Positions 1 to 44,830 of a stretch of DNA of 44,830 bases are shown here, piece by piece; positions within the stretch are counted from its first letter, which is position 1, and the number at the start of each line of letters is the position of its first letter. This stretch comes from a virus. The DNA is taken from positions 1 through 44,830 of IMG/VR virus record IMGVR_UViG_3300029258_004252; one strand, written 5' to 3'. A program made the translations under genes and the position numbers. Below the pieces are notes generated by a model that was given only the letters and a program-made list of their open reading frames with translations, was not told the DNA's origin and did not search any database.

Positions 1-1
1 A

Positions 2-754
2 GCTGTCAATGCAGAGGATTTAGTTAAGAAAATCCAGGAAACTTTCAAAGATGTCTTAGTTAAAATTCCTAAGGGACATGAACTGGAAGTAAGTCCTTCT
101 GCCGATTTCGACAGTGATCAGCTGAAAAGCGAAGAAGCTCAAAGATTTGGTTGCGATCCGGACTATGACGCATGGGTTCCCATGGAAAATGAGCCTCCGG
201 TTCCGCCGAACTCCAACTTCAGATCTTGCGGTGGACACATCCATGTTGGGAAAGTCGAAGGTGATGGAAATGATTTCCTAGCTGATGATTGGGGCAAAAT
301 TAGGTTGGTGAAAGCTATGGATTGCCTACATGGTATTATCTCCGTGCTTCTAGACAACTCCAAAGCAGCAATTGATAGAAGAAAGCTGTACGGCAAAGCA
401 GGCTGCCATAGACCCGTTTCCAAACAGAGGGATGGGCTGTATGATGGCGTTGAATATAGAGTTCTCAGCAACTTCTGGTTGAAAAGCCCAGAACTCGTAA
501 TGCTGATGGACAGCTTGACCCAAGACGCTCTCAAGTTAGTGAGAGAGGAAAAGGAAGATGAGCTCATAGAAGCTATAGGTGGAGCTAACGCCGTTCAGAA
601 AATAATAAATGAGGGTATGCTTGATAGGGCCAAGGAAGTCCTGGACAAAAATATAAAACCATTATTAAGTGAGGACTCTACGCACTATCTGGAAGCATGT
701 TTAAATAACATTAAAAACTACAACTTTACAAAGGAGTGGCAACTGGAGGTGTAA
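2..754 (+). CDS. C-terminal part of a phiEco32-type amidoligase (COOH-NH2 ligase), cut by window edge
   Basis: The frame is open from base 2, so the 5' end lies outside the window; about 250 residues remain. Visible motifs are GCDPDYDAW (around bases 152-178) and SCGGHIHVG (around 224-250), followed by an arginine-containing VEYRVLSNFW segment. The HxH pair followed by an E-R strand is typical of the glutamine-synthetase-like fold of phage COOH-NH2 ligases, which use ATP to join an amine to a carboxylate. Substrates are unknown. The stop is one base before the next ATG, and the next gene is a class I glutaminase, so the two are probably co-translated and may work together. The family is fairly clear; the particular subfamily (type 2) is inferred. 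Confidence 0.7.
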   Translation, partial: AVNAEDLVKKIQETFKDVLVKIPKGHELEVSPSADFDSDQLKSEEAQRFGCDPDYDAWVPMENEPPVPPNSNFRSCGGHIHVGKVEGDGNDFLADDWGKIRLVKAMDCLHGIISVLLDNSKAAIDRRKLYGKAGCHRPVSKQRDGLYDGVEYRVLSNFWLKSPELVMLMDSLTQDALKLVREEKEDELIEAIGGANAVQKIINEGMLDRAKEVLDKNIKPLLSEDSTHYLEACLNNIKNYNFTKEWQLEV

Positions 755-755
755 A

Positions 756-1634
756 ATGTTGATTTGCGTCCCGATGAACAGAAGTAAAACGCAATACTAC
801 ATAAATCAGGCTTACGCTGATTATGTGATGGAAGCAGGCTACCAGCCTATGATGGCGGCCGACGCTCATGATCCACTAGTGCTCGCTGATGCATGCGATG
901 GGCTCTTACTTCCAGGCGGTATTGACATTGATCCGATATTCTATGATGAAGAAAATATCCGCTCTTATTCAGTGGAGCCAGAGAAAGATGACTTCGAGAG
1001 AGCCTTGTTGCACGCGTTTGTGGATAGAGGAAAACCTATCTTCGGCATCTGTAGAGGCTTTCAACTTATTCTCCGGGAATACTTCAGGATCGTAGCTTCC
1101 GAAGAAGTGTGGAAGTCTTGTACTTACTACCAACACATAAATGGGCACTCACTGGCCAATGAATTAGATTTAGCCAGGCATGTTCCATCTCACAGCGTGT
1201 GGGCCGATAGAAGCTTTCTATATGGTGAGAAAGACCACAAATCTTATGTGAAAATGTATGTAAACAGCATGCATCACCAAGGAATAGTTATCGGTCCTAT
1301 TATTGGCAGGAAAATCCCGAGGGATTTCGGCGGGCTAGTGTTAACAGCCACAACGATCTGTGGTTTAGAAGACAGTAAGAAACTTGGCAATCACAGAGTT
1401 GCTGAGGCTGTAGCTATTGATGATTGGGGAGACAGTAGAATTGCAGCTGTCCAATGGCATCCAGAAGAATTAAGGGATGTAAAGCTTCTGAAAACTTTCT
1501 TCGATGATAAAAACGGCAAATTGCTGCTCAGGGCTGCCAAAGGGAAAAAGAAGAAAGCTGTTGCCAAGAAAGCCGCCCAACCTCAAAAGCCTGTCGAACA
1601 GGAAACCGCTCCTGGTGAAGAAAACAGCGAATAA
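756..1634 (+). CDS. Class I glutamine amidotransferase / gamma-glutamyl hydrolase-like (peptidase C26)
   Basis: 292 residues. A GGAGGTG site precedes the ATG. The protein has LLPGGIDIDP (near residue 51), the nucleophile elbow GICRGFQ with Cys99, the NSMHHQG segment, and QWHPEE with His235 and Glu237, so the Cys-His-Glu triad is complete. This arrangement fits the PuuD-like C26 branch of class I glutaminases, which hydrolyse a gamma-glutamyl amide and usually release ammonia for a partner synthetase. The C-terminal tail (from about residue 255) is Lys/Ala/Pro rich and probably disordered. It sits directly behind an amidoligase, which suggests that it supplies or edits the amide product. It could instead act as a stand-alone gamma-glutamyl hydrolase. 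Confidence 0.85.
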   Translation: MLICVPMNRSKTQYYINQAYADYVMEAGYQPMMAADAHDPLVLADACDGLLLPGGIDIDPIFYDEENIRSYSVEPEKDDFERALLHAFVDRGKPIFGICRGFQLILREYFRIVASEEVWKSCTYYQHINGHSLANELDLARHVPSHSVWADRSFLYGEKDHKSYVKMYVNSMHHQGIVIGPIIGRKIPRDFGGLVLTATTICGLEDSKKLGNHRVAEAVAIDDWGDSRIAAVQWHPEELRDVKLLKTFFDDKNGKLLLRAAKGKKKKAVAKKAAQPQKPVEQETAPGEENSE

Positions 1635-1645
1635 AAGGTGATATT

Positions 1646-1918
1646 GTGGGTAAGAAAAAATGGCAAGTCACTGTAGAACTCTCCAATGGTCAGGTTAGCT
1701 ATAGTAGTATAGATACATCTGACCTAGGAGGGTTTGTGAGGAAGAGAAAGAAAAGAATACTTGAGGAAACCGGCAAAAGAAGAGGTATGGTTCCGGTTGA
1801 ACCTTGGGTATTAGATAAAGTGCTCGAAAAATGCAAAGACTTCCTCTCTGCATACAGCGATGCCAGTAGACCGGATATAAGAAATATAAAAATTGTCCCT
1901 GATATAAAAGTGGGGTGA
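1646..1918 (+). CDS. Small hypothetical protein (90 aa)
   Basis: I do not recognise this protein. It starts at GTG with AAAGGTGAT upstream, and ends just before the SD of the next gene. It opens with a beta-like stretch (WQVTVELSNGQVSYSSID), followed by a very basic patch (RKRKKR near residue 32) and a helical second half. It has no cysteines in metal-binding spacing and no signal peptide. It lies between a glutaminase and a nucleotidyltransferase in a tight plus-strand run. Confidence 0.6.
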   Translation: MGKKKWQVTVELSNGQVSYSSIDTSDLGGFVRKRKKRILEETGKRRGMVPVEPWVLDKVLEKCKDFLSAYSDASRPDIRNIKIVPDIKVG

Positions 1919-1924
1919 AAGTAA

Positions 1925-3481
1925 ATGCGTAATGGAGAAGAATTCGTAAAATTGATAGATATACCACATGCCGCTGAAGTAATAGCTGAAAGATTTGACA
2001 ATGCCCTGGAATTGATGGGCAACGATAGTGTGGTCTATGGTGGTGCTATAAGGGACTTAGTAGCAGGCATGCCTATTGCTGGAGACCTTGATATCGCTGT
2101 AAACCACTATGGATACCACGCTGTCCTTGGAGAATTCACAACTAGTTCTAAATGGACAAAGGTGGCTGTAGATGGCCGCCGGCCCAAAGCTGAGCCTAGG
2201 CCATTTGCAGACTCTGGCGGTAAAGGCGCTAGCCTCACCCTAAAAGCTTCGTATGGCAGCAGCAGAAATGACGACTACCGAAGGATTTCTCCTATATCAA
2301 ATGTAGTGACTTTCGAAACGTTCGATAAAGCCCGCGTTCAAATTATAAGGGTCAAAGCAGCGCCTAATAACATATCAGATCCGTTGGGAATTGTGCTCAG
2401 ACTTGCAAGGGAAGCTGACCTGCGCTGCTGCTCATTAGCTATGAACACCCTGGGCAAAATATTCGAACTGGTAGACGGAGCCTACGCAGACTGTATCAAA
2501 AGGGTCCTTAGAGTCAATGATATAAAAGATGAAAGCCGATTTGGAAAAATAGAGGAGAGAATAGAGAAGCTGGAGAATCGAGGCTGGAAGTCTGAAATTA
2601 ATATTACAAAAGTCAAAGCAAAGATAAAAAGAATGCAGCTTGAAAGGGCTAAAAGAGAAAAAGAGTTCTTTGACAAAATGAGGCTGAATCGCAAGAAATC
2701 TAGGAAGAAGCACAACATAGACAGATATGTAGGGATAGCTCCTGCCCCTGGCGGTAAAGTGGAAATAGTAGTAAGCAGAGAACTCGGGCCGAAAATGGGT
2801 ATGAACGTATCTGAAGCGGTTAATAAATTTGCAAAGATGCACTACTTGGATATTACGGAAGTTGGCAGAAATGCCAGGACTATGAAATACTGTGTTCCTG
2901 ATAAACAAATTGCAGATCATGTCAAGAAGTACCTTGAAGGCAAACTTGAAGATAGGCCTGCAAAGAAGCGCTTAAAGAGTCCTGCTGAAGCTGGCTGGAA
3001 AGAATACAATATTGAAGTAAAGTCTGTAGACCTGGCAGATATAGAAACTGCAGTAGTCGATGCTCCCACAGACGAGCAATCTGTTGATGATCAGCCTGTA
3101 GAACATAGCCGAGAATATATAACAAGACCGGCCACAGCTGATCCAGTTGCAACTGATGGAGACTTCGACGGAGATCGCGAATCCGTGGAACAGGATCGGC
3201 CTGAAAGTTCTGATTCACCTAGAACTTACCGCAATGCAGAGGTGCCAAGTGATTACTACATAAATTACGGAAGAGTGGAAGAACGCGCAAAAGCAACTAG
3301 CACTAAAGCAGCGGTATCTGAGATGGAGCGTATGAGCAGGAAGTTTTCAAAGACAATAGGAAAATCGAAGGGCGAAGCTGCAACATTTTTCGCAGAAGCT
3401 TTTCCTACCATAAAGCCAAAGACCGTCGGCTTAAAACCCCAAAGAAGAACTAAGAGAAAGAATAGAGGAGGTAGGAGATAA
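1925..3481 (+). CDS. Nucleotidyltransferase with CCA/poly(A)-polymerase-type head and long charged tail
   Basis: 518 residues. The N-terminal VVYGGAIRDLVAGMP...GDLDIAV (residues 36-58) has the GG, R-D and D-x-D (Asp54, Asp56) pattern of the class II CCA-adding/poly(A) polymerase head, so it probably transfers nucleotides from NTPs. Unlike the other such enzyme here (26,651-28,060), it has no HD domain. Residues about 200-260 are a Lys/Arg/Glu-rich coiled-coil candidate. Residues 350-518 are acidic and low-complexity, then end in a strongly basic tail (KPQRRTKRKNRGG). The substrate is not known; an RNA 3' end or a small molecule are both possible. GGGGTGAAAG lies upstream of the ATG, and the stop overlaps the next start by one base. 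Confidence 0.6.
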   Translation: MRNGEEFVKLIDIPHAAEVIAERFDNALELMGNDSVVYGGAIRDLVAGMPIAGDLDIAVNHYGYHAVLGEFTTSSKWTKVAVDGRRPKAEPRPFADSGGKGASLTLKASYGSSRNDDYRRISPISNVVTFETFDKARVQIIRVKAAPNNISDPLGIVLRLAREADLRCCSLAMNTLGKIFELVDGAYADCIKRVLRVNDIKDESRFGKIEERIEKLENRGWKSEINITKVKAKIKRMQLERAKREKEFFDKMRLNRKKSRKKHNIDRYVGIAPAPGGKVEIVVSRELGPKMGMNVSEAVNKFAKMHYLDITEVGRNARTMKYCVPDKQIADHVKKYLEGKLEDRPAKKRLKSPAEAGWKEYNIEVKSVDLADIETAVVDAPTDEQSVDDQPVEHSREYITRPATADPVATDGDFDGDRESVEQDRPESSDSPRTYRNAEVPSDYYINYGRVEERAKATSTKAAVSEMERMSRKFSKTIGKSKGEAATFFAEAFPTIKPKTVGLKPQRRTKRKNRGGRR

Positions 3482-3780
3482 TGAAAATTGTATCTATTAC
3501 AACCAAGCAGAACAAAAATTTTACCATTGGACATTCCCCGGCCCACCTGGACGAAGGCATTGTCATTAGCAGAATCGTCTACAAAAGACCCGGCAATCTT
3601 TTCAATAAAGGCTTTCAAAACAACGAGTCTTGTTATGTAGTCTACCAGGAAGGCTCTTCCCTGGGAAGGATTGTTCCGGAGAGAGAAGTAACGGAGATTA
3701 TGGTAGACCCTGAGGAATCTGGCAAGAAGCAGGACAGCGAAGCGCCATCTGTAGAAACCTTTCTCGGCACAACTGAATAG
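3481..3780 (+). CDS. Small hypothetical protein (99 aa)
   Basis: Not recognised. The ATG shares its A with the preceding TAA stop, and GGAGGTAGGAG lies just upstream, so it is translationally coupled to the nucleotidyltransferase. The first 75 residues look like a compact beta-rich domain (KIVSITTKQNKNFTIG, YVVYQEGSSLGRIVP), followed by an acidic, Ser/Glu-rich tail. Confidence 0.6.
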   Translation: MKIVSITTKQNKNFTIGHSPAHLDEGIVISRIVYKRPGNLFNKGFQNNESCYVVYQEGSSLGRIVPEREVTEIMVDPEESGKKQDSEAPSVETFLGTTE

Positions 3781-3791
3781 GAGCTAAGGAT

Positions 3792-4517
3792 ATGTCGCAC
3801 AAAATTATCGTAGTCGGGCACAGCAAGCTTGACATGGATCTAATGAAAGAAATAGGTGACGCAACCATGGGTATAGAGGAGTTTGTGGAAGACCCGAAGA
3901 AGTTTTCCTTAGCCCTGTTTACAGGTGGAGCTGACGTTACGCCCAGCTTGTATAAAGAAAAAGGTGCTGCCCTGTGCTTTTCGGATATATATAGGGACTT
4001 GGTGGATAAAGCCATATATGACATGTGCACTGCAAACAAAGTTAAAAAGATTGGCATATGCAGAGGCTTGCAGTTCATTAATGTTATGGAAGGTGGAAAA
4101 CTTATCCACCATTTGGACGGCCATGAAGGCGGTCAACATCTGTTTGAGTGTTTCAAGGACGACAAGCTCAGGAAAGTGAACTCTCTGCATCACCAAATGG
4201 TCATTCCTCCGAAGAATCCCATGAAAGCGGTAGTCGTAGGTTGGAGTGCTGCAAAACTGTCAAAAAATTATTATGGAAATAACGACGAACGCACTGATTG
4301 GAAAGGCCCTGAAGTCGAAGCAGTTATATATCCACGCGGAAGTGCGTGTGGTGTTCAATATCATCCTGAAATGATGGATAAAGGTTCGCCCGGAAGGACA
4401 TTCTTTGTAGAAATGGCTCAAGATTTGCTTAACTTAGCAATGATCGACTTTATATCCAAATATGCAAAGGGTCGGGAAGAACCTTCGCATGGAGCTAAGG
4501 ATGCCTCAAATAACTAA
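3792..4517 (+). CDS. Second class I glutamine amidotransferase (peptidase C26-like)
   Basis: 241 residues. It carries FTGGADVTPSLY (from residue 43), the nucleophile elbow KIGICRGLQF with Cys90, the VNSLHHQMV segment, and VQYHPEMMD with His191 and Glu193. The triad is complete. It is a diverged paralogue of the gene at 756-1,634, sharing its motif order and the HHQ segment, but it lacks the Lys-rich tail. Two different class I glutaminases next to an amidoligase suggest that two amide products or two steps need ammonia or gamma-glutamyl removal. GGAGCTAAGG serves as SD. The 3' end overlaps the next gene by 17 bases. Confidence 0.83.
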   Translation: MSHKIIVVGHSKLDMDLMKEIGDATMGIEEFVEDPKKFSLALFTGGADVTPSLYKEKGAALCFSDIYRDLVDKAIYDMCTANKVKKIGICRGLQFINVMEGGKLIHHLDGHEGGQHLFECFKDDKLRKVNSLHHQMVIPPKNPMKAVVVGWSAAKLSKNYYGNNDERTDWKGPEVEAVIYPRGSACGVQYHPEMMDKGSPGRTFFVEMAQDLLNLAMIDFISKYAKGREEPSHGAKDASNN

Positions 4518-4947
4518 TTGGACATGTGGAGTAACAACTGTACCAGACGGTAGAGTTCTGTGTTATAGAACAATGCTTACATCAGGGCCCACCGTGTGGT
4601 CGGCGGCCTTGGAGGTCGCACAAATGTGTGAAAGAAGAAAGTGTGGCGCTAGTTTAATGAAAAATTTGCTGAAGAAAAGATTTGGTGTACATATACCACC
4701 TGGAGATTTAAGACACATACTTTCGCATACGGACTTTGGGTGTGGAGGCTGTCTGGAAATCCAACTTGAAATATACCATATAGACTTTATAAGGCCAATT
4801 ACTTTCTTCATTCCGGAGGACACTCAGACAATGGCTATACCATTCCCAACTATTGTCAACGATTTGGAGAGTGGTGTGTGGTGCAGCAATACCAAAAGGG
4901 TATTCAATTTGCTTGATACTATGTGTAAAGGGGAATTCCGTAGATGA
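4501..4947 (+). CDS. Hypothetical Cys-containing protein (148 aa)
   Basis: Not recognised. I place the start at ATG 4501 because GGAG at 4491-4494 sits six bases upstream; earlier in-frame ATGs lie deeper in the preceding gene. The protein has several cysteines (WTCGV, AQMCERRKCG, FGCGGCLE, WCSN) that could bind a metal, but the spacing does not match a zinc ribbon I know. It overlaps the next gene through an ATGA junction. Confidence 0.55.
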   Translation: MPQITNWTCGVTTVPDGRVLCYRTMLTSGPTVWSAALEVAQMCERRKCGASLMKNLLKKRFGVHIPPGDLRHILSHTDFGCGGCLEIQLEIYHIDFIRPITFFIPEDTQTMAIPFPTIVNDLESGVWCSNTKRVFNLLDTMCKGEFRR

Positions 4948-5489
4948 ATCTGAAAGAATCAGTAGGTAAAGAAATCTTTCTAATAGCAGAAGATGAAATA
5001 GCTGAAAGCGAAATGATTGTATACGACAATCCTCATGATGTGTTTACGTATCTGAGCACTCTGATGCCAGAAACAGATTTCAGCACGAAAGTATATCACG
5101 GCATGCTCATGCCTGCAAAAGTTTTACCTTCCGTTCTACATACTAAAAACTGCTATGTCCTAGCGCTTCGTCTTATACATGTGAAGGGAAGCCTCACATT
5201 GAAAGGCTGCATATTTGAGTCAGATTGTGAAGGAAGGAATGACATCTTGGCAGACGAGATCGAAGAGCTTGTAAATTCCAAGGACAAAGTAGATTTTGAA
5301 GTTGATATAGATAACATCTTTGTATTATATGGCTATGAGTTGCAGGTGTGCTTAGCCATAGACGAAGAAAGTATTGATGACGAAGTCATAGAGTCTTGTG
5401 GAAAGGTAGTAGCAGAAATTAAGAAGATCGAGGGACGCGAACAACAGGAAGATGCCGCTCTAACGGTTCTTCTAAGTGAAGGAGAATAG
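4944..5489 (+). CDS. Hypothetical acidic protein (181 aa)
   Basis: Not recognised. The ATG overlaps the preceding TGA (ATGA), with AAGGGG upstream, which implies coupled translation. The protein is rich in Asp/Glu and Val/Ile and looks alpha/beta, without signal peptide or membrane segment. It belongs to the block of unknown genes between the glutaminases and the RNA polymerase. Confidence 0.55.
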   Translation: MNLKESVGKEIFLIAEDEIAESEMIVYDNPHDVFTYLSTLMPETDFSTKVYHGMLMPAKVLPSVLHTKNCYVLALRLIHVKGSLTLKGCIFESDCEGRNDILADEIEELVNSKDKVDFEVDIDNIFVLYGYELQVCLAIDEESIDDEVIESCGKVVAEIKKIEGREQQEDAALTVLLSEGE

Positions 5490-5493
5490 AAAT

Positions 5494-5874
5494 ATGTCTG
5501 ACAAAAGAAAGTTAGATGTAATCCTTTGGCTATCGAACAATAGGAAAATAAACTACAAAGGCAGATTGCTCGGCCTAATAGATGACATAGAGTTTAACAA
5601 GATCATACGCGACAAAGGCATGCAGAACCAATGTTTCACCAGGGAGACTATACCCCTATCGAAGATTATATACAACAAAGCTTTCGATGGGCTGCTAGGC
5701 TTAAGAGGCTTAAGATTGGTCGTTGCGATAAGGAAGAGGAATGACCAGGTTGTATCGAAGAAATTGTTCATAAGTGAGAAGCTGAACATGATAAGCTATG
5801 TAGGCGAAGACGGCGAAACTTCCATAAATGGCGAGGAAGAATCGTGGCTCACATTAAATGAAGAAAGGGCTTAG
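5494..5874 (+). CDS. Hypothetical protein (126 aa)
   Basis: Not recognised. The start is ATG 5494, with GGAG at 5481-5484 nine bases upstream; this SD lies at the very end of the preceding gene. The first two thirds are basic (KRKLDVILWLSNNRKINYKG; VVAIRKRNDQVVSKK) and the C-terminus is acidic. Its position suggests the same transcript as the polymerase gene. Confidence 0.55.
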   Translation: MSDKRKLDVILWLSNNRKINYKGRLLGLIDDIEFNKIIRDKGMQNQCFTRETIPLSKIIYNKAFDGLLGLRGLRLVVAIRKRNDQVVSKKLFISEKLNMISYVGEDGETSINGEEESWLTLNEERA

Positions 5875-5876
5875 TA

Positions 5877-6662
5877 ATGAAGGATTTATTACCATGCTGT
5901 CTATTTAGAGTTGGTACAAAATTTGTAGTGACTCCTGACGTTAAGGAAACAACGTTTCCGCCCGGCACGACTGCATTCATGTCGAGCATGCTCACCCCTG
6001 ATATGGACTACCAGGATGTTGCTTCAGTCAGAGCAGTGGTCATAAGGAGAGGGAAGGGAGGAAAAGCAAGGGTAAATATAAACAATATGCATATACCAAT
6101 ATTCAGCGATCCCAGAATGCTGGAACACGATAACTATCTGCCGGTAGGAAGACGTTATTACGTCCACATTGATAAAGAACCAGCTGAAGAGATAGATGTA
6201 ATGGAAATGGACGAAATGGACTTCCTAGGCTGGGCTTGTGCGAAATCGTGGCATTTAAGGCACCTAGCTACGAAGATAGCAAGGAAAAGCTCTGGAAGAC
6301 TTTGGCCAAGCAGCAAAAAAGAGCCCGTTGTCGCAGCTTACAGCTTCAATGAAAGATTTGAGATCGATGAAGCTGCAACGCTTGCTAACTTTACAAATGA
6401 GGCGTTCAGGACGGATTTCGTGAGAACCATGAGAGTTCTAGAGGCTACTTTGTCCAAATGTGAAACGGAATACCAAAGAAAAGTTGCCGCTGCCGCATTA
6501 AATTCGTCCAAATTCATGGTCTATACAAATGAGAAGTACTTCAAAGTTGTGGATGAAAATTTGGCAAAGAAGACCGTGGATTTCTATGGCAGAAAGCTTA
6601 AATGGTTGGACAGCATGTCAGTGCAAGCCTTCAAAAAGAAGAAGGCTAAAAGTCAGTCATAG
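5877..6662 (+). CDS. Hypothetical protein upstream of the RNA polymerase (261 aa)
   Basis: Not recognised as a named family. The N-terminus (LFRVGTKFVVTPDV...FPPGTTAFM) looks like a small SH3/KOW-type beta barrel. The C-terminal half is helical, with a segment resembling one in the next gene: FVRTMRV followed by KVAAAALNSSKFMVY, compared with KVFAAVFSSDKVKSE. I infer that the two are distant paralogues. Being directly upstream of the polymerase gene, it is a candidate polymerase partner or a co-expressed structural protein. Evidence for function is weak. Confidence 0.55.
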   Translation: MKDLLPCCLFRVGTKFVVTPDVKETTFPPGTTAFMSSMLTPDMDYQDVASVRAVVIRRGKGGKARVNINNMHIPIFSDPRMLEHDNYLPVGRRYYVHIDKEPAEEIDVMEMDEMDFLGWACAKSWHLRHLATKIARKSSGRLWPSSKKEPVVAAYSFNERFEIDEAATLANFTNEAFRTDFVRTMRVLEATLSKCETEYQRKVAAAALNSSKFMVYTNEKYFKVVDENLAKKTVDFYGRKLKWLDSMSVQAFKKKKAKSQS

Positions 6663-6671
6663 GAGATAAAC

Positions 6672-7595
6672 ATGTTCGATCATGGACAGAAAGTCATCGT
6701 AGTAAAGAGTTCACATCGAGGCAAAGTGGGCCCCAAGAAGGGCAGTATAGGCTACGTACTTGGAAGTGACTCAACTAGACTTATAAAAAGAACTGTCAAC
6801 AAGATTCCATTTTGTGTGGAAAGCCAAGTTATCGTATTTGTCAGGTATGGCTTTGGTAAAGAACGTGAAGAGCCTGAAACTAGGAGAATCTTAAATGTGT
6901 TCCCAATCTTGTCGTCCTATAAACCTGCTCCCTACAGAAGAGAAGCTTTTAGAATGTTCACGGAAGAGGTGGAAGGAAAGTCTGAAAACGTGTGGCCCGT
7001 GGTAAAGTGGGAATTGAAGAACAAAAATAACACTCCAGTATGTATGTTATACCCTGTGGAGAACGTTGAAGACATTAGAGATTTTAATAAAGTCAATTTT
7101 AAAGCTTGGTACAAGAGCGTTGTAAAATCCTGGACTTTCAGCAGTAATGTAGATAAAACCAGGCCAGACTTTATGCGGAACAAATATGAGAAAAATGCCC
7201 GTGAATATTTCAATGCTGTTCGGGACTCTGTAAAAAGTAGAAATTTCAGAGATAAGGTTTTCGCCGCAGTCTTCAGCAGCGATAAGGTAAAAAGCGAAGT
7301 CATATATTCTATGAAATATTTGCATTCTATGTTTGAAGCTGCCCTTATTAAGAAGTATATGAAGCAGATATCGGAAGCATATAATAATAATATATACAAC
7401 GATGGTCCTTTCTTGAAACATGACGCCCACTATGCAGCTTTGACTTCACGAATATTCAACCCAGCCATACTCAATCTTCAAATCGAACTCATGAAGAATC
7501 GTGGCCTGGACTATAGCCGGATAGAGAAAGGTTTGAAGCACACTATGCGCATGATAAGGGAAAATGCGCAACCCTTATACTCCATAAAGAGTTAA
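6672..7595 (+). CDS. Hypothetical protein upstream of the RNA polymerase (307 aa)
   Basis: AGGAG precedes the ATG. The first 60 residues (FDHGQKVIVVKSSHRGKVG..GSIGYVLG) have the look of a KOW/SH3-like barrel; the rest is helical and basic (residues about 150-300). It shares a helical segment with the preceding protein. A 91-base gap with two palindromes separates it from the polymerase gene. No catalytic motif is visible. Confidence 0.55.
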   Translation: MFDHGQKVIVVKSSHRGKVGPKKGSIGYVLGSDSTRLIKRTVNKIPFCVESQVIVFVRYGFGKEREEPETRRILNVFPILSSYKPAPYRREAFRMFTEEVEGKSENVWPVVKWELKNKNNTPVCMLYPVENVEDIRDFNKVNFKAWYKSVVKSWTFSSNVDKTRPDFMRNKYEKNAREYFNAVRDSVKSRNFRDKVFAAVFSSDKVKSEVIYSMKYLHSMFEAALIKKYMKQISEAYNNNIYNDGPFLKHDAHYAALTSRIFNPAILNLQIELMKNRGLDYSRIEKGLKHTMRMIRENAQPLYSIKS

Positions 7596-7640
7596 ACAAT
7601 ATACTCGTAGTTTCTCGTACCCGTAAAGTGAGAGAGTATT

Positions 7641-7664
7641 TGTGCACATAATAACTAGTTATTA
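7641..7664 (+). promoter_or_regulatory. Pair of perfect palindromes in the leader of the RNA polymerase gene
   Basis: TGTGCACA (7641-7648) is followed immediately by TAATAACTAGTTATTA (7649-7664). Both are perfect inverted repeats, 12 bases upstream of the AAGGAGG of the polymerase gene. This is a plausible operator for a dimeric regulator; it is A+T rich and has no T-run, so it is not a terminator. Function is inferred from position only. Confidence 0.4.
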
Positions 7665-7686
7665 CAAACACTTTAAAGGAGGCCGA

Positions 7687-10600
7687 ATGGACTGTGATCC
7701 GTTGGAGAATGAGGAGAAGTTCGAATTTCTATTTGACAGCGTAAAAAGACAATTTTACGCCAGAACGGAGGTGGAAGGAAGAAAAACTAAGCAAGACTTC
7801 GGAATCAGCTTGGAAACGAAGATCGAAAACAAAATGATGTGGATGACTTTCATAAAGAACAAAGAGAGACATTCGATCACAATACCCGTCCCATACACCG
7901 AGAACAACGTAGTCCTTATAAAGAACAATGATGTCAAAAGAGCCGTCTGCCCGTATTATATGAGAGCAGACGAGAGAGTGGTAGATTATCCTACCGCAAT
8001 GTATATGATTATGTGTGAGGACCCTACAGGTATAATCCCCCCGCAGCTTGTAAAAGGTACCCCATTTCTGCAAAGAGTTATAAATTCATTCCAATATGGC
8101 AATACAGCTATTATATGCTACAGTCTTCAGAGAGCTATAAATGAGGTAGTGAATAGAATGCCTCTCCATGAGACAGATCTTAATAGTTGGGTAATGAATC
8201 GTAGGTTGATAATTATCGACCCGCTCTTTGATGAACTGCAAAATCCAGCCAGCCAACTTGACTACCAGATAGAGAAGAATAGAGCTTATTTTAACAAAGG
8301 CTGGACTTCGATAGGCTTGTCTGATGGTACCTTAGCTACCAGAAATTACATTCTCACCGAAGATGTAAGGAAGCTCACGCCGTTTGGGTTGCGGTATCAT
8401 AATCCGGGAAGGAACCTGTTCTCCACGCTTGGGACGAAGGGCGAGGAAGATCCGTTAATAAGGTCCGAATCGATGCAAGCGTTAATGGATAGCGGAGTGA
8501 AGAGAAAAGGTTGGAACCTGTTCACTTTGTTCGCAGACACGCCAGATGTTTTCGAAGATCAGATCCTTGTTGATAGAAGCCACCTCAACAAATTCACAAG
8601 GTACGAGCGTCGCATTCAGTGCTTTGGTGATATATGTGTGAAGAAAGGCGATCACGTAGCAAGAGGGCAAAAATTGTCCGTTGCTCCTGATGGTACAGCT
8701 AAATACTTCGACACAATCGCCGATGACGCTAAGATTATCTCCGTGAACGAAAGCATAGCTAATGTAGGAGGCATAGAAGAAAAGGTCTATAATCTGACTA
8801 TAGAATTTACTCGCAAATTCACAGATGGCACCAAATTTACCAATTTACACGGTAATAAGGGTGTTGTAAGATTTATGGACCTTGGCCATGCAGTAGATCC
8901 CAGAGATGGAAGTTTGAGGAAGATTGATGTTATTTCCGCATGCAAATCTGTTAAAAAGAGGAAGAATTTCGGACAGATTCTTGAAGCATTGTGTAATAAT
9001 ATCACTGGCGAAAAGGGCATAGTTCTCCCTGATAAATATGAATGTCCTGACGCGCTGTTGGAAGAAGCCCTTGAGAAGAAAGGTTTCCCCAAAGATGGCT
9101 GCTGGAAATGCAACACATACGTCGGTGAGTTGACTGGTATATGTGGAGTGGTGTTCTGGGGTGTAATATCTCAGCCTCACGGAGCCTTGTGGGATCGGGG
9201 AGCCACCACTAAGAAGAATGGAAGAGAACTCCGAGTTGCCGGCTTGAAATTTTCAACAGTGGAATTCAGAGCTATCCAAACTCGGTTCGGTAAAGATAAC
9301 CCTGTACTCGACGAGATTATGTCGTACGCCCAGGGGACCGAAGATTTGCATGACAAGCTCAACATTCTACGCTCGAAGCGCGGAGAAAAGGCACCGGGCA
9401 AGTTTGCTGTAAAACTTGAAGATCTGAAACCTGTAACTCAGACGTCAAGTACTATTCTTGATCCAAAGGAAGTGGTAGGTACAGTGGTGGATGAAATGGT
9501 TTATCCGAATGGCTTTATGCTGAAGATACCTGTTCCATTCCAAACTGTGGTAAATAACAGGTTGCAGACCGTCTGCGAAGGCTTTCCAAGAGAAGTAAGC
9601 CCGCAAGAATTTATATCTGACAGTGGGCCCGGTATAACTGAAGGTGCCGTCTATCTAACCGATCATATTTATATCCCATGCGCAAATCTAAGAAAATGCT
9701 GGCGACATGACACAGGCAAACTTGGATTAAGCGAGATTGGGGTATTGGTGAACAACATAGTGCTGCATGGACATAGGTTAATACTTAGACCCCAGGATAC
9801 ATGTAATTATTCCCTGTATCTAAAGGCCATCTCCGAGTATTACAGACGTGTAGCTGAAATGATGGGCACTAAAAGAGGCGACGTAAGCACGTATGGTATG
9901 GCTGTGAGATATCCATATTCTGTCAAAGCGTACGCAACTCTTACTAATGCCATACCTAAGAATACAGTCGAAATTCACAGGGACATGGCTGCAGCGCTCA
10001 GAGTGACCAATGGTGACATTGTTCTGGTAGAAAGATTTCCATGTCTTGGGTTCATGTCCGTTAGACCGCAGAAAATAAGGATAACCGAAGACCCGCTGTG
10101 TAAATATACCATTAGAGTCAGCGGTAATAGCTTAGTATCTATGGGCTTAGATCACGATGGTGATACTATTTACATAGCCTCTTTCCATACACCAGAAGCT
10201 AAGAAAGCATTGAAGAAGGAGTGGACAAATCCTAACAAGTCTTGCTATGATGTAATCAGACTCCTGAACAGGAAAGCTGGAGTTCCTCATACAAAATGCA
10301 TGACTTTGCAGGACTACCATATCCATCCATTCCCAGATCTGGACATTGAAACACACTCCGAACTCGTAAAGCGGGCGACTGGTGTGAAAAGCCATACTGG
10401 ACCAGTGATAGCTCTGGCATACAATATTATGAGATTGGTGGAGAATTCTGACGTGGCTAATGATCAGAAAACAGCCGTCGCTATCGAAGTATTCCTTGAT
10501 AAAACTGGAAACTCAGTGTTCAAGCAGAAACACGGCGTTAAATCTCTCCATGACATAGTAATAGATGCTATCTGCTCCGGCGATGTTGATACTTTAGCAG

Positions 10601-11091
10601 ATAATGGGTTTAAAAGGAGCACCTCAACCATAATCTGCAATGTGATCGCTAAAAAGGCAAAGGAGCTTGGAGTCCACGATTTAAGGAGCTACCACGAATG
10701 GGCTAAGCAAAATGGTGCCAGCAGTATAGTGAATCGCATTGTAAGAGAGCAGAATAAGATTTATTTTGCAAGCAGGGCTCAGCTTACGACTTGTGCTTTA
10801 TTACACCATTTGGAACAGCCATCCGTAGATATTCCAAGCAAAATGTTCCGGTGGGTTACATCAGGGGCTGCAAATAGCATAAAGACGCCTCTCGATGAAA
10901 ACATGCAGAAGGCGGGCTTATTTAAACTTCATACAGATAAATACAGAAGTGCTGCCGAAATGCTGCAGAATGCAATTGACGGCGCTTTGATTAAAACCAT
11001 ACAACCGCCTACAGTATTGCGAGAAAAAGCCCTTGCATGGCGCAAGGAAGTGACAGAGCGAAGAAAAGTTTGGGAAAAGGAGGTCTGGTAG
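7687..11091 (+). CDS. Single-chain two-barrel DNA-dependent RNA polymerase (YonO / crAss-phage type)
   Basis: 1,134 residues. AAGGAGG at 7676-7682 selects ATG 7687 over the in-frame GTG at 7642. One chain carries landmarks of both bacterial subunits in order. Beta-like: GWNLFTLFADTPDVFEDQIL (compare GYNFEDAI), a CVKKGDHVARGQKL flap-like segment, and NLHGNKGVV with His388 in the first double-psi barrel. Beta-prime-like: YGMAVRYPYSVKA, then VLVERFPCLGFMSVRP (compare NRAPTLHR), then GLDHDGDTIYI with Asp822, Asp824 and Asp826, the catalytic Mg-binding triad of the second barrel. This arrangement is known from phage SPbeta YonO, crAss-like phages and eukaryotic RNA-dependent polymerases. It should transcribe phage genes; whether it uses the sigma-like factor at 25.8 kb is unknown. 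Confidence 0.88.
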   Translation: MDCDPLENEEKFEFLFDSVKRQFYARTEVEGRKTKQDFGISLETKIENKMMWMTFIKNKERHSITIPVPYTENNVVLIKNNDVKRAVCPYYMRADERVVDYPTAMYMIMCEDPTGIIPPQLVKGTPFLQRVINSFQYGNTAIICYSLQRAINEVVNRMPLHETDLNSWVMNRRLIIIDPLFDELQNPASQLDYQIEKNRAYFNKGWTSIGLSDGTLATRNYILTEDVRKLTPFGLRYHNPGRNLFSTLGTKGEEDPLIRSESMQALMDSGVKRKGWNLFTLFADTPDVFEDQILVDRSHLNKFTRYERRIQCFGDICVKKGDHVARGQKLSVAPDGTAKYFDTIADDAKIISVNESIANVGGIEEKVYNLTIEFTRKFTDGTKFTNLHGNKGVVRFMDLGHAVDPRDGSLRKIDVISACKSVKKRKNFGQILEALCNNITGEKGIVLPDKYECPDALLEEALEKKGFPKDGCWKCNTYVGELTGICGVVFWGVISQPHGALWDRGATTKKNGRELRVAGLKFSTVEFRAIQTRFGKDNPVLDEIMSYAQGTEDLHDKLNILRSKRGEKAPGKFAVKLEDLKPVTQTSSTILDPKEVVGTVVDEMVYPNGFMLKIPVPFQTVVNNRLQTVCEGFPREVSPQEFISDSGPGITEGAVYLTDHIYIPCANLRKCWRHDTGKLGLSEIGVLVNNIVLHGHRLILRPQDTCNYSLYLKAISEYYRRVAEMMGTKRGDVSTYGMAVRYPYSVKAYATLTNAIPKNTVEIHRDMAAALRVTNGDIVLVERFPCLGFMSVRPQKIRITEDPLCKYTIRVSGNSLVSMGLDHDGDTIYIASFHTPEAKKALKKEWTNPNKSCYDVIRLLNRKAGVPHTKCMTLQDYHIHPFPDLDIETHSELVKRATGVKSHTGPVIALAYNIMRLVENSDVANDQKTAVAIEVFLDKTGNSVFKQKHGVKSLHDIVIDAICSGDVDTLADNGFKRSTSTIICNVIAKKAKELGVHDLRSYHEWAKQNGASSIVNRIVREQNKIYFASRAQLTTCALLHHLEQPSVDIPSKMFRWVTSGAANSIKTPLDENMQKAGLFKLHTDKYRSAAEMLQNAIDGALIKTIQPPTVLREKALAWRKEVTERRKVWEKEVW

Positions 11092-11094
11092 ATC

Positions 11095-11559
11095 ATGTCG
11101 AGAATTGAGCTTAATATAGGAGACAAAGTCCGACCTGCAACTTTGATAGATTACGAGGGGTTCATAATCCCAGTGGCAGATTATATAGTAGCTGCTGCAA
11201 CCACAAACAAATCCGGCCGTCCCAGTGACATCGGAATCGTTTCCGATAAATATAGAGAAGGCTGGGGAGATCTAAATGGTGTCTGCGACGAAGGGCACGG
11301 CTTGTGGGTTAGCGTTTCATTCCTTGTTAGATATTTCAGAGTGAATTCATCTCCCGATAGGGCTCTAATAAAAGACGAATTTGTATTTCGCAGAAAGAAC
11401 CTGAAAGGCAAAATTGGCAACATAATTAGCCAGCTGCCTGGTTCACAGATGCTTTTCGTGGAATTTGACGAAGATCTAGGCGGTTGTTCGGCGGATGGTC
11501 TTGGAAAAGCAGGACACTGTGTTATGATTCCTCAAAGATATATAAAAAATGTAAAATAA
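11095..11559 (+). CDS. Hypothetical protein downstream of the RNA polymerase (154 aa)
   Basis: The SD AGGAGGT lies in the last codons of the polymerase gene, so the two are co-expressed. IELNIGDKVRPATLIDYEGF at the N-terminus and FRRKNLKGKIGNIIS...QMLFVEFDEDLGG later resemble two short SH3/KOW-like barrels, as in the two genes upstream of the polymerase. A role as a polymerase accessory or nucleic-acid binding factor is inferred. No catalytic motif is seen. Confidence 0.55.
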   Translation: MSRIELNIGDKVRPATLIDYEGFIIPVADYIVAAATTNKSGRPSDIGIVSDKYREGWGDLNGVCDEGHGLWVSVSFLVRYFRVNSSPDRALIKDEFVFRRKNLKGKIGNIISQLPGSQMLFVEFDEDLGGCSADGLGKAGHCVMIPQRYIKNVK

Positions 11560-11563
11560 AAAC

Positions 11564-11591
11564 TTGACAAATCTATAAAGATGATTATATT
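11564..11591 (+). promoter_or_regulatory. Sigma-70-type promoter for the SSB-like gene
   Basis: TTGACA at 11564-11569, a 16-base spacer, then TATATT at 11586-11591. The -35 is perfect and the -10 matches five of six consensus bases. It lies in the 129-base gap after the polymerase cluster and about 100 bases before the SSB-like start, so it should open a new transcription unit read by the host or a host-like holoenzyme. Confidence 0.65.
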
Positions 11592-11597
11592 GTTACT

Positions 11598-11671
11598 ATC
11601 GTGGTCATAAGGTTCAAGCGAAGAAAAAAATAATATCGTGGTTGAAACTTTTAAATCGCGAAAAAAATAAA
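11598..11671 (+). repeat. Imperfect 37-base tandem repeat in the SSB leader
   Basis: Two units (11598-11634 and 11635-11671) each begin ATCGTGGT and end in an A-rich run preceded by GCGAA. The middle of the unit varies. They lie between the promoter and the SD of the SSB-like gene and could be a binding site for a regulator or for the SSB itself; that is inference. Confidence 0.45.
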
Positions 11672-11688
11672 AAAGGAGTTGCGAAGAA

Positions 11689-12036
11689 ATGGCAGAAATT
11701 AAAGGTATCACAGAAAATGAATGTAATTTCCAGGGAAGAGTGGTGGAAGACCCAAGTTTTTTCCCAATCGACGGTGGTGAAGGTGCTTTCTTTAGAGTAG
11801 CTACTTTTGTACCTGCCCAAGGTGCAAACAACCAATGGGTGGATCAGAAGAAGATTGTTCCTATCATAAACATGAACGCCGCTAAAACAAATTCCGTTAT
11901 CAAGAAATACGTTAAAGCCGGTAAAGAAGTCAAAGTCCGCTGCTACTACGATACGTGGGAGCAGGATGGCCAGGAAGAAAGTGGTCTCATTATGACCATG
12001 TTGAAACTGGGCGGTGGCACCTATACTGGAAATTAA
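11689..12036 (+). CDS. Single-stranded-DNA-binding-like protein (OB fold)
   Basis: 115 residues with AAAAGGAG upstream. The pattern ECNFQGRVVEDPSFF...FFRVATFVPA...KKIVPIINMNA...VKKYVKAGKEVKVRCYYDTWEQ...LIMTMLKLGG follows the strand order of bacterial SSB OB folds (an F-x-G-R-V strand, a long internal loop, and V-x-x-Y-V-K-K-G before strand 4). It is shorter than typical SSBs and lacks the acidic C-terminal tail that recruits partners. It probably coats ssDNA during phage replication; it has its own promoter, which fits a need for high expression. Confidence 0.65.
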   Translation: MAEIKGITENECNFQGRVVEDPSFFPIDGGEGAFFRVATFVPAQGANNQWVDQKKIVPIINMNAAKTNSVIKKYVKAGKEVKVRCYYDTWEQDGQEESGLIMTMLKLGGGTYTGN

Positions 12037-12039
12037 AGC

Positions 12040-12084
12040 TACTACCACCGTAGGTACTGAAGTCAAGAATCTATGGTGGTGGTA
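12040..12084 (+). other. Long hairpin after the SSB-like gene
   Basis: The arm at 12040-12053 (TACTACCACCGTAG) pairs with 12071-12084 (CTATGGTGGTGGTA) over 14 positions with two G-U pairs; the loop is 17 bases. No T-run follows, so it is not a standard terminator. It may protect the abundant SSB mRNA 3' end or limit read-through. Confidence 0.5.
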
Positions 12085-12152
12085 AAAATCTCGACATTTC
12101 ACCAAAAAGGAGATAGTCACACGACTAAAATAAAGCATAGGAGATTATAGAA

Positions 12153-12578
12153 ATGTTTGAGAAACAGAAAAGTGTCGCTCTTGGGAGCGGAAGCAGGAAA
12201 AAAGGTGTAGCTCTAGCAGTGAAGCCCAGATCGTTGGAAGAGAGAGTGTCCGTCCTTGAAGCTATGGTGCAGAATCTACTTGAGTTAAATTCTGAAATAA
12301 TAAACGAAAAGGTGGACACCAGTTCAAATGCGTATGGGGATACCTCTGTAAATAAAGATGGCCTCCCTTATAATATGTGTTTAGTTGGTGCTGACAAACA
12401 TGGCTTCCTAAGGATGCTGAAAGTTGCTAAAGACGGGTATACGGTAGATAATGCCAAGTACAATTCTCTATCAGCCGCTGCTGAAGCAGTAAGTGGTATA
12501 ATCAGAAAAAGTGGTTGGGTATTCTGGAGATTGCCTGACGGCAGAACTGCGAAGGAAGCTTTCAAAAATAGGCGATAG
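12153..12578 (+). CDS. RAMA/DUF4357-like small protein (141 aa)
   Basis: AGGAG precedes the ATG. An N-terminal coiled-coil candidate (residues about 28-50) is followed by a C-terminal module YNSLSAAAEAVSG...SGWVFWRLPDG. The S-L-S-x-A-A ... G ... G-W-x-F-W pattern is what I know from RAMA and DUF4357-type modules linked to DNA methylases and restriction systems, where it is thought to bind modified DNA. No nuclease or methylase domain is attached. The role is inferred: recognition of modified DNA, or interference with a host system. Confidence 0.45.
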   Translation: MFEKQKSVALGSGSRKKGVALAVKPRSLEERVSVLEAMVQNLLELNSEIINEKVDTSSNAYGDTSVNKDGLPYNMCLVGADKHGFLRMLKVAKDGYTVDNAKYNSLSAAAEAVSGIIRKSGWVFWRLPDGRTAKEAFKNRR

Positions 12579-12583
12579 CTCAT

Positions 12584-13126
12584 ATGGCAAAGAATAAAAA
12601 GAGGAAGAGGAAAAAGAAATTCTATAGCAAAAAAGAATTTGTGAACATCTTCTGCTCGAAATGTGGTTTGTGCGAAGGTGATCCCACCTTTTGCTATCAT
12701 AGAATTTATAAAATTGCTCCAAAACTCTTCATAAATGAGATTCACAAAGCTATATTAGAGGTGAGAGAATGGAATGAGATAGGCGGCGTGGATTGGGGCA
12801 TGGCTCCTGGCCATTTCAGATATGCTGTGTGTCATAAACTCGCAGAACATTGCCAGGGTGACAAAGATTGTGCTATTACCTGCGAACACTTTGAAACCTG
12901 CTTTAGAGAATTCGAAGACCAAATTAAAGGTCTTGGCGGCGCAAAACTATCAAAGCGTCGCCTCAAGAAAAAGAAGAAGAAAAAAGCTAAACAGAAATTT
13001 ATAGTGAAGGCATATCCAACGGCCTTCATGAACAACGATGAAAATTGGAAGAAGGTAATAGAGAGGATACTATCGGATGGAGATAATAATCGAGAACAAA
13101 ATAAGGCTGAAACAGGCTCCGTCTGA
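12584..13126 (+). CDS. Hypothetical Cys/His-rich basic protein (180 aa)
   Basis: Not recognised. It has a basic start (KNKKRKRKKK), a Cys cluster FCSKCGLCEGDPTFCYH, a second cluster AVCHKLAEHCQGDKDCAITCEHFETC, and a poly-Lys stretch around residues 125-137. The clusters suggest one or two zinc sites. The 3' end overlaps the following helicase gene by 50 bases. It is possibly a nucleic-acid-binding partner of that helicase. Confidence 0.55.
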   Translation: MAKNKKRKRKKKFYSKKEFVNIFCSKCGLCEGDPTFCYHRIYKIAPKLFINEIHKAILEVREWNEIGGVDWGMAPGHFRYAVCHKLAEHCQGDKDCAITCEHFETCFREFEDQIKGLGGAKLSKRRLKKKKKKKAKQKFIVKAYPTAFMNNDENWKKVIERILSDGDNNREQNKAETGSV

Positions 13127-14486
13127 ACTAAAAGATAGGTTAATATCTGAATTAAAAATTGCAAACCCCAAACATGCAGAGGCTGTCAGAGCTGGTAGAA
13201 GCACTTGGAACGTCAATCCATTTATATATAACTTCGACATATTACCAGATGACAGCTTAAGGATACCAAGAGGATACTTACGCAATCTTGAAGCCGCAAT
13301 GGTAGATATGGGAGTGGAAGGCAGGATTACTGACAATAGGCCCATAATCGAGCCAAATTACAACATTGGATCAGGGAGGATAAGATATAGACCTTACCAA
13401 TATGACGCTGTAATGGAGCTGACGAATTTTGAGGAAGGCGTTCTTGTAGCTCCAGCAGGTAGCGGTAAAACGGTTATAGGTATCAGCTTAGTGCCTCTGT
13501 ACGGCCTACCGACTCTCTGGTTGACACATACTGATGCTTTAGCAAGACAAGCTGTAGACAGGATAAACTTCTTTCTACCTTCCCTTGAAGAAGAGGATAT
13601 TGGGTTAATAGGCCGTGGCAAATGGAAAGTTGGAAGGATGTTCACCGTTGCTATGGTCCAGACACTAGTCCGCAGATTAAAAGCAATCCACAAAATAAAG
13701 AATGAGTTTGGTCTAATAATACTTGACGAAGCTCACCATTGTCCTGCTTCAACTTTCATGAAAGTCGTAGGACACTTCAATCCATGTCGCCTTTACGGCC
13801 TAACAGCTACTCCCTATAGAAGGGACAAACTGCAAGATTTAATGTTCCAGACGATTGGACCAGTGGTAGTGCGGATTCCAATTGAGGAAGTGGAGAAATA
13901 TGGGGGTGTTATGAGACCCACTGTAAAATATAGAGCCTTCTCTCATTATAGACCTGTGGATATGTCTAACACAGCTAAGATAATGACAGATTTCATAATG
14001 CACAATGACAAAAGAAATCACATGGTAGTAAGTGATGTTCTGGATGAAGCTACACAAGGTAATATATGTATAGTATTATCAAACAGAAAGGCTCACTGCG
14101 AAGTCTTGTATGATCTGCTTTCCATAGGCTGGGATAAAACAGGCATAGCCACCGGCAATTATACTAAGAAATATGTGGACGAACAGATAGATAGGCTAAA
14201 TAGTGGTGAAATAACCGTATTAGTTTGTACCGACCAGTTGTTAGGAGAAGGTTTTGACTATGCTCCTTTAAACAGAGCCTTCCTTGCAGCACCGTTCCGA
14301 GCAGAAGCGAAATGTGAGCAGATCATAGGTAGAATACAGCGTCCAGCTCCTGGAAAAAAAGATGCTATAGTATATGATTATGTAGATACTAATATAGGTG
14401 TTATACAGAATCAATTCTATAGTAAGTATGGGGCTTGTAGATACGCTGCCTATGAGCGTCTTGGAGTGAACATTGAACCGTATTAA
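13077..14486 (+). CDS. DEAH-box superfamily 2 helicase
   Basis: 469 residues. Motif I is VAPAGSGKT (Lys131), motif II is LIILDEAHH (Asp217-Glu218), motif III is LTATP, and motif VI is EQIIGRIQRP (near residue 433). The layout resembles the XPB/RadD/UvsW-type group of DNA helicases: a short N-terminal domain followed by two RecA-like domains. GAGAGGA nine bases before the ATG supports this start, inside the previous gene. A role in replication, branch remodelling or repair is likely; the exact substrate cannot be read from the sequence. Confidence 0.85.
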   Translation: MEIIIENKIRLKQAPSELKDRLISELKIANPKHAEAVRAGRSTWNVNPFIYNFDILPDDSLRIPRGYLRNLEAAMVDMGVEGRITDNRPIIEPNYNIGSGRIRYRPYQYDAVMELTNFEEGVLVAPAGSGKTVIGISLVPLYGLPTLWLTHTDALARQAVDRINFFLPSLEEEDIGLIGRGKWKVGRMFTVAMVQTLVRRLKAIHKIKNEFGLIILDEAHHCPASTFMKVVGHFNPCRLYGLTATPYRRDKLQDLMFQTIGPVVVRIPIEEVEKYGGVMRPTVKYRAFSHYRPVDMSNTAKIMTDFIMHNDKRNHMVVSDVLDEATQGNICIVLSNRKAHCEVLYDLLSIGWDKTGIATGNYTKKYVDEQIDRLNSGEITVLVCTDQLLGEGFDYAPLNRAFLAAPFRAEAKCEQIIGRIQRPAPGKKDAIVYDYVDTNIGVIQNQFYSKYGACRYAAYERLGVNIEPY

Positions 14487-14497
14487 AGTGAGGTATT

Positions 14498-15718
14498 ATG
14501 GATATACCGTTAACAGTGTCTGAAATGATGGATAAGCGAAACAACGATAAACTATCGGAGAGACGCCTTATAAGGATGCCTGAAGATTTCAGGAATCTTT
14601 ATATGATAGAACTGCACGATTATATTTCTATTCGTGCTACTGACAACAAGAACACAATAGTTCTAAAAGTTGCTCCTGCCTATAAAGAAGATGTTGAGAA
14701 TGATTCCTTGTCAGCATATGTAACAACGGAAGCGTTCGAAATGTCCAATGTAAAGGGGATAAAGACATCGAAGAGGAGTCAAGATGTCGAATTAGTCCAA
14801 GGTATAACCTTAGGCTGCGATCCTGAAGCATTTCTGGTAGATCCGCGTGATAACATAATTCCGGCGAATTTATTCTTCCGCAAATATGCAAATGTAGGAT
14901 ACGATGGTTTAATGATAGAGTTTAGGCCAATGCCAAGCCTTAGCGAGAGAACCGTAGCAGAAAATTTAATGAAACTAATAACCAGCGCCAGGCACAAACT
15001 GGACAAAGCTCACAACAGATCCCTAGCATATAGAGGTATACCTGCTGGGAAGTACATCAAACTATTGGCCGCTTCTTCACACAAAAACACAGCTGCCGGA
15101 TTTCATTTACATTTTGGTTTGCCGGGTCAATTATTGGGCAACCATTTACATACCAGGAAGATGTTGGCAGGACAGATGGTGAAGGCTTTGGATTTTTACG
15201 TTGGTATTCCGGCAATCATTCCCGAAGGGATAACGGATCATTTCCGAAGGACTTTTGTAACAAGTCAGTATGGGAAGCCAGGTAATTATATACTTGACAA
15301 CAGAACATTGGAATACAGAGTTCCAGGTGGGTCATTGTTGAGACACCCAGTATTGACAGAAGGTATCTTGGGTCTTGGAGCAGTTGTTATTGAAGATATC
15401 GTGAGTAGGGTCAAAACCATCACAAACAATTACGTACTGCTTGAAAGTATGTTGCCAGATGAGAGCCTAAAAGCAGTATACCCCCATCTACCGACAGCAG
15501 CAGATATTTATAAAGCAATAGTAAATCCCAACACTGCATTCGCAGAGTCTAAACTGGACACTATCATCTCAGATGTGAGGCAAATGATAGGTTATGAATC
15601 AAGAAAAAGCTCAGTCGAGAATTTTTTTAAGTTCATAAGACACAGCTTCAGTAATGACATAAACTACAATTGGAGGAAGTATTATGAGGGACAATCGAGG
15701 CCGGTGGACATGTATTAG
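14498..15718 (+). CDS. phiEco32-type COOH-NH2 ligase (amidoligase)
   Basis: 406 residues. LGCDPEAFLVD (residues 105-115) is the first acidic motif, IEFRPMPS the second, GFHLHFGLPG (His203, His205) the HxH motif and LEYRVPGGSLLRHP the late arginine motif. These are the expected metal, ATP and carboxylate contacts of the glutamine-synthetase/GCS-like fold. The reaction should be ATP-dependent formation of an amide or peptide-like bond. The gene overlaps the next, unrelated-looking amidoligase by 35 bases, so the two are likely made together. Confidence 0.8.
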   Translation: MDIPLTVSEMMDKRNNDKLSERRLIRMPEDFRNLYMIELHDYISIRATDNKNTIVLKVAPAYKEDVENDSLSAYVTTEAFEMSNVKGIKTSKRSQDVELVQGITLGCDPEAFLVDPRDNIIPANLFFRKYANVGYDGLMIEFRPMPSLSERTVAENLMKLITSARHKLDKAHNRSLAYRGIPAGKYIKLLAASSHKNTAAGFHLHFGLPGQLLGNHLHTRKMLAGQMVKALDFYVGIPAIIPEGITDHFRRTFVTSQYGKPGNYILDNRTLEYRVPGGSLLRHPVLTEGILGLGAVVIEDIVSRVKTITNNYVLLESMLPDESLKAVYPHLPTAADIYKAIVNPNTAFAESKLDTIISDVRQMIGYESRKSSVENFFKFIRHSFSNDINYNWRKYYEGQSRPVDMY

Positions 15719-17381
15719 TGATGAGAAAGGTAAGAATGAGAAGTTCGTACCGCTTAGCACTAAGGACATGAACTATTGGAAGGGTGCCTTAAGGAAGATC
15801 TTAAAAGTTGGCTTGGAATTTGAGTTCAACTTGCCAGAACAAAAGGGTACATGCAAGGGAGACAGCAACGCATGTCCATGCGTAAAGATGAATTCCGAAA
15901 AGTGCTGGCAGGTGTGCGCAAATGCGGATAAGTGTGCTTATCTACGCAAGCCAGAGCTATGCAAGAACTTCAAAAGCTCATGCAAACCTGAAAGCTGCCT
16001 GGAATGCAGCAAATACGTACCAAATGCCAAAGCTAAATGTCCTGGTATATACTGCGTAGGTTTTATCCCGGCCTGTTTTGCATGTGGAAACTTTGATACA
16101 GACTGTAAGAAATGTGCCAATAGATATGACCCGAAGAAAAATCCGGAGGAAATTAGAGCTAGGATGAAGAAAGAATTGAATCCTAGTAACAGTTATGGCG
16201 AGATAAGGGACCTCGGTGTCCATAGTATAGCAACTGACGGAAGCTTACTAGGACAGAAGGGTGCCGAAATTATAACAGTCGGTAGAAGAGTCGATTATTG
16301 GGAGTTCCACCAGATGGCTAAGTCTATCATTGAGAACGCTGTAAGCAAAGGTGCATGGATAAATGAAAGATGTAGCATTCATATGCATTTGCTAGGTAGT
16401 TATTACAGCAAAATATTCCCGAACTCCGAATCTAACGGTAGTATACCTAATCAAATAAATGAGTTGGAAAAACCTATGCCAGAAATAATCTTGGCAAACT
16501 TCCACCAATTGTGCAGAAGATATCAGAACGCAATAACCTGGATGACGACGGGCTTGGACAATCCCAGCTGCTTGACAAGGTGGGAAAAATTCAGAGTGTC
16601 CAACCTTGAAATATCAGCTATTCTCAACAGCATGGCTAAGGTGAGAGAATTAGTATCTGCAAGTGCTGGCGGTAATAAGTATGGTTGGTGTAATTATAAC
16701 TATACTGTATTCGATGATAAGAATAGAATAAAGAGACTTCACCTGGAAATGCGGGTGGCTGATATATTATTGGCTCCAAGCGTTGTAGCAGCTGTAGCCT
16801 GTATGTTTCACGCTATGATGATTAAAGCTGTAGAGATAAGCAGGTACGGCGTTATAGAAGTCGGAGACAGCGAATGGATGGAGCAAGCTAGAGTCATAAA
16901 GAACGCTTTGATGAATGGCACTGGCGATTATGGGGGAGAAAGGTTTAGCGACACCCGCAAGTTGGAAAAACATTATGGCGTATTGATAGAGGAATCCCTG
17001 GATCTAGTGAACCAGCTGAAACATATCTTAATGAGAATGGGTCCTGCTTATCAGGTGTTAGAAAAGATAGCGGAAAAACCTTGTTCTCTAAGACGTATAC
17101 ATGGCGACGATTGGGATAAAATTGAAAGGGATGTGTGCGTAGAGATAGCTGAAGACGACAAGCTTTATGTGTTAATTGATGAATGCATAGACTTGAGATA
17201 CACACACCACTGTAAATCGCTTGAAGAATGGATAAGCCAGACAGCCAAAATCTTAGGGGAAAATCCGGAAATAAACCCTGAAAATGATGTCAAACAGCAG
17301 ATAGAAAACTATATCACTCGAAAGAAGAACGATGGAGAGATGATTTGGTCTGATACTCTTGGGTCTGTAATAAAATTGTAG
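15684..17381 (+). CDS. Amidoligase_2-like ligase with a 16-cysteine insertion
   Basis: 565 residues. GGAGG at 15672-15676 selects ATG 15684 inside the previous gene. VGLEFEFNL (residues 42-50) is the first metal/ATP motif of the Amidoligase_2 branch. Normally an E-D motif follows soon after, but here residues 57-144 hold 16 cysteines, mostly in pairs spaced by two to five residues. The ligase core then resumes with SIATDGSLLG...AEIITVGR, NERCSIHMHLLG (HxH) and LHLEMRVADILLAPS. The insertion could bind zinc or iron-sulfur clusters. I know of no such domain in this family, so its role (substrate grip, redox sensing) is open. Confidence 0.75.
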   Translation: MRDNRGRWTCISDEKGKNEKFVPLSTKDMNYWKGALRKILKVGLEFEFNLPEQKGTCKGDSNACPCVKMNSEKCWQVCANADKCAYLRKPELCKNFKSSCKPESCLECSKYVPNAKAKCPGIYCVGFIPACFACGNFDTDCKKCANRYDPKKNPEEIRARMKKELNPSNSYGEIRDLGVHSIATDGSLLGQKGAEIITVGRRVDYWEFHQMAKSIIENAVSKGAWINERCSIHMHLLGSYYSKIFPNSESNGSIPNQINELEKPMPEIILANFHQLCRRYQNAITWMTTGLDNPSCLTRWEKFRVSNLEISAILNSMAKVRELVSASAGGNKYGWCNYNYTVFDDKNRIKRLHLEMRVADILLAPSVVAAVACMFHAMMIKAVEISRYGVIEVGDSEWMEQARVIKNALMNGTGDYGGERFSDTRKLEKHYGVLIEESLDLVNQLKHILMRMGPAYQVLEKIAEKPCSLRRIHGDDWDKIERDVCVEIAEDDKLYVLIDECIDLRYTHHCKSLEEWISQTAKILGENPEINPENDVKQQIENYITRKKNDGEMIWSDTLGSVIKL

Positions 17382-17393
17382 AAAGGATGACAT

Positions 17394-18224
17394 ATGTGTG
17401 GAATATTAGGAATGGCTTTTCAAGAAGGTCATACTATGAGAGATAACGAAGAGGTCAGAGAGATATATAAGAAACTTCTGATCGAATCTAATCTGCGGGG
17501 TAGCGATGCTACCGGAACAGTTTTTATAAGCCTCCTCAACGCAATGGTAATAAAGCACCACATACCTGCCAGGAGATTTGTGGAAACAGATTATTATAAG
17601 GACGTCGCTAGAAGGCGCATTAAAATGGATGGCCCTCTGAAAAACAAAGGGGAAGAACCCTTCGTAATAATGGGCCACACTAGACTGAAGACCAAAGGCA
17701 CGCCAACCGACATACACAATAATCATCCTATTGTAGCCAACAGAATAATAGGCGTCCACAACGGCACTATAGGCAACGATGATAAATTGTTCCAAGACTA
17801 CAAAAAGGATGGTATTAAGCGTAAAGGCAGAGTGGACAGTGAAGTGATCTTCAGGCTAATCGACCATTTCGCTTTTAACAGAAACATGCCTATGAATAGG
17901 GCAATCTACAAGACCGTAGAAATAACCACAGGCTGTGCAGCTTGTGCAGTAGTGAATACTGCAGAACCTTGGGTTATATGGCTGTTCAGGTACAATAATC
18001 CAATCACCATTTATAGATACCCTAAACGGGGCTTGATCATGTTTGCATCTACGGATAAATTTATGGATGTTGCTACAGAAGGTTTCGACCTTGGCGACAG
18101 CGAAATAATTTCTCTGGAGAATGAGGAAATGATAGCTATAAATGCTAAGCAGAATAAGGTAGCAGGTCCGCTTAAACTGAGAAGGCCCACGTTTGCGTAC
18201 AATGATTGCGGCGCTTTTGCATAA
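17394..18224 (+). CDS. Class II glutamine amidotransferase (Ntn hydrolase), stand-alone
   Basis: 276 residues. It starts MCGILGMAF, so Cys2 becomes the N-terminal nucleophile after Met removal. Other class II markers are RGSDATG, MGHTRLKT (Arg site for the glutamine carboxylate), NNHPI, GVHNGTI (oxyanion Asn and Gly) and RVDSEVIF. Only the glutaminase domain is present, so ammonia must be passed to a separate enzyme, presumably a neighbouring amidoligase. The SD is AAAGGATG. Confidence 0.85.
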   Translation: MCGILGMAFQEGHTMRDNEEVREIYKKLLIESNLRGSDATGTVFISLLNAMVIKHHIPARRFVETDYYKDVARRRIKMDGPLKNKGEEPFVIMGHTRLKTKGTPTDIHNNHPIVANRIIGVHNGTIGNDDKLFQDYKKDGIKRKGRVDSEVIFRLIDHFAFNRNMPMNRAIYKTVEITTGCAACAVVNTAEPWVIWLFRYNNPITIYRYPKRGLIMFASTDKFMDVATEGFDLGDSEIISLENEEMIAINAKQNKVAGPLKLRRPTFAYNDCGAFA

Positions 18225-18238
18225 CCAGGAGAAGTTTC

Positions 18239-19198
18239 ATGATAATAAAGAACGATTTGTTATTCAACTTAGAAAGCCCTGAAGAAGAACGCTACCTCTC
18301 GGGTAATCTAATATTTGATTTCGCAGATTCCTCAAACATTCCAAATACACCGTGTATAGTAAATAAAACCAACTGGAATCGTGAAACGAATAATATCTAT
18401 GTGATCTGCCCATTCCCAAGATATAGGGGCTTGGAACCTAATGCAGAAAACCTCTATAAGAGAAAACATATCGTTGTAGACGACGAGCCTGTGTTTGTGG
18501 CTAAAAACAGAATCGTTACCATAGAAGAATTTGACTTCGGTAAATTTAAATCTCTTAAGGAATATTTGCGGTATAACGACGTTATAACTTTCCAAATCTG
18601 GAAATGTCCTCAATCAATGTTAGGCTACGATAGGAAGAAGTGTTTCAAAGCAACTGGTAGAAGCGTGGTGGAATTCCTTGTAGGCCTTAACGATAACATA
18701 AAGCCGCTATACAGATATAATTCTGTAGAGTATATTGGATACACAAGTGAGCGGTCATCGCGCAATGACCTACTACATCTTGTCACTTTCTTCAACTTGA
18801 AGAGGTGCATACCATCTCTAAATCCTAAAAGAATCGACGGCGTAGCTTTAATATACAGAGCTGTAAAAGAAGCAGCAACAAAGCAGGCCGGCAAACTGCA
18901 CTGTGCCGCTCAAATGGCAATCATATTTACCAACTATCTCGACAACAGATTTGTTATAGATGGTATCAAGCTATCTGCTCCGCAAGAAATTAACGAAAAA
19001 CATATACGTGATTTAATGAAAATCACAGAAGCAGATTCAGTTTTCGTCGGCGAAGAGAAGAAAAAAAGCGGTAGCAAAAAAAAGTCTGAAAAGGGAGGAA
19101 TAAAGTACCACGTGACTTCAGGCAGCGGCAATTATAGTTTAAATTGGCCGTCGTTTTATACAGCAACCGCAGCAACCACCACAACAACATCGTGGTAA
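18239..19198 (+). CDS. Hypothetical protein between two class II glutaminases (319 aa)
   Basis: Not recognised. AGGAG at 18227-18231 selects ATG 18239. The protein appears alpha/beta, with a Lys/Ser-rich linker (residues about 267-285) and a low-complexity Thr/Ala tail (TATAATTTTTSW). Its fixed position between the two glutaminase genes suggests a part in the same amide-forming system, as scaffold or acceptor; this is inference from context. Confidence 0.55.
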   Translation: MIIKNDLLFNLESPEEERYLSGNLIFDFADSSNIPNTPCIVNKTNWNRETNNIYVICPFPRYRGLEPNAENLYKRKHIVVDDEPVFVAKNRIVTIEEFDFGKFKSLKEYLRYNDVITFQIWKCPQSMLGYDRKKCFKATGRSVVEFLVGLNDNIKPLYRYNSVEYIGYTSERSSRNDLLHLVTFFNLKRCIPSLNPKRIDGVALIYRAVKEAATKQAGKLHCAAQMAIIFTNYLDNRFVIDGIKLSAPQEINEKHIRDLMKITEADSVFVGEEKKKSGSKKKSEKGGIKYHVTSGSGNYSLNWPSFYTATAATTTTTSW

Positions 19199-19225
19199 TA
19201 AACAACCATATGGAGGGTTAAACAA

Positions 19226-21115
19226 ATGTGTGGAATCGTAGGCGTATTAGCATTTGGCGAATCAAAAGATTATAAAGAAGAAAAAATCCGACAAGAAGCT
19301 ATGATGTTCTTCGGCACAGAACTGCTTCTGTTGACTCAGAGTAGAGGTAAAGATGCCACCGGCGTTGCCAGTCTATTCGCTGATGGAAAATTCTATGGCT
19401 TCAAAATGGGTGTCCCGTCCCCAGATTTCGTCTCTAGATATGGCGGGAAGAATACGGATTACGATGGCTTCCTGAAAATATGGAGAGAAAACTTCATGAA
19501 AAGGAAGAAGGTAGCAAAGAGCTTTATAGGACACTGCAGGAAAACATCTGTAGGTCTAGCCAGCGACAATGCTAATAATCATCCGGTAGTTGTGGGCGAC
19601 ACGATTATAGGCGTTCATAATGGGACGCTGGAAAACCATAATATAATTTTCCAAATGTTGAAGTGCAAAAGAGATGGCGATGTGGATAGCGAAGCTATTA
19701 TGCAGCTGATCTATTACTTAACAAAGGAAGGCACCGAGCCTTTTACTTTAGACGTCCTAAAAGAAACCTGCATGAGATTGCAGGGGTCTTATAGCTGTAT
19801 AGTATTAAACAGTAACAGCCCTAATCAAGTTGCTACGTTCAGGGACAGCAGGCCAGCAGAGGGCGCTATCATAAGGCCACTGAACATAGCGCTGATTGCC
19901 TCTGATGACGACTTCTTGAAGACCGTACTGTTTCGCTATCAGAAAATGGCCAGGTTGTACAATTCAAGTGTTAAATTTCCCCCATTGGGTAAAGATGATG
20001 TTGAGATGAAGATTTTGCCGGACGATCACGCTTACGTGTGGGATTTATCTAAACCCATAGAAAAAGATACCGATTTGAAGGACCTATACGTTTCTGAAAG
20101 AATACCGCGCACTGGCAAGCTTTGGGGAAAGAAAACCACGTCTTACAATAACGGTTATAACTACAACAATAACTGGAACGCTAGAAACAACAGGAAAACC
20201 GAAGTAAGCGCCAAGCCCGCAACAGGTAACAAAGCTGTAGTTGACGACGACGATGATGATGGGCAGTATGAAGAAGCTGCATCTGCACGGGTATGGAGCA
20301 AAAAGTCTAAGTCGTACGAAAAAAAAGAAGGACTAGCGGAGTCAAAACAAATCGGACCTGTAGAAATCGACATCAGTCCCTTCGGCAGAACCGAATCCAT
20401 TAATGACGAGTATGAGAATGTAGAAAACATACTGCTTAGATTGAAGGACCGGGAAGAGCCTAAAAAAAAGGAAATCGATGTAGCTCCTTTGACGAAAGTG
20501 CCTGTTGGAGAGATTAACGATTTGATTGGTAATCCTGTTAAAACCGTAGTAGTTCCTTATCCTACGTTAGCTAAAGTAGGTGGAGATGAAGCGGTGGAAA
20601 AAGAAATGGACAAATCACCTTTTACTAAAGTAGACCCTGAAGCTATGAAGAAAGCCAGTGAAATGGCTGACGCTCTCCCCAAATATGAGAATGATGATGA
20701 AGTTATAGCTGCTTTAGACGCCAATCCTAAGACCATAAAAGAGGCTCCGCTCTATGCTTTGACTAACAGAATTGTTAAGCAGGTATTTGTAGAAGCATTT
20801 GCCATGGGATACACAAAGAGGAAAAGGGAGGAAACTGTAGGGAAAGTGCAGAAGAGAGACAGTAATTTTATAGCTTTAAAGGAAGCCGCAATAGTTCTCG
20901 CGAATGCTGTCGGCGAAGAAAACATTAAATATCGCCCAAGAAAAGATATGATTGACAAAGCTCTCATTAGAATATTAAATGGAGGAGGAGCTAAAAATCT
21001 ATCTATAGATGCATTGACAAACATATTCTCTGCCGGCGATTTCAAGCAGCATCCTCTTCTGCGCCACTTAAAACTCTCAGTTATGTCTGTTAAAGGTGCA
21101 AACAATGAGGATTAA
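19226..21115 (+). CDS. Class II glutamine amidotransferase with a long C-terminal extension
   Basis: 629 residues. It starts MCGIVGVLAF (Cys2), with RGKDATG, IGHCRKTSVG, NNHPVV, GVHNGTLENH and DVDSEAIM, so the glutaminase active site is complete. The domain ends near residue 290. The remaining 340 residues are an Asn-rich linker, an aspartate run near residue 340, two repeats of the type D-x-[SA]-P-[FL]-[TG]-[KR] (DISPFGR, DVAPLTK, DKSPFTK), then a helical C-terminal domain from about residue 490. The extension has no synthetase motif; the repeated short peptides look like docking sites. GGAGGG serves as SD. Confidence 0.8.
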   Translation: MCGIVGVLAFGESKDYKEEKIRQEAMMFFGTELLLLTQSRGKDATGVASLFADGKFYGFKMGVPSPDFVSRYGGKNTDYDGFLKIWRENFMKRKKVAKSFIGHCRKTSVGLASDNANNHPVVVGDTIIGVHNGTLENHNIIFQMLKCKRDGDVDSEAIMQLIYYLTKEGTEPFTLDVLKETCMRLQGSYSCIVLNSNSPNQVATFRDSRPAEGAIIRPLNIALIASDDDFLKTVLFRYQKMARLYNSSVKFPPLGKDDVEMKILPDDHAYVWDLSKPIEKDTDLKDLYVSERIPRTGKLWGKKTTSYNNGYNYNNNWNARNNRKTEVSAKPATGNKAVVDDDDDDGQYEEAASARVWSKKSKSYEKKEGLAESKQIGPVEIDISPFGRTESINDEYENVENILLRLKDREEPKKKEIDVAPLTKVPVGEINDLIGNPVKTVVVPYPTLAKVGGDEAVEKEMDKSPFTKVDPEAMKKASEMADALPKYENDDEVIAALDANPKTIKEAPLYALTNRIVKQVFVEAFAMGYTKRKREETVGKVQKRDSNFIALKEAAIVLANAVGEENIKYRPRKDMIDKALIRILNGGGAKNLSIDALTNIFSAGDFKQHPLLRHLKLSVMSVKGANNED

Positions 21116-21117
21116 AA

Positions 21118-22479
21118 ATGGCCCGACAAAAATTGATTCTGGTAGCTTCTGAAAGCATGGACAGCAATAAGAAGCCAGATAGAGATGAAAATTCACTAGT
21201 TAGAATGTCGTCCATAGTTAGAAAAAATATGAACTTTAACGAAGATAGCGTCGAGTTATGTCCGGCCGGCGCTTCGTCTGAGAATCAAGCTATCAGAGCT
21301 AGGATGTTGAAAATATTCAAGGCATTCTCAGCTGACATAAAAATGGCAAAGAAGATGGTCGATGCAGGTGAGCTGACTAAAGCAGAATTGAAACGCGTTG
21401 GTTTCGTCACTACAAAGACGCTTAATGCTATAAACGGTGGGGGAGGACGTAAGAAGAACAAAAATATATGGGTGTCTAACTCGATAAAGAATACTGTTCT
21501 GGGCTCAGATCCCGAATTCCTTTTGTTCGACAGAGAAACTGAAAATGTCATAAGAGCTTATAATGTTCTGCAAACTGCAGGTCCACTTGGCAGTGATGGC
21601 GCTATGGCAGAGGTTAGGCCAACCCCATCTACCTCAACAGAAGGTATTGTGTCTAACATTAAAAAGATATTTAAAAATGACAAATCTGTTAAATACATAG
21701 AACAATATAAATGGATGTCAGCATGTTACCACAGAGATAATTCTAGAGATTATCCTGTTGGCGGACATATACATATCGGAACTCCGGCGAAGATAGCTAA
21801 TTTGAACAAGAAAACCAAAGAGGCTTTCTTTATTGTACTGAATAAAATCTTAGACGAGTTGCTGGCTATACCATTAACAAAACTAGATGGTGCGGAGAAT
21901 GGGCACAGAAGAAGAGCTAATTGCCAAGTATGTCCGACTGGACACCATGGTTATGGGTTCTTTGGTGAGATGAGAATGCCACACGGCCGTCTTGAACATA
22001 GAACTTTAAGTGGTATGTGGTTGGTGCATCCATCAGTTGCAAAAGCCGTCTTCGGTACTACTAAAGCTATAGTTGACGAAGTTTTCAAACTTGTCTCTAG
22101 CAAAAACTTTAACTCTAAATACATGTGCCTTTATGCGAAAGACAATGAATCTGGAGATGATTACAGAATCATTAAGCATATGTTCAAACCCAATTTCGAC
22201 GGTTGGAAAAATGTACCCCTCGCAAAAGAAGTAGAGTGTATTAAATCTTCAAGCGAGATGATAAAAATATTAAATGATTCTAATCCATCGTATGTTAGTT
22301 CCGCTTACTTGAAAAAGTGGCTTTCGAGAATGAAAAATTTCTCAACCTACAAGAACAATGGTAAATACGTTAGGGGTTTATACGAAATTTTGAGTATCTC
22401 TGCTAAAGATCTGCAAAGTTGGGATAGGGAGATCCAAAGAAATTGGTTGGGAAATAAAAAATTCATGGTGGATTTATAA
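21118..22479 (+). CDS. phiEco32-type COOH-NH2 ligase, second complete paralogue
   Basis: 453 residues. LGSDPEFLLFD (Gly129, Asp131, Glu133), MAEVRPTPS, YPVGGHIHIG (His217, His219) and GRLEHRTLSGMWLVHPSV give the full amidoligase motif set. It differs from the 14,498 gene in having an N-terminal helical domain of about 125 residues. TGHHGYGFFGEMRMPHG adds several conserved-looking His residues near the active site. It starts two bases after the glutaminase stop, which supports a functional couple: the glutaminase gives ammonia, the ligase forms the amide. Confidence 0.8.
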   Translation: MARQKLILVASESMDSNKKPDRDENSLVRMSSIVRKNMNFNEDSVELCPAGASSENQAIRARMLKIFKAFSADIKMAKKMVDAGELTKAELKRVGFVTTKTLNAINGGGGRKKNKNIWVSNSIKNTVLGSDPEFLLFDRETENVIRAYNVLQTAGPLGSDGAMAEVRPTPSTSTEGIVSNIKKIFKNDKSVKYIEQYKWMSACYHRDNSRDYPVGGHIHIGTPAKIANLNKKTKEAFFIVLNKILDELLAIPLTKLDGAENGHRRRANCQVCPTGHHGYGFFGEMRMPHGRLEHRTLSGMWLVHPSVAKAVFGTTKAIVDEVFKLVSSKNFNSKYMCLYAKDNESGDDYRIIKHMFKPNFDGWKNVPLAKEVECIKSSSEMIKILNDSNPSYVSSAYLKKWLSRMKNFSTYKNNGKYVRGLYEILSISAKDLQSWDREIQRNWLGNKKFMVDL

Positions 22480-22532
22480 AGATGAATATTTTCAAAAAAA
22501 TATGCAAAAAAATCAAAGGAGGACTTGACAAA

Positions 22533-23612
22533 ATGGGAAAAGATGTTTATGTTTACTATAGTGGCCCGACAGATACGACTGGTAAGAATATCGCTGAAGC
22601 CTTAAAGGCTAGCCATGGTAAGAAGAAACCAGCAACGTCGAAGAAACTTACTGTAATCTGCTGGGGGTGTAAGACCAAGGAGAAGACAAACATGGGTAAT
22701 CATGTTGTCCTCAATCACCCGGACAATATTAAAAATAACCGGAATAAGTTCAAAACGCTGCAAACTCTTAATAAGGCAAATGTCAATGTCGCTCCGTTTA
22801 TAGAAGCCGGTAAAGTTATAGCGGCCATAGATAGCACAAGTTCTCCTATCAAATTACCTCTGATCGGGCGGACAAACTATCACCAAGGCGGCAAAGGACT
22901 TTGGACGTGCCTTACGAAGACTATGGTGCAAGCAGCTATCAACGAAGGTGCCCAGTACTTCCAGAATTTTATGGATGTAAAAACTGAATACAGACTTCAT
23001 GTATTTCAGGGCGGTATCATCAATGCTCAGAAGAAAGTTCCTCGGAAGAATATGGAAGGAGCCTTCGTCGAGCAATATGGCGACAGAATTAAGCACAATG
23101 CTGAAAAAGCTGGCAAGAAGATTGACGAAGCAACGATGCAGCTGGTGCTTTCGGACGTCGGGAAGAGGACTTTGGCAAATCCTGATCAAATTGTCAAGTC
23201 TAATACCAGGGGCTGGAAGTTCTCCCAGGTTAAAACTGTACCTGCTGCTCTTGAGAAAATAGCGATCGACGCTGTTAAAGCTATAGGATTAGACTTCGGC
23301 GCTGTAGATTGTTGCATCCTGAGTAATAATGATGCCGCCATTATCGAAGTAAATACTGGACCAGGTTTGTCAGGTTCGTCATTTGATGCTTACATTGCAG
23401 CTTTCAAAGAGTTTCTTAAACCCAAGAAAACTGTCAGTGCCGCATCTAAACCGAAGACTGCGGCTGCCGGTGCAAGTGCTGCACCTTCTGCTGGCGGGAA
23501 GAAGAAAGTCGATCCTAACGCTCTAAGAAACATAGCTGACATGCTAGAGCACGCAGATGATTCAGAAACCGAAGCTATTAACAGTGTAATCAGCAAGATG
23601 TTCGGTAGTTAA
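22533..23612 (+). CDS. ATP-grasp ligase, phage amidoligase-associated
   Basis: AAAGGAGG at 22515-22522 favours ATG 22533 (359 aa); ATG 22482 is in frame and also possible (376 aa). The N-terminus has a small zinc-finger-like segment (CWGCKTK...NHVVLNH). The ATP-grasp core shows LQTLNKANVNVAPF, FMDVKTEYRLHVFQGG, GLDFGAVDCC (Asp254) and AAIIEVNTGPGLSG (Glu272, Asn274), the metal-binding end of the RimK/D-Ala-D-Ala ligase-like fold. Such enzymes activate a carboxylate as acyl phosphate for attack by an amine. The tail is Ala/Lys rich. A related protein is at 30,484-31,278. Confidence 0.78.
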   Translation: MGKDVYVYYSGPTDTTGKNIAEALKASHGKKKPATSKKLTVICWGCKTKEKTNMGNHVVLNHPDNIKNNRNKFKTLQTLNKANVNVAPFIEAGKVIAAIDSTSSPIKLPLIGRTNYHQGGKGLWTCLTKTMVQAAINEGAQYFQNFMDVKTEYRLHVFQGGIINAQKKVPRKNMEGAFVEQYGDRIKHNAEKAGKKIDEATMQLVLSDVGKRTLANPDQIVKSNTRGWKFSQVKTVPAALEKIAIDAVKAIGLDFGAVDCCILSNNDAAIIEVNTGPGLSGSSFDAYIAAFKEFLKPKKTVSAASKPKTAAAGASAAPSAGGKKKVDPNALRNIADMLEHADDSETEAINSVISKMFGS

Positions 23613-23622
23613 AGGATTAAAG

Positions 23623-24054
23623 ATGGCCAATTTCCATATAACATTACCCACACAGAGTATAGCAGAGCAGATAGCCAAGTTGCTAAACATGCAAAACAGG
23701 TTATACACGAAGCATAATATATTGTCTATTATGAGAAGTCCTGCTACATACTTTGTCGAAGTCGAAGGAGATAAAGTGGTTGGGTGCTCCGCTTTGTTGA
23801 AGGAGCATCCAACTCTCAGTAAATGCTATCACATGTCAATATTGCCTAGCCATCAAAGGCGTGGGTTAGCTTCAAAGCTCCTTGAGGTCAGTATGAATAA
23901 TTGTGCAACCCGATATATTTATGGTACAATTAGAGAAGACAACTTTGCAAGCTTAGGTCTTGTCAGAAAATTTAATTGGCAATTCGTGCGTAAAGATTGG
24001 AACAAAGACCACTGGGTAATAACTATGGCTAAAAAAGTACAAGGAGGGGTCTAA
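23623..24054 (+). CDS. GNAT-family N-acyltransferase
   Basis: 143 residues. MSILPSHQRRGLASKLLE contains the acetyl-CoA pyrophosphate-binding loop Q78-R-R-G-L-A; before it come the beta strands FVEVEGDKVVGCSAL, and after it NFASLGLVRKFNWQF, the usual late GNAT motif. It should transfer an acyl group from CoA (or possibly an aminoacyl-tRNA) to an amine. In amidoligase clusters such enzymes are thought to cap or extend the product. AAAGGAT is a modest SD. Confidence 0.8.
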   Translation: MANFHITLPTQSIAEQIAKLLNMQNRLYTKHNILSIMRSPATYFVEVEGDKVVGCSALLKEHPTLSKCYHMSILPSHQRRGLASKLLEVSMNNCATRYIYGTIREDNFASLGLVRKFNWQFVRKDWNKDHWVITMAKKVQGGV

Positions 24055-24057
24055 AAA

Positions 24058-24777
24058 ATGACGGCCAATGCGAATGTTAAGTATGTTCTGGTAGAAATGG
24101 TGCGTAGTGAAGAAAATCTTCCTATCGTGGACCTTATTAAGACCACACAAGTAGGGCTGTTGAAAGGTTTCAAAGAAGAAATTATCAACAAAAGCGGCAG
24201 TCCCTCGGTATTCCTGGTATTAAAGGGCAAAGACAGTCTGCTCTCTATGAATCTCGCTCACTATAACATACTCTCCGTAGAAAGATTCACTGGTATATCG
24301 AAAATCATAACATATTTCAGAAACAGCGCTGAAGACCAGAGCGCTGCCGAATCCATGTTAGAGAAGCTGGTGGAGGATTTTAAGAAACAGAATAAAATGC
24401 TGACTTCAGATGACAGTTTGATAGACACAAAGGTGTATACAGACGTACCGACAGATCTGAAGTCTGCTACGGATACAAGCAAGATAGCTCCGCAAACCAG
24501 AAGTGTAAGCAACGTCTACAATCAGCGGAATCACACGACACATACACGGTCGGTGGTGAAAACCAAGAAGCCAGCTATTTTGGAGAGGAAGGGTAAAGCT
24601 CCAAGTAAAGCCATGCTGGACAAAATGCAGGAAAAGATAAAACAAATTCAAACTGGGGACTTCAAAGCCGACTTACCTGACATTGCCGGTGATCCAGAGG
24701 TCGAAGAGGAGGAAGCCGAAACCGGACAAGCAGGAAAGGGCAAAAACTACGATGCTAGGTTCTATATGGCAGGGTAA
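24058..24777 (+). CDS. Hypothetical protein (239 aa)
   Basis: Not recognised. AGGAGGGG precedes the ATG. Residues 1-95 look like a compact alpha/beta domain; residues 110-210 are low-complexity and basic; the end is acidic (EVEEEEAETG). It lies between the acyltransferase and RuvB. Confidence 0.55.
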   Translation: MTANANVKYVLVEMVRSEENLPIVDLIKTTQVGLLKGFKEEIINKSGSPSVFLVLKGKDSLLSMNLAHYNILSVERFTGISKIITYFRNSAEDQSAAESMLEKLVEDFKKQNKMLTSDDSLIDTKVYTDVPTDLKSATDTSKIAPQTRSVSNVYNQRNHTTHTRSVVKTKKPAILERKGKAPSKAMLDKMQEKIKQIQTGDFKADLPDIAGDPEVEEEEAETGQAGKGKNYDARFYMAG

Positions 24778-24782
24778 AGATA

Positions 24783-25772
24783 ATGAAAGATTTAATAGGC
24801 CATGAAAATACAAAGAAGCAGCTGCGCATAGCTGCTAAGTCAGCGAATAAGCTGAATAAGTCTATGGATCATATGTTGTTCGCAGGCGTAGCAGGTTGTG
24901 GCAAGACCAGTATGGCCAGATACGTCGCATACCATGGCGATTCAGACTTTCTGCAGGTGCCTCCAACAGACTTTAAAGATTACAAAAGCGTCGTGGATAT
25001 ATTGGAAAGGCTGAGCATTAAAGGTTATGACAAAAGAGGCAATAGAGTCGGTAAGATAAAACCCACAGTATTATTTGTGGATGAGATACATAGGATGCCT
25101 ATATCAGGCGAGGAGCCTCTTGGCGTAGCTATGGAAGATTACAAAATTCCAATTGGCAAAAGTGGCCAGGTATGCTGGGTTCCCTATTTCACTCTGATAG
25201 GCGCAACAACCGACGACGGAAGTTTGTCTAAGCCTTTTAGGGAAAGATTTGGACTGAGGTTCGTGTTCAATACTTATTCTGAAAAAGAAATTATTAGGAT
25301 TATTGAGCTCAACATTCCCAATATGAACATAGCTGCAACCCAAAAAGCTATAAGGATAATAGCAAAAAGGAGTCGCGGCGTGCCAAGGATAGCTAAGGGC
25401 TACCTTAAAAACGTTCGAGATAGGGTTATAAGCCTGGATACAAATATTATGAGTTCTCAAATGGTTAAAGATACCTTTGACGAGCTTGGGATTGATAAAG
25501 AAGGCTTCAATAAAACAGAAATTAAAATATTGAAAACTTTACACAAGGCTAAAAGACCCCTTGGCCTTGATAATCTGTCAGTTGTGGCAAATGAATCACC
25601 CAAAGCTCTACAAGCTTCTGCTGAGCCATATTTAATAAGGAAAGGGTATATGGCCAGAAGCGGTAGAGGGAGGGTGATAACAGAAGCTGGCTCAAAATAC
25701 TTATCTTCGTCAGGGTATATATCTGGCGACAGGGACAAAGTTGATATACCTGCTGATTACATTAGAAGATAA
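24783..25772 (+). CDS. ruvB: RuvB-like Holliday-junction branch-migration ATPase
   Basis: 329 residues, close to cellular RuvB (about 335). Walker A is GVAGCGKTS (Lys41), Walker B is VLFVDEIH (Asp100-Glu101), sensor 1 is TLIGATTDDGSLSKPFRERFG, and the winged-helix end shows AEPYLIRKGYMARSGRGR, all hallmarks of RuvB. No RuvA or RuvC is seen in the window; a different resolvase-like nuclease is at 44.2-44.6 kb. It may drive branch migration in phage recombination-dependent replication, with host RuvA or an unknown partner. Confidence 0.85.
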   Translation: MKDLIGHENTKKQLRIAAKSANKLNKSMDHMLFAGVAGCGKTSMARYVAYHGDSDFLQVPPTDFKDYKSVVDILERLSIKGYDKRGNRVGKIKPTVLFVDEIHRMPISGEEPLGVAMEDYKIPIGKSGQVCWVPYFTLIGATTDDGSLSKPFRERFGLRFVFNTYSEKEIIRIIELNIPNMNIAATQKAIRIIAKRSRGVPRIAKGYLKNVRDRVISLDTNIMSSQMVKDTFDELGIDKEGFNKTEIKILKTLHKAKRPLGLDNLSVVANESPKALQASAEPYLIRKGYMARSGRGRVITEAGSKYLSSSGYISGDRDKVDIPADYIRR

Positions 25773-25823
25773 TAATGTAACCATATTAATATAAGGAGGT
25801 AAATAAATCGTAGGCTGAGGTTG

Positions 25824-26648
25824 ATGGGCAAAGGTAAATTTAAATATGATGTTGTAAAGGGAAGCTCTGTAGGAGCATACGAGGAGTTACCGAAGTATTT
25901 TCTGGCAGATACGCCAGAAGAGGCAGAAGAACTTTATAAGGATTACTATACCCTTCTAAACAACCTGTCATATACCTATTCCATTTCAACTAAAATTGAT
26001 AAAAGCGATTTGTTTGGCGAAGCTTTAATTGGTCTTGCAAGGGCGAATAGAGATTTTGATTCCAAAAGGAGTGAAAATTTCAAAACTTTCGCCATTTATA
26101 AGATAAAAGGTGCGCTCAACGAATATGTGAGAAAGAATTCAGGAGCCGTTGTTATGCCAGCATACGTGAGAAGTGCCAACAGACATATAACATCATTGAA
26201 AGACATCTTTGAGATGTATAATCTAGAGCTTAAGCACTTGTACAAGGCATTCGAAATTGGAGAAATAGATATGTCTTGGGCCAACGACTGTCCGCTGAAA
26301 GACAAAATACTTGATTTATTCAACAAAGTAGTGAAGGCCGCTGAGAGAGCTCAGATAACAATGAAGGAGCTGGTGTCAAGAGCAGAATATGCTCCAGTAA
26401 ATGTTAGGTACGATGATTATGCTGACGCTGACGAAATAGTACAGCAAAAAGAACATCGCCTTGAAATGGCACTCACTATAGAAAAATTCAAAAAACACCT
26501 TACTCCCGTGGAAATTTCCATCTGTGAAGGAATAATGGAAGACAGGAGTTATGAAGAAATAGCCAAACAGTTTAATCGAACTGCTCCTTGGATCAATTAC
26601 AAACTGTCAAAAATGAAGGAGAAACTGGAAGAACAAATAGGGAGATAA
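25824..26648 (+). CDS. Sigma-70-family sigma factor, phage-encoded
   Basis: 274 residues from ATG 25824 (TTG 25821 adds one). A weak GAGG sits three bases upstream; a strong AAGGAGGT lies 23 bases upstream and is oddly far. DKSDLFGEALIGLARANRDFD...FKTFAIYKIKGALNEYVRK (residues 59-104) is sigma region 2. LTPVEISICEGIMEDRSYEEIAKQFNRTAPWINYKLSKMKEKL (from about residue 224), here split only for description, is the region 4 helix-turn-helix. Region 1.1 is absent. It could redirect the host polymerase, or serve the phage's own two-barrel polymerase. The end leaves two bases before the next start. Confidence 0.78.
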   Translation: MGKGKFKYDVVKGSSVGAYEELPKYFLADTPEEAEELYKDYYTLLNNLSYTYSISTKIDKSDLFGEALIGLARANRDFDSKRSENFKTFAIYKIKGALNEYVRKNSGAVVMPAYVRSANRHITSLKDIFEMYNLELKHLYKAFEIGEIDMSWANDCPLKDKILDLFNKVVKAAERAQITMKELVSRAEYAPVNVRYDDYADADEIVQQKEHRLEMALTIEKFKKHLTPVEISICEGIMEDRSYEEIAKQFNRTAPWINYKLSKMKEKLEEQIGR

Positions 26649-26650
26649 AA

Positions 26651-28060
26651 TTGAACACTATTAAAGTATTACAACGACTCGACAAAGAGCCGTCAGTCAA
26701 CGTGTACTTAGTGGGTGGATTTGTAAGAGATTTTCTCCGTGGGGAGAAGAATGATGATCTCGACGTGGTGGTAAAAGGAATGACCATCAAAAAGTTAAAA
26801 GCTTTCTTATCAAAATACGGTAAGGTTAAGCTTGTAGAGTTGTCAAAAGTAAAAGACAGCTTTGCCGTAAAAATTTTGCTATTTAGCGCTAGCAATGATG
26901 ATCTGGTAGCGCAGATCAAGTTACCTAGCAGAGGCAAAAAGCAAATACAAGATCCTAACAATACACTCAGACAAGACGCGGCTCATAGAGACTTTACAAT
27001 CAACGCTATGTACCTTCCCGTTAATGCAAAAGAACGGGATGAAATAATAGATTTCCATGGCGGCAAAACGGATATAGGTGCAAAATGCATAAGAGCTGTG
27101 GGTGAACCTATAGAAAGAATGCAGGAACATCCTATTAGACTCTTACGTGCAATTTCACTGGCAGCTAGAACTGGCTTTACAATAAATGAAAATGTTCTGT
27201 TTGCCATAAAGCATTGTGCACATTTGTTAAAGAATGTGCATGTTGACTCAATAAGAAAGGAGTTTAACCATATATTATTATGTGATAAGCCTTCGAAGTA
27301 TCTGAAGCTAATGCATATATTAGACTTGCTAGATATAATGCTGCCAGAGTTAACTAATTGTATTAACGTTACTCAGGAGAAAAAACACCACAAATGGGAT
27401 GTATTTCACCATTGTGTTTATACTTGCGACCATGTAGATTGTGAGTTGAATCTGAGACTTGCCGGCCTTCTACATGACGTTGGCAAACCAGATACAAGAA
27501 AGGTTATCAAGGGAAAAGGTATTACATTCCACAAACATGAGATGGTAGGTGCTAAGATAGCAAAGAAAGCTTTAACGAGACTTGGCTATGATAATAATAC
27601 GAAAAATCAAATAACCAAGCTGGTAAGGCTACATATGTACCACTACACTCATGAATATAGCGATAATGCTATAAGAAGATTTATAGCTAAAGCAGGTATC
27701 ACTGAAAAAGACTTGGATGACATAAGCAACTTTCCTTTGTTCAAGTTAAGAGCTGGCGAGCGACTAGGTAATGGCTTTAAGAAAGTACCAGTCACTGCGC
27801 GCCAGGAGGACTTTGAGAAACGCATTGTTAAAGTCTACAAGGAGACTACAGCCTTCGGAGTCAACGATTTGGTCCTGAAGGGTAAAGATATAATGGAGAT
27901 CTTCGAGTTGAAGCAGTCTCCTTTAGTCGGTAGAGTCAAGAAACATCTGTTGTCTAAAGTTTTATCGGACCAAAAACTAAATAATCGAGTTGACTTGATA
28001 AAACTTGCCGCAACATATATAAACAAATATAAAAAATTTAACAAAAACAAGAAAAAATAA
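26651..28060 (+). CDS. cca: CCA-adding enzyme / tRNA nucleotidyltransferase with HD domain
   Basis: 469 residues from TTG 26651, chosen because GGAG at 26641-26644 is six bases upstream; an in-frame ATG at 26588 lies inside the sigma gene. The head has YLVGGFVRDFLRGEKNDDLDV (GG 22-23, R26-D27, Asp36 and Asp38), then RRDFT-like AHRDFTINAMY and the neck GEPIERMQEHPIRLLRAISLAA. The C-terminal part holds LAGLLHDVGKPDT (His275-Asp276) and FHKHEMVGAKIAKKAL, a metal-dependent HD phosphohydrolase. It should build or repair tRNA 3' CCA ends. The phage tRNA-Leu downstream lacks an encoded CCA, which gives the enzyme an obvious substrate. Confidence 0.85.
   Translation: MNTIKVLQRLDKEPSVNVYLVGGFVRDFLRGEKNDDLDVVVKGMTIKKLKAFLSKYGKVKLVELSKVKDSFAVKILLFSASNDDLVAQIKLPSRGKKQIQDPNNTLRQDAAHRDFTINAMYLPVNAKERDEIIDFHGGKTDIGAKCIRAVGEPIERMQEHPIRLLRAISLAARTGFTINENVLFAIKHCAHLLKNVHVDSIRKEFNHILLCDKPSKYLKLMHILDLLDIMLPELTNCINVTQEKKHHKWDVFHHCVYTCDHVDCELNLRLAGLLHDVGKPDTRKVIKGKGITFHKHEMVGAKIAKKALTRLGYDNNTKNQITKLVRLHMYHYTHEYSDNAIRRFIAKAGITEKDLDDISNFPLFKLRAGERLGNGFKKVPVTARQEDFEKRIVKVYKETTAFGVNDLVLKGKDIMEIFELKQSPLVGRVKKHLLSKVLSDQKLNNRVDLIKLAATYINKYKKFNKNKKK
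27995..28023 (+). promoter_or_regulatory. Sigma-70-type promoter in front of the large structured RNA
   Basis: TTGATA at 27995-28000, a 17-base spacer, and TATAAA at 28018-28023. Each box has one mismatch and the spacing is ideal. It lies inside the last codons of the CCA enzyme gene and would start transcription near 28030, just before the non-coding region. Confidence 0.5.
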
Positions 28061-28522
28061 AGTATCATTCTGTTGAAGGCATGAAAGTTAGGCTACCCAC
28101 AAAGATTGGGCGAATGTGGTACCCCCAGCTTTTTACTGGGTCCGTATCATAGTCAGCTAGTAGGCCAGCACATCAATTCGGTTCATTCAAACATAATGAA
28201 CACATAATTGAAGGTGCAGACAGGATTTTACATATATGGACAGTGTAAAGTGCTGTATCATGTCCAGCAGGATAGACAGAGTAAGGTTTCACCGAGATAC
28301 ATTAGTGAAAACTTGCCAAGTAAGCCCTCAACAAAGACTCTGGCCAGATTAGCTATATGAGTCGAGAGAGCCGAAATGTGCAAGTAGAAGCCAGTATATT
28401 TCACCAGAAACATTGAAATGCATCTTGCGAAAACCGGAATACTCCAATTCCGAAATACACATGCTCTACAACATCCCTTTATCCCATAAATCGTGCTATG
28501 GGATGGGTGAAACTGACCAGGT

Positions 28523-28900
28523 GGTTCTATAGTATCAGGATAGGCGCTAATACAGCCTTCTTCGAAAGCAAATTTTGTATAAGTACTATTCGAGCATGGA
28601 GCCGAAGAGGGGAGCTTGAGACTATTATCTCAAAGGCGCACAGGCGAATTTAAAGCTATGTGTTAAAGTCCAGATGAGATAAAATTCAAAAGTTCCGCGC
28701 AACCTCTTTTTTGTCCTAGAAGGTGCTTATACGTGGTTGTTAATCAGGCCCGGCCACACTAAAATATATAACAGGCCTGGCTGCAGCGGCTACTTGTTAT
28801 GCTTTTGTTGTAGCCTCAACCAGCTGTGGTAACGTGCAGATGAAAGCAGTGGTGCTTGATGATGAAGGAAGAAGCGGAGTTCGAATCTCTGCTAGAACCA
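28523..28900 (+). tRNA. Interrupted tRNA-like element (about 300-base insertion in the anticodon loop)
   Basis: The 5' part has acceptor GGTTCTA (28523-28529), TA, D stem GTAT/ATAC (28532-28535/28550-28553) and anticodon-stem strand CCTTC (28556-28560). The 3' part has GAAGG (28864-28868), a short variable loop, T arm CGGAG-TTCGAAT-CTCTG (28875-28891) and acceptor TAGAACC (28893-28899) with A73 and no CCA. All helices pair, but the halves are separated by about 300 structured bases. Oddities: a 14-base D loop and one extra pair (G28874-C28892), giving 13 rather than 12 bp in the acceptor/T stack. It could be a tRNA with a large intron, or a tRNA-shaped domain of the big RNA. The anticodon cannot be fixed. 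Confidence 0.4.
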
Positions 28901-28935
28901 TTAAGCCTGCCAGGGAAGCCAGCGGGCGCTGTCCC

Positions 28936-29023
28936 TGGGAGAAAGCTCAGGAAAGGATCTGGGGCCAACACCTCTCAGTGTTGGTGGCTCATCAGCCCGG
29001 AGGTTCGACCCCTCCTCTCCCCC
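28936..29023 (+). tRNA. tRNA-like cloverleaf with long variable arm, probably atypical
   Basis: TGGGAGA (28936-28942) pairs with TCTCCCC (29016-29022) except for the first pair. D stem GCTC/GGGC, an anticodon-like hairpin CCAACAC-CTCTCA-GTGTTGG, a variable arm GGCT-CATC-AGCC and a perfect T arm GGAGG-TTCGACC-CCTCC (28999-29015) complete a type II cloverleaf. The anticodon loop would be six or eight bases instead of seven, position 8 is not T, and CCA is not encoded. It is a degenerate tRNA, an expanded-loop tRNA, or part of the large RNA. Confidence 0.35.
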
Positions 29024-29257
29024 AATACCATTGACAAGGACCCCGAAACCCTCACTTTAACAGGCTACGGCGCAACACTTCCGTAGTCACAATCCCATTG
29101 TGGGACACCTCCTTTATGTGTTGAGCTGATTGTGGTTGTAGTCGGGGCAGCTGCAATCAGCAAAAGGATGTACCTCTTTGATGGCAGCTCTCGATAGCCG
29201 ATTGCGCGATCGTGGTCGTAGCGGTCGGCACAAGAAAAAAATAAAATTGAGGTAGGT

Positions 29258-29476
29258 ATGGAAGCTGAAAAGATTATGATCAGTATAATTATCTATTTAG
29301 TCATGGGAGTCCTCTTCTGGTGTGAAATCAAAGCTAGAAACGATGTTTTGAGGAGAATGAAGGACGAAAATAGATATAGAGAAACTAAACTCTGGAAGTC
29401 AGTGCTCTTCTGGTTTCCAGCAGCATTCGTTGCAAGGGGAGATACCAAGCTTGCTAACTGGTATTTCAAAAAATAA
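29258..29476 (+). CDS. Small membrane protein (72 aa)
   Basis: GAGGTAGGT precedes the ATG. Residues 7-22 (MISIIIYLVMGVLFWC) form one membrane segment; the rest is basic with a second hydrophobic patch (SVLFWFPAAFVA, residues 48-59). It ends three bases before the tRNA-Leu, so mRNA and tRNA are probably cut from one transcript. The function is unknown. Confidence 0.6.
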   Translation: MEAEKIMISIIIYLVMGVLFWCEIKARNDVLRRMKDENRYRETKLWKSVLFWFPAAFVARGDTKLANWYFKK

Positions 29477-29479
29477 ACA

Positions 29480-29565
29480 GCCAGGGTGGCGTAACTCGGT
29501 AGGCGCTCGGGACTTAAAATCCCGTGGACATTGTGTCCGTGTGGGTTCGATCCCCACCCCTGGTA
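29480..29565 (+). tRNA. tRNA-Leu (UAA)
   Basis: Acceptor GCCAGGG pairs with CCCTGGT; the anticodon arm is CGGGA-CTTAAAA-TCCCG with anticodon TAA; the long variable arm TGGACATTGTGTCCG is as expected for Leu; the T arm is GTGGG-TTCGATC-CCCAC; the discriminator is A. CCA is not encoded (CTA follows), so the end must be completed by a CCA-adding enzyme such as the one at 26.7-28.1 kb. The AGGAGG of the next gene begins right after it. Confidence 0.93.
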
Positions 29566-29579
29566 CTAGGAGGTTTATA

Positions 29580-29747
29580 ATGAATAAAGGAGAAACAGAT
29601 TGGGAATGTAAACCATGTAATTGGTTTCTATTCTCGTCAGCTTTAAAATGGCAGAGAGAAATGGGTATACAAGGGGAAACTCCAACATGTCCAGAATGCG
29701 GAAGACCATTGACGCCTTGCAAAATTGGCGCTGGCGGAGGAAGATAA
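29580..29747 (+). CDS. Small zinc-ribbon-like protein (55 aa)
   Basis: AGGAGG at 29568-29573 selects ATG 29580. The protein has WECKPCNWFLF and TCPECGRPLTPC, two C-x2-C knuckles about 30 residues apart, as in a rubredoxin-like or zinc-ribbon fold. Longer in-frame extensions upstream would read through the tRNA and are not real. The function is unknown; nucleic-acid or protein binding is possible. Confidence 0.65.
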   Translation: MNKGETDWECKPCNWFLFSSALKWQREMGIQGETPTCPECGRPLTPCKIGAGGGR

Positions 29748-29752
29748 ATCGT

Positions 29753-29950
29753 ATGGACTCAACAGTATTAGTTCTAAAATGCAAGTGTAATCACACAAGA
29801 TCCATGTTACTTGGCAAAGGTATAGGGCATTGTCAATATGCATTCCAATGCGATAAGTGTAAAAGAGAGTTATATATCAACATGGAGGATGCTGTAGTAA
29901 CAGACTGTCCAGGTGCAAAGTCATGGAAACAAAGGGAGGCTGAAGTTTGA
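29753..29950 (+). CDS. Small zinc-binding hypothetical protein (65 aa)
   Basis: GGAGGAAG lies just upstream of ATG 29753, within the end of the preceding gene. LKCKCNHTR and FQCDKCKRELY provide four cysteines in two close pairs, suggesting a single zinc site. It forms a pair with the preceding mini zinc-ribbon gene. Confidence 0.6.
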   Translation: MDSTVLVLKCKCNHTRSMLLGKGIGHCQYAFQCDKCKRELYINMEDAVVTDCPGAKSWKQREAEV

Positions 29951-29966
29951 AAAAACTATATTTTAT

Positions 29967-30065
29967 AGGGGGGTTTACAGTTTTTTAAAAATCAAAATAA
30001 CGGGTTAAGGTTCCCTCGCCGCATTATGGGGGCGGATCTAGCTGTATCCGTTAAAGAACTCCCCT
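29967..30065 (+). promoter_or_regulatory. Structured RNA leader closed by a long-range helix
   Basis: AGGGGGGTT (29967-29975) pairs with AACTCCCCT (30057-30065) over nine positions with one G-U. Inside lie a CGGAT/ATCCG hairpin (loop CTAGCTGT) and a CGCC/GGCG hairpin around 30018-30034. The element ends about 20 bases before the AGGAG of the next gene. It could be a cis-regulatory RNA; it matches no riboswitch I can name. It has no T arm, so it is not a tRNA. Confidence 0.4.
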
Positions 30066-30101
30066 CTCCACAAGTAAATAAATTTTAGGAGTTTCTAATA
30101 T

Positions 30102-30521
30102 ATGAGTGATGTTTTAGATGACGCATACGATGAAGGCTATGAAGATGGCCTAATTGATGCTGAAGGTATCGAGGAGAGCGAAGTACATGATATGACAGAA
30201 GAAGAAGCCTTCAGTACATATGAATTAGCTTTTGCTTTAGGTTTGGGTGAAGAAATAGGTTTAGAGGAAGCTGATAGAATTAGGGCTGAAGCGGAAATGA
30301 GAGTTAACGAAAGAGGTCCTGAGCCAACAAGCGAGCCTATTTCTATAAAGGAAGCTAAAGCCAGAGGTAAAAGCAAACTAAGTTCAGTGGCCAATAAACC
30401 AAAGTGTCCATTCGAACAATGGATTAAAGATGTCTGTGCTGGTAAGAAAAGCATATACGATCCTATAGGTGGAGAAAATAGTTATGGCAAAGAAGACGAC
30501 TACGACCTCTTCTCCATGTAA
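30102..30521 (+). CDS. Hypothetical acidic protein (139 aa)
   Basis: AGGAG precedes the ATG. The first 80 residues are very acidic (DDAYDEGYEDGLIDAEG...), the middle is basic and the end acidic again. No known motif. The gene overlaps the following ATP-grasp gene by 38 bases and may be its partner, or a DNA-mimic-like protein; both ideas are inference. Confidence 0.55.
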   Translation: MSDVLDDAYDEGYEDGLIDAEGIEESEVHDMTEEEAFSTYELAFALGLGEEIGLEEADRIRAEAEMRVNERGPEPTSEPISIKEAKARGKSKLSSVANKPKCPFEQWIKDVCAGKKSIYDPIGGENSYGKEDDYDLFSM

Positions 30522-31278
30522 TGTAAGAATAATAGGGAGAAAAGGTAGCAAAACTTGCAAGATAATTGTTGAGGAAGCTGGGATCGGTAGGTATACAGGT
30601 AAGAAAAACAGAGCAGACTTCTTAGTTAACTTTGGCTTGGCCGGTAAAAAGATGGAAGCTTTCTTAAAAAGATTTCCATCGGCAAGACGTATCCCCACAA
30701 TAAACCGTCACTGTGGCTATTCAAAGCTTAATGTCGTAAATAGAGCTAAGAACAACAACATCATGGTTCCGGAGAGTAGACTAACCCTCCCTAGAGAAGT
30801 TAAAAAAGGGGATTGGATTGAAAAAAGATTCAGCTCCATAGGCGGTAAAGGCATCCGGCAAGCCAGGGGGAAAGGTAAATTACAGGGTAAATATTACCAG
30901 AAGTTCGTCGCAAACAGGCATTACGAGCTAAGGGTTCACACTTTCCTATGGATGGATGACTGCCGAGTCCAGAAAAGGATTGGAGATCCCAAAGAGATCA
31001 CTTGGAATTACAAAACAGGCGGTCATTTCGTAACTGTCCATAACCCCAACTCATATAATGTCTTCAAAGAGGCTATGGATGTCTCCAGAAAAGTCTTGGA
31101 GATGTTAGGTATGGCTTTTGGGGCTGTGGATTTTATAGTCACAAAAGATTACGATTTATACTTCCTTGAGGTAAACTCCGCTCCTGGAGTCTCGGGATTG
31201 AGTGATCAAATATACATTGAAGCTTTCAGAAAGCTCAAATCCTTACCAAGGAAAGAACTAACGAAGTATGCCAAATAA
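30484..31278 (+). CDS. Second ATP-grasp ligase-like protein
   Basis: 264 residues from ATG 30484 (GGAG nine bases upstream). It has a nucleotide-binding segment WIEKRFSSIGGKGIRQARG (glycine-rich loop), YYQKFVANRHYELRVHTFLW, MAFGAVDFIVT and LYFLEVNSAPGVSG (Glu229, Asn231), the same signature ends as the ligase at 22,533. The ATP-grasp part of the N-terminal domain is short. It should activate a carboxylate with ATP. It lies away from the main amidoligase cluster, next to an RlaP-like nucleotidyltransferase. Confidence 0.72.
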   Translation: MAKKTTTTSSPCNVRIIGRKGSKTCKIIVEEAGIGRYTGKKNRADFLVNFGLAGKKMEAFLKRFPSARRIPTINRHCGYSKLNVVNRAKNNNIMVPESRLTLPREVKKGDWIEKRFSSIGGKGIRQARGKGKLQGKYYQKFVANRHYELRVHTFLWMDDCRVQKRIGDPKEITWNYKTGGHFVTVHNPNSYNVFKEAMDVSRKVLEMLGMAFGAVDFIVTKDYDLYFLEVNSAPGVSGLSDQIYIEAFRKLKSLPRKELTKYAK

Positions 31279-31349
31279 AATGTTCCCAGAAGAATACAAA
31301 AATAATATGATTGAAAGGGTTTTAAAACTGAAAGAATGTGAAAGAGATG

Positions 31350-32135
31350 ATGGACTTAGAGAAATTGAGAGATACAGTGTTGAAGCGGCAGACGGAACTG
31401 TTTCCGATGAACTCCGTCTTGTGCGGATTCCGGGGGAGCATAGCACATAATACTTATGTACCTAGTGATGACCCAAACAGCATTGACGACGTAGATATAA
31501 TATGCGTCTATACAGCCATTCCAGAACATTATATTGGTTTAGGCCGTAATAAAGACTATGGTAAGGGCAAACAAATACAAATCGACGAGTTCGATTGTGT
31601 TCACTATGAATTAAAACACTTCATAAACTTACTTCTGAAATCTAACCCAACTACTACACTATTACTATGGTTGGACAACAGGCATTACCTTAAAATAACT
31701 GAAGTTGGCCAGAAGTTAATAGACAACCGCAGATTATTTTCTTCTAAGAAATTCTATAGAGCCTTTACCGAATACGCCAAAGACCAGCTTAGGAAAATGA
31801 AAACTAATACCTATGAAGGTTATATGGGCGTAAAACGTAAAGCACTTGTAGATAAATTTGGCTATGATTGCAAAAATGCTGCCCATTCTATAAGACTTCT
31901 GAGGATGGCAAAAGAATTTATGGTTACAGGAGAGCTAAAGATCTTCAGAGATGAAGATGCTGACGACATTGTACAAATAAAAACCGGACAACGGACGTTT
32001 GAAGATGTCAAAGCTTTGGCAAAAGAAGAGGTAGGAAAAGCCGAAGAAGCATACAAAAGATCTAAACTCCCTGAAGAGCCAGCGTATGATGCCATAGAAA
32101 AAATCCTAATGGAAATAACTAAAGGCATCATATAA
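31350..32135 (+). CDS. RlaP-like nucleotidyltransferase (DNA polymerase beta superfamily)
   Basis: 261 residues from ATG 31350; ATG 31347 and GTG 31338 are also in frame, and no strong SD decides. FRGSIAHNTY (Gly29-Ser30) followed by SIDDVDIICVY (Asp47, Asp49) is the nucleotidyltransferase signature, and the later YEGYMGVKRKALVDKFGYDCKNAAHSIRLLRMAKEF region matches the PF10127 family found beside RNA ligases. It probably modifies or repairs RNA ends. A 60-codon open frame at 31268-31450 in another phase overlaps its start; I cannot exclude that the true N-terminus involves a frameshift there. Confidence 0.75.
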   Translation: MDLEKLRDTVLKRQTELFPMNSVLCGFRGSIAHNTYVPSDDPNSIDDVDIICVYTAIPEHYIGLGRNKDYGKGKQIQIDEFDCVHYELKHFINLLLKSNPTTTLLLWLDNRHYLKITEVGQKLIDNRRLFSSKKFYRAFTEYAKDQLRKMKTNTYEGYMGVKRKALVDKFGYDCKNAAHSIRLLRMAKEFMVTGELKIFRDEDADDIVQIKTGQRTFEDVKALAKEEVGKAEEAYKRSKLPEEPAYDAIEKILMEITKGII

Positions 32136-32139
32136 ATAG

Positions 32140-32400
32140 AGATGATGGGAGCTATCTATGGGCTCCATAAAAATAAACATGGAATTGTGATCTTACTTTC
32201 GAACGACGTCTATATGAGAGACAATGTTGTTAGATAAGATTACAGCGCTGATTAACAACTAGTTCACTCAATGGGAAGGCGAAAACTGTTCTACGGGCAT
32301 AGCCGGAAGGAACACCGAGTAACCTGTAATCCAAAGTGCATTTTTGTTAATTGGTTTTTCGGTCTGCGTAAGTGGATCAAGGTTGAATGGGTTGGGGCGG
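32140..32400 (+). ncRNA. Structured non-coding stretch with competing or pseudoknotted helices
   Basis: The 317-base gap 32136-32452 holds no gene. GATTACAG (32238-32245) pairs perfectly with CTGTAATC (32324-32331). TAACAAC (32253-32259), inside that helix, can pair with GTTGTTA (32226-32232) or, shifted by two (ATTAACAA 32251-32258), with TTGTTAAT (32344-32351); either crosses the first helix. TGTTC/GAACA closes a hairpin inside. Such mutually exclusive perfect helices suggest a switch or a pseudoknotted RNA. The product could be a leader of the next gene or an independent small RNA. Confidence 0.5.
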
Positions 32401-32452
32401 GCGAAGCCATACACGCCGTCGTGCGTTGCTATGGCTCAAGAGAGGTGTAATC

Positions 32453-32869
32453 ATGATTATATTACCAGAAGATTCGAATACGTACAAGTTTACTAACCGT
32501 ATGTTATGGTGGTTTGAAGGCTTTTGTGGCTTACTTGATGGTCTAACTATGACATTATCAATCGGCTACCTTTATCCCGCTTTTGCTATTAGATTTGCTG
32601 AGTGGAGGCTTAAAAGGGCTTTAAGAGACCCTTTCAATCTCATTGGAGATCTAACACAGGATCAGATCAGTAATTTGAAAGCCAGAATTACAGCTAAACG
32701 TCTATGGGACTACGAACCAAAGACTACCATTACAGACATGTGTAGATTCATTGACATCCACGAAGCTGCAAAAAGGCCTGACGGGACTTACTACTCTGTA
32801 AGGACCGTTAGAGAGTGGATAAAAGACCTCTGTCCAGACAGAAGTCCAGGCAGAAGACCTAACAGATAA
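32453..32869 (+). CDS. Hypothetical membrane-associated protein with HTH-like tail (138 aa)
   Basis: GAGGTG precedes ATG 32453; an upstream in-frame extension runs into the structured RNA and is unlikely. Residues about 15-50 are hydrophobic (WWFEGFCGLLDGLTMTLSIG and onward), giving one or two membrane segments. The C-terminal YSVRTVREWIKDLCPDRSPGRRP resembles the helix-turn-helix end seen in some phage and transposon proteins. The function is unknown. Confidence 0.55.
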   Translation: MIILPEDSNTYKFTNRMLWWFEGFCGLLDGLTMTLSIGYLYPAFAIRFAEWRLKRALRDPFNLIGDLTQDQISNLKARITAKRLWDYEPKTTITDMCRFIDIHEAAKRPDGTYYSVRTVREWIKDLCPDRSPGRRPNR

Positions 32870-32881
32870 AAGGACAGGATT

Positions 32882-33445
32882 ATGTCAGATATTTTACTTA
32901 TAGTTGACATGTTAAACGACTTCGCCCACGAAGACGGCGCTCTGTTCTTCCCAAGAGCCAAAGAAATTATTCCTCACATACAAGAGCGTTTAAAAGAATA
33001 TAGAATGAGGAGAATATTATACAAAGGTCTGGATAAATACAACGTCGTCTACGCATGTGATAGACATGAACCTCATGACAAAGAATTTGAGAGATTCCCG
33101 AAACATGCTATTGCTAACACATGGGGCGCTAGGGTTGTAGATGAGCTTGCACCTATTAATCCACTCGTGGAGGAGAAGATAGTGGATAAAACAAGGTTCG
33201 ATGCTTTCTTTGGCACCCCGTTAGCTGCCATATTAGAACAGCTGAGACCGCCGGTAGTTGAAGTAGTTGGTGTATGTACTTCCATATGTATCATGGATAC
33301 TGTAGCCGGCCTAGTTGCTAGAGATTACAAGGTCCACGTACCCGAACACTGCGTTGCAGACCTTGATAATGATGCTCACGAATACGCCCTGAATAGAATG
33401 GAGGGAATATATGGGGCAATAGTTTACACACCCCACAACATGTAA
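32882..33445 (+). CDS. pncA: Nicotinamidase (isochorismatase-like hydrolase)
   Basis: 187 residues. LIVDMLNDFAHEDGAL (Asp9), VDKTRFDAFFGTPL (Lys103) and GVCTSICIMDT (Cys136) give the Asp-Lys-Cys triad; CDRHEPHD (Asp60, His62) is the metal site. Isochorismatase-family members vary, but the neighbours pncB and nadE make nicotinamide the likely substrate: nicotinamide to nicotinate plus ammonia. The length fits bacterial PncA. The stop is 11 bases before the next gene. Confidence 0.82.
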   Translation: MSDILLIVDMLNDFAHEDGALFFPRAKEIIPHIQERLKEYRMRRILYKGLDKYNVVYACDRHEPHDKEFERFPKHAIANTWGARVVDELAPINPLVEEKIVDKTRFDAFFGTPLAAILEQLRPPVVEVVGVCTSICIMDTVAGLVARDYKVHVPEHCVADLDNDAHEYALNRMEGIYGAIVYTPHNM

Positions 33446-33456
33446 CAGGAGGCGTA

Positions 33457-34662
33457 ATGCCAATCATTAAAAGTTTACTCGACACAGATCAGTATATTTT
33501 TACTATGGCACAAGCTGCTTTGCACCAGTGTCCAGGTGCTGTAGCTAAATTTAAATTTAAGTGTAGAAATGGGTCCGCTGTTCCTAAAGGAATTGAGCGG
33601 GAGAAGTTCATGGCCCGCTTAAATGAGGAAATAGACTATCTATGCGCCCTCAGACTGCGAAATTTGGAGCTTTCTTACTTATCCTATATAAGATACTTCA
33701 AAAAGGATTATATTGAGCACCTGAGGCTTCTGAGGCTCAACAGAGACTATATTCACGCTTATATAGACAAGGATGATGAGCTGCAAATTGAAATTGAGGG
33801 ACCTTTGTTCTTCGTGATATGGTTTGAAGTGCCGGTTCTCGCTATAGTAAGTGAGTTGAACTCTGAATTTAACAATATAATGGGCTTTGAATATATTAAC
33901 ACTGGAAAGAAATTACTTGGAGGAAAAGTAAACTACCTTCGCAGTAATTTACATAAAGATTCTAAATTTAAATTTGCTGATTTCGGTACCAGAAGGAGAC
34001 ATTCCTACGAATGGCACAAATACGTACTTGAATATCTGAAAGCTGAAGCAAAGCATTGGCTTGTAGGTACTTCAAATGTACATTTTGCAATGGAGCTAGG
34101 CTTACAGCCAATAGGAACAATGGCACACTTATGGTTCCAAGCATTTCAGAGAATGGATTTTCAGCTTGCGAACAGCCAAAAAGCTGCCCTAGATGCGTGG
34201 GTTAAAGAGTATCAGGGTGATCTTGGTATTGCCTTATCAGACATAGGTGGTTTCGAGTGGTTCCTTAAAAACTTCAACCTATTCTATGCAAAACTCTTTG
34301 ACGGATGCAGGCATGATTCAGGCGATCCTTTCTGGTGGGTTGAAAAACTTATAGCTCATTATGAAAAACTTGGGATAAATCCTTCAACAAAGACTGCTGT
34401 ATTCAGCGACGGCTTAACCTTTCCTTTAATGGTGAAGTTGTATCAGACGTACAATCAGAGAATAAAAACATCGTTCGGCGTTGGGACTAATCTCACTAAT
34501 GACATGGGTTATAAAGCCTTACAGATAGTGATTAAAATGGTCGAATGTAACGGTGGTCCTGTGTCAAAACGTTCCGATAGTCGGGGGAAAGGTATGTGTG
34601 AAGATCCTGATTTTGATATTTACTTTGCCAAAGTTATTAAAGAGGAAATCTCTAAAGCATAA
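33457..34662 (+). CDS. pncB: Nicotinate phosphoribosyltransferase
   Basis: 401 residues, as expected for PncB. LLDTDQYIFTMAQAALHQCP at the N-terminus, KFKFKCRN, the phosphorylatable His224 in GTMAHLWFQ, CRHDSGDPFWW (residues 285-293), KTAVFSDGLTF and SFGVGTNLTND are the family signatures. It makes nicotinate mononucleotide from nicotinate, PRPP and usually ATP. AGGAGG precedes the ATG. It is immediately downstream of the nicotinamidase gene, the next pathway step. Confidence 0.9.
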   Translation: MPIIKSLLDTDQYIFTMAQAALHQCPGAVAKFKFKCRNGSAVPKGIEREKFMARLNEEIDYLCALRLRNLELSYLSYIRYFKKDYIEHLRLLRLNRDYIHAYIDKDDELQIEIEGPLFFVIWFEVPVLAIVSELNSEFNNIMGFEYINTGKKLLGGKVNYLRSNLHKDSKFKFADFGTRRRHSYEWHKYVLEYLKAEAKHWLVGTSNVHFAMELGLQPIGTMAHLWFQAFQRMDFQLANSQKAALDAWVKEYQGDLGIALSDIGGFEWFLKNFNLFYAKLFDGCRHDSGDPFWWVEKLIAHYEKLGINPSTKTAVFSDGLTFPLMVKLYQTYNQRIKTSFGVGTNLTNDMGYKALQIVIKMVECNGGPVSKRSDSRGKGMCEDPDFDIYFAKVIKEEISKA

Positions 34663-34674
34663 AGGAGGCTTAGC

Positions 34675-36576
34675 GTGAGACATTTATTGAGACTGTTTAA
34701 AGCAGTGAAAATTAGCTCTAAGGGCCAGAGGATGCCCAACAAAGAGATTTTAACGAAGACTGTAATGAATGGGTTCATCTTCTCCCCCGAAGTTATTTAC
34801 AACTACTCAAACTATGAGTTAGATGTCATAGCTGACACAGTGATTGAGGAACTCGGTCTGTCGTTAAAAGAAATGAACAATGCATTTCATAAGTCTTGGG
34901 AAAAAGTCAGAGATGCCAGCATGGTCCAGCTGGTCCTGGAACAGATGATTCACTACATTACAACCTACGGTTTCGAGGGCCTCGGTATTTATAATGAGGA
35001 TTCCGTCTACATTCCAAACGAAAAGTTGGACCTGCCGGATATCAATACCGACAAAGTTATCCTGAATGTCATCAAAGGGTATACTACCGAAGAGATCAAA
35101 GAAAAAGTTATGGAGCTGCTGAAGTCCGGGATAGCTTTGAAGGAAGACACAGTTAAAGATGTAGTTGAAACTGCAAAGCAAGTAGGTATAAATAATAGTA
35201 ATGTAGATGACATTAAGAACAGAGAGGTGCTTATAGCTTTATGTGACCACCTTGACCTGTTTCCTCAGAATCCAACAGAGTTCTTAAGGTACGTTATCTA
35301 TAAGACTACTGGCAGAACCTTGCTCATAAAGGATGCTGCTACTATAGCTATGTTAAAGGAAAAATCTAACGATGTAGCGTACCCTCTGTTCAATAAATAT
35401 GGGAAGCATTATGGCCTCCATAGGTTAGCCAGTATATTCTTCAGGTTTAAACCGCTCTTCTTGGCTCTGAAATCCGAAGATGCTATGAAGCCTGTCATAA
35501 ATAAAATAAGAAAGCTTGCGACCAAACATCACCGGCCTATGAAGGAAGACTACCTTAATACTATTACTGCTATAGTTAAGAATGGCCTTGATTTGGATCT
35601 GAAAGAGCTGGAAGATAGGCTTGGCGAAGTTAATGCCTTCAGGAAGATCAGGCTTGCTTACGCTTTGAATTATCGGACCTTGAAAGAGGCTGATTCTATA
35701 TTATACAGAATCAGAAATGGAAAAGGGTTTGCTTTGCCGTTTGAATTTGGCGGAAAAGGTAGAGCTGAGGAAGCACTTAACGTAGTTCTCGAATCGGTTG
35801 TTAAAGATGTTAAGAGAAACGTTGCTGGGAAGAAGGTGTTCGTACCGGGTTACATTGACTATGCCCTGCCTGCTACTGAAAAACAATTTACAGGCAACCT
35901 TCCCTCAGGTACATGCGTATCTGTTGATAAAGATATAATCTTTGGTATCCACTGGCATAATGTCGGAGGACATAGGGTTGACTTGGACTTGTCTCTGATG
36001 AACGTCACAGTCGGTAAAATCGGCTGGGACGGAAGTTACCGTTCCCATGACAAGGGTATTCTGTTCTCCGGTGATATGACTGATGCAAAAGGGAAACTTG
36101 GCGCATCCGAGCTGTTCTATGCAAAAGAACGGCAGAATCAGAGTTTTATTATGCTCGTAAATTACTACAACTACAGAGCTGATATCCCTGTTCCTTTAAG
36201 TATCATCGTGGGCAAAGATAACATTGATAAAAGAGAGTTCAAACACAACTATATGGTCCATCCTGATAAAATCGTCACTGCCACCAAGACGAAAATAGAT
36301 AGGCGGCAGAGAATGCTCGGTCTGTTAGTCTCAGGTGAAAATGGTAATAAGTTTTACTTCTCGGAGGCGGATCTGGGTGCTGGTATCACAGCCAGGAATA
36401 GATCTTATATTGAGGATACGAGGAAGTATCTCACTCAGTATAGCTCTAACGCTATAAGCCTAAATGATGTGCTAGTCTTAGCCGATACTGAATTCGTTGA
36501 TGATGAAGACGAATGTGATGTCAATCTATCACCTGTGAATATCGAAAAAGATACGATAATACAACTTCTAACATAG
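34675..36576 (+). CDS. Large hypothetical protein inside the NAD salvage cluster (633 aa)
   Basis: AAAGGAGG at 34661-34668 selects GTG 34675. I do not recognise the family. Residues 1-370 are helical. From about 390 on there is a beta-rich part with FGIHWHNVGGHRVDLDLSL, KIGWDGSYRS, GILFSGDMTDAKGK and ASELFYA; the VDLDLS ... SGDMTDA ... SE order is faintly like TerD-type domains, but I would not assign it. No HxGH nucleotidylyltransferase motif is visible, so it does not look like the missing NadD. It could use NAD, sense it, or be unrelated cargo. Confidence 0.6.
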   Translation: MRHLLRLFKAVKISSKGQRMPNKEILTKTVMNGFIFSPEVIYNYSNYELDVIADTVIEELGLSLKEMNNAFHKSWEKVRDASMVQLVLEQMIHYITTYGFEGLGIYNEDSVYIPNEKLDLPDINTDKVILNVIKGYTTEEIKEKVMELLKSGIALKEDTVKDVVETAKQVGINNSNVDDIKNREVLIALCDHLDLFPQNPTEFLRYVIYKTTGRTLLIKDAATIAMLKEKSNDVAYPLFNKYGKHYGLHRLASIFFRFKPLFLALKSEDAMKPVINKIRKLATKHHRPMKEDYLNTITAIVKNGLDLDLKELEDRLGEVNAFRKIRLAYALNYRTLKEADSILYRIRNGKGFALPFEFGGKGRAEEALNVVLESVVKDVKRNVAGKKVFVPGYIDYALPATEKQFTGNLPSGTCVSVDKDIIFGIHWHNVGGHRVDLDLSLMNVTVGKIGWDGSYRSHDKGILFSGDMTDAKGKLGASELFYAKERQNQSFIMLVNYYNYRADIPVPLSIIVGKDNIDKREFKHNYMVHPDKIVTATKTKIDRRQRMLGLLVSGENGNKFYFSEADLGAGITARNRSYIEDTRKYLTQYSSNAISLNDVLVLADTEFVDDEDECDVNLSPVNIEKDTIIQLLT

Positions 36577-36584
36577 TTCTATCT

Positions 36585-36687
36585 GGCAAAAAGAGTTCCT
36601 ACTCAAACCAATGCAGCGCCGAAAGGCGCTATTATATTACTCTTCGCTAGATATCAAAAAATTAATAGGGCAAAGGGAGTTCCTACT
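36585..36687 (+). repeat. Direct repeat pair before the tRNA-Gly
   Basis: GGCAAAAAGAGTTCCTACT (36585-36603) and GGCAAAGGGAGTTCCTACT (36669-36687) match at 17 of 19 positions, 84 bases apart. The second copy sits in a stem formed by GGGC and GGAGT with ACTCC and GCCC near 36707-36722. The repeats frame the terminator and could be promoter elements or RNA-processing sites. Confidence 0.45.
36615..36638 (+). terminator. Rho-independent terminator after the 633-aa gene
   Basis: AGCGCC, a GAAA tetraloop and GGCGCT (36615-36630) form a six-pair GC-rich hairpin followed by ATTATATT. It is 39 bases after the stop codon. The tail has only a few Ts in a row, so termination may be partial. Confidence 0.6.
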
Positions 36688-36735
36688 AAAAATCATTCTG
36701 GGATAAAATACTCCTCGCCCACTAACTTCATACGA

Positions 36736-36852
36736 GGGGGAGTAGCTCAGTGGTAGAGCACCTGTCTCACTACTCTCCGCTGTTGATGCATAGAGGGTTC
36801 CTCTAAACATCCAAACAGGCGGTCGTGGGTTCAATCCCCACCTTCCCCTCCA
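36736..36852 (+). tRNA. tRNA-Gly with a 42-base insertion in the anticodon loop
   Basis: Acceptor GGGGGAG/CTTCCCC, D arm GCTC-AGTGGTA-GAGC, anticodon stem CCTGT/ACAGG (36761-36765/36815-36819), five-base variable loop CGGTC, T arm GTGGG-TTCAATC-CCCAC, discriminator T and encoded CCA (36850-36852) are all perfect. The anticodon loop, however, is 49 bases (36766-36814). Removing 42 bases (36768-36809) leaves CTTCCAA, the normal tRNA-Gly(UCC) loop; shifting the cut by one gives CCC, also Gly. U73 fits Gly. The insertion contains a TAGAGG-GTT-CCTCTA hairpin (36791-36805). It is far too short for a group I intron. Confidence 0.8.
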
Positions 36853-36864
36853 AAGGAGATATAA

Positions 36865-37728
36865 ATGACTAGAATAAGCACAAACTACCAGGAGATGCAT
36901 GACAACATAGTTAAAGCGGGAGTTGGTTATCTTGAGAAACACGATAAGGTCAAAAATTTGATCATTGGACTGTCCGGCGGAATAGACAGCACTCTGACTG
37001 CTGTATTAGCTAGGGACATCTGTGATGCAACTGGTAAACATAGACTAATAGGCTTTAGCATACCAACGGCATCCAATAAGAAAAGCGAAGTTGAGTTGGC
37101 TGCTAAGGTCGGTAGAAAATTCTGCCATGAATTTAAACAAGTTAACTGGTTCAAGTGGCTTTTCCTCAAAGATAAGGTTCCCTTCAGAAAATATGAAAGG
37201 AAAGTCCGCAGCGGAAATATGAAAGCAAGAGCTAGAATGATGTATCTATACCACATGGCTCATAAATATAACGGCCTTGTGCTTTCCACGGACAACCTTA
37301 CTGAATATCATTTGGGTTTCTGGACGCTGCATGGAGACGTAGGCGACCTCGGTCTTATTCAGAACCTGTGGAAAACTGAAGCTTACGGACTAGCCAACTT
37401 TATAAGTAGCCAGTTGTTCAAATGGTTTGCTGAGGGTAACTACGTTGACTGGTTGGAATTCGGCGTTAAATCCAAAATTATATCTGAAGTCATTGTAGCT
37501 GTACCAACGGATGGTTTGGGTATAACCGAAAGTGACTTCGACCAGTTAGGAGTAAGAAATTACAAAGAAGCAGATAAGATTTTGGTTGAATATATTTATG
37601 ATAAAAATACAAAATGGGCGGATCACCCCATAGCCGTAAGATATAGGGAGAATGCCTTCAAGCGTACAAATCCGCATAACATTCCCAGGGAAGTTGTACT
37701 TCCTGGACCGAAGCCGGTCAATTTGTAA
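36865..37728 (+). CDS. nadE: Ammonia-dependent NAD synthetase
   Basis: 287 residues. IIGLSGGIDSTLTAV (residues 33-47) is the PP-loop that binds ATP; LSTDNLTEYHLGFWTLHGDVGDLGLI is the conserved deamido-NAD site. The length fits the ammonia-only form, without a glutaminase domain; ammonia could come from the phage nicotinamidase or glutaminases. It converts nicotinic acid adenine dinucleotide to NAD. The SD AAAGGAG starts directly after the CCA of the tRNA-Gly. Confidence 0.88.
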   Translation: MTRISTNYQEMHDNIVKAGVGYLEKHDKVKNLIIGLSGGIDSTLTAVLARDICDATGKHRLIGFSIPTASNKKSEVELAAKVGRKFCHEFKQVNWFKWLFLKDKVPFRKYERKVRSGNMKARARMMYLYHMAHKYNGLVLSTDNLTEYHLGFWTLHGDVGDLGLIQNLWKTEAYGLANFISSQLFKWFAEGNYVDWLEFGVKSKIISEVIVAVPTDGLGITESDFDQLGVRNYKEADKILVEYIYDKNTKWADHPIAVRYRENAFKRTNPHNIPREVVLPGPKPVNL

Positions 37729-37737
37729 GGAGCAATC

Positions 37738-38019
37738 ATGTTTAAAAGAATGATGGAGAACTTTGGCCCTGAAGCTGTAAAAACAGTCGTAGACGACCTT
37801 ATAGAAGCCATGCATAGCAGACCACATGATTTCGAAATCAGTGAACATTTCATGCAGGATAAAAAGACAAATTATAAATACAAAATTAGCTATAACTTCG
37901 GTATAAGCAGTCCTTTCGAAATGGAATTTGGTTTTTGGCAGGGTAAAAGGTTCAAAAAGACTTTGGATGGCCTTAAAGCATATCAACATAAAGAAAAACT
38001 TGATGAGGTGAAAGTATGA
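37738..38019 (+). CDS. Hypothetical protein (93 aa)
   Basis: Not recognised. AAGGAG precedes the ATG. The protein is alpha then beta, soluble, with an ISYNFGISSPFEMEFGFWQG strand-rich part. It is coupled to the next gene by an ATGA overlap. Confidence 0.55.
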   Translation: MFKRMMENFGPEAVKTVVDDLIEAMHSRPHDFEISEHFMQDKKTNYKYKISYNFGISSPFEMEFGFWQGKRFKKTLDGLKAYQHKEKLDEVKV

Positions 38020-38201
38020 GCTTGTTCGGTAAATTCACAAAGACAGTATTACACACAGTAAGCACACCTATAGACGTAGTTAAAGATATGGCTACTCTCG
38101 GTGGAGCAATTACGGACGAAGAAGAATCTTACACGGTCAAAAAAGCGAAGAAAATTATTAGTGACATTGAGGAGATAGGGGACGAAATAGATTCCCTATA
38201 A
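38016..38201 (+). CDS. Small phage protein of a common unknown family (61 aa)
   Basis: MSLFGKFTKTVLHTVSTPIDVVKDMATLGGAITDEEES, read in pieces, shows the FGK...PIDVVKDMATLGG...YTVKK pattern I know from many tailed phages and prophages, where it is annotated only as hypothetical. The N-terminus is amphipathic and the C-terminus is acidic. GAGGTGAAAGT serves as SD. Confidence 0.6.
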   Translation: MSLFGKFTKTVLHTVSTPIDVVKDMATLGGAITDEEESYTVKKAKKIISDIEEIGDEIDSL

Positions 38202-38209
38202 ATTACGCC

Positions 38210-38866
38210 ATGACTATTCGTGAAGTAAACATTCCAAGAGAACTACGACGGACGCCTAATTGGATTGGATGGAAACATTTTGAAGTTAGCTCAAAACGAT
38301 TCAGGATTCCAGTAAAACCTTCCAACCAAGACCGAGCAAACGTGCATGATTGTAGTGACTGGGCTCCTTTCGATCATGCTGTCAAAGCATACATACGTAG
38401 GAAAATAGATGGTATAGGCTTTGTGTTCTCTGGGGATTTCAGAGATCCTTATGTCGGAATTAAAATATGTAATTGCTTCGACGAAAATGGTAAATTGTCA
38501 ATGGAAGGTAGAATCATTTTTAGAAGATTAGGTAGTTATACACAACTTAGCCTGTCCGGGAGGAGTCTATCCATAATAGTCAAAAGCGATTTTAAAACTG
38601 AAGTACCAGTTACAGTGTATAAAGACTACCAAATTCATCCGATGAAAAAGTTCTTTCCAATAACAGGTCGATTATTTGAAGATTCTAAACCTGAAATACG
38701 GGACAGACATTCAGATGTAATGAGAATGGTCAAAAGAGCAACGGATAAAGTTGAAGAACCTAAAATTATTAGAGTTCCAGCTAATACTAAAGCCTGTCCT
38801 ATATGCCGTATGCCTCCAGGTATACATTTACAATCATGTCCAAGGTACGTTAACACAGTAATATAG
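38210..38866 (+). CDS. Primase/polymerase-N-domain-like protein lacking the metal-binding acids
   Basis: 218 residues; no clear SD before ATG 38210. TPNWIGWKHFEVSSKRFRIPV...ANVHDCSDWAPFDHAVKAY...DGIGFVFSGDFRDPYVGI follows the PrimPol-type domain at the front of many phage primases (W-x-x-W, K-x-P, W-x-x-[FY], G-I-G-[FY]-V-[FL], D-P-[FY]-V-G-I-D-[LIF]-D). Here the final acid pair reads GIKIC (residues 83-87), so catalysis is doubtful. The C-terminal CPICRMPPGIHLQSCP may bind zinc. It could be a non-catalytic priming or DNA-binding factor. Confidence 0.5.
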   Translation: MTIREVNIPRELRRTPNWIGWKHFEVSSKRFRIPVKPSNQDRANVHDCSDWAPFDHAVKAYIRRKIDGIGFVFSGDFRDPYVGIKICNCFDENGKLSMEGRIIFRRLGSYTQLSLSGRSLSIIVKSDFKTEVPVTVYKDYQIHPMKKFFPITGRLFEDSKPEIRDRHSDVMRMVKRATDKVEEPKIIRVPANTKACPICRMPPGIHLQSCPRYVNTVI

Positions 38867-38877
38867 AGGTGGTTATT

Positions 38878-39198
38878 ATGAAATCTGCAGGATGTTTTAT
38901 ATTTTGGACGGTGGTCGCTGTTTATTTCTTCAGTTTCCACTGGCTATTCGCTCCTATGAACTATATTACAGGGCTTTCTTCTATTGCTAAAATAGAACAG
39001 TTGAAAGAAGACCTCCAAAATGTTAATGCTATAGAATCTGAAGATGTTATTGGACAAGTCACTGAATGGAATCAGGAGATAAGGTCGAATCAGCGTTACA
39101 ATCAGATTCCAATTGCAGGGTTGTATATTCCAGATTACTGGGATGATGTAGAATTAATACCGTTACCTGAAAGGAAAGAATATGTTTACACCAATTGA
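38878..39198 (+). CDS. Small membrane-anchored protein (106 aa)
   Basis: GAGG at 38866-38869 favours ATG 38878 over GTG 38869. Residues 3-22 (SAGCFIFWTVVAVYFFSFHW) are a signal anchor or lipoprotein-like leader; the remainder is a soluble domain rich in Glu/Asn. The function is unknown; a spanin or superinfection role is possible but unsupported. Confidence 0.6.
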   Translation: MKSAGCFIFWTVVAVYFFSFHWLFAPMNYITGLSSIAKIEQLKEDLQNVNAIESEDVIGQVTEWNQEIRSNQRYNQIPIAGLYIPDYWDDVELIPLPERKEYVYTN

Positions 39199-39385
39199 AC
39201 CCCCTGATATAGCATTAGTAAATTTAGTAAAAGTGGACGCTACCAAATGTGAATTAGAGGGCCCTTATGAATGTCCTCATTGCGGATTTCATATGATGTT
39301 GGATTCTACTTACTTAGATCAAGTAGAACTTGAAGTAGTATGTCCTTCCTGCAGAGAAATTGTGAAAGCTCCCGAAGAAGCCTAA
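39182..39385 (+). CDS. Small zinc-ribbon protein (67 aa)
   Basis: YECPHCGF and VVCPSCRE are two C-x2-C knuckles 25 residues apart, a classical zinc ribbon. It overlaps the previous gene by 17 bases and has AAAGGAAAG upstream. It is the last plus-strand gene before the terminator. It could bind nucleic acid; nothing more specific can be seen. Confidence 0.65.
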   Translation: MFTPIEPPDIALVNLVKVDATKCELEGPYECPHCGFHMMLDSTYLDQVELEVVCPSCREIVKAPEEA

Positions 39386-39390
39386 AACAC

Positions 39391-39424
39391 CGACGCCTTT
39401 GGGCGTCGTTGTCCCTCCTTTTTT
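39391..39424 (+). terminator. Strong Rho-independent terminator ending the plus-strand block
   Basis: CGACGCC (39391-39397), loop TTTG, GGCGTCG (39402-39408) form seven GC-rich pairs, followed by a T/C-rich stretch with a TTTTTT run at 39419-39424. It lies six bases after the last plus-strand stop. Confidence 0.85.
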
Positions 39425-39569
39425 CCTTCCTTTTTTCTTTTAAATACCAAAATAGTTTATACTTTATATGTTTGTATACCCTTTTAAATCCCTAATTCTG
39501 TATTTGTCTTTTAAAAAAATTTCCGGCGGCGGCTGCTTAATGAACTAGCCTTCGATTTAAACCCCCAAC

Positions 39570-39606
39570 TTTTTTAAAAAGAAAGCCTGGCCTAAATAGA
39601 CCAGAC
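39570..39606 (-). terminator. Rho-independent terminator for the minus-strand operon
   Basis: Read on the minus strand, GTCTGGTC, loop TATTTA and GGCCAGGC (plus 39606-39585) pair over eight positions with two G-U pairs, followed by TTTCTTTTT. It lies about 60 bases beyond the lysozyme stop and closes the leftward transcript. The 280 bases between the two convergent blocks otherwise contain only A+T-rich sequence and the hairpin at 39640. Confidence 0.7.
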
Positions 39607-39639
39607 TCTCTTCGTTGGATAGAGCAACAATCTGCTAAA

Positions 39640-39656
39640 GGTGCCATAAAGGCACC
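39640..39656. other. Hairpin just past the lysozyme stop
   Basis: GGTGCC, loop ATAAA, GGCACC: six perfect pairs. On the plus strand it is followed by CATCGGTTTTT, so it might add to plus-strand termination; on the minus strand it follows the lysozyme stop and may protect the mRNA end. Confidence 0.5.
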
Positions 39657-39665
39657 CATCGGTTT

Positions 39666-40205
39666 TTAATCATAATCTTTATATGTTCTCCAATCTTTAC
39701 CTTCCCACAACAGTGCTTCGGCATTTCTTCTTCTCACCAAACCTTTCAGAACTTTACCACCAGCACGATTCCATCTTTTAATCTGATTTGGAACATCGTC
39801 CCAATCACCACTATTTAACCTTTTTAAAAGCGTAGAATTTTTTAAATTTGTTGGGCCAAGATTGAATGTCCAACTAACTAAAGCATCAAATTGATGTTGA
39901 TTTAAATCTAATAAGACTAATTTATCAACCCAATCCTCAAACTCTTTCATATCTTTTTTTAAAAACAACTCAGCTCGTTCTGTTGTAATTTCCATACCTT
40001 CATATACCCCACCAGTATGTCCATATCCTATAGTCCATACATTTGCAGGACATAAATAAGCTTTTAAATAAAGACCTTCGAAGTGTTTTATTAATTCTAG
40101 ACCTTCTTTACCAATCTTCATTTTCTCCACCTTCTCTTCCTCAATAATCTCTACCTCTTCTATTTTTTCATCTTCTGAAAAAAATTTCTTAAAGAACCAA
40201 AACAT
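39666..40205 (-). CDS. Endolysin, GH24 (T4/P21-type) lysozyme
   Basis: 179 residues. ELIKHFEGLYLKAYLCPANVWTIGYGHTGG holds Glu43, Cys52 and Thr58, the E-x8-(D/C)-x5-T triad of phage GH24 lysozymes; LNQHQFDALVSWTFNLG and GLVRRRNAEALLWEG are later family motifs. It cleaves the MurNAc-GlcNAc bond of peptidoglycan. The N-terminus (residues 1-29) is a short hydrophobic start followed by a Glu-rich linker, not a clear signal peptide, so a holin elsewhere may be required. It is the last gene of the minus-strand operon. Confidence 0.9.
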   Translation of the reverse strand: MFWFFKKFFSEDEKIEEVEIIEEEKVEKMKIGKEGLELIKHFEGLYLKAYLCPANVWTIGYGHTGGVYEGMEITTERAELFLKKDMKEFEDWVDKLVLLDLNQHQFDALVSWTFNLGPTNLKNSTLLKRLNSGDWDDVPNQIKRWNRAGGKVLKGLVRRRNAEALLWEGKDWRTYKDYD

Positions 40206-40217
40206 AGTTTAAACCCC

Positions 40218-41138
40218 CTAACATACTTCTCCTAATTTTCTACCTAGTACCACTCTGTTTTTTAAATTATCAGGGCCAGATAGAACCGGCTCTTGCGGCC
40301 AACCTGCAGAAGAAAGTACATAAACAACATTTTTATGAATATTATTCCAAGACTGAGCAGACTTTCTGCATTCATTAACAAAAGTGTAAGTTAATACTCC
40401 TTGTTTTTTACCTGCAATAATTGTTTCAGAAGAAGTCTGATCATCTCTACAACCAGACAACATCACGTGATTTTGAGTAGCTTTACTACCAAACTTTCTT
40501 TTCTTAACAACTTTATCTTTCATTTTTTCTGCCATTTCTTTCGGCATAGCAATATTTCTATCTATATCTCTTGACATACTACCGGAATGACATGTATCAC
40601 ATATCATAGATAAGAAAGCTCCGGATGGAAGTTTATTAAATATTTTAGCAATATCATCATCTAATAAAGGATTGTTCCAATCAAAATCATGTGTCACTAA
40701 AACCTCATCAAGTTGATCTGCTTCATCTCCAGACACATCTAAAACCTGAGTACCATGTCCAGAATGGTAATAAAATAATTCATCTCCCGCTTTCCTTCCA
40801 GACACCAACCAATTTAAATGTGATAATATATTTTTCTTGATTGCTTGGCTGTCGGTAAGCATTTTAACATTTGCAGCTTTAAATCCACAACATTCTACTA
40901 AAAATTCTTTCATATTAGTAGCATCATTTACACATCCCGACAAATCCATTCCTGGTGTTGCGTATTTATTAATACCAACTACAAGAGCGAATTTAGTATC
41001 CATGTTTTCCTCCTCACTTGGTGTAATAGGGACGTAATTATCATCATCGTCATCATCATCTTTTCTTTTCTTAATGTATATAAGAGCACCGGCCATTGCC
41101 ACCACTCCTAAAACTATAAATATTCCAAAGTCAGGCAT
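40218..41138 (-). CDS. Membrane-anchored caspase-like cysteine peptidase (C14, metacaspase type)
   Basis: 306 residues. One membrane helix (residues about 4-23, IFIVLGVVAMAGALIYI) is followed by an Asp run and then the peptidase: FALVVGINKYATPGMDLSGC, ELFYYHSGHGTQ (His128) and MICDTCHSGS (Cys183, with Asp181), the caspase/metacaspase dyad. DDQTSSE and GVLTYTFVNE are further C14 features. Metacaspases cut after Arg/Lys; the target here is unknown. AGGAGGT precedes the ATG. It lies between Lon and the lysozyme. The anchor and linker place the peptidase domain in the cytoplasm or at the membrane face. Confidence 0.85.
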   Translation of the reverse strand: MPDFGIFIVLGVVAMAGALIYIKKRKDDDDDDDNYVPITPSEEENMDTKFALVVGINKYATPGMDLSGCVNDATNMKEFLVECCGFKAANVKMLTDSQAIKKNILSHLNWLVSGRKAGDELFYYHSGHGTQVLDVSGDEADQLDEVLVTHDFDWNNPLLDDDIAKIFNKLPSGAFLSMICDTCHSGSMSRDIDRNIAMPKEMAEKMKDKVVKKRKFGSKATQNHVMLSGCRDDQTSSETIIAGKKQGVLTYTFVNECRKSAQSWNNIHKNVVYVLSSAGWPQEPVLSGPDNLKNRVVLGRKLGEVC

Positions 41139-41152
41139 GACTTACCTCCTTT

Positions 41153-43465
41153 CTAAAAAGCTATTTTCAAAACTTCAGAAGCAGTTTTCACAAAATGAAA
41201 CTTAATATCCTCCATAATCTCCTTAGGTATATCCTCTAAATCATCTTTATTCCATTTTGGCAAGATGATTTCTTTAGTCCCAGCTCTATGTGCACCTATA
41301 ACCTTTTCTTTAACGCCTCCTACTGGTAATATATCTCCTTTTAAAGTTATTTCACCACTCATAGTTAAATTTTCTTTAACAGATTTGTCATTGAAAAGTG
41401 AAACTAATGCACAGAACAAAGCCACACCGGCTGAAGGGCCATCTTTAGGTGTAGACCCTTCTGGCACATGTATATGAATCACACTTTCTTTAACATTAGG
41501 TAGTTCAATTCCTTCTAAAGTACGCACATAGTCTAAAGCAATGATAGCTGATTCCTGCATTACTTCACCTAATTGTCCTGTTAAAATAATCTCCTCATCA
41601 GACATACCTTTATCAAAAATTGTTGCTTCAATATATCCTACAGTACCACCATTATTACCTACAAATAGAGCTGAACTCATACCTGGAAATAATTTTCTCA
41701 TTTTATTTAATGGAGGTACTTTTTCTCTCCCTAAATACTCTCTTATATTATTTTTCTTTATTGATTCAGATTCTGCTTTTCCCGAAACTATTTTAGTAGC
41801 TACTTTACGACAAGCATTAGCTATTTCTCTTTCTAAATTTCTAACACCCGCTTCAAATGTATAGCTAGTAATAATATCATCTAAAGCTTTATCAGTAAAT
41901 CTAATCTCTTTTGACTTCAACCCATGAGCTTTACGTTGCTTAGGTATTAAAAATTTATTGGCAATATTTATCTTTTCTGGTTGAGTATAACCTGAAAATC
42001 TTATTACCTCCATTCTATCTTTTAAAGCTGGCGGAATTGTTCCAAGAATGTTAGCAGTAGTAATAAACATAACATTAGACAAATCAAAAGGAACATCCAA
42101 ATAATGGTCCGAGAACGAATTATTCTGTTCAGGATCTAAGACTTCTAATAATGCTGACGAAGGATCGCCTCTAAAATCTTTACCTAATTTATCCACCTCA
42201 TCTAACATAAATACTGGATTGTTTGTTCCTACACGTCTTATTCCTTGGATAATTCTTCCAGGTAAAGCACCAACATAAGTTCGTCTATGACCCCTGATCT
42301 CCGCCTCATCTCTCACTCCGCCAAGAGAGATTCTAATGAACTCACGCCCCAAAGCTTCAGCTATAGACCTACCCAATGAAGTTTTACCCGTTCCTGGCGG
42401 GCCGACAAAACATAGGATAGGTCCTTGTGAGTCCTTTTTCAATTTTCTTACGGCAAGATATTCTAAAATCCTTTGCTTAGGTTTTTTCAAACCATAATGA
42501 TCTCGTTCTAAAATATCTTCAGCTTCATTTATATCAAGTCTATCTTCAGTATCTTTTGACCAAGGCAATTCAGTCAAACAATCTAAATATGTAGTTATAA
42601 CCGAACGTTCAGCAGAAGATGGATGAACTCTTTTTAATCTCTTCAATTCTTTTCTAGCTACCTTTTCAGCTTCTTCTGAAAGGATAGCTTCTTCTATTTT
42701 TTGAAGATACTCATCAACTTCATCAAGATCATCCTCCTCATCTTCGCCGAGTTCTTTTTTGATTGCATTAAGTTGCTCTCTTAAATAAAACTTTTTTTGA
42801 TTCTCGGTCATTGATTCTTTAGCCTGTTTAACAATCTTATGGCTAATCTCGAACTCTTCAATTTTAAATGTAATAATATTTATTAATTTTCTCAATCTTT
42901 GTTTAACATCTAATATCTCCAAAAATTCTTGCTTTTCATCTTCCTCTATAGGCAATGAGGAAGCAATCATATCAGCAACTTGACCAGGATTTTTGATATT
43001 TTCTATCATAGTGCCGAACTCTTTTGGTATATCTGAATTAAGATTTATCAATCTTTTAAATAGTCTAACAACAGTTGGCACTAATATCTTGGTTTTCTGC
43101 TCCCAAATATTTCTACTTTTAAGAATATCAATTTCTGCTTTTAACAAATGGTCTTTTACCATAGTATTATATTCAAATCTATGTAGACCCTGCATTGTTA
43201 ATTTTACTTTATCATTAAACTCCTGCATGTCTAAGATTTTAGCTAACACTCCAACCTTAGAAAATTCATCTTTAGAACTTTCCTTTATAGGTCTTAAAAT
43301 ACCTACAATTCTATCTTCCTCTTCTAGTTCTTTTACAAATTCATATATATTATGTACATCATCACTATCGCTCATGATAGGATGTATCATTTTAGGAAAC
43401 AAAATCGGTTCAGAAATCGTTATCACTGGAATCAATTTAGGAAATTCTTTTTTAGAATTTGACAT
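41153..43465 (-). CDS. lon: ATP-dependent Lon protease
   Basis: 770 residues, near full length for LonA (about 780). It has an N-terminal LAN domain (from LIPVITISEPILFPKMIHP), coiled-coil region, AAA+ domain with GPPGTGKTS (Lys361) and VFMLDEVDKLG, and the protease domain with PKDGPSAG (Ser678) and VGGVKEKV (Lys719), the Ser-Lys dyad. All key residues are present. It degrades selected or misfolded proteins using ATP. A full Lon in a phage is unusual; it may remove host regulators or control phage proteins. GAGGTG precedes the ATG. Start, length and motifs agree. Confidence 0.95.
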   Translation of the reverse strand: MSNSKKEFPKLIPVITISEPILFPKMIHPIMSDSDDVHNIYEFVKELEEEDRIVGILRPIKESSKDEFSKVGVLAKILDMQEFNDKVKLTMQGLHRFEYNTMVKDHLLKAEIDILKSRNIWEQKTKILVPTVVRLFKRLINLNSDIPKEFGTMIENIKNPGQVADMIASSLPIEEDEKQEFLEILDVKQRLRKLINIITFKIEEFEISHKIVKQAKESMTENQKKFYLREQLNAIKKELGEDEEDDLDEVDEYLQKIEEAILSEEAEKVARKELKRLKRVHPSSAERSVITTYLDCLTELPWSKDTEDRLDINEAEDILERDHYGLKKPKQRILEYLAVRKLKKDSQGPILCFVGPPGTGKTSLGRSIAEALGREFIRISLGGVRDEAEIRGHRRTYVGALPGRIIQGIRRVGTNNPVFMLDEVDKLGKDFRGDPSSALLEVLDPEQNNSFSDHYLDVPFDLSNVMFITTANILGTIPPALKDRMEVIRFSGYTQPEKINIANKFLIPKQRKAHGLKSKEIRFTDKALDDIITSYTFEAGVRNLEREIANACRKVATKIVSGKAESESIKKNNIREYLGREKVPPLNKMRKLFPGMSSALFVGNNGGTVGYIEATIFDKGMSDEEIILTGQLGEVMQESAIIALDYVRTLEGIELPNVKESVIHIHVPEGSTPKDGPSAGVALFCALVSLFNDKSVKENLTMSGEITLKGDILPVGGVKEKVIGAHRAGTKEIILPKWNKDDLEDIPKEIMEDIKFHFVKTASEVLKIAF

Positions 43466-43468
43466 TTT

Positions 43469-43921
43469 TTACACCTCGTCTTCGTCTTCCCCAATAACCC
43501 ATTTGGGGAGTTCTTCACCTGCTTTTATAATTCCACCCCAACTCTCATCGGCCCATTTTACGACTGCTTCTTCAAGAAGTTGAGAAATTCTTGATAGATT
43601 TAATTCGGTATAAGGTTCACCGCCTATAGCTCCAAGGCGATAAGTAAAAGCTTTCTTATCCTCACCTAAATAAACAGTCCATACGTCAACCACAGAAACT
43701 GGCAACATACGTTTGGCCATACCAAGTTCAACACAGTTAGCAAAGGTTTGCATTACATAACTAGTAAGGTGCTTTGCAAATTTTATATCTTCCTCCATTT
43801 TAGCTCCTTCCGAAAAGAGCCTAAAAAGTATTTCACGAAGTTTATAAATCATTTCCGCATGTCTTTTAAAATCTTCATCGTTCTCTATATGCTTTAAATC
43901 TATATCAATATTTCTATTCAT
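43469..43921 (-). CDS. Hypothetical protein upstream of Lon (150 aa)
   Basis: Several ATGs occur in a row; AGGAGG six bases upstream favours the one at 43921. The protein is mostly helical, with an acidic end (IGEDEDEV). No known motif. It is three bases from the Lon start and overlaps the preceding zinc-ribbon gene by eight bases, so it may be a Lon substrate or adaptor (inference). Confidence 0.6.
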   Translation of the reverse strand: MNRNIDIDLKHIENDEDFKRHAEMIYKLREILFRLFSEGAKMEEDIKFAKHLTSYVMQTFANCVELGMAKRMLPVSVVDVWTVYLGEDKKAFTYRLGAIGGEPYTELNLSRISQLLEEAVVKWADESWGGIIKAGEELPKWVIGEDEDEV

Positions 43922-44147
43922 CATCATCCTCCTCATTTACCCAAGCAACATCAACTATAGCGCGTATAGCTAAGGTCTGCCCACAATTTTCACATACAAT
44001 TTTTGTGAACCCTTCATCCTCAGAAAAACACGCTTTGCCGCATTTTGAACAAAGTATACCATATTCCCTATCAATTACACCTATAGATAATTTATCGTCT
44101 TTTAACACAAAATGTGCGGGATTTTTCATACGCTCATCAAAATTCAT
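43914..44147 (-). CDS. Zinc-ribbon protein (77 aa)
   Basis: GGAGG eleven bases upstream favours ATG 44147 over ATGs further out. ILCSKCGKACF and KIVCENCGQTL are two C-x2-C knuckles, a clear zinc ribbon, followed by an acidic tail (NEEDDDE). Its role is unknown. Confidence 0.65.
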   Translation of the reverse strand: MNFDERMKNPAHFVLKDDKLSIGVIDREYGILCSKCGKACFSEDEGFTKIVCENCGQTLAIRAIVDVAWVNEEDDDE

Positions 44148-44201
44148 ACAAGGCATCACCTCCATATTGAAATATAAAGCCCTATACAATAACATGGTTA
44201 A

Positions 44202-44639
44202 TTAATTATCGCTGTCTTCCTCGTCGCGTTTTAATCTACAACCATTTTCATCTACTCTAAAAGTAGCAAAACTAACTGTACCTTTCTTCCTTAATATATC
44301 TCTAATTTTTCTTTGAGTCTTGGTTAATCTGCTTTTTCCAGTTTTAATTTCAACAAAAATTATTTCATCATCAGTAAACTGTATACCATCAACAGGGTTA
44401 CCTAAAAATCTGAATTTATTAGGATCATACGGCCAATCCGCCATGAAAGGAGCCATATTCTCACCAATTTTACCAACTCTAATCTCAGATGATTTTTTCT
44501 GAGACAGTAATCTGTCAAAGCTATTTTTAAGTTTTTTAAATTCTTTATCAGATTTCTTTTTATCGTGATGAAATTTTAAAACTGCTCCTATTGATATACA
44601 TATACATACTGCAGTTAAAACAAAATACATCCACGTCAT
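44202..44639 (-). CDS. Holliday-junction-resolvase-like endonuclease (Endonuc_Holl type)
   Basis: 145 residues. A membrane helix (residues about 4-20) and a Lys-rich helix precede the nuclease core: IGENMAPFMADWPYDPNKFRFLGNPVDGIQF and IIFVEIKTGKSRLTKTQRKIRD, described in parts. The G-x-x-x-D ... F-V-E-x-K-T-G-K pattern is the PD-(D/E)xK active site of the PF10107 family. It may cut branched DNA; with RuvB (24.8 kb) it could serve recombination, although the membrane segment is odd for that. The stop is 54 bases before the zinc-ribbon start. Confidence 0.75.
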   Translation of the reverse strand: MTWMYFVLTAVCICISIGAVLKFHHDKKKSDKEFKKLKNSFDRLLSQKKSSEIRVGKIGENMAPFMADWPYDPNKFRFLGNPVDGIQFTDDEIIFVEIKTGKSRLTKTQRKIRDILRKKGTVSFATFRVDENGCRLKRDEEDSDN

Positions 44640-44650
44640 AATTTATCCTT

Positions 44651-44724
44651 CCTTATTTATATAATGCTCTTCTACTTGTTCTTTGATCCTTATTTATATA
44701 ATGCTCTTCTACTTGTTCTTTGAT
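44651..44724. repeat. Perfect 37-base tandem duplication
   Basis: 44651-44687 and 44688-44724 are identical. The unit length is not a multiple of three and the duplication lies in the 3' end of the minus-strand gene that enters from the right edge, changing its reading frame. Confidence 0.9.
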
Positions 44725-44830
44725 TGATTTTTCAGATGTGTCCATGTGATTACTTCTGCATGGATTAATGCCTTTATAAAAACAGTAAGCGCTGTAATCA
44801 GTTCTACCCCTCATAACATCATACATAATA
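44653..44830 (-). CDS. C-terminal part of a hypothetical protein, cut by window edge
   Basis: Open on the minus strand from the window edge to a TAA at 44653-44655, 58 sense codons. It contains VMRGRTDYSAYCFYKG and NHMDTSEKSIKEQVEEHYINK, then a frame-shifted end (DQRTSRRALYK) created by the 37-base duplication. With a single copy the frame would end ...HYINKEG and stop just before the next gene. The family is not recognised. Confidence 0.55.
   Translation of the reverse strand, partial: IMYDVMRGRTDYSAYCFYKGINPCRSNHMDTSEKSIKEQVEEHYINKDQRTSRRALYK

Follow-up and report, generated by a model that had tools for sequence, protein, structure and literature searches.

A compact single-chain RNA polymerase, best read as a derivative of the multisubunit enzymes, in a virus known from environmental DNA

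The window analyzed here, a stretch of viral DNA of 44,830 nucleotides, quite probably encodes a compact DNA-dependent RNA polymerase (RNAP), in which condensed beta and beta-prime halves are held in one chain, and which would serve the phage as its non-virion RNAP, with a putative virion RNAP (vRNAP) present in the long relatives. The source appears to be a large bacterial virus, known from environmental DNA only. The enzyme itself is best read as derived from the multisubunit clade, with the large subunits joined in a single chain. Its frame is open on the forward strand from either GTG 7642 or ATG 7687 through the stop at 11091, giving a protein of 1,149 aa from the first start and of 1,134 aa from the second. 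The features of the polymerase and of its gene block are collected in Table 1.

Table 1. Features of the polymerase chain and of the surrounding gene block, with the basis of each assignment
Feature	Positions	Strand	Basis
Single-chain two-barrel RNA polymerase, 1,134 aa	7687..11091	+	open frame, alignment, model 2
Predicted beta-like half, residues 1-549	7687..9333	+	AlphaFold2 model 2
FED, 289-291	8551..8559	+	E290 and D291 invariant in alignment A5
Beta-rich insert, 303-377, at the putative beta flap/wall place	8593..8817	+	model 2 strands, position in RPB2 alignment
K383 and HGNKG 388-392, beta-barrel active-site motif	8833..8862	+	motif scan, conservation
KRKNFGQILE, 424-433 (RMNIGQILE of beta)	8956..8985	+	sequence comparison
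Predicted beta-prime-like half, residues ~562-1060	9370..10866	+	VIA, weaker first model
Helical hairpin 683-726 and switch-2-like 729-750 (putative clamp-helix equivalent)	9733..9936	+	model 2 helices; statistically weak profile alignment
Double-psi barrel A, residues 744-833, with RFPCL 783-787	9916..10185	+	model 1; Pfam Rpb1_2
DHDGD, 822-826, predicted Mg-binding triad	10150..10164	+	motif, conservation
Long helix 887-919 and KTGNSVF 939-945, candidate bridge-helix region	10345..10521	+	model 2, conservation
Small conserved ORF after the polymerase, SSB-like by eye	11689..12036	+	conservation in relatives; no Pfam match
Superfamily-2 helicase (XPB/RadD-like), conserved neighbor	13077..14486	+	profile match, relatives
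RuvB-like AAA ATPase, adjoining sigma in the block	24783..25772	+	profile match, relatives
Sigma-70-family factor (TTG 25821, ATG 25824)	25824..26648	+	TIGR02937 9e-16, above cut-off; PF04542 1.2e-10
CCA-adding nucleotidyltransferase-like gene, conserved sigma neighbor	26588..28060	+	profile match, relatives

The original prediction, made from the letters of the window, had placed the motifs HGNKG and DHDGD in one 1,134-aa chain, and this was borne out, as both lie in a single frame at residues 388-392 and 822-826. Calculated from the amino-acid composition, the chance expectation is 4.5e-4 for HGNKG, 0.017 for DxDGD and about 8e-6 for both in such a chain. Lone chance motifs do occur elsewhere in the window: forward frame 2 has a DFDGD within the ORF at 1925-3481, and forward frame 3 has one extra HGNKG. 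Conservation is stronger evidence than these chance figures. All 13 rows of the family alignment have K383 and N390-K391-G392 unchanged, and D822, D824, G825 and D826 are kept in all 12 rows that reach that far, in agreement with the three aspartates named beforehand. The histidine stressed in the prediction, His388, is not universal, and is replaced in relatives L110 and L111 (SANKG) and in L113 and L118 (AANKG). The neighboring motifs, described as recognizable, are present as FED at 289-291, KRKNFGQILE from 424, and VERFPCL at 781-787. The FED site, which we take to be the equivalent of NFEDAI in beta, reads WED in L110, L111, L113 and L118. The lysines K383 and K391 of barrel B, together with D822, D824 and D826 of barrel A, would make up an active site of the usual two-barrel kind where the two meet; the site is proposed from the motifs, their conservation and the predicted fold, from which we infer the chemistry itself.

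Relatives of the polymerase, with 37-53% identity in alignment-based scans, surfaced only after an alignment, rather than the single protein, was used as query. The window protein gave no tblastn match at E 0.01 against 50,697 phage records, and, when used alone, no relatives among viral contigs and genome contigs. An 84-aa fragment as query likewise returned no relatives, nor did the COOH-NH2 ligase as bait in viral contigs or phages, and the relatives L071 and L073 gave short partial matches only by tblastn against phages. A scan with the DHDGD pattern returned two chance matches and two cell-like RNAPs. Among the near-copies G019 and G020 (L110 and L111), L111 is excluded from alignment A5. 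At E <= 0.01, Pfam recognizes Rpb2_6 in all 13 rows and Rpb1_2 in 12 of them, the window protein alone being below both curated cut-offs (21 of 23.4 bits and 18.4 of 25.3 bits). Every full-length member is one open frame, and beta and beta-prime are never separate subunits. Additionally, the family profile matches in hhalign E. coli rpoB, with a probability of 90.7, and other cell-like viral chains.

For the beta half, a first AlphaFold2 model from 8 sequences (model 1; pLDDT 59, pTM 0.39) was replaced by one from a 13-sequence alignment (model 2; pLDDT 81.4, pTM 0.75). Model 2 matches 1,001 PDB chains at E <= 1e-3, and the best 50 of the 1,001 are RNAP beta/RPB2 chains. Among the 50 matches listed, residues 1-549 align with RPB2/beta at Z 19-23, including ASFV RPB2 39-1172 at Z 23.2 and 4.6 A over 509 aligned residues, and the barrel with K383 and K391 falls within the RPB2 structural alignment. 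These residues are predicted by the model to represent essentially a whole condensed beta subunit, with the complete beta lobe fold. The insert at the putative flap place consists in model 2 of strands 303-312, 329-332, 338-340, 347-360 and 363-377, and presumably carries, in its GDxVxxGQxL-like stretch, a candidate flap (SBHM) motif. The beta-prime half rests on model 1, since beta chains took up the whole VIA list of model 2. With this first model, VIA places residues 562-1022 on RPB1 20-1390, and residues 744-833 lie on the designed double-psi beta-barrel (DPBB) 7dww over 83 residues, with Z 11.4 and 2.0 A. Structure prediction had been suggested as a check for two DPBB domains, of which one is placed on 7dww in the weaker model 1 and the other lies inside the RPB2 match of model 2. 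The profile alignment to E. coli beta' 240-473 is collinear and statistically weak (E 0.025, probability 1.9). Overall, the chain would join a condensed beta half, from residue 1 to about 550, and a beta-prime half, from about 560 to 1060, both of the cellular multisubunit type.

The polymerase was said to stand among unrelated gene families, which is half right, as the gene block around it is conserved in the relatives. The block is non-structural, and from this location we infer that the enzyme would act as the non-virion RNAP of a jumbo phage, for genes expressed after the start of infection. A sigma-70-family gene is found about 16-21 kb (16.5-20.6) downstream of the polymerase start in 11 of 13 records, a count that leaves out L083, a 3.2-kb contig. 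It includes the sigma of G023, which is below the Pfam cut-off (13.4 bits) and was counted on its BLAST match to the window sigma (34% identity, E 1e-39). A further reading, less likely than not, is a two-polypeptide holoenzyme, in which a single-chain, cell-type core of about 1,100 aa, with flap and clamp-helix docking sites, would depend on the phage's sigma-70-family factor to reach phage promoters, and a virion RNAP fused to the tape measure would work alongside. If the sigma works with this RNAP, the pair would represent a minimal two-protein, promoter-specific holoenzyme of bacterial type that is open to testing. The chances come close to even, though slightly short of it, that the polymerase finds promoters by itself and the sigma serves the host RNAP, redirecting it in the early/middle phase, as happens in jumbo phages that lack an RNAP of their own. 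This reading concerns the sigma, and is compatible with the best explanation of the polymerase. It agrees with the sister pair L113 and L118, which keep the RNAP with no sigma detectable in either, with the account in PMC7598289 that RNAP-less jumbo phages mostly carry homologues of sigma that serve the host enzyme, and with the moraphages, described in PMC12619734 as having a sigma without any RNAP. However, the fixed block position of the gene in those 11 of 13 RNAP-bearing records speaks against it, as does the survey in PMC7824862, which gives no sigma for any group-1 jumbo phage with multisubunit RNAPs. Sigma usually docks at the flap and the clamp helices, and elements like these also seem to be retained in the chain.

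A second two-barrel RNAP occurs in giant frames of 4,651, 4,562, 3,325 and 7,488 aa, in all four records longer than 200 kb among the 12 searched, and the PF10145 tail-tape domain was shown in two of the four frames. The count leaves out weak matches on the window-family RNAP itself, three in G018-G020 and one in G017, and the window record (44.8 kb) is without a second RNAP. By analogy with P23-45, the tape-measure-fused enzyme of the long relatives would come in together with the DNA and take on transcription of the first genes. An unlikely alternative for the window chain is that it forms the larger portion of a phage RNAP built from several chains, with the missing beta-prime C-terminal pieces encoded elsewhere, comparable to pGKL2 ORF6/ORF7 or to the phiKZ type. 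Only about 308 residues follow DHDGD in the window RNAP, neither trigger loop nor jaw was identified in the chain, which has no PF04998 match, and other viral contigs have chains of 1,526-1,558 aa that end about 100 residues after DYDGD. Nevertheless, none of the 6 records searched, of which two measure 296-298 kb, gave a match to PF04998, the C-terminal beta' domain, against 14 of 14 control genomes, so that no cell-like second beta' chain is seen, though very diverged pieces could escape this search; nor was another RNAP-like gene noticed in the block.

A link to the YonO/crAss-type polymerases had been claimed and was not supported, whereas the parallel suggestion of a distinct branch gained support for a single-chain two-barrel phage RNA polymerase. 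With hhalign, the family profile had no match to the 626-aa part of phi3T YonO (probability 0.1) or to crAss phi14:2 gp66 (probability 0.2), both single sequences and thus comparisons of low sensitivity. Membership was rejected on these missing profile matches, an absence that does not amount to proof. It is very improbable that the enzyme belongs to the YonO/QDE-1/crAss single-subunit two-barrel clade, with which it shares a single chain, both barrels and phage origin, along with very weak matches of the beta'-barrel, at E 0.18-0.3, to the chains 8h2m and 8h2n, which bear the title 'Tape tail measure protein'. Both the Pfam and the PDB sequence matches go instead to cellular-type large subunits, the whole beta-lobe fold is matched, and the 50 structure matches listed include no QDE-1, crAss or P23-45 chains. 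Equally improbable is a different role for this two-barrel enzyme, for instance replication priming or RNA copying. The nearby replication/recombination genes (SSB-like ORF, helicase, RuvB-like) might suggest it, but the closest profiles are transcription enzymes, and a related 296-kb phage encodes a DnaG-type primase, a DnaB-like helicase and a DNA polymerase of its own.

The window RNAP shares with the cellular multisubunit enzyme both barrels, FED, the paired lysines, GQILE, RxPxL, DxDGD and the predicted beta lobe, but has one chain of about 1,100 aa in place of two (1,342 + 1,407 in E. coli). Another compact multisubunit-type chain is the pGKL2 ORF6 RNAP of yeast linear plasmids, which is compared here by description and for which we know of no sigma neighbor. 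As described in PMC6211774, beta is fused there to part of beta-prime, but the element is eukaryotic and cytoplasmic, and a small second subunit, ORF7, carries beta-prime C-terminal regions, none of which were found here with PF04998 in 6 records. Cell-like phage RNAPs are also known in mReC and in the phiKZ/AR9 type, where beta and beta-prime are encoded by separate genes or by split ones, according to PMC7481178 and PMC7824862. YonO of SPbeta-like phages is likewise a single-chain two-barrel phage RNAP, but most multisubunit RNAP domains are absent from it in the description of PMC5467207, whereas the window RNAP matches the whole beta lobe. The virion RNAP of crAss-like phi14:2, named gp66 in PMC10770324 and gp077 in KC821624, is a single-chain, two-barrel phage enzyme as well, but is about twice as long (2,180 aa) and annotated as a virion protein. 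The window RNAP lies in a non-structural block.

The single-chain two-barrel phage RNAPs studied by experiment (YonO, crAss gp66, P23-45 gp64/gp96) represent a clade whose sequences retain almost no trace of a link to cellular RNAP. The window family is equally compact, yet legibly cellular, and thus shows how far a bacterial-type machine condenses into one chain. This family may already figure in the family alignments of PMC10770324, or in its survey of two-RNAP viruses. The same source describes for P23-45 a non-virion RNAP, gp64, and a tape-measure-fused virion RNAP, gp96, so that two two-barrel RNAPs per phage lineage, one of them tape-measure-fused, are common to both systems. P23-45 is a Thermus phage with both RNAPs in the single-subunit clade, whereas the non-virion enzyme here is cell-like, occurs in jumbo phages and is accompanied by a conserved sigma-70 gene. 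The P23-45 layout, in which one RNAP is part of the tail tape and the other is free, is also found in jumbo-phage contigs.

The window record is linear (44,830 bp) and possibly fragmentary. Its open frame at 7687-11091 on the plus strand encodes 1,134 aa, with HGNKG at residues 388-392 and DHDGD at 822-826, as expected for the single-chain RNA polymerase (RNAP) of the original prediction. From composition, the chance of finding both motifs together in one chain is about 8e-6. One further copy of each, HGNKG and DxDGD, occurs at chance level in the window's other forward-frame sequence, so one motif by itself is insufficient evidence. The extra DxDGD is a chance-looking DFDGD inside the unrelated ORF 1925-3481. 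Used alone as a query, the window protein found no relatives among phage records, viral contigs or genome contigs, and neither did an 84-aa fragment. A motif scan followed by an alignment-based scan gave the first three relatives, and later scans with family alignments gave the final set. The full-length family comprises the window protein, L069, L070, L071, L072, L073, L082, L110, L111, L112, L113, L114 and L118; L083 is a partial member. The family alignment A5 has 13 rows, leaving out L111, a near-copy of L110, and its members are 37-53% identical to the window protein. Thirteen records bear full-length members. Besides the window, these are eleven viral contigs of 70-298 kb and a 39-kb contig that was binned with a Candidatus Stahlbacteria MAG; a bin is weak ground for assigning a host.

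The active-site residues are strongly conserved. A5 shows no variation at K383, N390, K391, G392, E290, D291, R425, N427 or Q430, and D822, D824, G825, D826 and R783-FPCLGFM are conserved in all 12 rows extending that far. Within HGNKG the NKG is invariant, but the histidine stressed earlier (His388) is absent from L110/L111 and L113/L118, which carry SA or AA instead of HG (SANKG/AANKG), and WED instead of FED. Since HG is lost there while the lysines are invariant, the conserved candidates are the lysines and not the histidine.

The window RNAP is predicted to contain a condensed beta lobe (second model) and barrel A (first, weaker model). The second AlphaFold2 model, with 13 sequences, reached pLDDT 81.4 and pTM 0.75; Foldseek matched it to 1,001 PDB chains at E <= 1e-3, and the best 50 of the 1,001 were RNAP beta/RPB2 chains. 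By VIA-align, residues 1-549 of the predicted model lie on ASFV RPB2 39-1172 (Z 23.2, 4.6 A, 509 aligned); the matches listed also include beta/RPB2 chains of archaea, bacteria and eukaryotes, at Z 19-22. In the first model (pLDDT 59), 83 residues of 744-833 could be superposed on 7dww, a designed double-psi barrel (Z 11.4, 2.0 A), whereas the fit of 562-1022 to RPB1 was looser (Z about 11, rmsd about 8 A). The chain continues for about 308 residues beyond DHDGD. In this part, after barrel A, the model has a long helix at 887-919 and the family keeps a KxGxS element at 939-943; the two are candidates for the bridge helix and the trigger region. PF04998, the mark of a separate C-terminal beta-prime piece of cellular type, was sought in six records, including two of about 297 kb, and detected in none, although 14/14 control genomes were positive.

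The link to YonO and crAss-type polymerases was not borne out. By hhalign, the A5 profile matched E. coli rpoB with probability 90.7, against 0.1-0.2, no match, for crAss phi14:2 and phi3T YonO as single sequences. Pfam Rpb2_6 matches 13/13 A5 rows and Rpb1_2 12/13, the window protein by itself falling under both cut-offs, and a four-member family profile matched beta chains in the PDB (E 3e-5). The beta-prime half is collinear, at a low score (29.6, E 0.025, probability 1.9; reversed control 15.9), with E. coli beta-prime 240-473; the alignment passes through putative clamp helices and a stretch resembling switch 2, and then through the RxPxL and DxDGD motifs. In the beta half, a putative flap insert (303-377) sits at the flap's position; PMC7824862 describes this insert as present in cellular and killer-plasmid enzymes and absent from YonO and RdRPs. 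On this evidence, the window enzyme belongs to the cellular-type (multisubunit) clade.

Other viral contigs carry cell-like chains of different layout. In L049, L050, L055, L062, L066, L067 and L068, beta and beta' appear to be fused at full length, in chains of about 2,040-2,110 aa that carry FED or YED, HGNKG and DFDGD. The 1,501-1,558-aa chains L005, L006, L011, L037 and L042 comprise beta and the first part of beta-prime, and stop about 100 residues past DYDGD, so the split falls within beta-prime. The cell-like RNAP frame L031 (1410-6089, 210-kb contig) shows, by eye, an intein/homing-endonuclease-like stretch immediately ahead of its GNK motif.

The long relatives bear a second two-barrel RNAP. 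Its five-row profile, searched against 12 records, matches giant frames in all four above 200 kb; the G016 (L108) and G024 (L080) chains are within the profile, so these two match by construction, and only the G017 and G023 hits count as independent. The G016 and G024 frames also contain PF10145, a tail-tape domain. The arrangement resembles Thermus phage P23-45, where a two-barrel RNAP is joined to the tape-measure protein, here in jumbo-phage contigs. In keeping with such fusions, the protein that the window model matches best in the viral structure library, from Siphoviridae sp. ctnpt50, is labelled 'minor tail protein' (TM-score 0.48, taken over the query). About 400 columns of the window-family profile align with the second-RNAP chains (probability 96.8 and 94.7), which is compatible with a shared origin, as excerpts of PMC10770324 propose for the P23-45 pair. 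However, other cell-like viral chains match about as strongly (96.3-96.7), so the matches do not establish duplication within this lineage.

A sigma-70-family gene lies on the RNAP strand, 16.5-20.6 kb from the RNAP start, in 11 of the 13 records (L082's contig counted as G025:C350), and was not detected in those of L113 and L118. These two form one clade (support 100/100) and their blocks continue past RuvB with neither sigma nor CCA enzyme, so a single loss explains the absence. The pairing of a phage two-barrel RNAP with sigma looks unusual, since PMC7824862 reports that none of the group-1 (multisubunit-RNAP) jumbo phages has a sigma, and PMC7598289 links sigma to jumbo phages without RNAP. 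The single-chain enzyme would transcribe phage DNA as a non-virion RNAP, and may use the sigma-70-family factor. Single-chain phage RNAPs are already known as such; the interest here lies rather in a compact chain that is still cell-like, and in a question about sigma that experiments can address.

The RNAP gene block, common to the relatives in most of its parts, starts with amidotransferase and ligase genes and continues with RNAP, a helicase and more ligases, followed by genes for GlmS-like proteins, RuvB, sigma and the enzyme that adds CCA. By its terminase, portal, capsid, DNA polymerase, primase, DnaB-like helicase, clamp and ribonucleotide reductase genes, a related 296-kb contig is a tailed jumbo phage.

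Positions noted for giant RNAP frames of long relatives and for gene groups of the window
Feature	Position	Strand	Remark
Giant RNAP frame, 4,651 aa	G016:C1:250760-264712	-	
Giant RNAP frame, 4,562 aa	G017:C1:169716-171296	-	
Giant RNAP frame, 3,325 aa	G023:C1:2200-5970	-	near contig end
Giant RNAP frame, 7,488 aa	G024:C1:187090-190587	-	L080/L118 contig
COOH-NH2 ligase and ATP-grasp/RimK-like genes, with amidotransferases	window 182-754, 14498-15718, 21118-22479, 22482-23612, 30469-31278		
Isochorismatase/nicotinamidase-like, nicotinate phosphoribosyltransferase, NAD synthase genes	window 32882-34662 and 36865-37728		
633-aa protein, function not assigned	window 34675-36576		29% matches in Synechococcus phages S-CRM01, S-CBWM1, gut phage Phass-1
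Lysozyme, caspase-like, Lon-like genes	window 39000-44830	-	

The ligase, ATP-grasp and amidotransferase genes, which are conserved around RNAP, may make up a cassette for peptide or amide modification, and the nicotinamide-related genes form a putative NAD salvage set that could counter NAD-depleting defences. Near 38-39 kb of the window, strand, GC skew and GC content (0.41 to 0.34) change, and the final ORF beyond has a 43% match in G016.

Follow-up and report, generated by a model that had tools for sequence, protein, structure and literature searches.

A hairpin-rich, gene-free tract with a tRNA-derived fold, possibly an unspliced tRNA mimic, next to the CCA-adding enzyme gene of a phage genome fragment

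The stretch of DNA analyzed here (hereafter the window) is the 44,830-base IMG/VR virus record IMGVR_UViG_3300029258_004252, positions 1 to 44,830. Judging by its genes, it appears to be part of a jumbo-type phage genome. It codes for a distant beta subunit of RNA polymerase, for which tblastn returned no match in the phage collection, COOH-NH2 ligases, glutamine amidotransferases, RuvB, a sigma-70 region 2 protein, a CCA-adding enzyme, an RlaP-like protein, an isochorismatase-family protein, an NAPRTase, an NAD synthase, Lon and a caspase-domain protein. Directly downstream of the gene for the CCA-adding enzyme lies a tract free of genes, and a canonical tRNA-Leu gene stands beyond it (Table 1). 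The initial annotation had placed several tRNAs next to this tract; one canonical tRNA does adjoin it, and the plural does not hold since the other recognizable tRNA lies 7 kb away.

Table 1. Coordinates of the features discussed in the text; positions without a locus prefix refer to the window.
Feature	Position	Strand	Basis or remark
CCA-adding enzyme / poly(A) polymerase family gene	26651..28060	+	Pfam PolyA_pol, PolyA_pol_RNAbd, HD
Gene-free tract rich in perfect hairpins	28061..29245	+	ORF gap, hairpin counts, without Rfam match
Acceptor-like stem, 5' strand GGUUCUA	28523..28529	+	pairs with 28893-28899
D-arm-like hairpin GUAU(14 nt)AUAC, 4 bp	28532..28553	+	fold p ~0.65; starts two bases past acceptor
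Anticodon-like 13-bp helix, 5' strand CCUUC-U-UCG-A-AAGCA	28556..28570	+	ViennaRNA
303 nt replacing anticodon loop; ends continue helix	28561..28863	+	not group I/tmRNA by Rfam
Anticodon-like helix, 3' strand UGCUU-GA-UGA-U-GAAGG	28853..28868	+	ViennaRNA
T-arm number 1, loop UUCGAAU	28873..28893	+	T-arm scan; local fold p ~0.98
Acceptor-like 3' strand UAGAACC and discriminator-like A28900	28893..28900	+	fold, geometry test
Second, degenerate tRNA-like element, class II shape	28937..29023	+	T-arm 28999-29015; Rfam tRNA-Sec 21.6 bits
tRNA-Leu(UAA), canonical	29480..29566	+	ARAGORN; Rfam tRNA 52.5 bits
633-aa TerD-like phage protein	34675-36573		relatives in IMG/VR
Hairpin copies of the window	36585-36648, 36669-36719		just downstream of 633-aa gene
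Gly-like tRNA-like RNA with 42-nt insertion	36736-36852		T-arm scan
Hairpin array examples	L006:9484-9921, L012:9798-9980
tRNA-like RNAs with permuted module	L017:9768-9884, L026:9499-9618, L028:9793-9905, L029:9794-9903		beside 633-aa gene
tRNA-like RNAs with permuted module	L030:9707-9820, L031:9269-9380, L049:1523-1635, L061:9762-9875		beside 633-aa gene

No open reading frame of at least 80 aa falls within positions 28061-29398, and no other gap of this kind in the window is as large; with the cutoff lowered to 70 aa, the longest stretch left free of frames is 28069-28855. The large gene-free stretch of the initial annotation (28069-29250 there, 28061-29245 here) is indeed the largest in the window, and a protein-coding explanation was rejected as the tract is devoid of any ORF of at least 80 aa. 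The claim of at least ten perfect hairpins was likewise confirmed: counting stems of at least 6 bp, we found 10 perfect Watson-Crick hairpins in positions 28061-29245. Dinucleotide shuffles gave 2.3±1.3 (0 of 200 reached 10), and 35 coding tiles of equal length gave 4.1±1.8 and never more than 7. An unusual stability of the fold did not withstand tiling of the genome. The MFE of the tract, taken over 1 kb, has a z-score of -3.9, and 600-nt tiles across the genome average -1.34±1.48, with several coding tiles at -3.2 to -4.5. Because coding tiles reach equal z-scores, the folding energy of the tract is uninformative on its own, and we dropped it as evidence for an RNA. A promoter suggested at 27995-28023 was not among the sigma-70-like sites, of which 9 were found, no more than the 12.5 expected by chance. 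The edges of the tract (28047-28061 and 29230-29245) carry a nearly identical, A-rich direct repeat of 15/16 nt, ACAAGAAAAAA(A)TAAA, which could mark an insertion; since it is of low complexity and at best weakly significant, we left it unused as evidence.

Scanning the whole window for T-arms (GUUCRANNC with a stem of at least 5 bp) returned four: those of tRNA-Leu at 29480 and of the tRNA-like RNA at 36736, and two within the tract (28873-28893 and 28999-29015) that the initial annotation had missed. In sequence of like composition, 0.0024 T-arms would be expected where the tract has these two. A T-arm with a UUCRA loop together with a matching acceptor, the combination by which we recognize a tRNA-derived element, is present at 28523-28900, where acceptor, D-arm, an extended anticodon-like helix and T-arm are predicted to form a closed junction with 303 nt at the position of the anticodon loop. 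Within it, CCUUC (28556-28560) pairs with GAAGG (28864-28868), four bases ahead of the T-arm helix. When the 400 nt upstream of T-arm 1 were shuffled 30,000 times with dinucleotides preserved, 2 shuffles showed, given this T-arm, the geometry of acceptor, D-arm and anticodon stem. Unconstrained ViennaRNA folds recovered the same junction in 28515-28905, 28500-29030 and 28061-28905, and it has a p of ~0.36 in the fold of the full 1185 nt. CCA is not encoded after A28900, and ARAGORN at default settings reports no acceptable tRNA cloverleaf in the tract. That 28523-28900 is tRNA-derived is well supported statistically. The second tRNA-like element is degenerate: a 6-nt loop takes the place of the 7-nt anticodon loop, its acceptor is weak in folds, and its tRNA-Sec score of 21.6 bits lies below the gathering score of 47.

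No nucleotide relative of the tract was found in the phage collection. The best BLAST matches in other records (L097 and L020) fall inside ORFs and are due to chance. Among the records retrieved through the NAPRTase, one is a true relative, IMGVR_UViG_3300003154_000789 (141.5 kb; hereafter G051). It shares with the window the gene order of the CCA enzyme (52% identity), RuvB (49%), the sigma factor (40%) and further neighbors. In the ~80 kb of G051 that were read, the largest gap between ORFs of at least 80 aa spans 1436 nt and directly follows the CCA gene, as does the largest gap in the window. This counterpart tract corresponds to the reverse complement of 7125-8560 in L195 (G051:58000-77900). 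A cold-shock protein gene sits in the middle of the gap and the remainder is noncoding, with 25 hairpins of 5 bp compared with 12.4±4.2 in shuffles and no excess at 6 bp. A tRNA-like fold lies at about 8160-8304 in the G051 tract; its CAU anticodon arm is perfect, its D region is expanded, and a single base of its T-loop departs from the consensus. The same tract has about three copies of a motif AGYAGUGA..GRUACUUCA (near 7408, 7588 and 8221). The two tracts do not align significantly; therefore, position and character are what they have in common, not sequence. Scans with window-plus-G051 profiles of the CCA enzyme and the ATP-grasp protein retrieved G051 alone among viral contigs and had no hits among genome contigs, and among the matches listed for RuvB none exceeded 35% identity; these further protein scans yielded no third member of the lineage. 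Records found via the 633-aa protein described below were rejected as relatives of this phage, a search run without positive control having returned no RNA polymerase match in them.

At gathering score, cmscan of the whole window with Rfam placed nothing within the tract; weaker matches (sok, sR47, tRNA-Sec and others) lie below gathering, and most of them are due to chance. The initial annotation had been unable to match the tract to GOLLD or ROOL and had proposed a covariance search, which, run with relaxed filters over 27950-29600 and with positive controls covering tmRNA and group I only, agrees in finding neither family at E≤10. The hairpins, the two T-arms, the closed junction and the low-coding tract of G051 support the picture of a structured, tRNA-related tract; membership in GOLLD/ROOL is not supported.

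In topology, 28523-28900 resembles tmRNA without having its sequence. Like tmRNA (RF00023, ssrA), it combines a tRNA-like acceptor and T-arm with a long helix where the anticodon arm would be, and this helix closes an inserted domain of ~300 nt in a total of 378 nt. Unlike tmRNA, it has a D-stem and carries U3-A70 instead of G3-U70, the pair that serves as the alanylation identity element of tmRNA. ARAGORN -m found neither a tmRNA nor a tag, and RF00023 gave no match at E≤10 in 28510-28910, while the positive controls L036 and L047 scored 88-105 bits and L061 was recognized as a permuted tmRNA. These tmRNA genes (L047:21414-21777, L036:6514-6937, L061:11768-12020, one permuted) reside in large phages that encode the 633-aa protein. 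Bacterial Y RNAs (YrlA), which associate with Ro60/TROVE proteins, have a tRNA-like fold whose anticodon arm is swapped for another domain. The fold at 28523-28900 is likewise tRNA-like with another domain at the anticodon arm, but the tract RNA would be much longer, it has no Rfam match, and no TROVE gene was detected among the proteins scanned.

We tentatively favor the view, to which we accord somewhat less than an even chance, that the tract encodes a noncoding RNA and that 28523-28900 is a tRNA mimic that stays unspliced, is stable and carries an inserted domain; one sequence of it is known. This is supported by two T-arms where almost none would be expected, by the rarity of the geometry of T-arm 1 in shuffles together with a junction that folds unconstrained, and by the hairpin excess of the tract. 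Further support comes from G051, where the largest low-coding tract is found at the corresponding position and has another tRNA-like fold, and from the tmRNAs of the same topology carried by other large phages sampled. Against it speak the modest probability of the junction in the full-length fold, the different site of the insertion in G051 (the D region) in tracts that do not align, an overall energy not above that of coding tiles and the reliance on a single sequence. So do the C that replaces A at position 14 and the lack of an encoded CCA, both of which would fit a decaying tRNA as well. If the mimic exists, the tract RNA would be transcribed, tRNA processing might recognize the acceptor/T-arm end, and the phage's own CCA-adding enzyme, encoded by the preceding gene, might add CCA; judged from fold and neighborhood, the inserted domain could then be presented to a translation-related target, by analogy with tmRNA. 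The degenerate second tRNA-like element would come after the mimic, and the ~460 nt upstream of the fold may belong to the same RNA. The more specific proposal of a phage RNA that has the topology of tmRNA without being one, with an effector domain of ~300 nt, maturation by the phage CCA enzyme and a single locus in a rare lineage, we consider unlikely.

The tract might instead be the remains of a former tRNA cluster, with T-arms, other arms and hairpins as decayed remnants without function. Two degenerate tRNA shapes adjoining an intact tRNA-Leu gene would be expected of such decay, as would a degenerate tRNA that has kept a perfect CAU anticodon arm at the corresponding position in G051 and the divergence of both tracts beyond recognition. 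However, it is rare for a gene-dense phage to retain 1.2 kb of dead DNA, the largest low-coding tract occupies corresponding positions in both phages, and the 5' part of the tract has perfect hairpins of 6-8 bp that are not tRNA arms. We rate this explanation second to the tRNA mimic and as somewhat unlikely. Below it we rank an ordinary tRNA whose anticodon loop is interrupted by a divergent intron of ~296 nt, an improbable reading, even though the 5-bp anticodon stem CCUUC/GAAGG and a correctly placed U33-like base suit it and the insert is of typical length. Phage tRNA genes with group I introns have their insertion in the same place, within the anticodon loop between 5-bp stem halves, and an example with an intron of ~235 nt occurs at L068:6203-6511. 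RF00028 detects this control with 61 bits and finds no match at E≤10 in 28510-28910, a search that a very divergent intron could escape. Inspection by eye yielded a P7-like GACU/AGUC pair (about 28621 and 28668) that leaves no room for P3-P6, and no group I core fits. Moreover, the two halves joined at every loop register give no acceptable tRNA and pass ARAGORN only with the threshold lowered to 75-80%; this weighs toward a mimic rather than a spliced tRNA.

In last place, and quite improbable in our estimation, stands a single ornate RNA of ~1.2 kb of the GOLLD/ROOL kind with embedded tRNA-like domains, which would assemble into a particle and function late in infection. Its length, its location in a phage close to a tRNA gene (tRNA-Leu 29480-29566) and hairpins across the whole of a large tract recall these families, but there is no Rfam report at E≤10, the folding energy does not exceed what coding tiles reach, the full-length fold is ambiguous and no homologue was found. 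Instead of a single 1.17-kb RNA, the tract may equally contain several small RNAs, an intron-bearing tRNA with neighbors, or decayed tRNA genes. Large phage RNAs of the GOLLD/ROOL type near tRNA genes are abundant and structured, and we know of no function for GOLLD or ROOL. If a tRNA-like domain indeed closes a 300-nt insert here, it would offer a handle on one large phage RNA, and tRNA processing, CCA addition and ribosome binding of the mimic would be directly testable. Should the locus prove to be a decayed or intron-bearing tRNA, it would caution against calling each hairpin-rich phage gap a new RNA class; the one sequence known may represent a working RNA or a dead or interrupted tRNA gene.

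A by-product of this analysis is better supported than our reading of the tract, and we treat it as a separate finding because the hairpin module concerned, searched for in the 1.2-kb tract, is absent there. The 633-aa protein encoded in the window has relatives in 99 candidate IMG/VR stretches, of which 80 were retained. Its AlphaFold2 model (mean pLDDT 90) matches TerD in part (3ibz, E 3.5e-5), in agreement with what we take to be a TerD-like motif in the C-terminal half, and resembles Ro60 at best weakly (9nf8, E 0.31, prob 0.30); a Pfam scan recognized neither TerD nor Ro60. Between one and seven copies of an RNA hairpin adjoin the gene, with the module GRC, bulge AHA, NNNAGU, UCCUAU..loop..AAU, ACUNNN, C, GYC. 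In an alignment of 43 sequences, 99.7% of cells are paired, and 79 cells changed on both sides, compared with 23.9±4.3 in shuffles. The sequences were picked by their six inner pairs, the outer stem playing no part, and the second pair of this outer stem is GC in 33, AU in 9 and broken in 1. With a covariance model, the hairpin was detected in 20 of 20 whole records with the 633-aa protein, nearly all copies lying within 1 kb upstream of its gene; in 1.46 Mb of control loci it turned up a single time, at a locus without a relative of the protein. The module has no Rfam match at gathering score in the loci scanned and no description in the open-access literature searched. The protein and its hairpin array probably constitute a new RNA-protein system.

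A circularly permuted form of the module (ACUNNN-CGCC-loop-GGCAHA-NNNAGU-UCCU) fills the anticodon loop of the Gly-like RNA at 36736-36852 and the corresponding loop of similar RNAs from about nine relatives (Table 1). These RNAs may be mature tRNA mimics or may contain an unknown intron.

Two further segments of the window merit mention. On the minus strand at 40218-43465, a caspase-domain protein adjoins the Lon protease; this region (39-44 kb) is poor in G+C, with opposite strand and skew, and is possibly a separately acquired module. At 32882-37728, the isochorismatase-family (nicotinamidase-like) protein, the NAPRTase and the NAD synthase form a probable NAD salvage set, the order of which is partly kept in G051; such sets have been reported in jumbo phages as a means against NAD-depleting defences (PMC7824862).

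Follow-up and report, generated by a model that had tools for sequence, protein, structure and literature searches.

A large-phage NAD salvage gene set in which the NadD position appears to have passed to an unrelated TerD-domain gene and a tRNA-like RNA

NADase defences release nicotinamide. Phage gene sets that turn this compound into NAD are ordinary for large phages and have been both published and deposited in GenBank. The huge phage 5-SewaE has a four-gene nicotinamide-to-NAD set (PMC10747093), and the NAD-depletion idea has already been stated for Xanthomonas phage X1 (PMC13384950). Together with the Sinorhizobium phage Phosso, these phages are examples of the pathway in full or almost in full. 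Two surveys (PMC9503650, PMC7824862) name NAD salvage by other enzymes, and the terms nadE, pncA, pncB and nicotinamidase are absent from PMC9503650. A literature search combining phage with nicotinamidase, nicotinate phosphoribosyltransferase and NAD synthetase returned no phage NAD-gene paper, as judged from titles and the beginnings of abstracts.

The stretch of DNA analysed here (the window) is the whole of IMG/VR record IMGVR_UViG_3300029258_004252, which is linear, 44,830 bases long and probably a fragment of a larger phage genome. It encodes a divergent RNA polymerase beta-like protein, a phage helicase and part of a phage primase, in addition to COOH-NH2 ligases and glutamine amidotransferases of phage families. 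Its assignment to a phage is well supported by these non-structural phage genes and by collinearity with the viral record G001; the 1149-aa RNAP-like protein, used as a query against viral contigs, returned no relatives. COOH-NH2 ligases, an ATP-grasp protein and glutamine amidotransferases occur in series (182-1634, 3792-4517 and 14498-23612), an arrangement as for peptide or cell-surface modification. On the minus strand, a caspase-fold protein (40218-41138) adjoins a complete-looking Lon protease (41153-43465). Upstream of the NAD genes lie a CCA-adding/poly(A) polymerase-type protein (26588-28060) and an RlaP-type nucleotidyltransferase (31338-32135), both of them RNA-repair themes in jumbo phages (PMC7824862).

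The NAD genes themselves are three uninterrupted plus-strand open reading frames within 32882-37728, and the original prediction that PncA, PncB and NadE are all intact is thereby confirmed. PncB (33457..34662, 401 aa), a nicotinate phosphoribosyltransferase, scores 412.9 bits against NCBIfam TIGR01514 (cut-off 269.55) and 477.8 bits against NF003704, also over its cut-off, and matches PDB 1yir at E 2.1e-104. The enzyme is PncB-type and not NadV: the PHROG nicotinamide phosphoribosyl transferase family reaches 41.8 bits, TIGR01514 412.9. NadE (36865..37728, 287 aa) is a single-domain NAD synthetase lacking a glutaminase domain; it reaches 121.9 bits against TIGR00552 (cut-off 63.65), and its SGG.DS and GD.GD motifs are invariant or nearly so in an alignment of 15 phage NadE proteins. 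At the level of sequence, both identities are thus certified by family models over cut-off. The first gene of the set (32882..33445, 187 aa) encodes a PncA-like protein of the isochorismatase fold (Pfam PF00857, E 7.6e-35; 121 bits, cut-off 27), which scores 19.3 bits against the nicotinamidase equivalog model of NCBIfam, below its cut-off of 174. Residues D9, D60, H62, H75, K103 and C136 are invariant across six aligned relatives and line up with the nicotinamidase 1ilw; we take D9, K103 and C136 to be the catalytic triad and D60, H62 and H75 the metal ligands of the putative active site. The name PncA is accordingly a putative one, based on the fold, these conserved residues and the place beside PncB. 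The set is split between PncB and NadE by a gene for a 633-aa protein and a tRNA-like RNA, on both of which the original prediction was silent.

No NadD was found in the window, in keeping with the original prediction: the 44.8-kb record contains no match to PF01467, the NadD/NadM/NadR superfamily. The search for nadD beyond the cluster was extended over the whole 44.8-kb record with a profile of five phage NadD proteins, likewise with no match; the same search did recover the NadDs of G001, G006 and G020, all three of which had given rows to the profile. The RlaP-type nucleotidyltransferase was considered as a NadD substitute and rejected, being RlaP-type and far from the NAD genes in G001. 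In the 152-kb record G001 the cluster runs PncA, an ORF that looks by eye like a radical-SAM protein, PncB, NadD and NadE, with a NadD of 202 aa (L001:9400-10008) between PncB and NadE; G002 and G004 give the same matches. An ATP-grasp gene followed by PncA, PncB, NadD and NadE is found in a 234-kb contig (L182) and a 141-kb contig (L099), and in L020 and L100 NadD stands immediately before NadE. These relatives (G001/G002/G004, L182 and L099) share with the window the gene order ATP-grasp, PncA, PncB, NadE; they keep NadD between PncB and NadE and have no 633-aa gene there, whereas in the window the reverse holds. The likeness to G001 takes the form of collinearity over window positions 7642-37728: 23 of the 47 window proteins searched with tblastn have a partner at E<=1e-3, and the partners of those in this stretch stand in the same order except for the RlaP-like gene, which lies beside the NAD set here and at 71.6 kb in G001.

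A tree of NadE proteins (matches at E<1e-40 and 200-380 aa; 104 found, 82 different) pairs the window with L099 (SH-aLRT 89). The group around the window holds the NadD-bearing L001, L182, L100, L020 and L099, as well as L006, whose NadD lies elsewhere in its record, and L009 and L018, which have no NadD nearby; the tree is a quick one, and none of its starred forks is one of those by which the window is grouped. NadD was probably placed between PncB and NadE ancestrally, in the spot now taken by an unrelated cassette. Loss or displacement of NadD in the line of the window is the simplest reading, with modest support, and we infer loss rather than gain.

The record is, however, a 44.8-kb linear fragment, and related records reach 141-234 kb, so that not finding NadD in the window says little about the whole phage. 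An alternative is that NadD is not missing but sits in the unseen part of the genome, having moved when the insert arrived. Genes of this neighbourhood do move, as the RlaP-like gene illustrates, and in G006 NadD is about 12 kb from NadE; against this, the cluster NadD is the sole PF01467 match in the collinear G001 record, and several long records contain the three genes and no PF01467-type protein. We regard a relocated NadD as unlikely, and prefer its loss to the cassette.

Sets of this composition are frequent. Single-protein scans of viral contigs with PncB and with PncA returned no relatives. A PncB alignment search gave 194 places; the best 80 of these 194 were analysed, near-copies included, as loci of at most about 21 kb. 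Among these best 80, all four genes are present in 18 loci and PncA, PncB and NadE without NadD in 29, PncA and NadE being called from profile matches at E<=1e-5, some of them weak. The other combinations among the 80 are PncB only (15), PncA+PncB (7), NadE+PncB (6), NadD+PncB (3) and NadD+NadE+PncB (2). Contigs longer than 100 kb account for 36 of the best 80, and 24 of these 36 have PncA, PncB and NadE near one another; 12 of the 24 match the NadD profile somewhere in the record, seven have only another PF01467 protein and five have no PF01467 protein. NadD is the least regular member of the set, yet half of these long three-gene records have it. One phage record contains two different NadE-like genes (L005:765-2873 and 9905-10786), one of 702 aa.

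Comparable variation was seen in other collections. A NadE search of IMG/VR gave 21 records, of which 17 have a PncB match, 12 an isochorismatase match (11 over cut-off) and eight a PF01467 match; the 405-kb record G015 matches the isochorismatase, PncB and NadE families, while nothing in it matches PF01467 at E<=0.001. Six phage records in GenBank match NadE and/or PncB; all six have a PF01467 protein and five an isochorismatase. The former count argues against NadD-less sets as a rule, with the limit that PF01467 also covers enzymes other than NadD. Among nine PF01467 matches in the IMG/VR records, those of L022 and L026 look by eye to be HldE-type, and those of L028 and L029 to be other nucleotidyltransferases. 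A scan of genome contigs with NadE gave 59 loci, mostly from Bacteroidota MAGs, which shows the kin of this NadE type and not the host. PncA, PncB and NadE stand in a row with no NadD beside them in four of these 59 (L270, L287, L292 and L297), all Bacteroidota contigs with the phage-like NadE type. The frequency of PncA/PncB/NadE sets with no adjoining NadD means that a missing NadD weighs less as a sign of a broken pathway, and it makes the dependence of such phages on host NadD directly testable.

In combination, the case for a deamidating (Preiss-Handler) route from nicotinamide to NAD is strong as far as gene content can tell, because relatives carry NadD in the same cluster. PncA would convert nicotinamide to nicotinate and PncB nicotinate to NaMN; host NadD would then form NaAD, from which NadE, with ammonia, would produce NAD. 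NadD occurs in nearly all bacteria, whose own NAD synthesis requires it, and the host's own enzyme is the most likely agent of the step from NaMN to NaAD. Still, host NadE is as universal as host NadD, and host supply alone therefore does not explain why NadE was kept and NadD was not. The original prediction, that NAD could be made from nicotinamide if NaMN were adenylylated by a NadD from outside, stands in its core, given three intact enzymes, no NadD and relatives with NadD in the same cluster; the set is commoner than it implied.

A different order of the last two steps would follow if NadE were an NMN synthetase, converting NaMN to NMN, with a host NadM/NadR-type enzyme adenylylating last, as happens in Francisella. 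For the phage NadE profile, the top hit in the PDB is 3fiu (95.0 bits), which we take to be the Francisella NMN synthetase. The NadE homologue of Francisella has been described as an NMN synthetase (PMC3376133). The next PDB matches lie within 3 bits, however (93.9 and 92.3), a single-sequence search puts 5kha first, and close relatives pair the same NadE with a NadD-type partner, which fits NaAD as the substrate; we consider an NMN synthetase highly improbable. The preferred reading is a salvage set of a large tailed phage, completed by host NadD, the phage's own NadD having been lost to an unrelated cassette, and we hold it, taken as a whole, with moderate confidence. According to this reading, NadD would have stood between PncB and NadE in an ancestor and would have been replaced by the 633-aa TerD-domain gene together with its linked tRNA-like RNA.

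The 633-aa protein (34675..36576, plus strand), encoded at the NadD spot of the relatives, has a helical N-terminal part and a C-terminal TerD-like domain. Its AF2 model has a mean pLDDT of 84.5, and in this model the C-terminal part is TerD-like (3ibz: Foldseek E 3.9e-5; VIA Z 11.4). In IMG/VR 25 relatives were found (L031-L055), and a match to NAD_synthase, the NadE family, is present in 0/25 of their records; the insert family is therefore not tied to NAD. The protein was also considered as an adenylyltransferase or a member of the NAD set, and rejected on its TerD-like fold and the same 0/25 count. The helical part aligns weakly with the Ro60 proteins 2nvo, 9nep and 9l5y. For the whole protein against 2nvo a VIA Z of 5.8 was obtained (rmsd 5.5, 231 aligned), and for the N-terminal part alone against the phage Ro60 9l5y, by its title a solved phage Ro60, a Z of 5.9 (rmsd 7.1, 192 aligned), all Ro60 Z values being below the tool's trust level for helical proteins. 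No Pfam TROVE match was found in the 633-aa protein, hhalign to a TROVE-looking protein of L001 was negative, and Foldseek with the N-terminal part alone gave no match under E 0.001. By eye, the syntenic relative L001 has a TROVE/vWA Ro60-type protein upstream of its NAD genes (L001:3346-4731).

The RNA downstream of this gene has a structure of its own. A tRNA-like gene (36736..36852, plus strand) whose anticodon loop holds a 42-nt insert is recognized by the Rfam tRNA model (58.1 bits) and by ARAGORN with introns allowed. One copy of a structured RNA element lies before it (36631..36692, plus strand; E 1e-10 with the covariance model R1) and a second inside it (36764-36810, plus strand; E 2.3e-7), both of them seeds of R1. 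The element consists of an outer stem of six pairs and an inner stem of three, with invariant GCA and GUUCCU. In an alignment of 20 copies, pairing at the two stems reaches 88.9% of cells and is 48.5% or lower after a slide of one to three columns. In the covariation test, shuffles were not exceeded by two of the five measures (both-side changes, 99/500; further pair types, 335/500). Of 26 sources, made up of 25 loci and the window, 22 have a match to R1 at E<=0.1, always on the strand of the gene and within 615 bp, and these include 11 of the 15 loci that contributed no seed copy to R1. L051, L053 and L055 have no R1 match at E<=1, and L033 has one only at 0.12. A control of 90 of 282 other loci (1.75 Mb) gave a single R1 match, with E 0.88. 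A first regular expression for the element showed no enrichment (2.4 per 10 kb near the 633-aa gene versus 2.6 elsewhere), and one that required the stem matched 10/25 of the 633-aa loci versus 5/282 others; only this stem-requiring expression and R1 separated the 633-aa loci from the rest. An element copy inside the loop insert of the tRNA-like gene was found in the window, L034, L038, L047 and L050; these genes have inserts of 24-43 nt and are missed by standard ARAGORN settings. In L044 (7330-8000) seven consecutive element copies alternate with tRNA half sequences; these reach 36.8 of 69 bits against Rfam YrlA, below the gathering score.

The insert is the more unusual part of the interval than the NAD genes. 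We tentatively read it as a phage Ro/Y-RNA-type ribonucleoprotein cassette with its own RNA element, which here would have displaced NadD. The protein would be Ro60-like, with a TerD domain in place of the usual C-terminal domain; the element would occur in arrays upstream of its gene and also, in several phages, inside a tRNA-like anticodon loop. During infection the cassette may work as a decoy for tRNA or as a particle for RNA quality control. A Listeria phage transcriptome paper (PMC12282133) suggests an Rsr-like protein accompanied by abundant putative Y RNAs, and TROVE proteins are mentioned in jumbo phages (PMC7824862). With its link to a structured RNA in 22 of 26 sources, the protein family offers a concrete starting point in the search for phage Ro/Y-RNA-type particles.

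Given NadD, the salvage set could return nicotinamide to NAD at the cost of ATP, PRPP and ammonia, and any benefit would come as NAD for replication or as recovery after NADase action. NARP1, another phage NAD-rebuilding pathway, counters NAD-depleting systems (PMC12774641), which by analogy makes the counter-defence role of the original prediction plausible for a sister pathway. The genes are explained equally well by a need for NAD in phage growth. That the set meets the everyday NAD needs of a large phage (NAD-using ligase, redox, RNA repair), with no special anti-defence role, is a real possibility, if somewhat short of probable: a use of NAD by phages for replication and RNA repair has been argued (PMC7824862), the set is widespread in large phages, and RlaP-like and CCA-adding-type genes lie upstream of it, whereas the example of NARP1 speaks against a role in supply alone.

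Compared with the described systems, the window resembles 5-SewaE (PMC10747093) in being from a large phage with enzymes leading from nicotinamide to NAD; the four genes of that phage are said to cover the conversion, and the window has three. NARP1 (PMC12774641) and the NadV-NadM/NadR pathways (PMC9503650) are, like the window, cases of phage-encoded NAD rebuilding from nicotinamide. The enzymes are different, however: NARP1 uses Adps and Namat, families other than those of the three window enzymes, and the NadV pathways combine NadV with NadM or NadR, in contrast to the PncB-type enzyme found here. Phage X1 (PMC13384950) shares pncB and nadE with the window and, unlike it, also has nadM, nadD and NAMPT, while pncA is absent from the text of the paper. 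In the cultured, complete phage Phosso (PV764938), PncB, NadE and an isochorismatase-family hydrolase are clustered as in the window, but the Phosso cluster includes a nicotinamide-nucleotide adenylyltransferase and that of the window does not.
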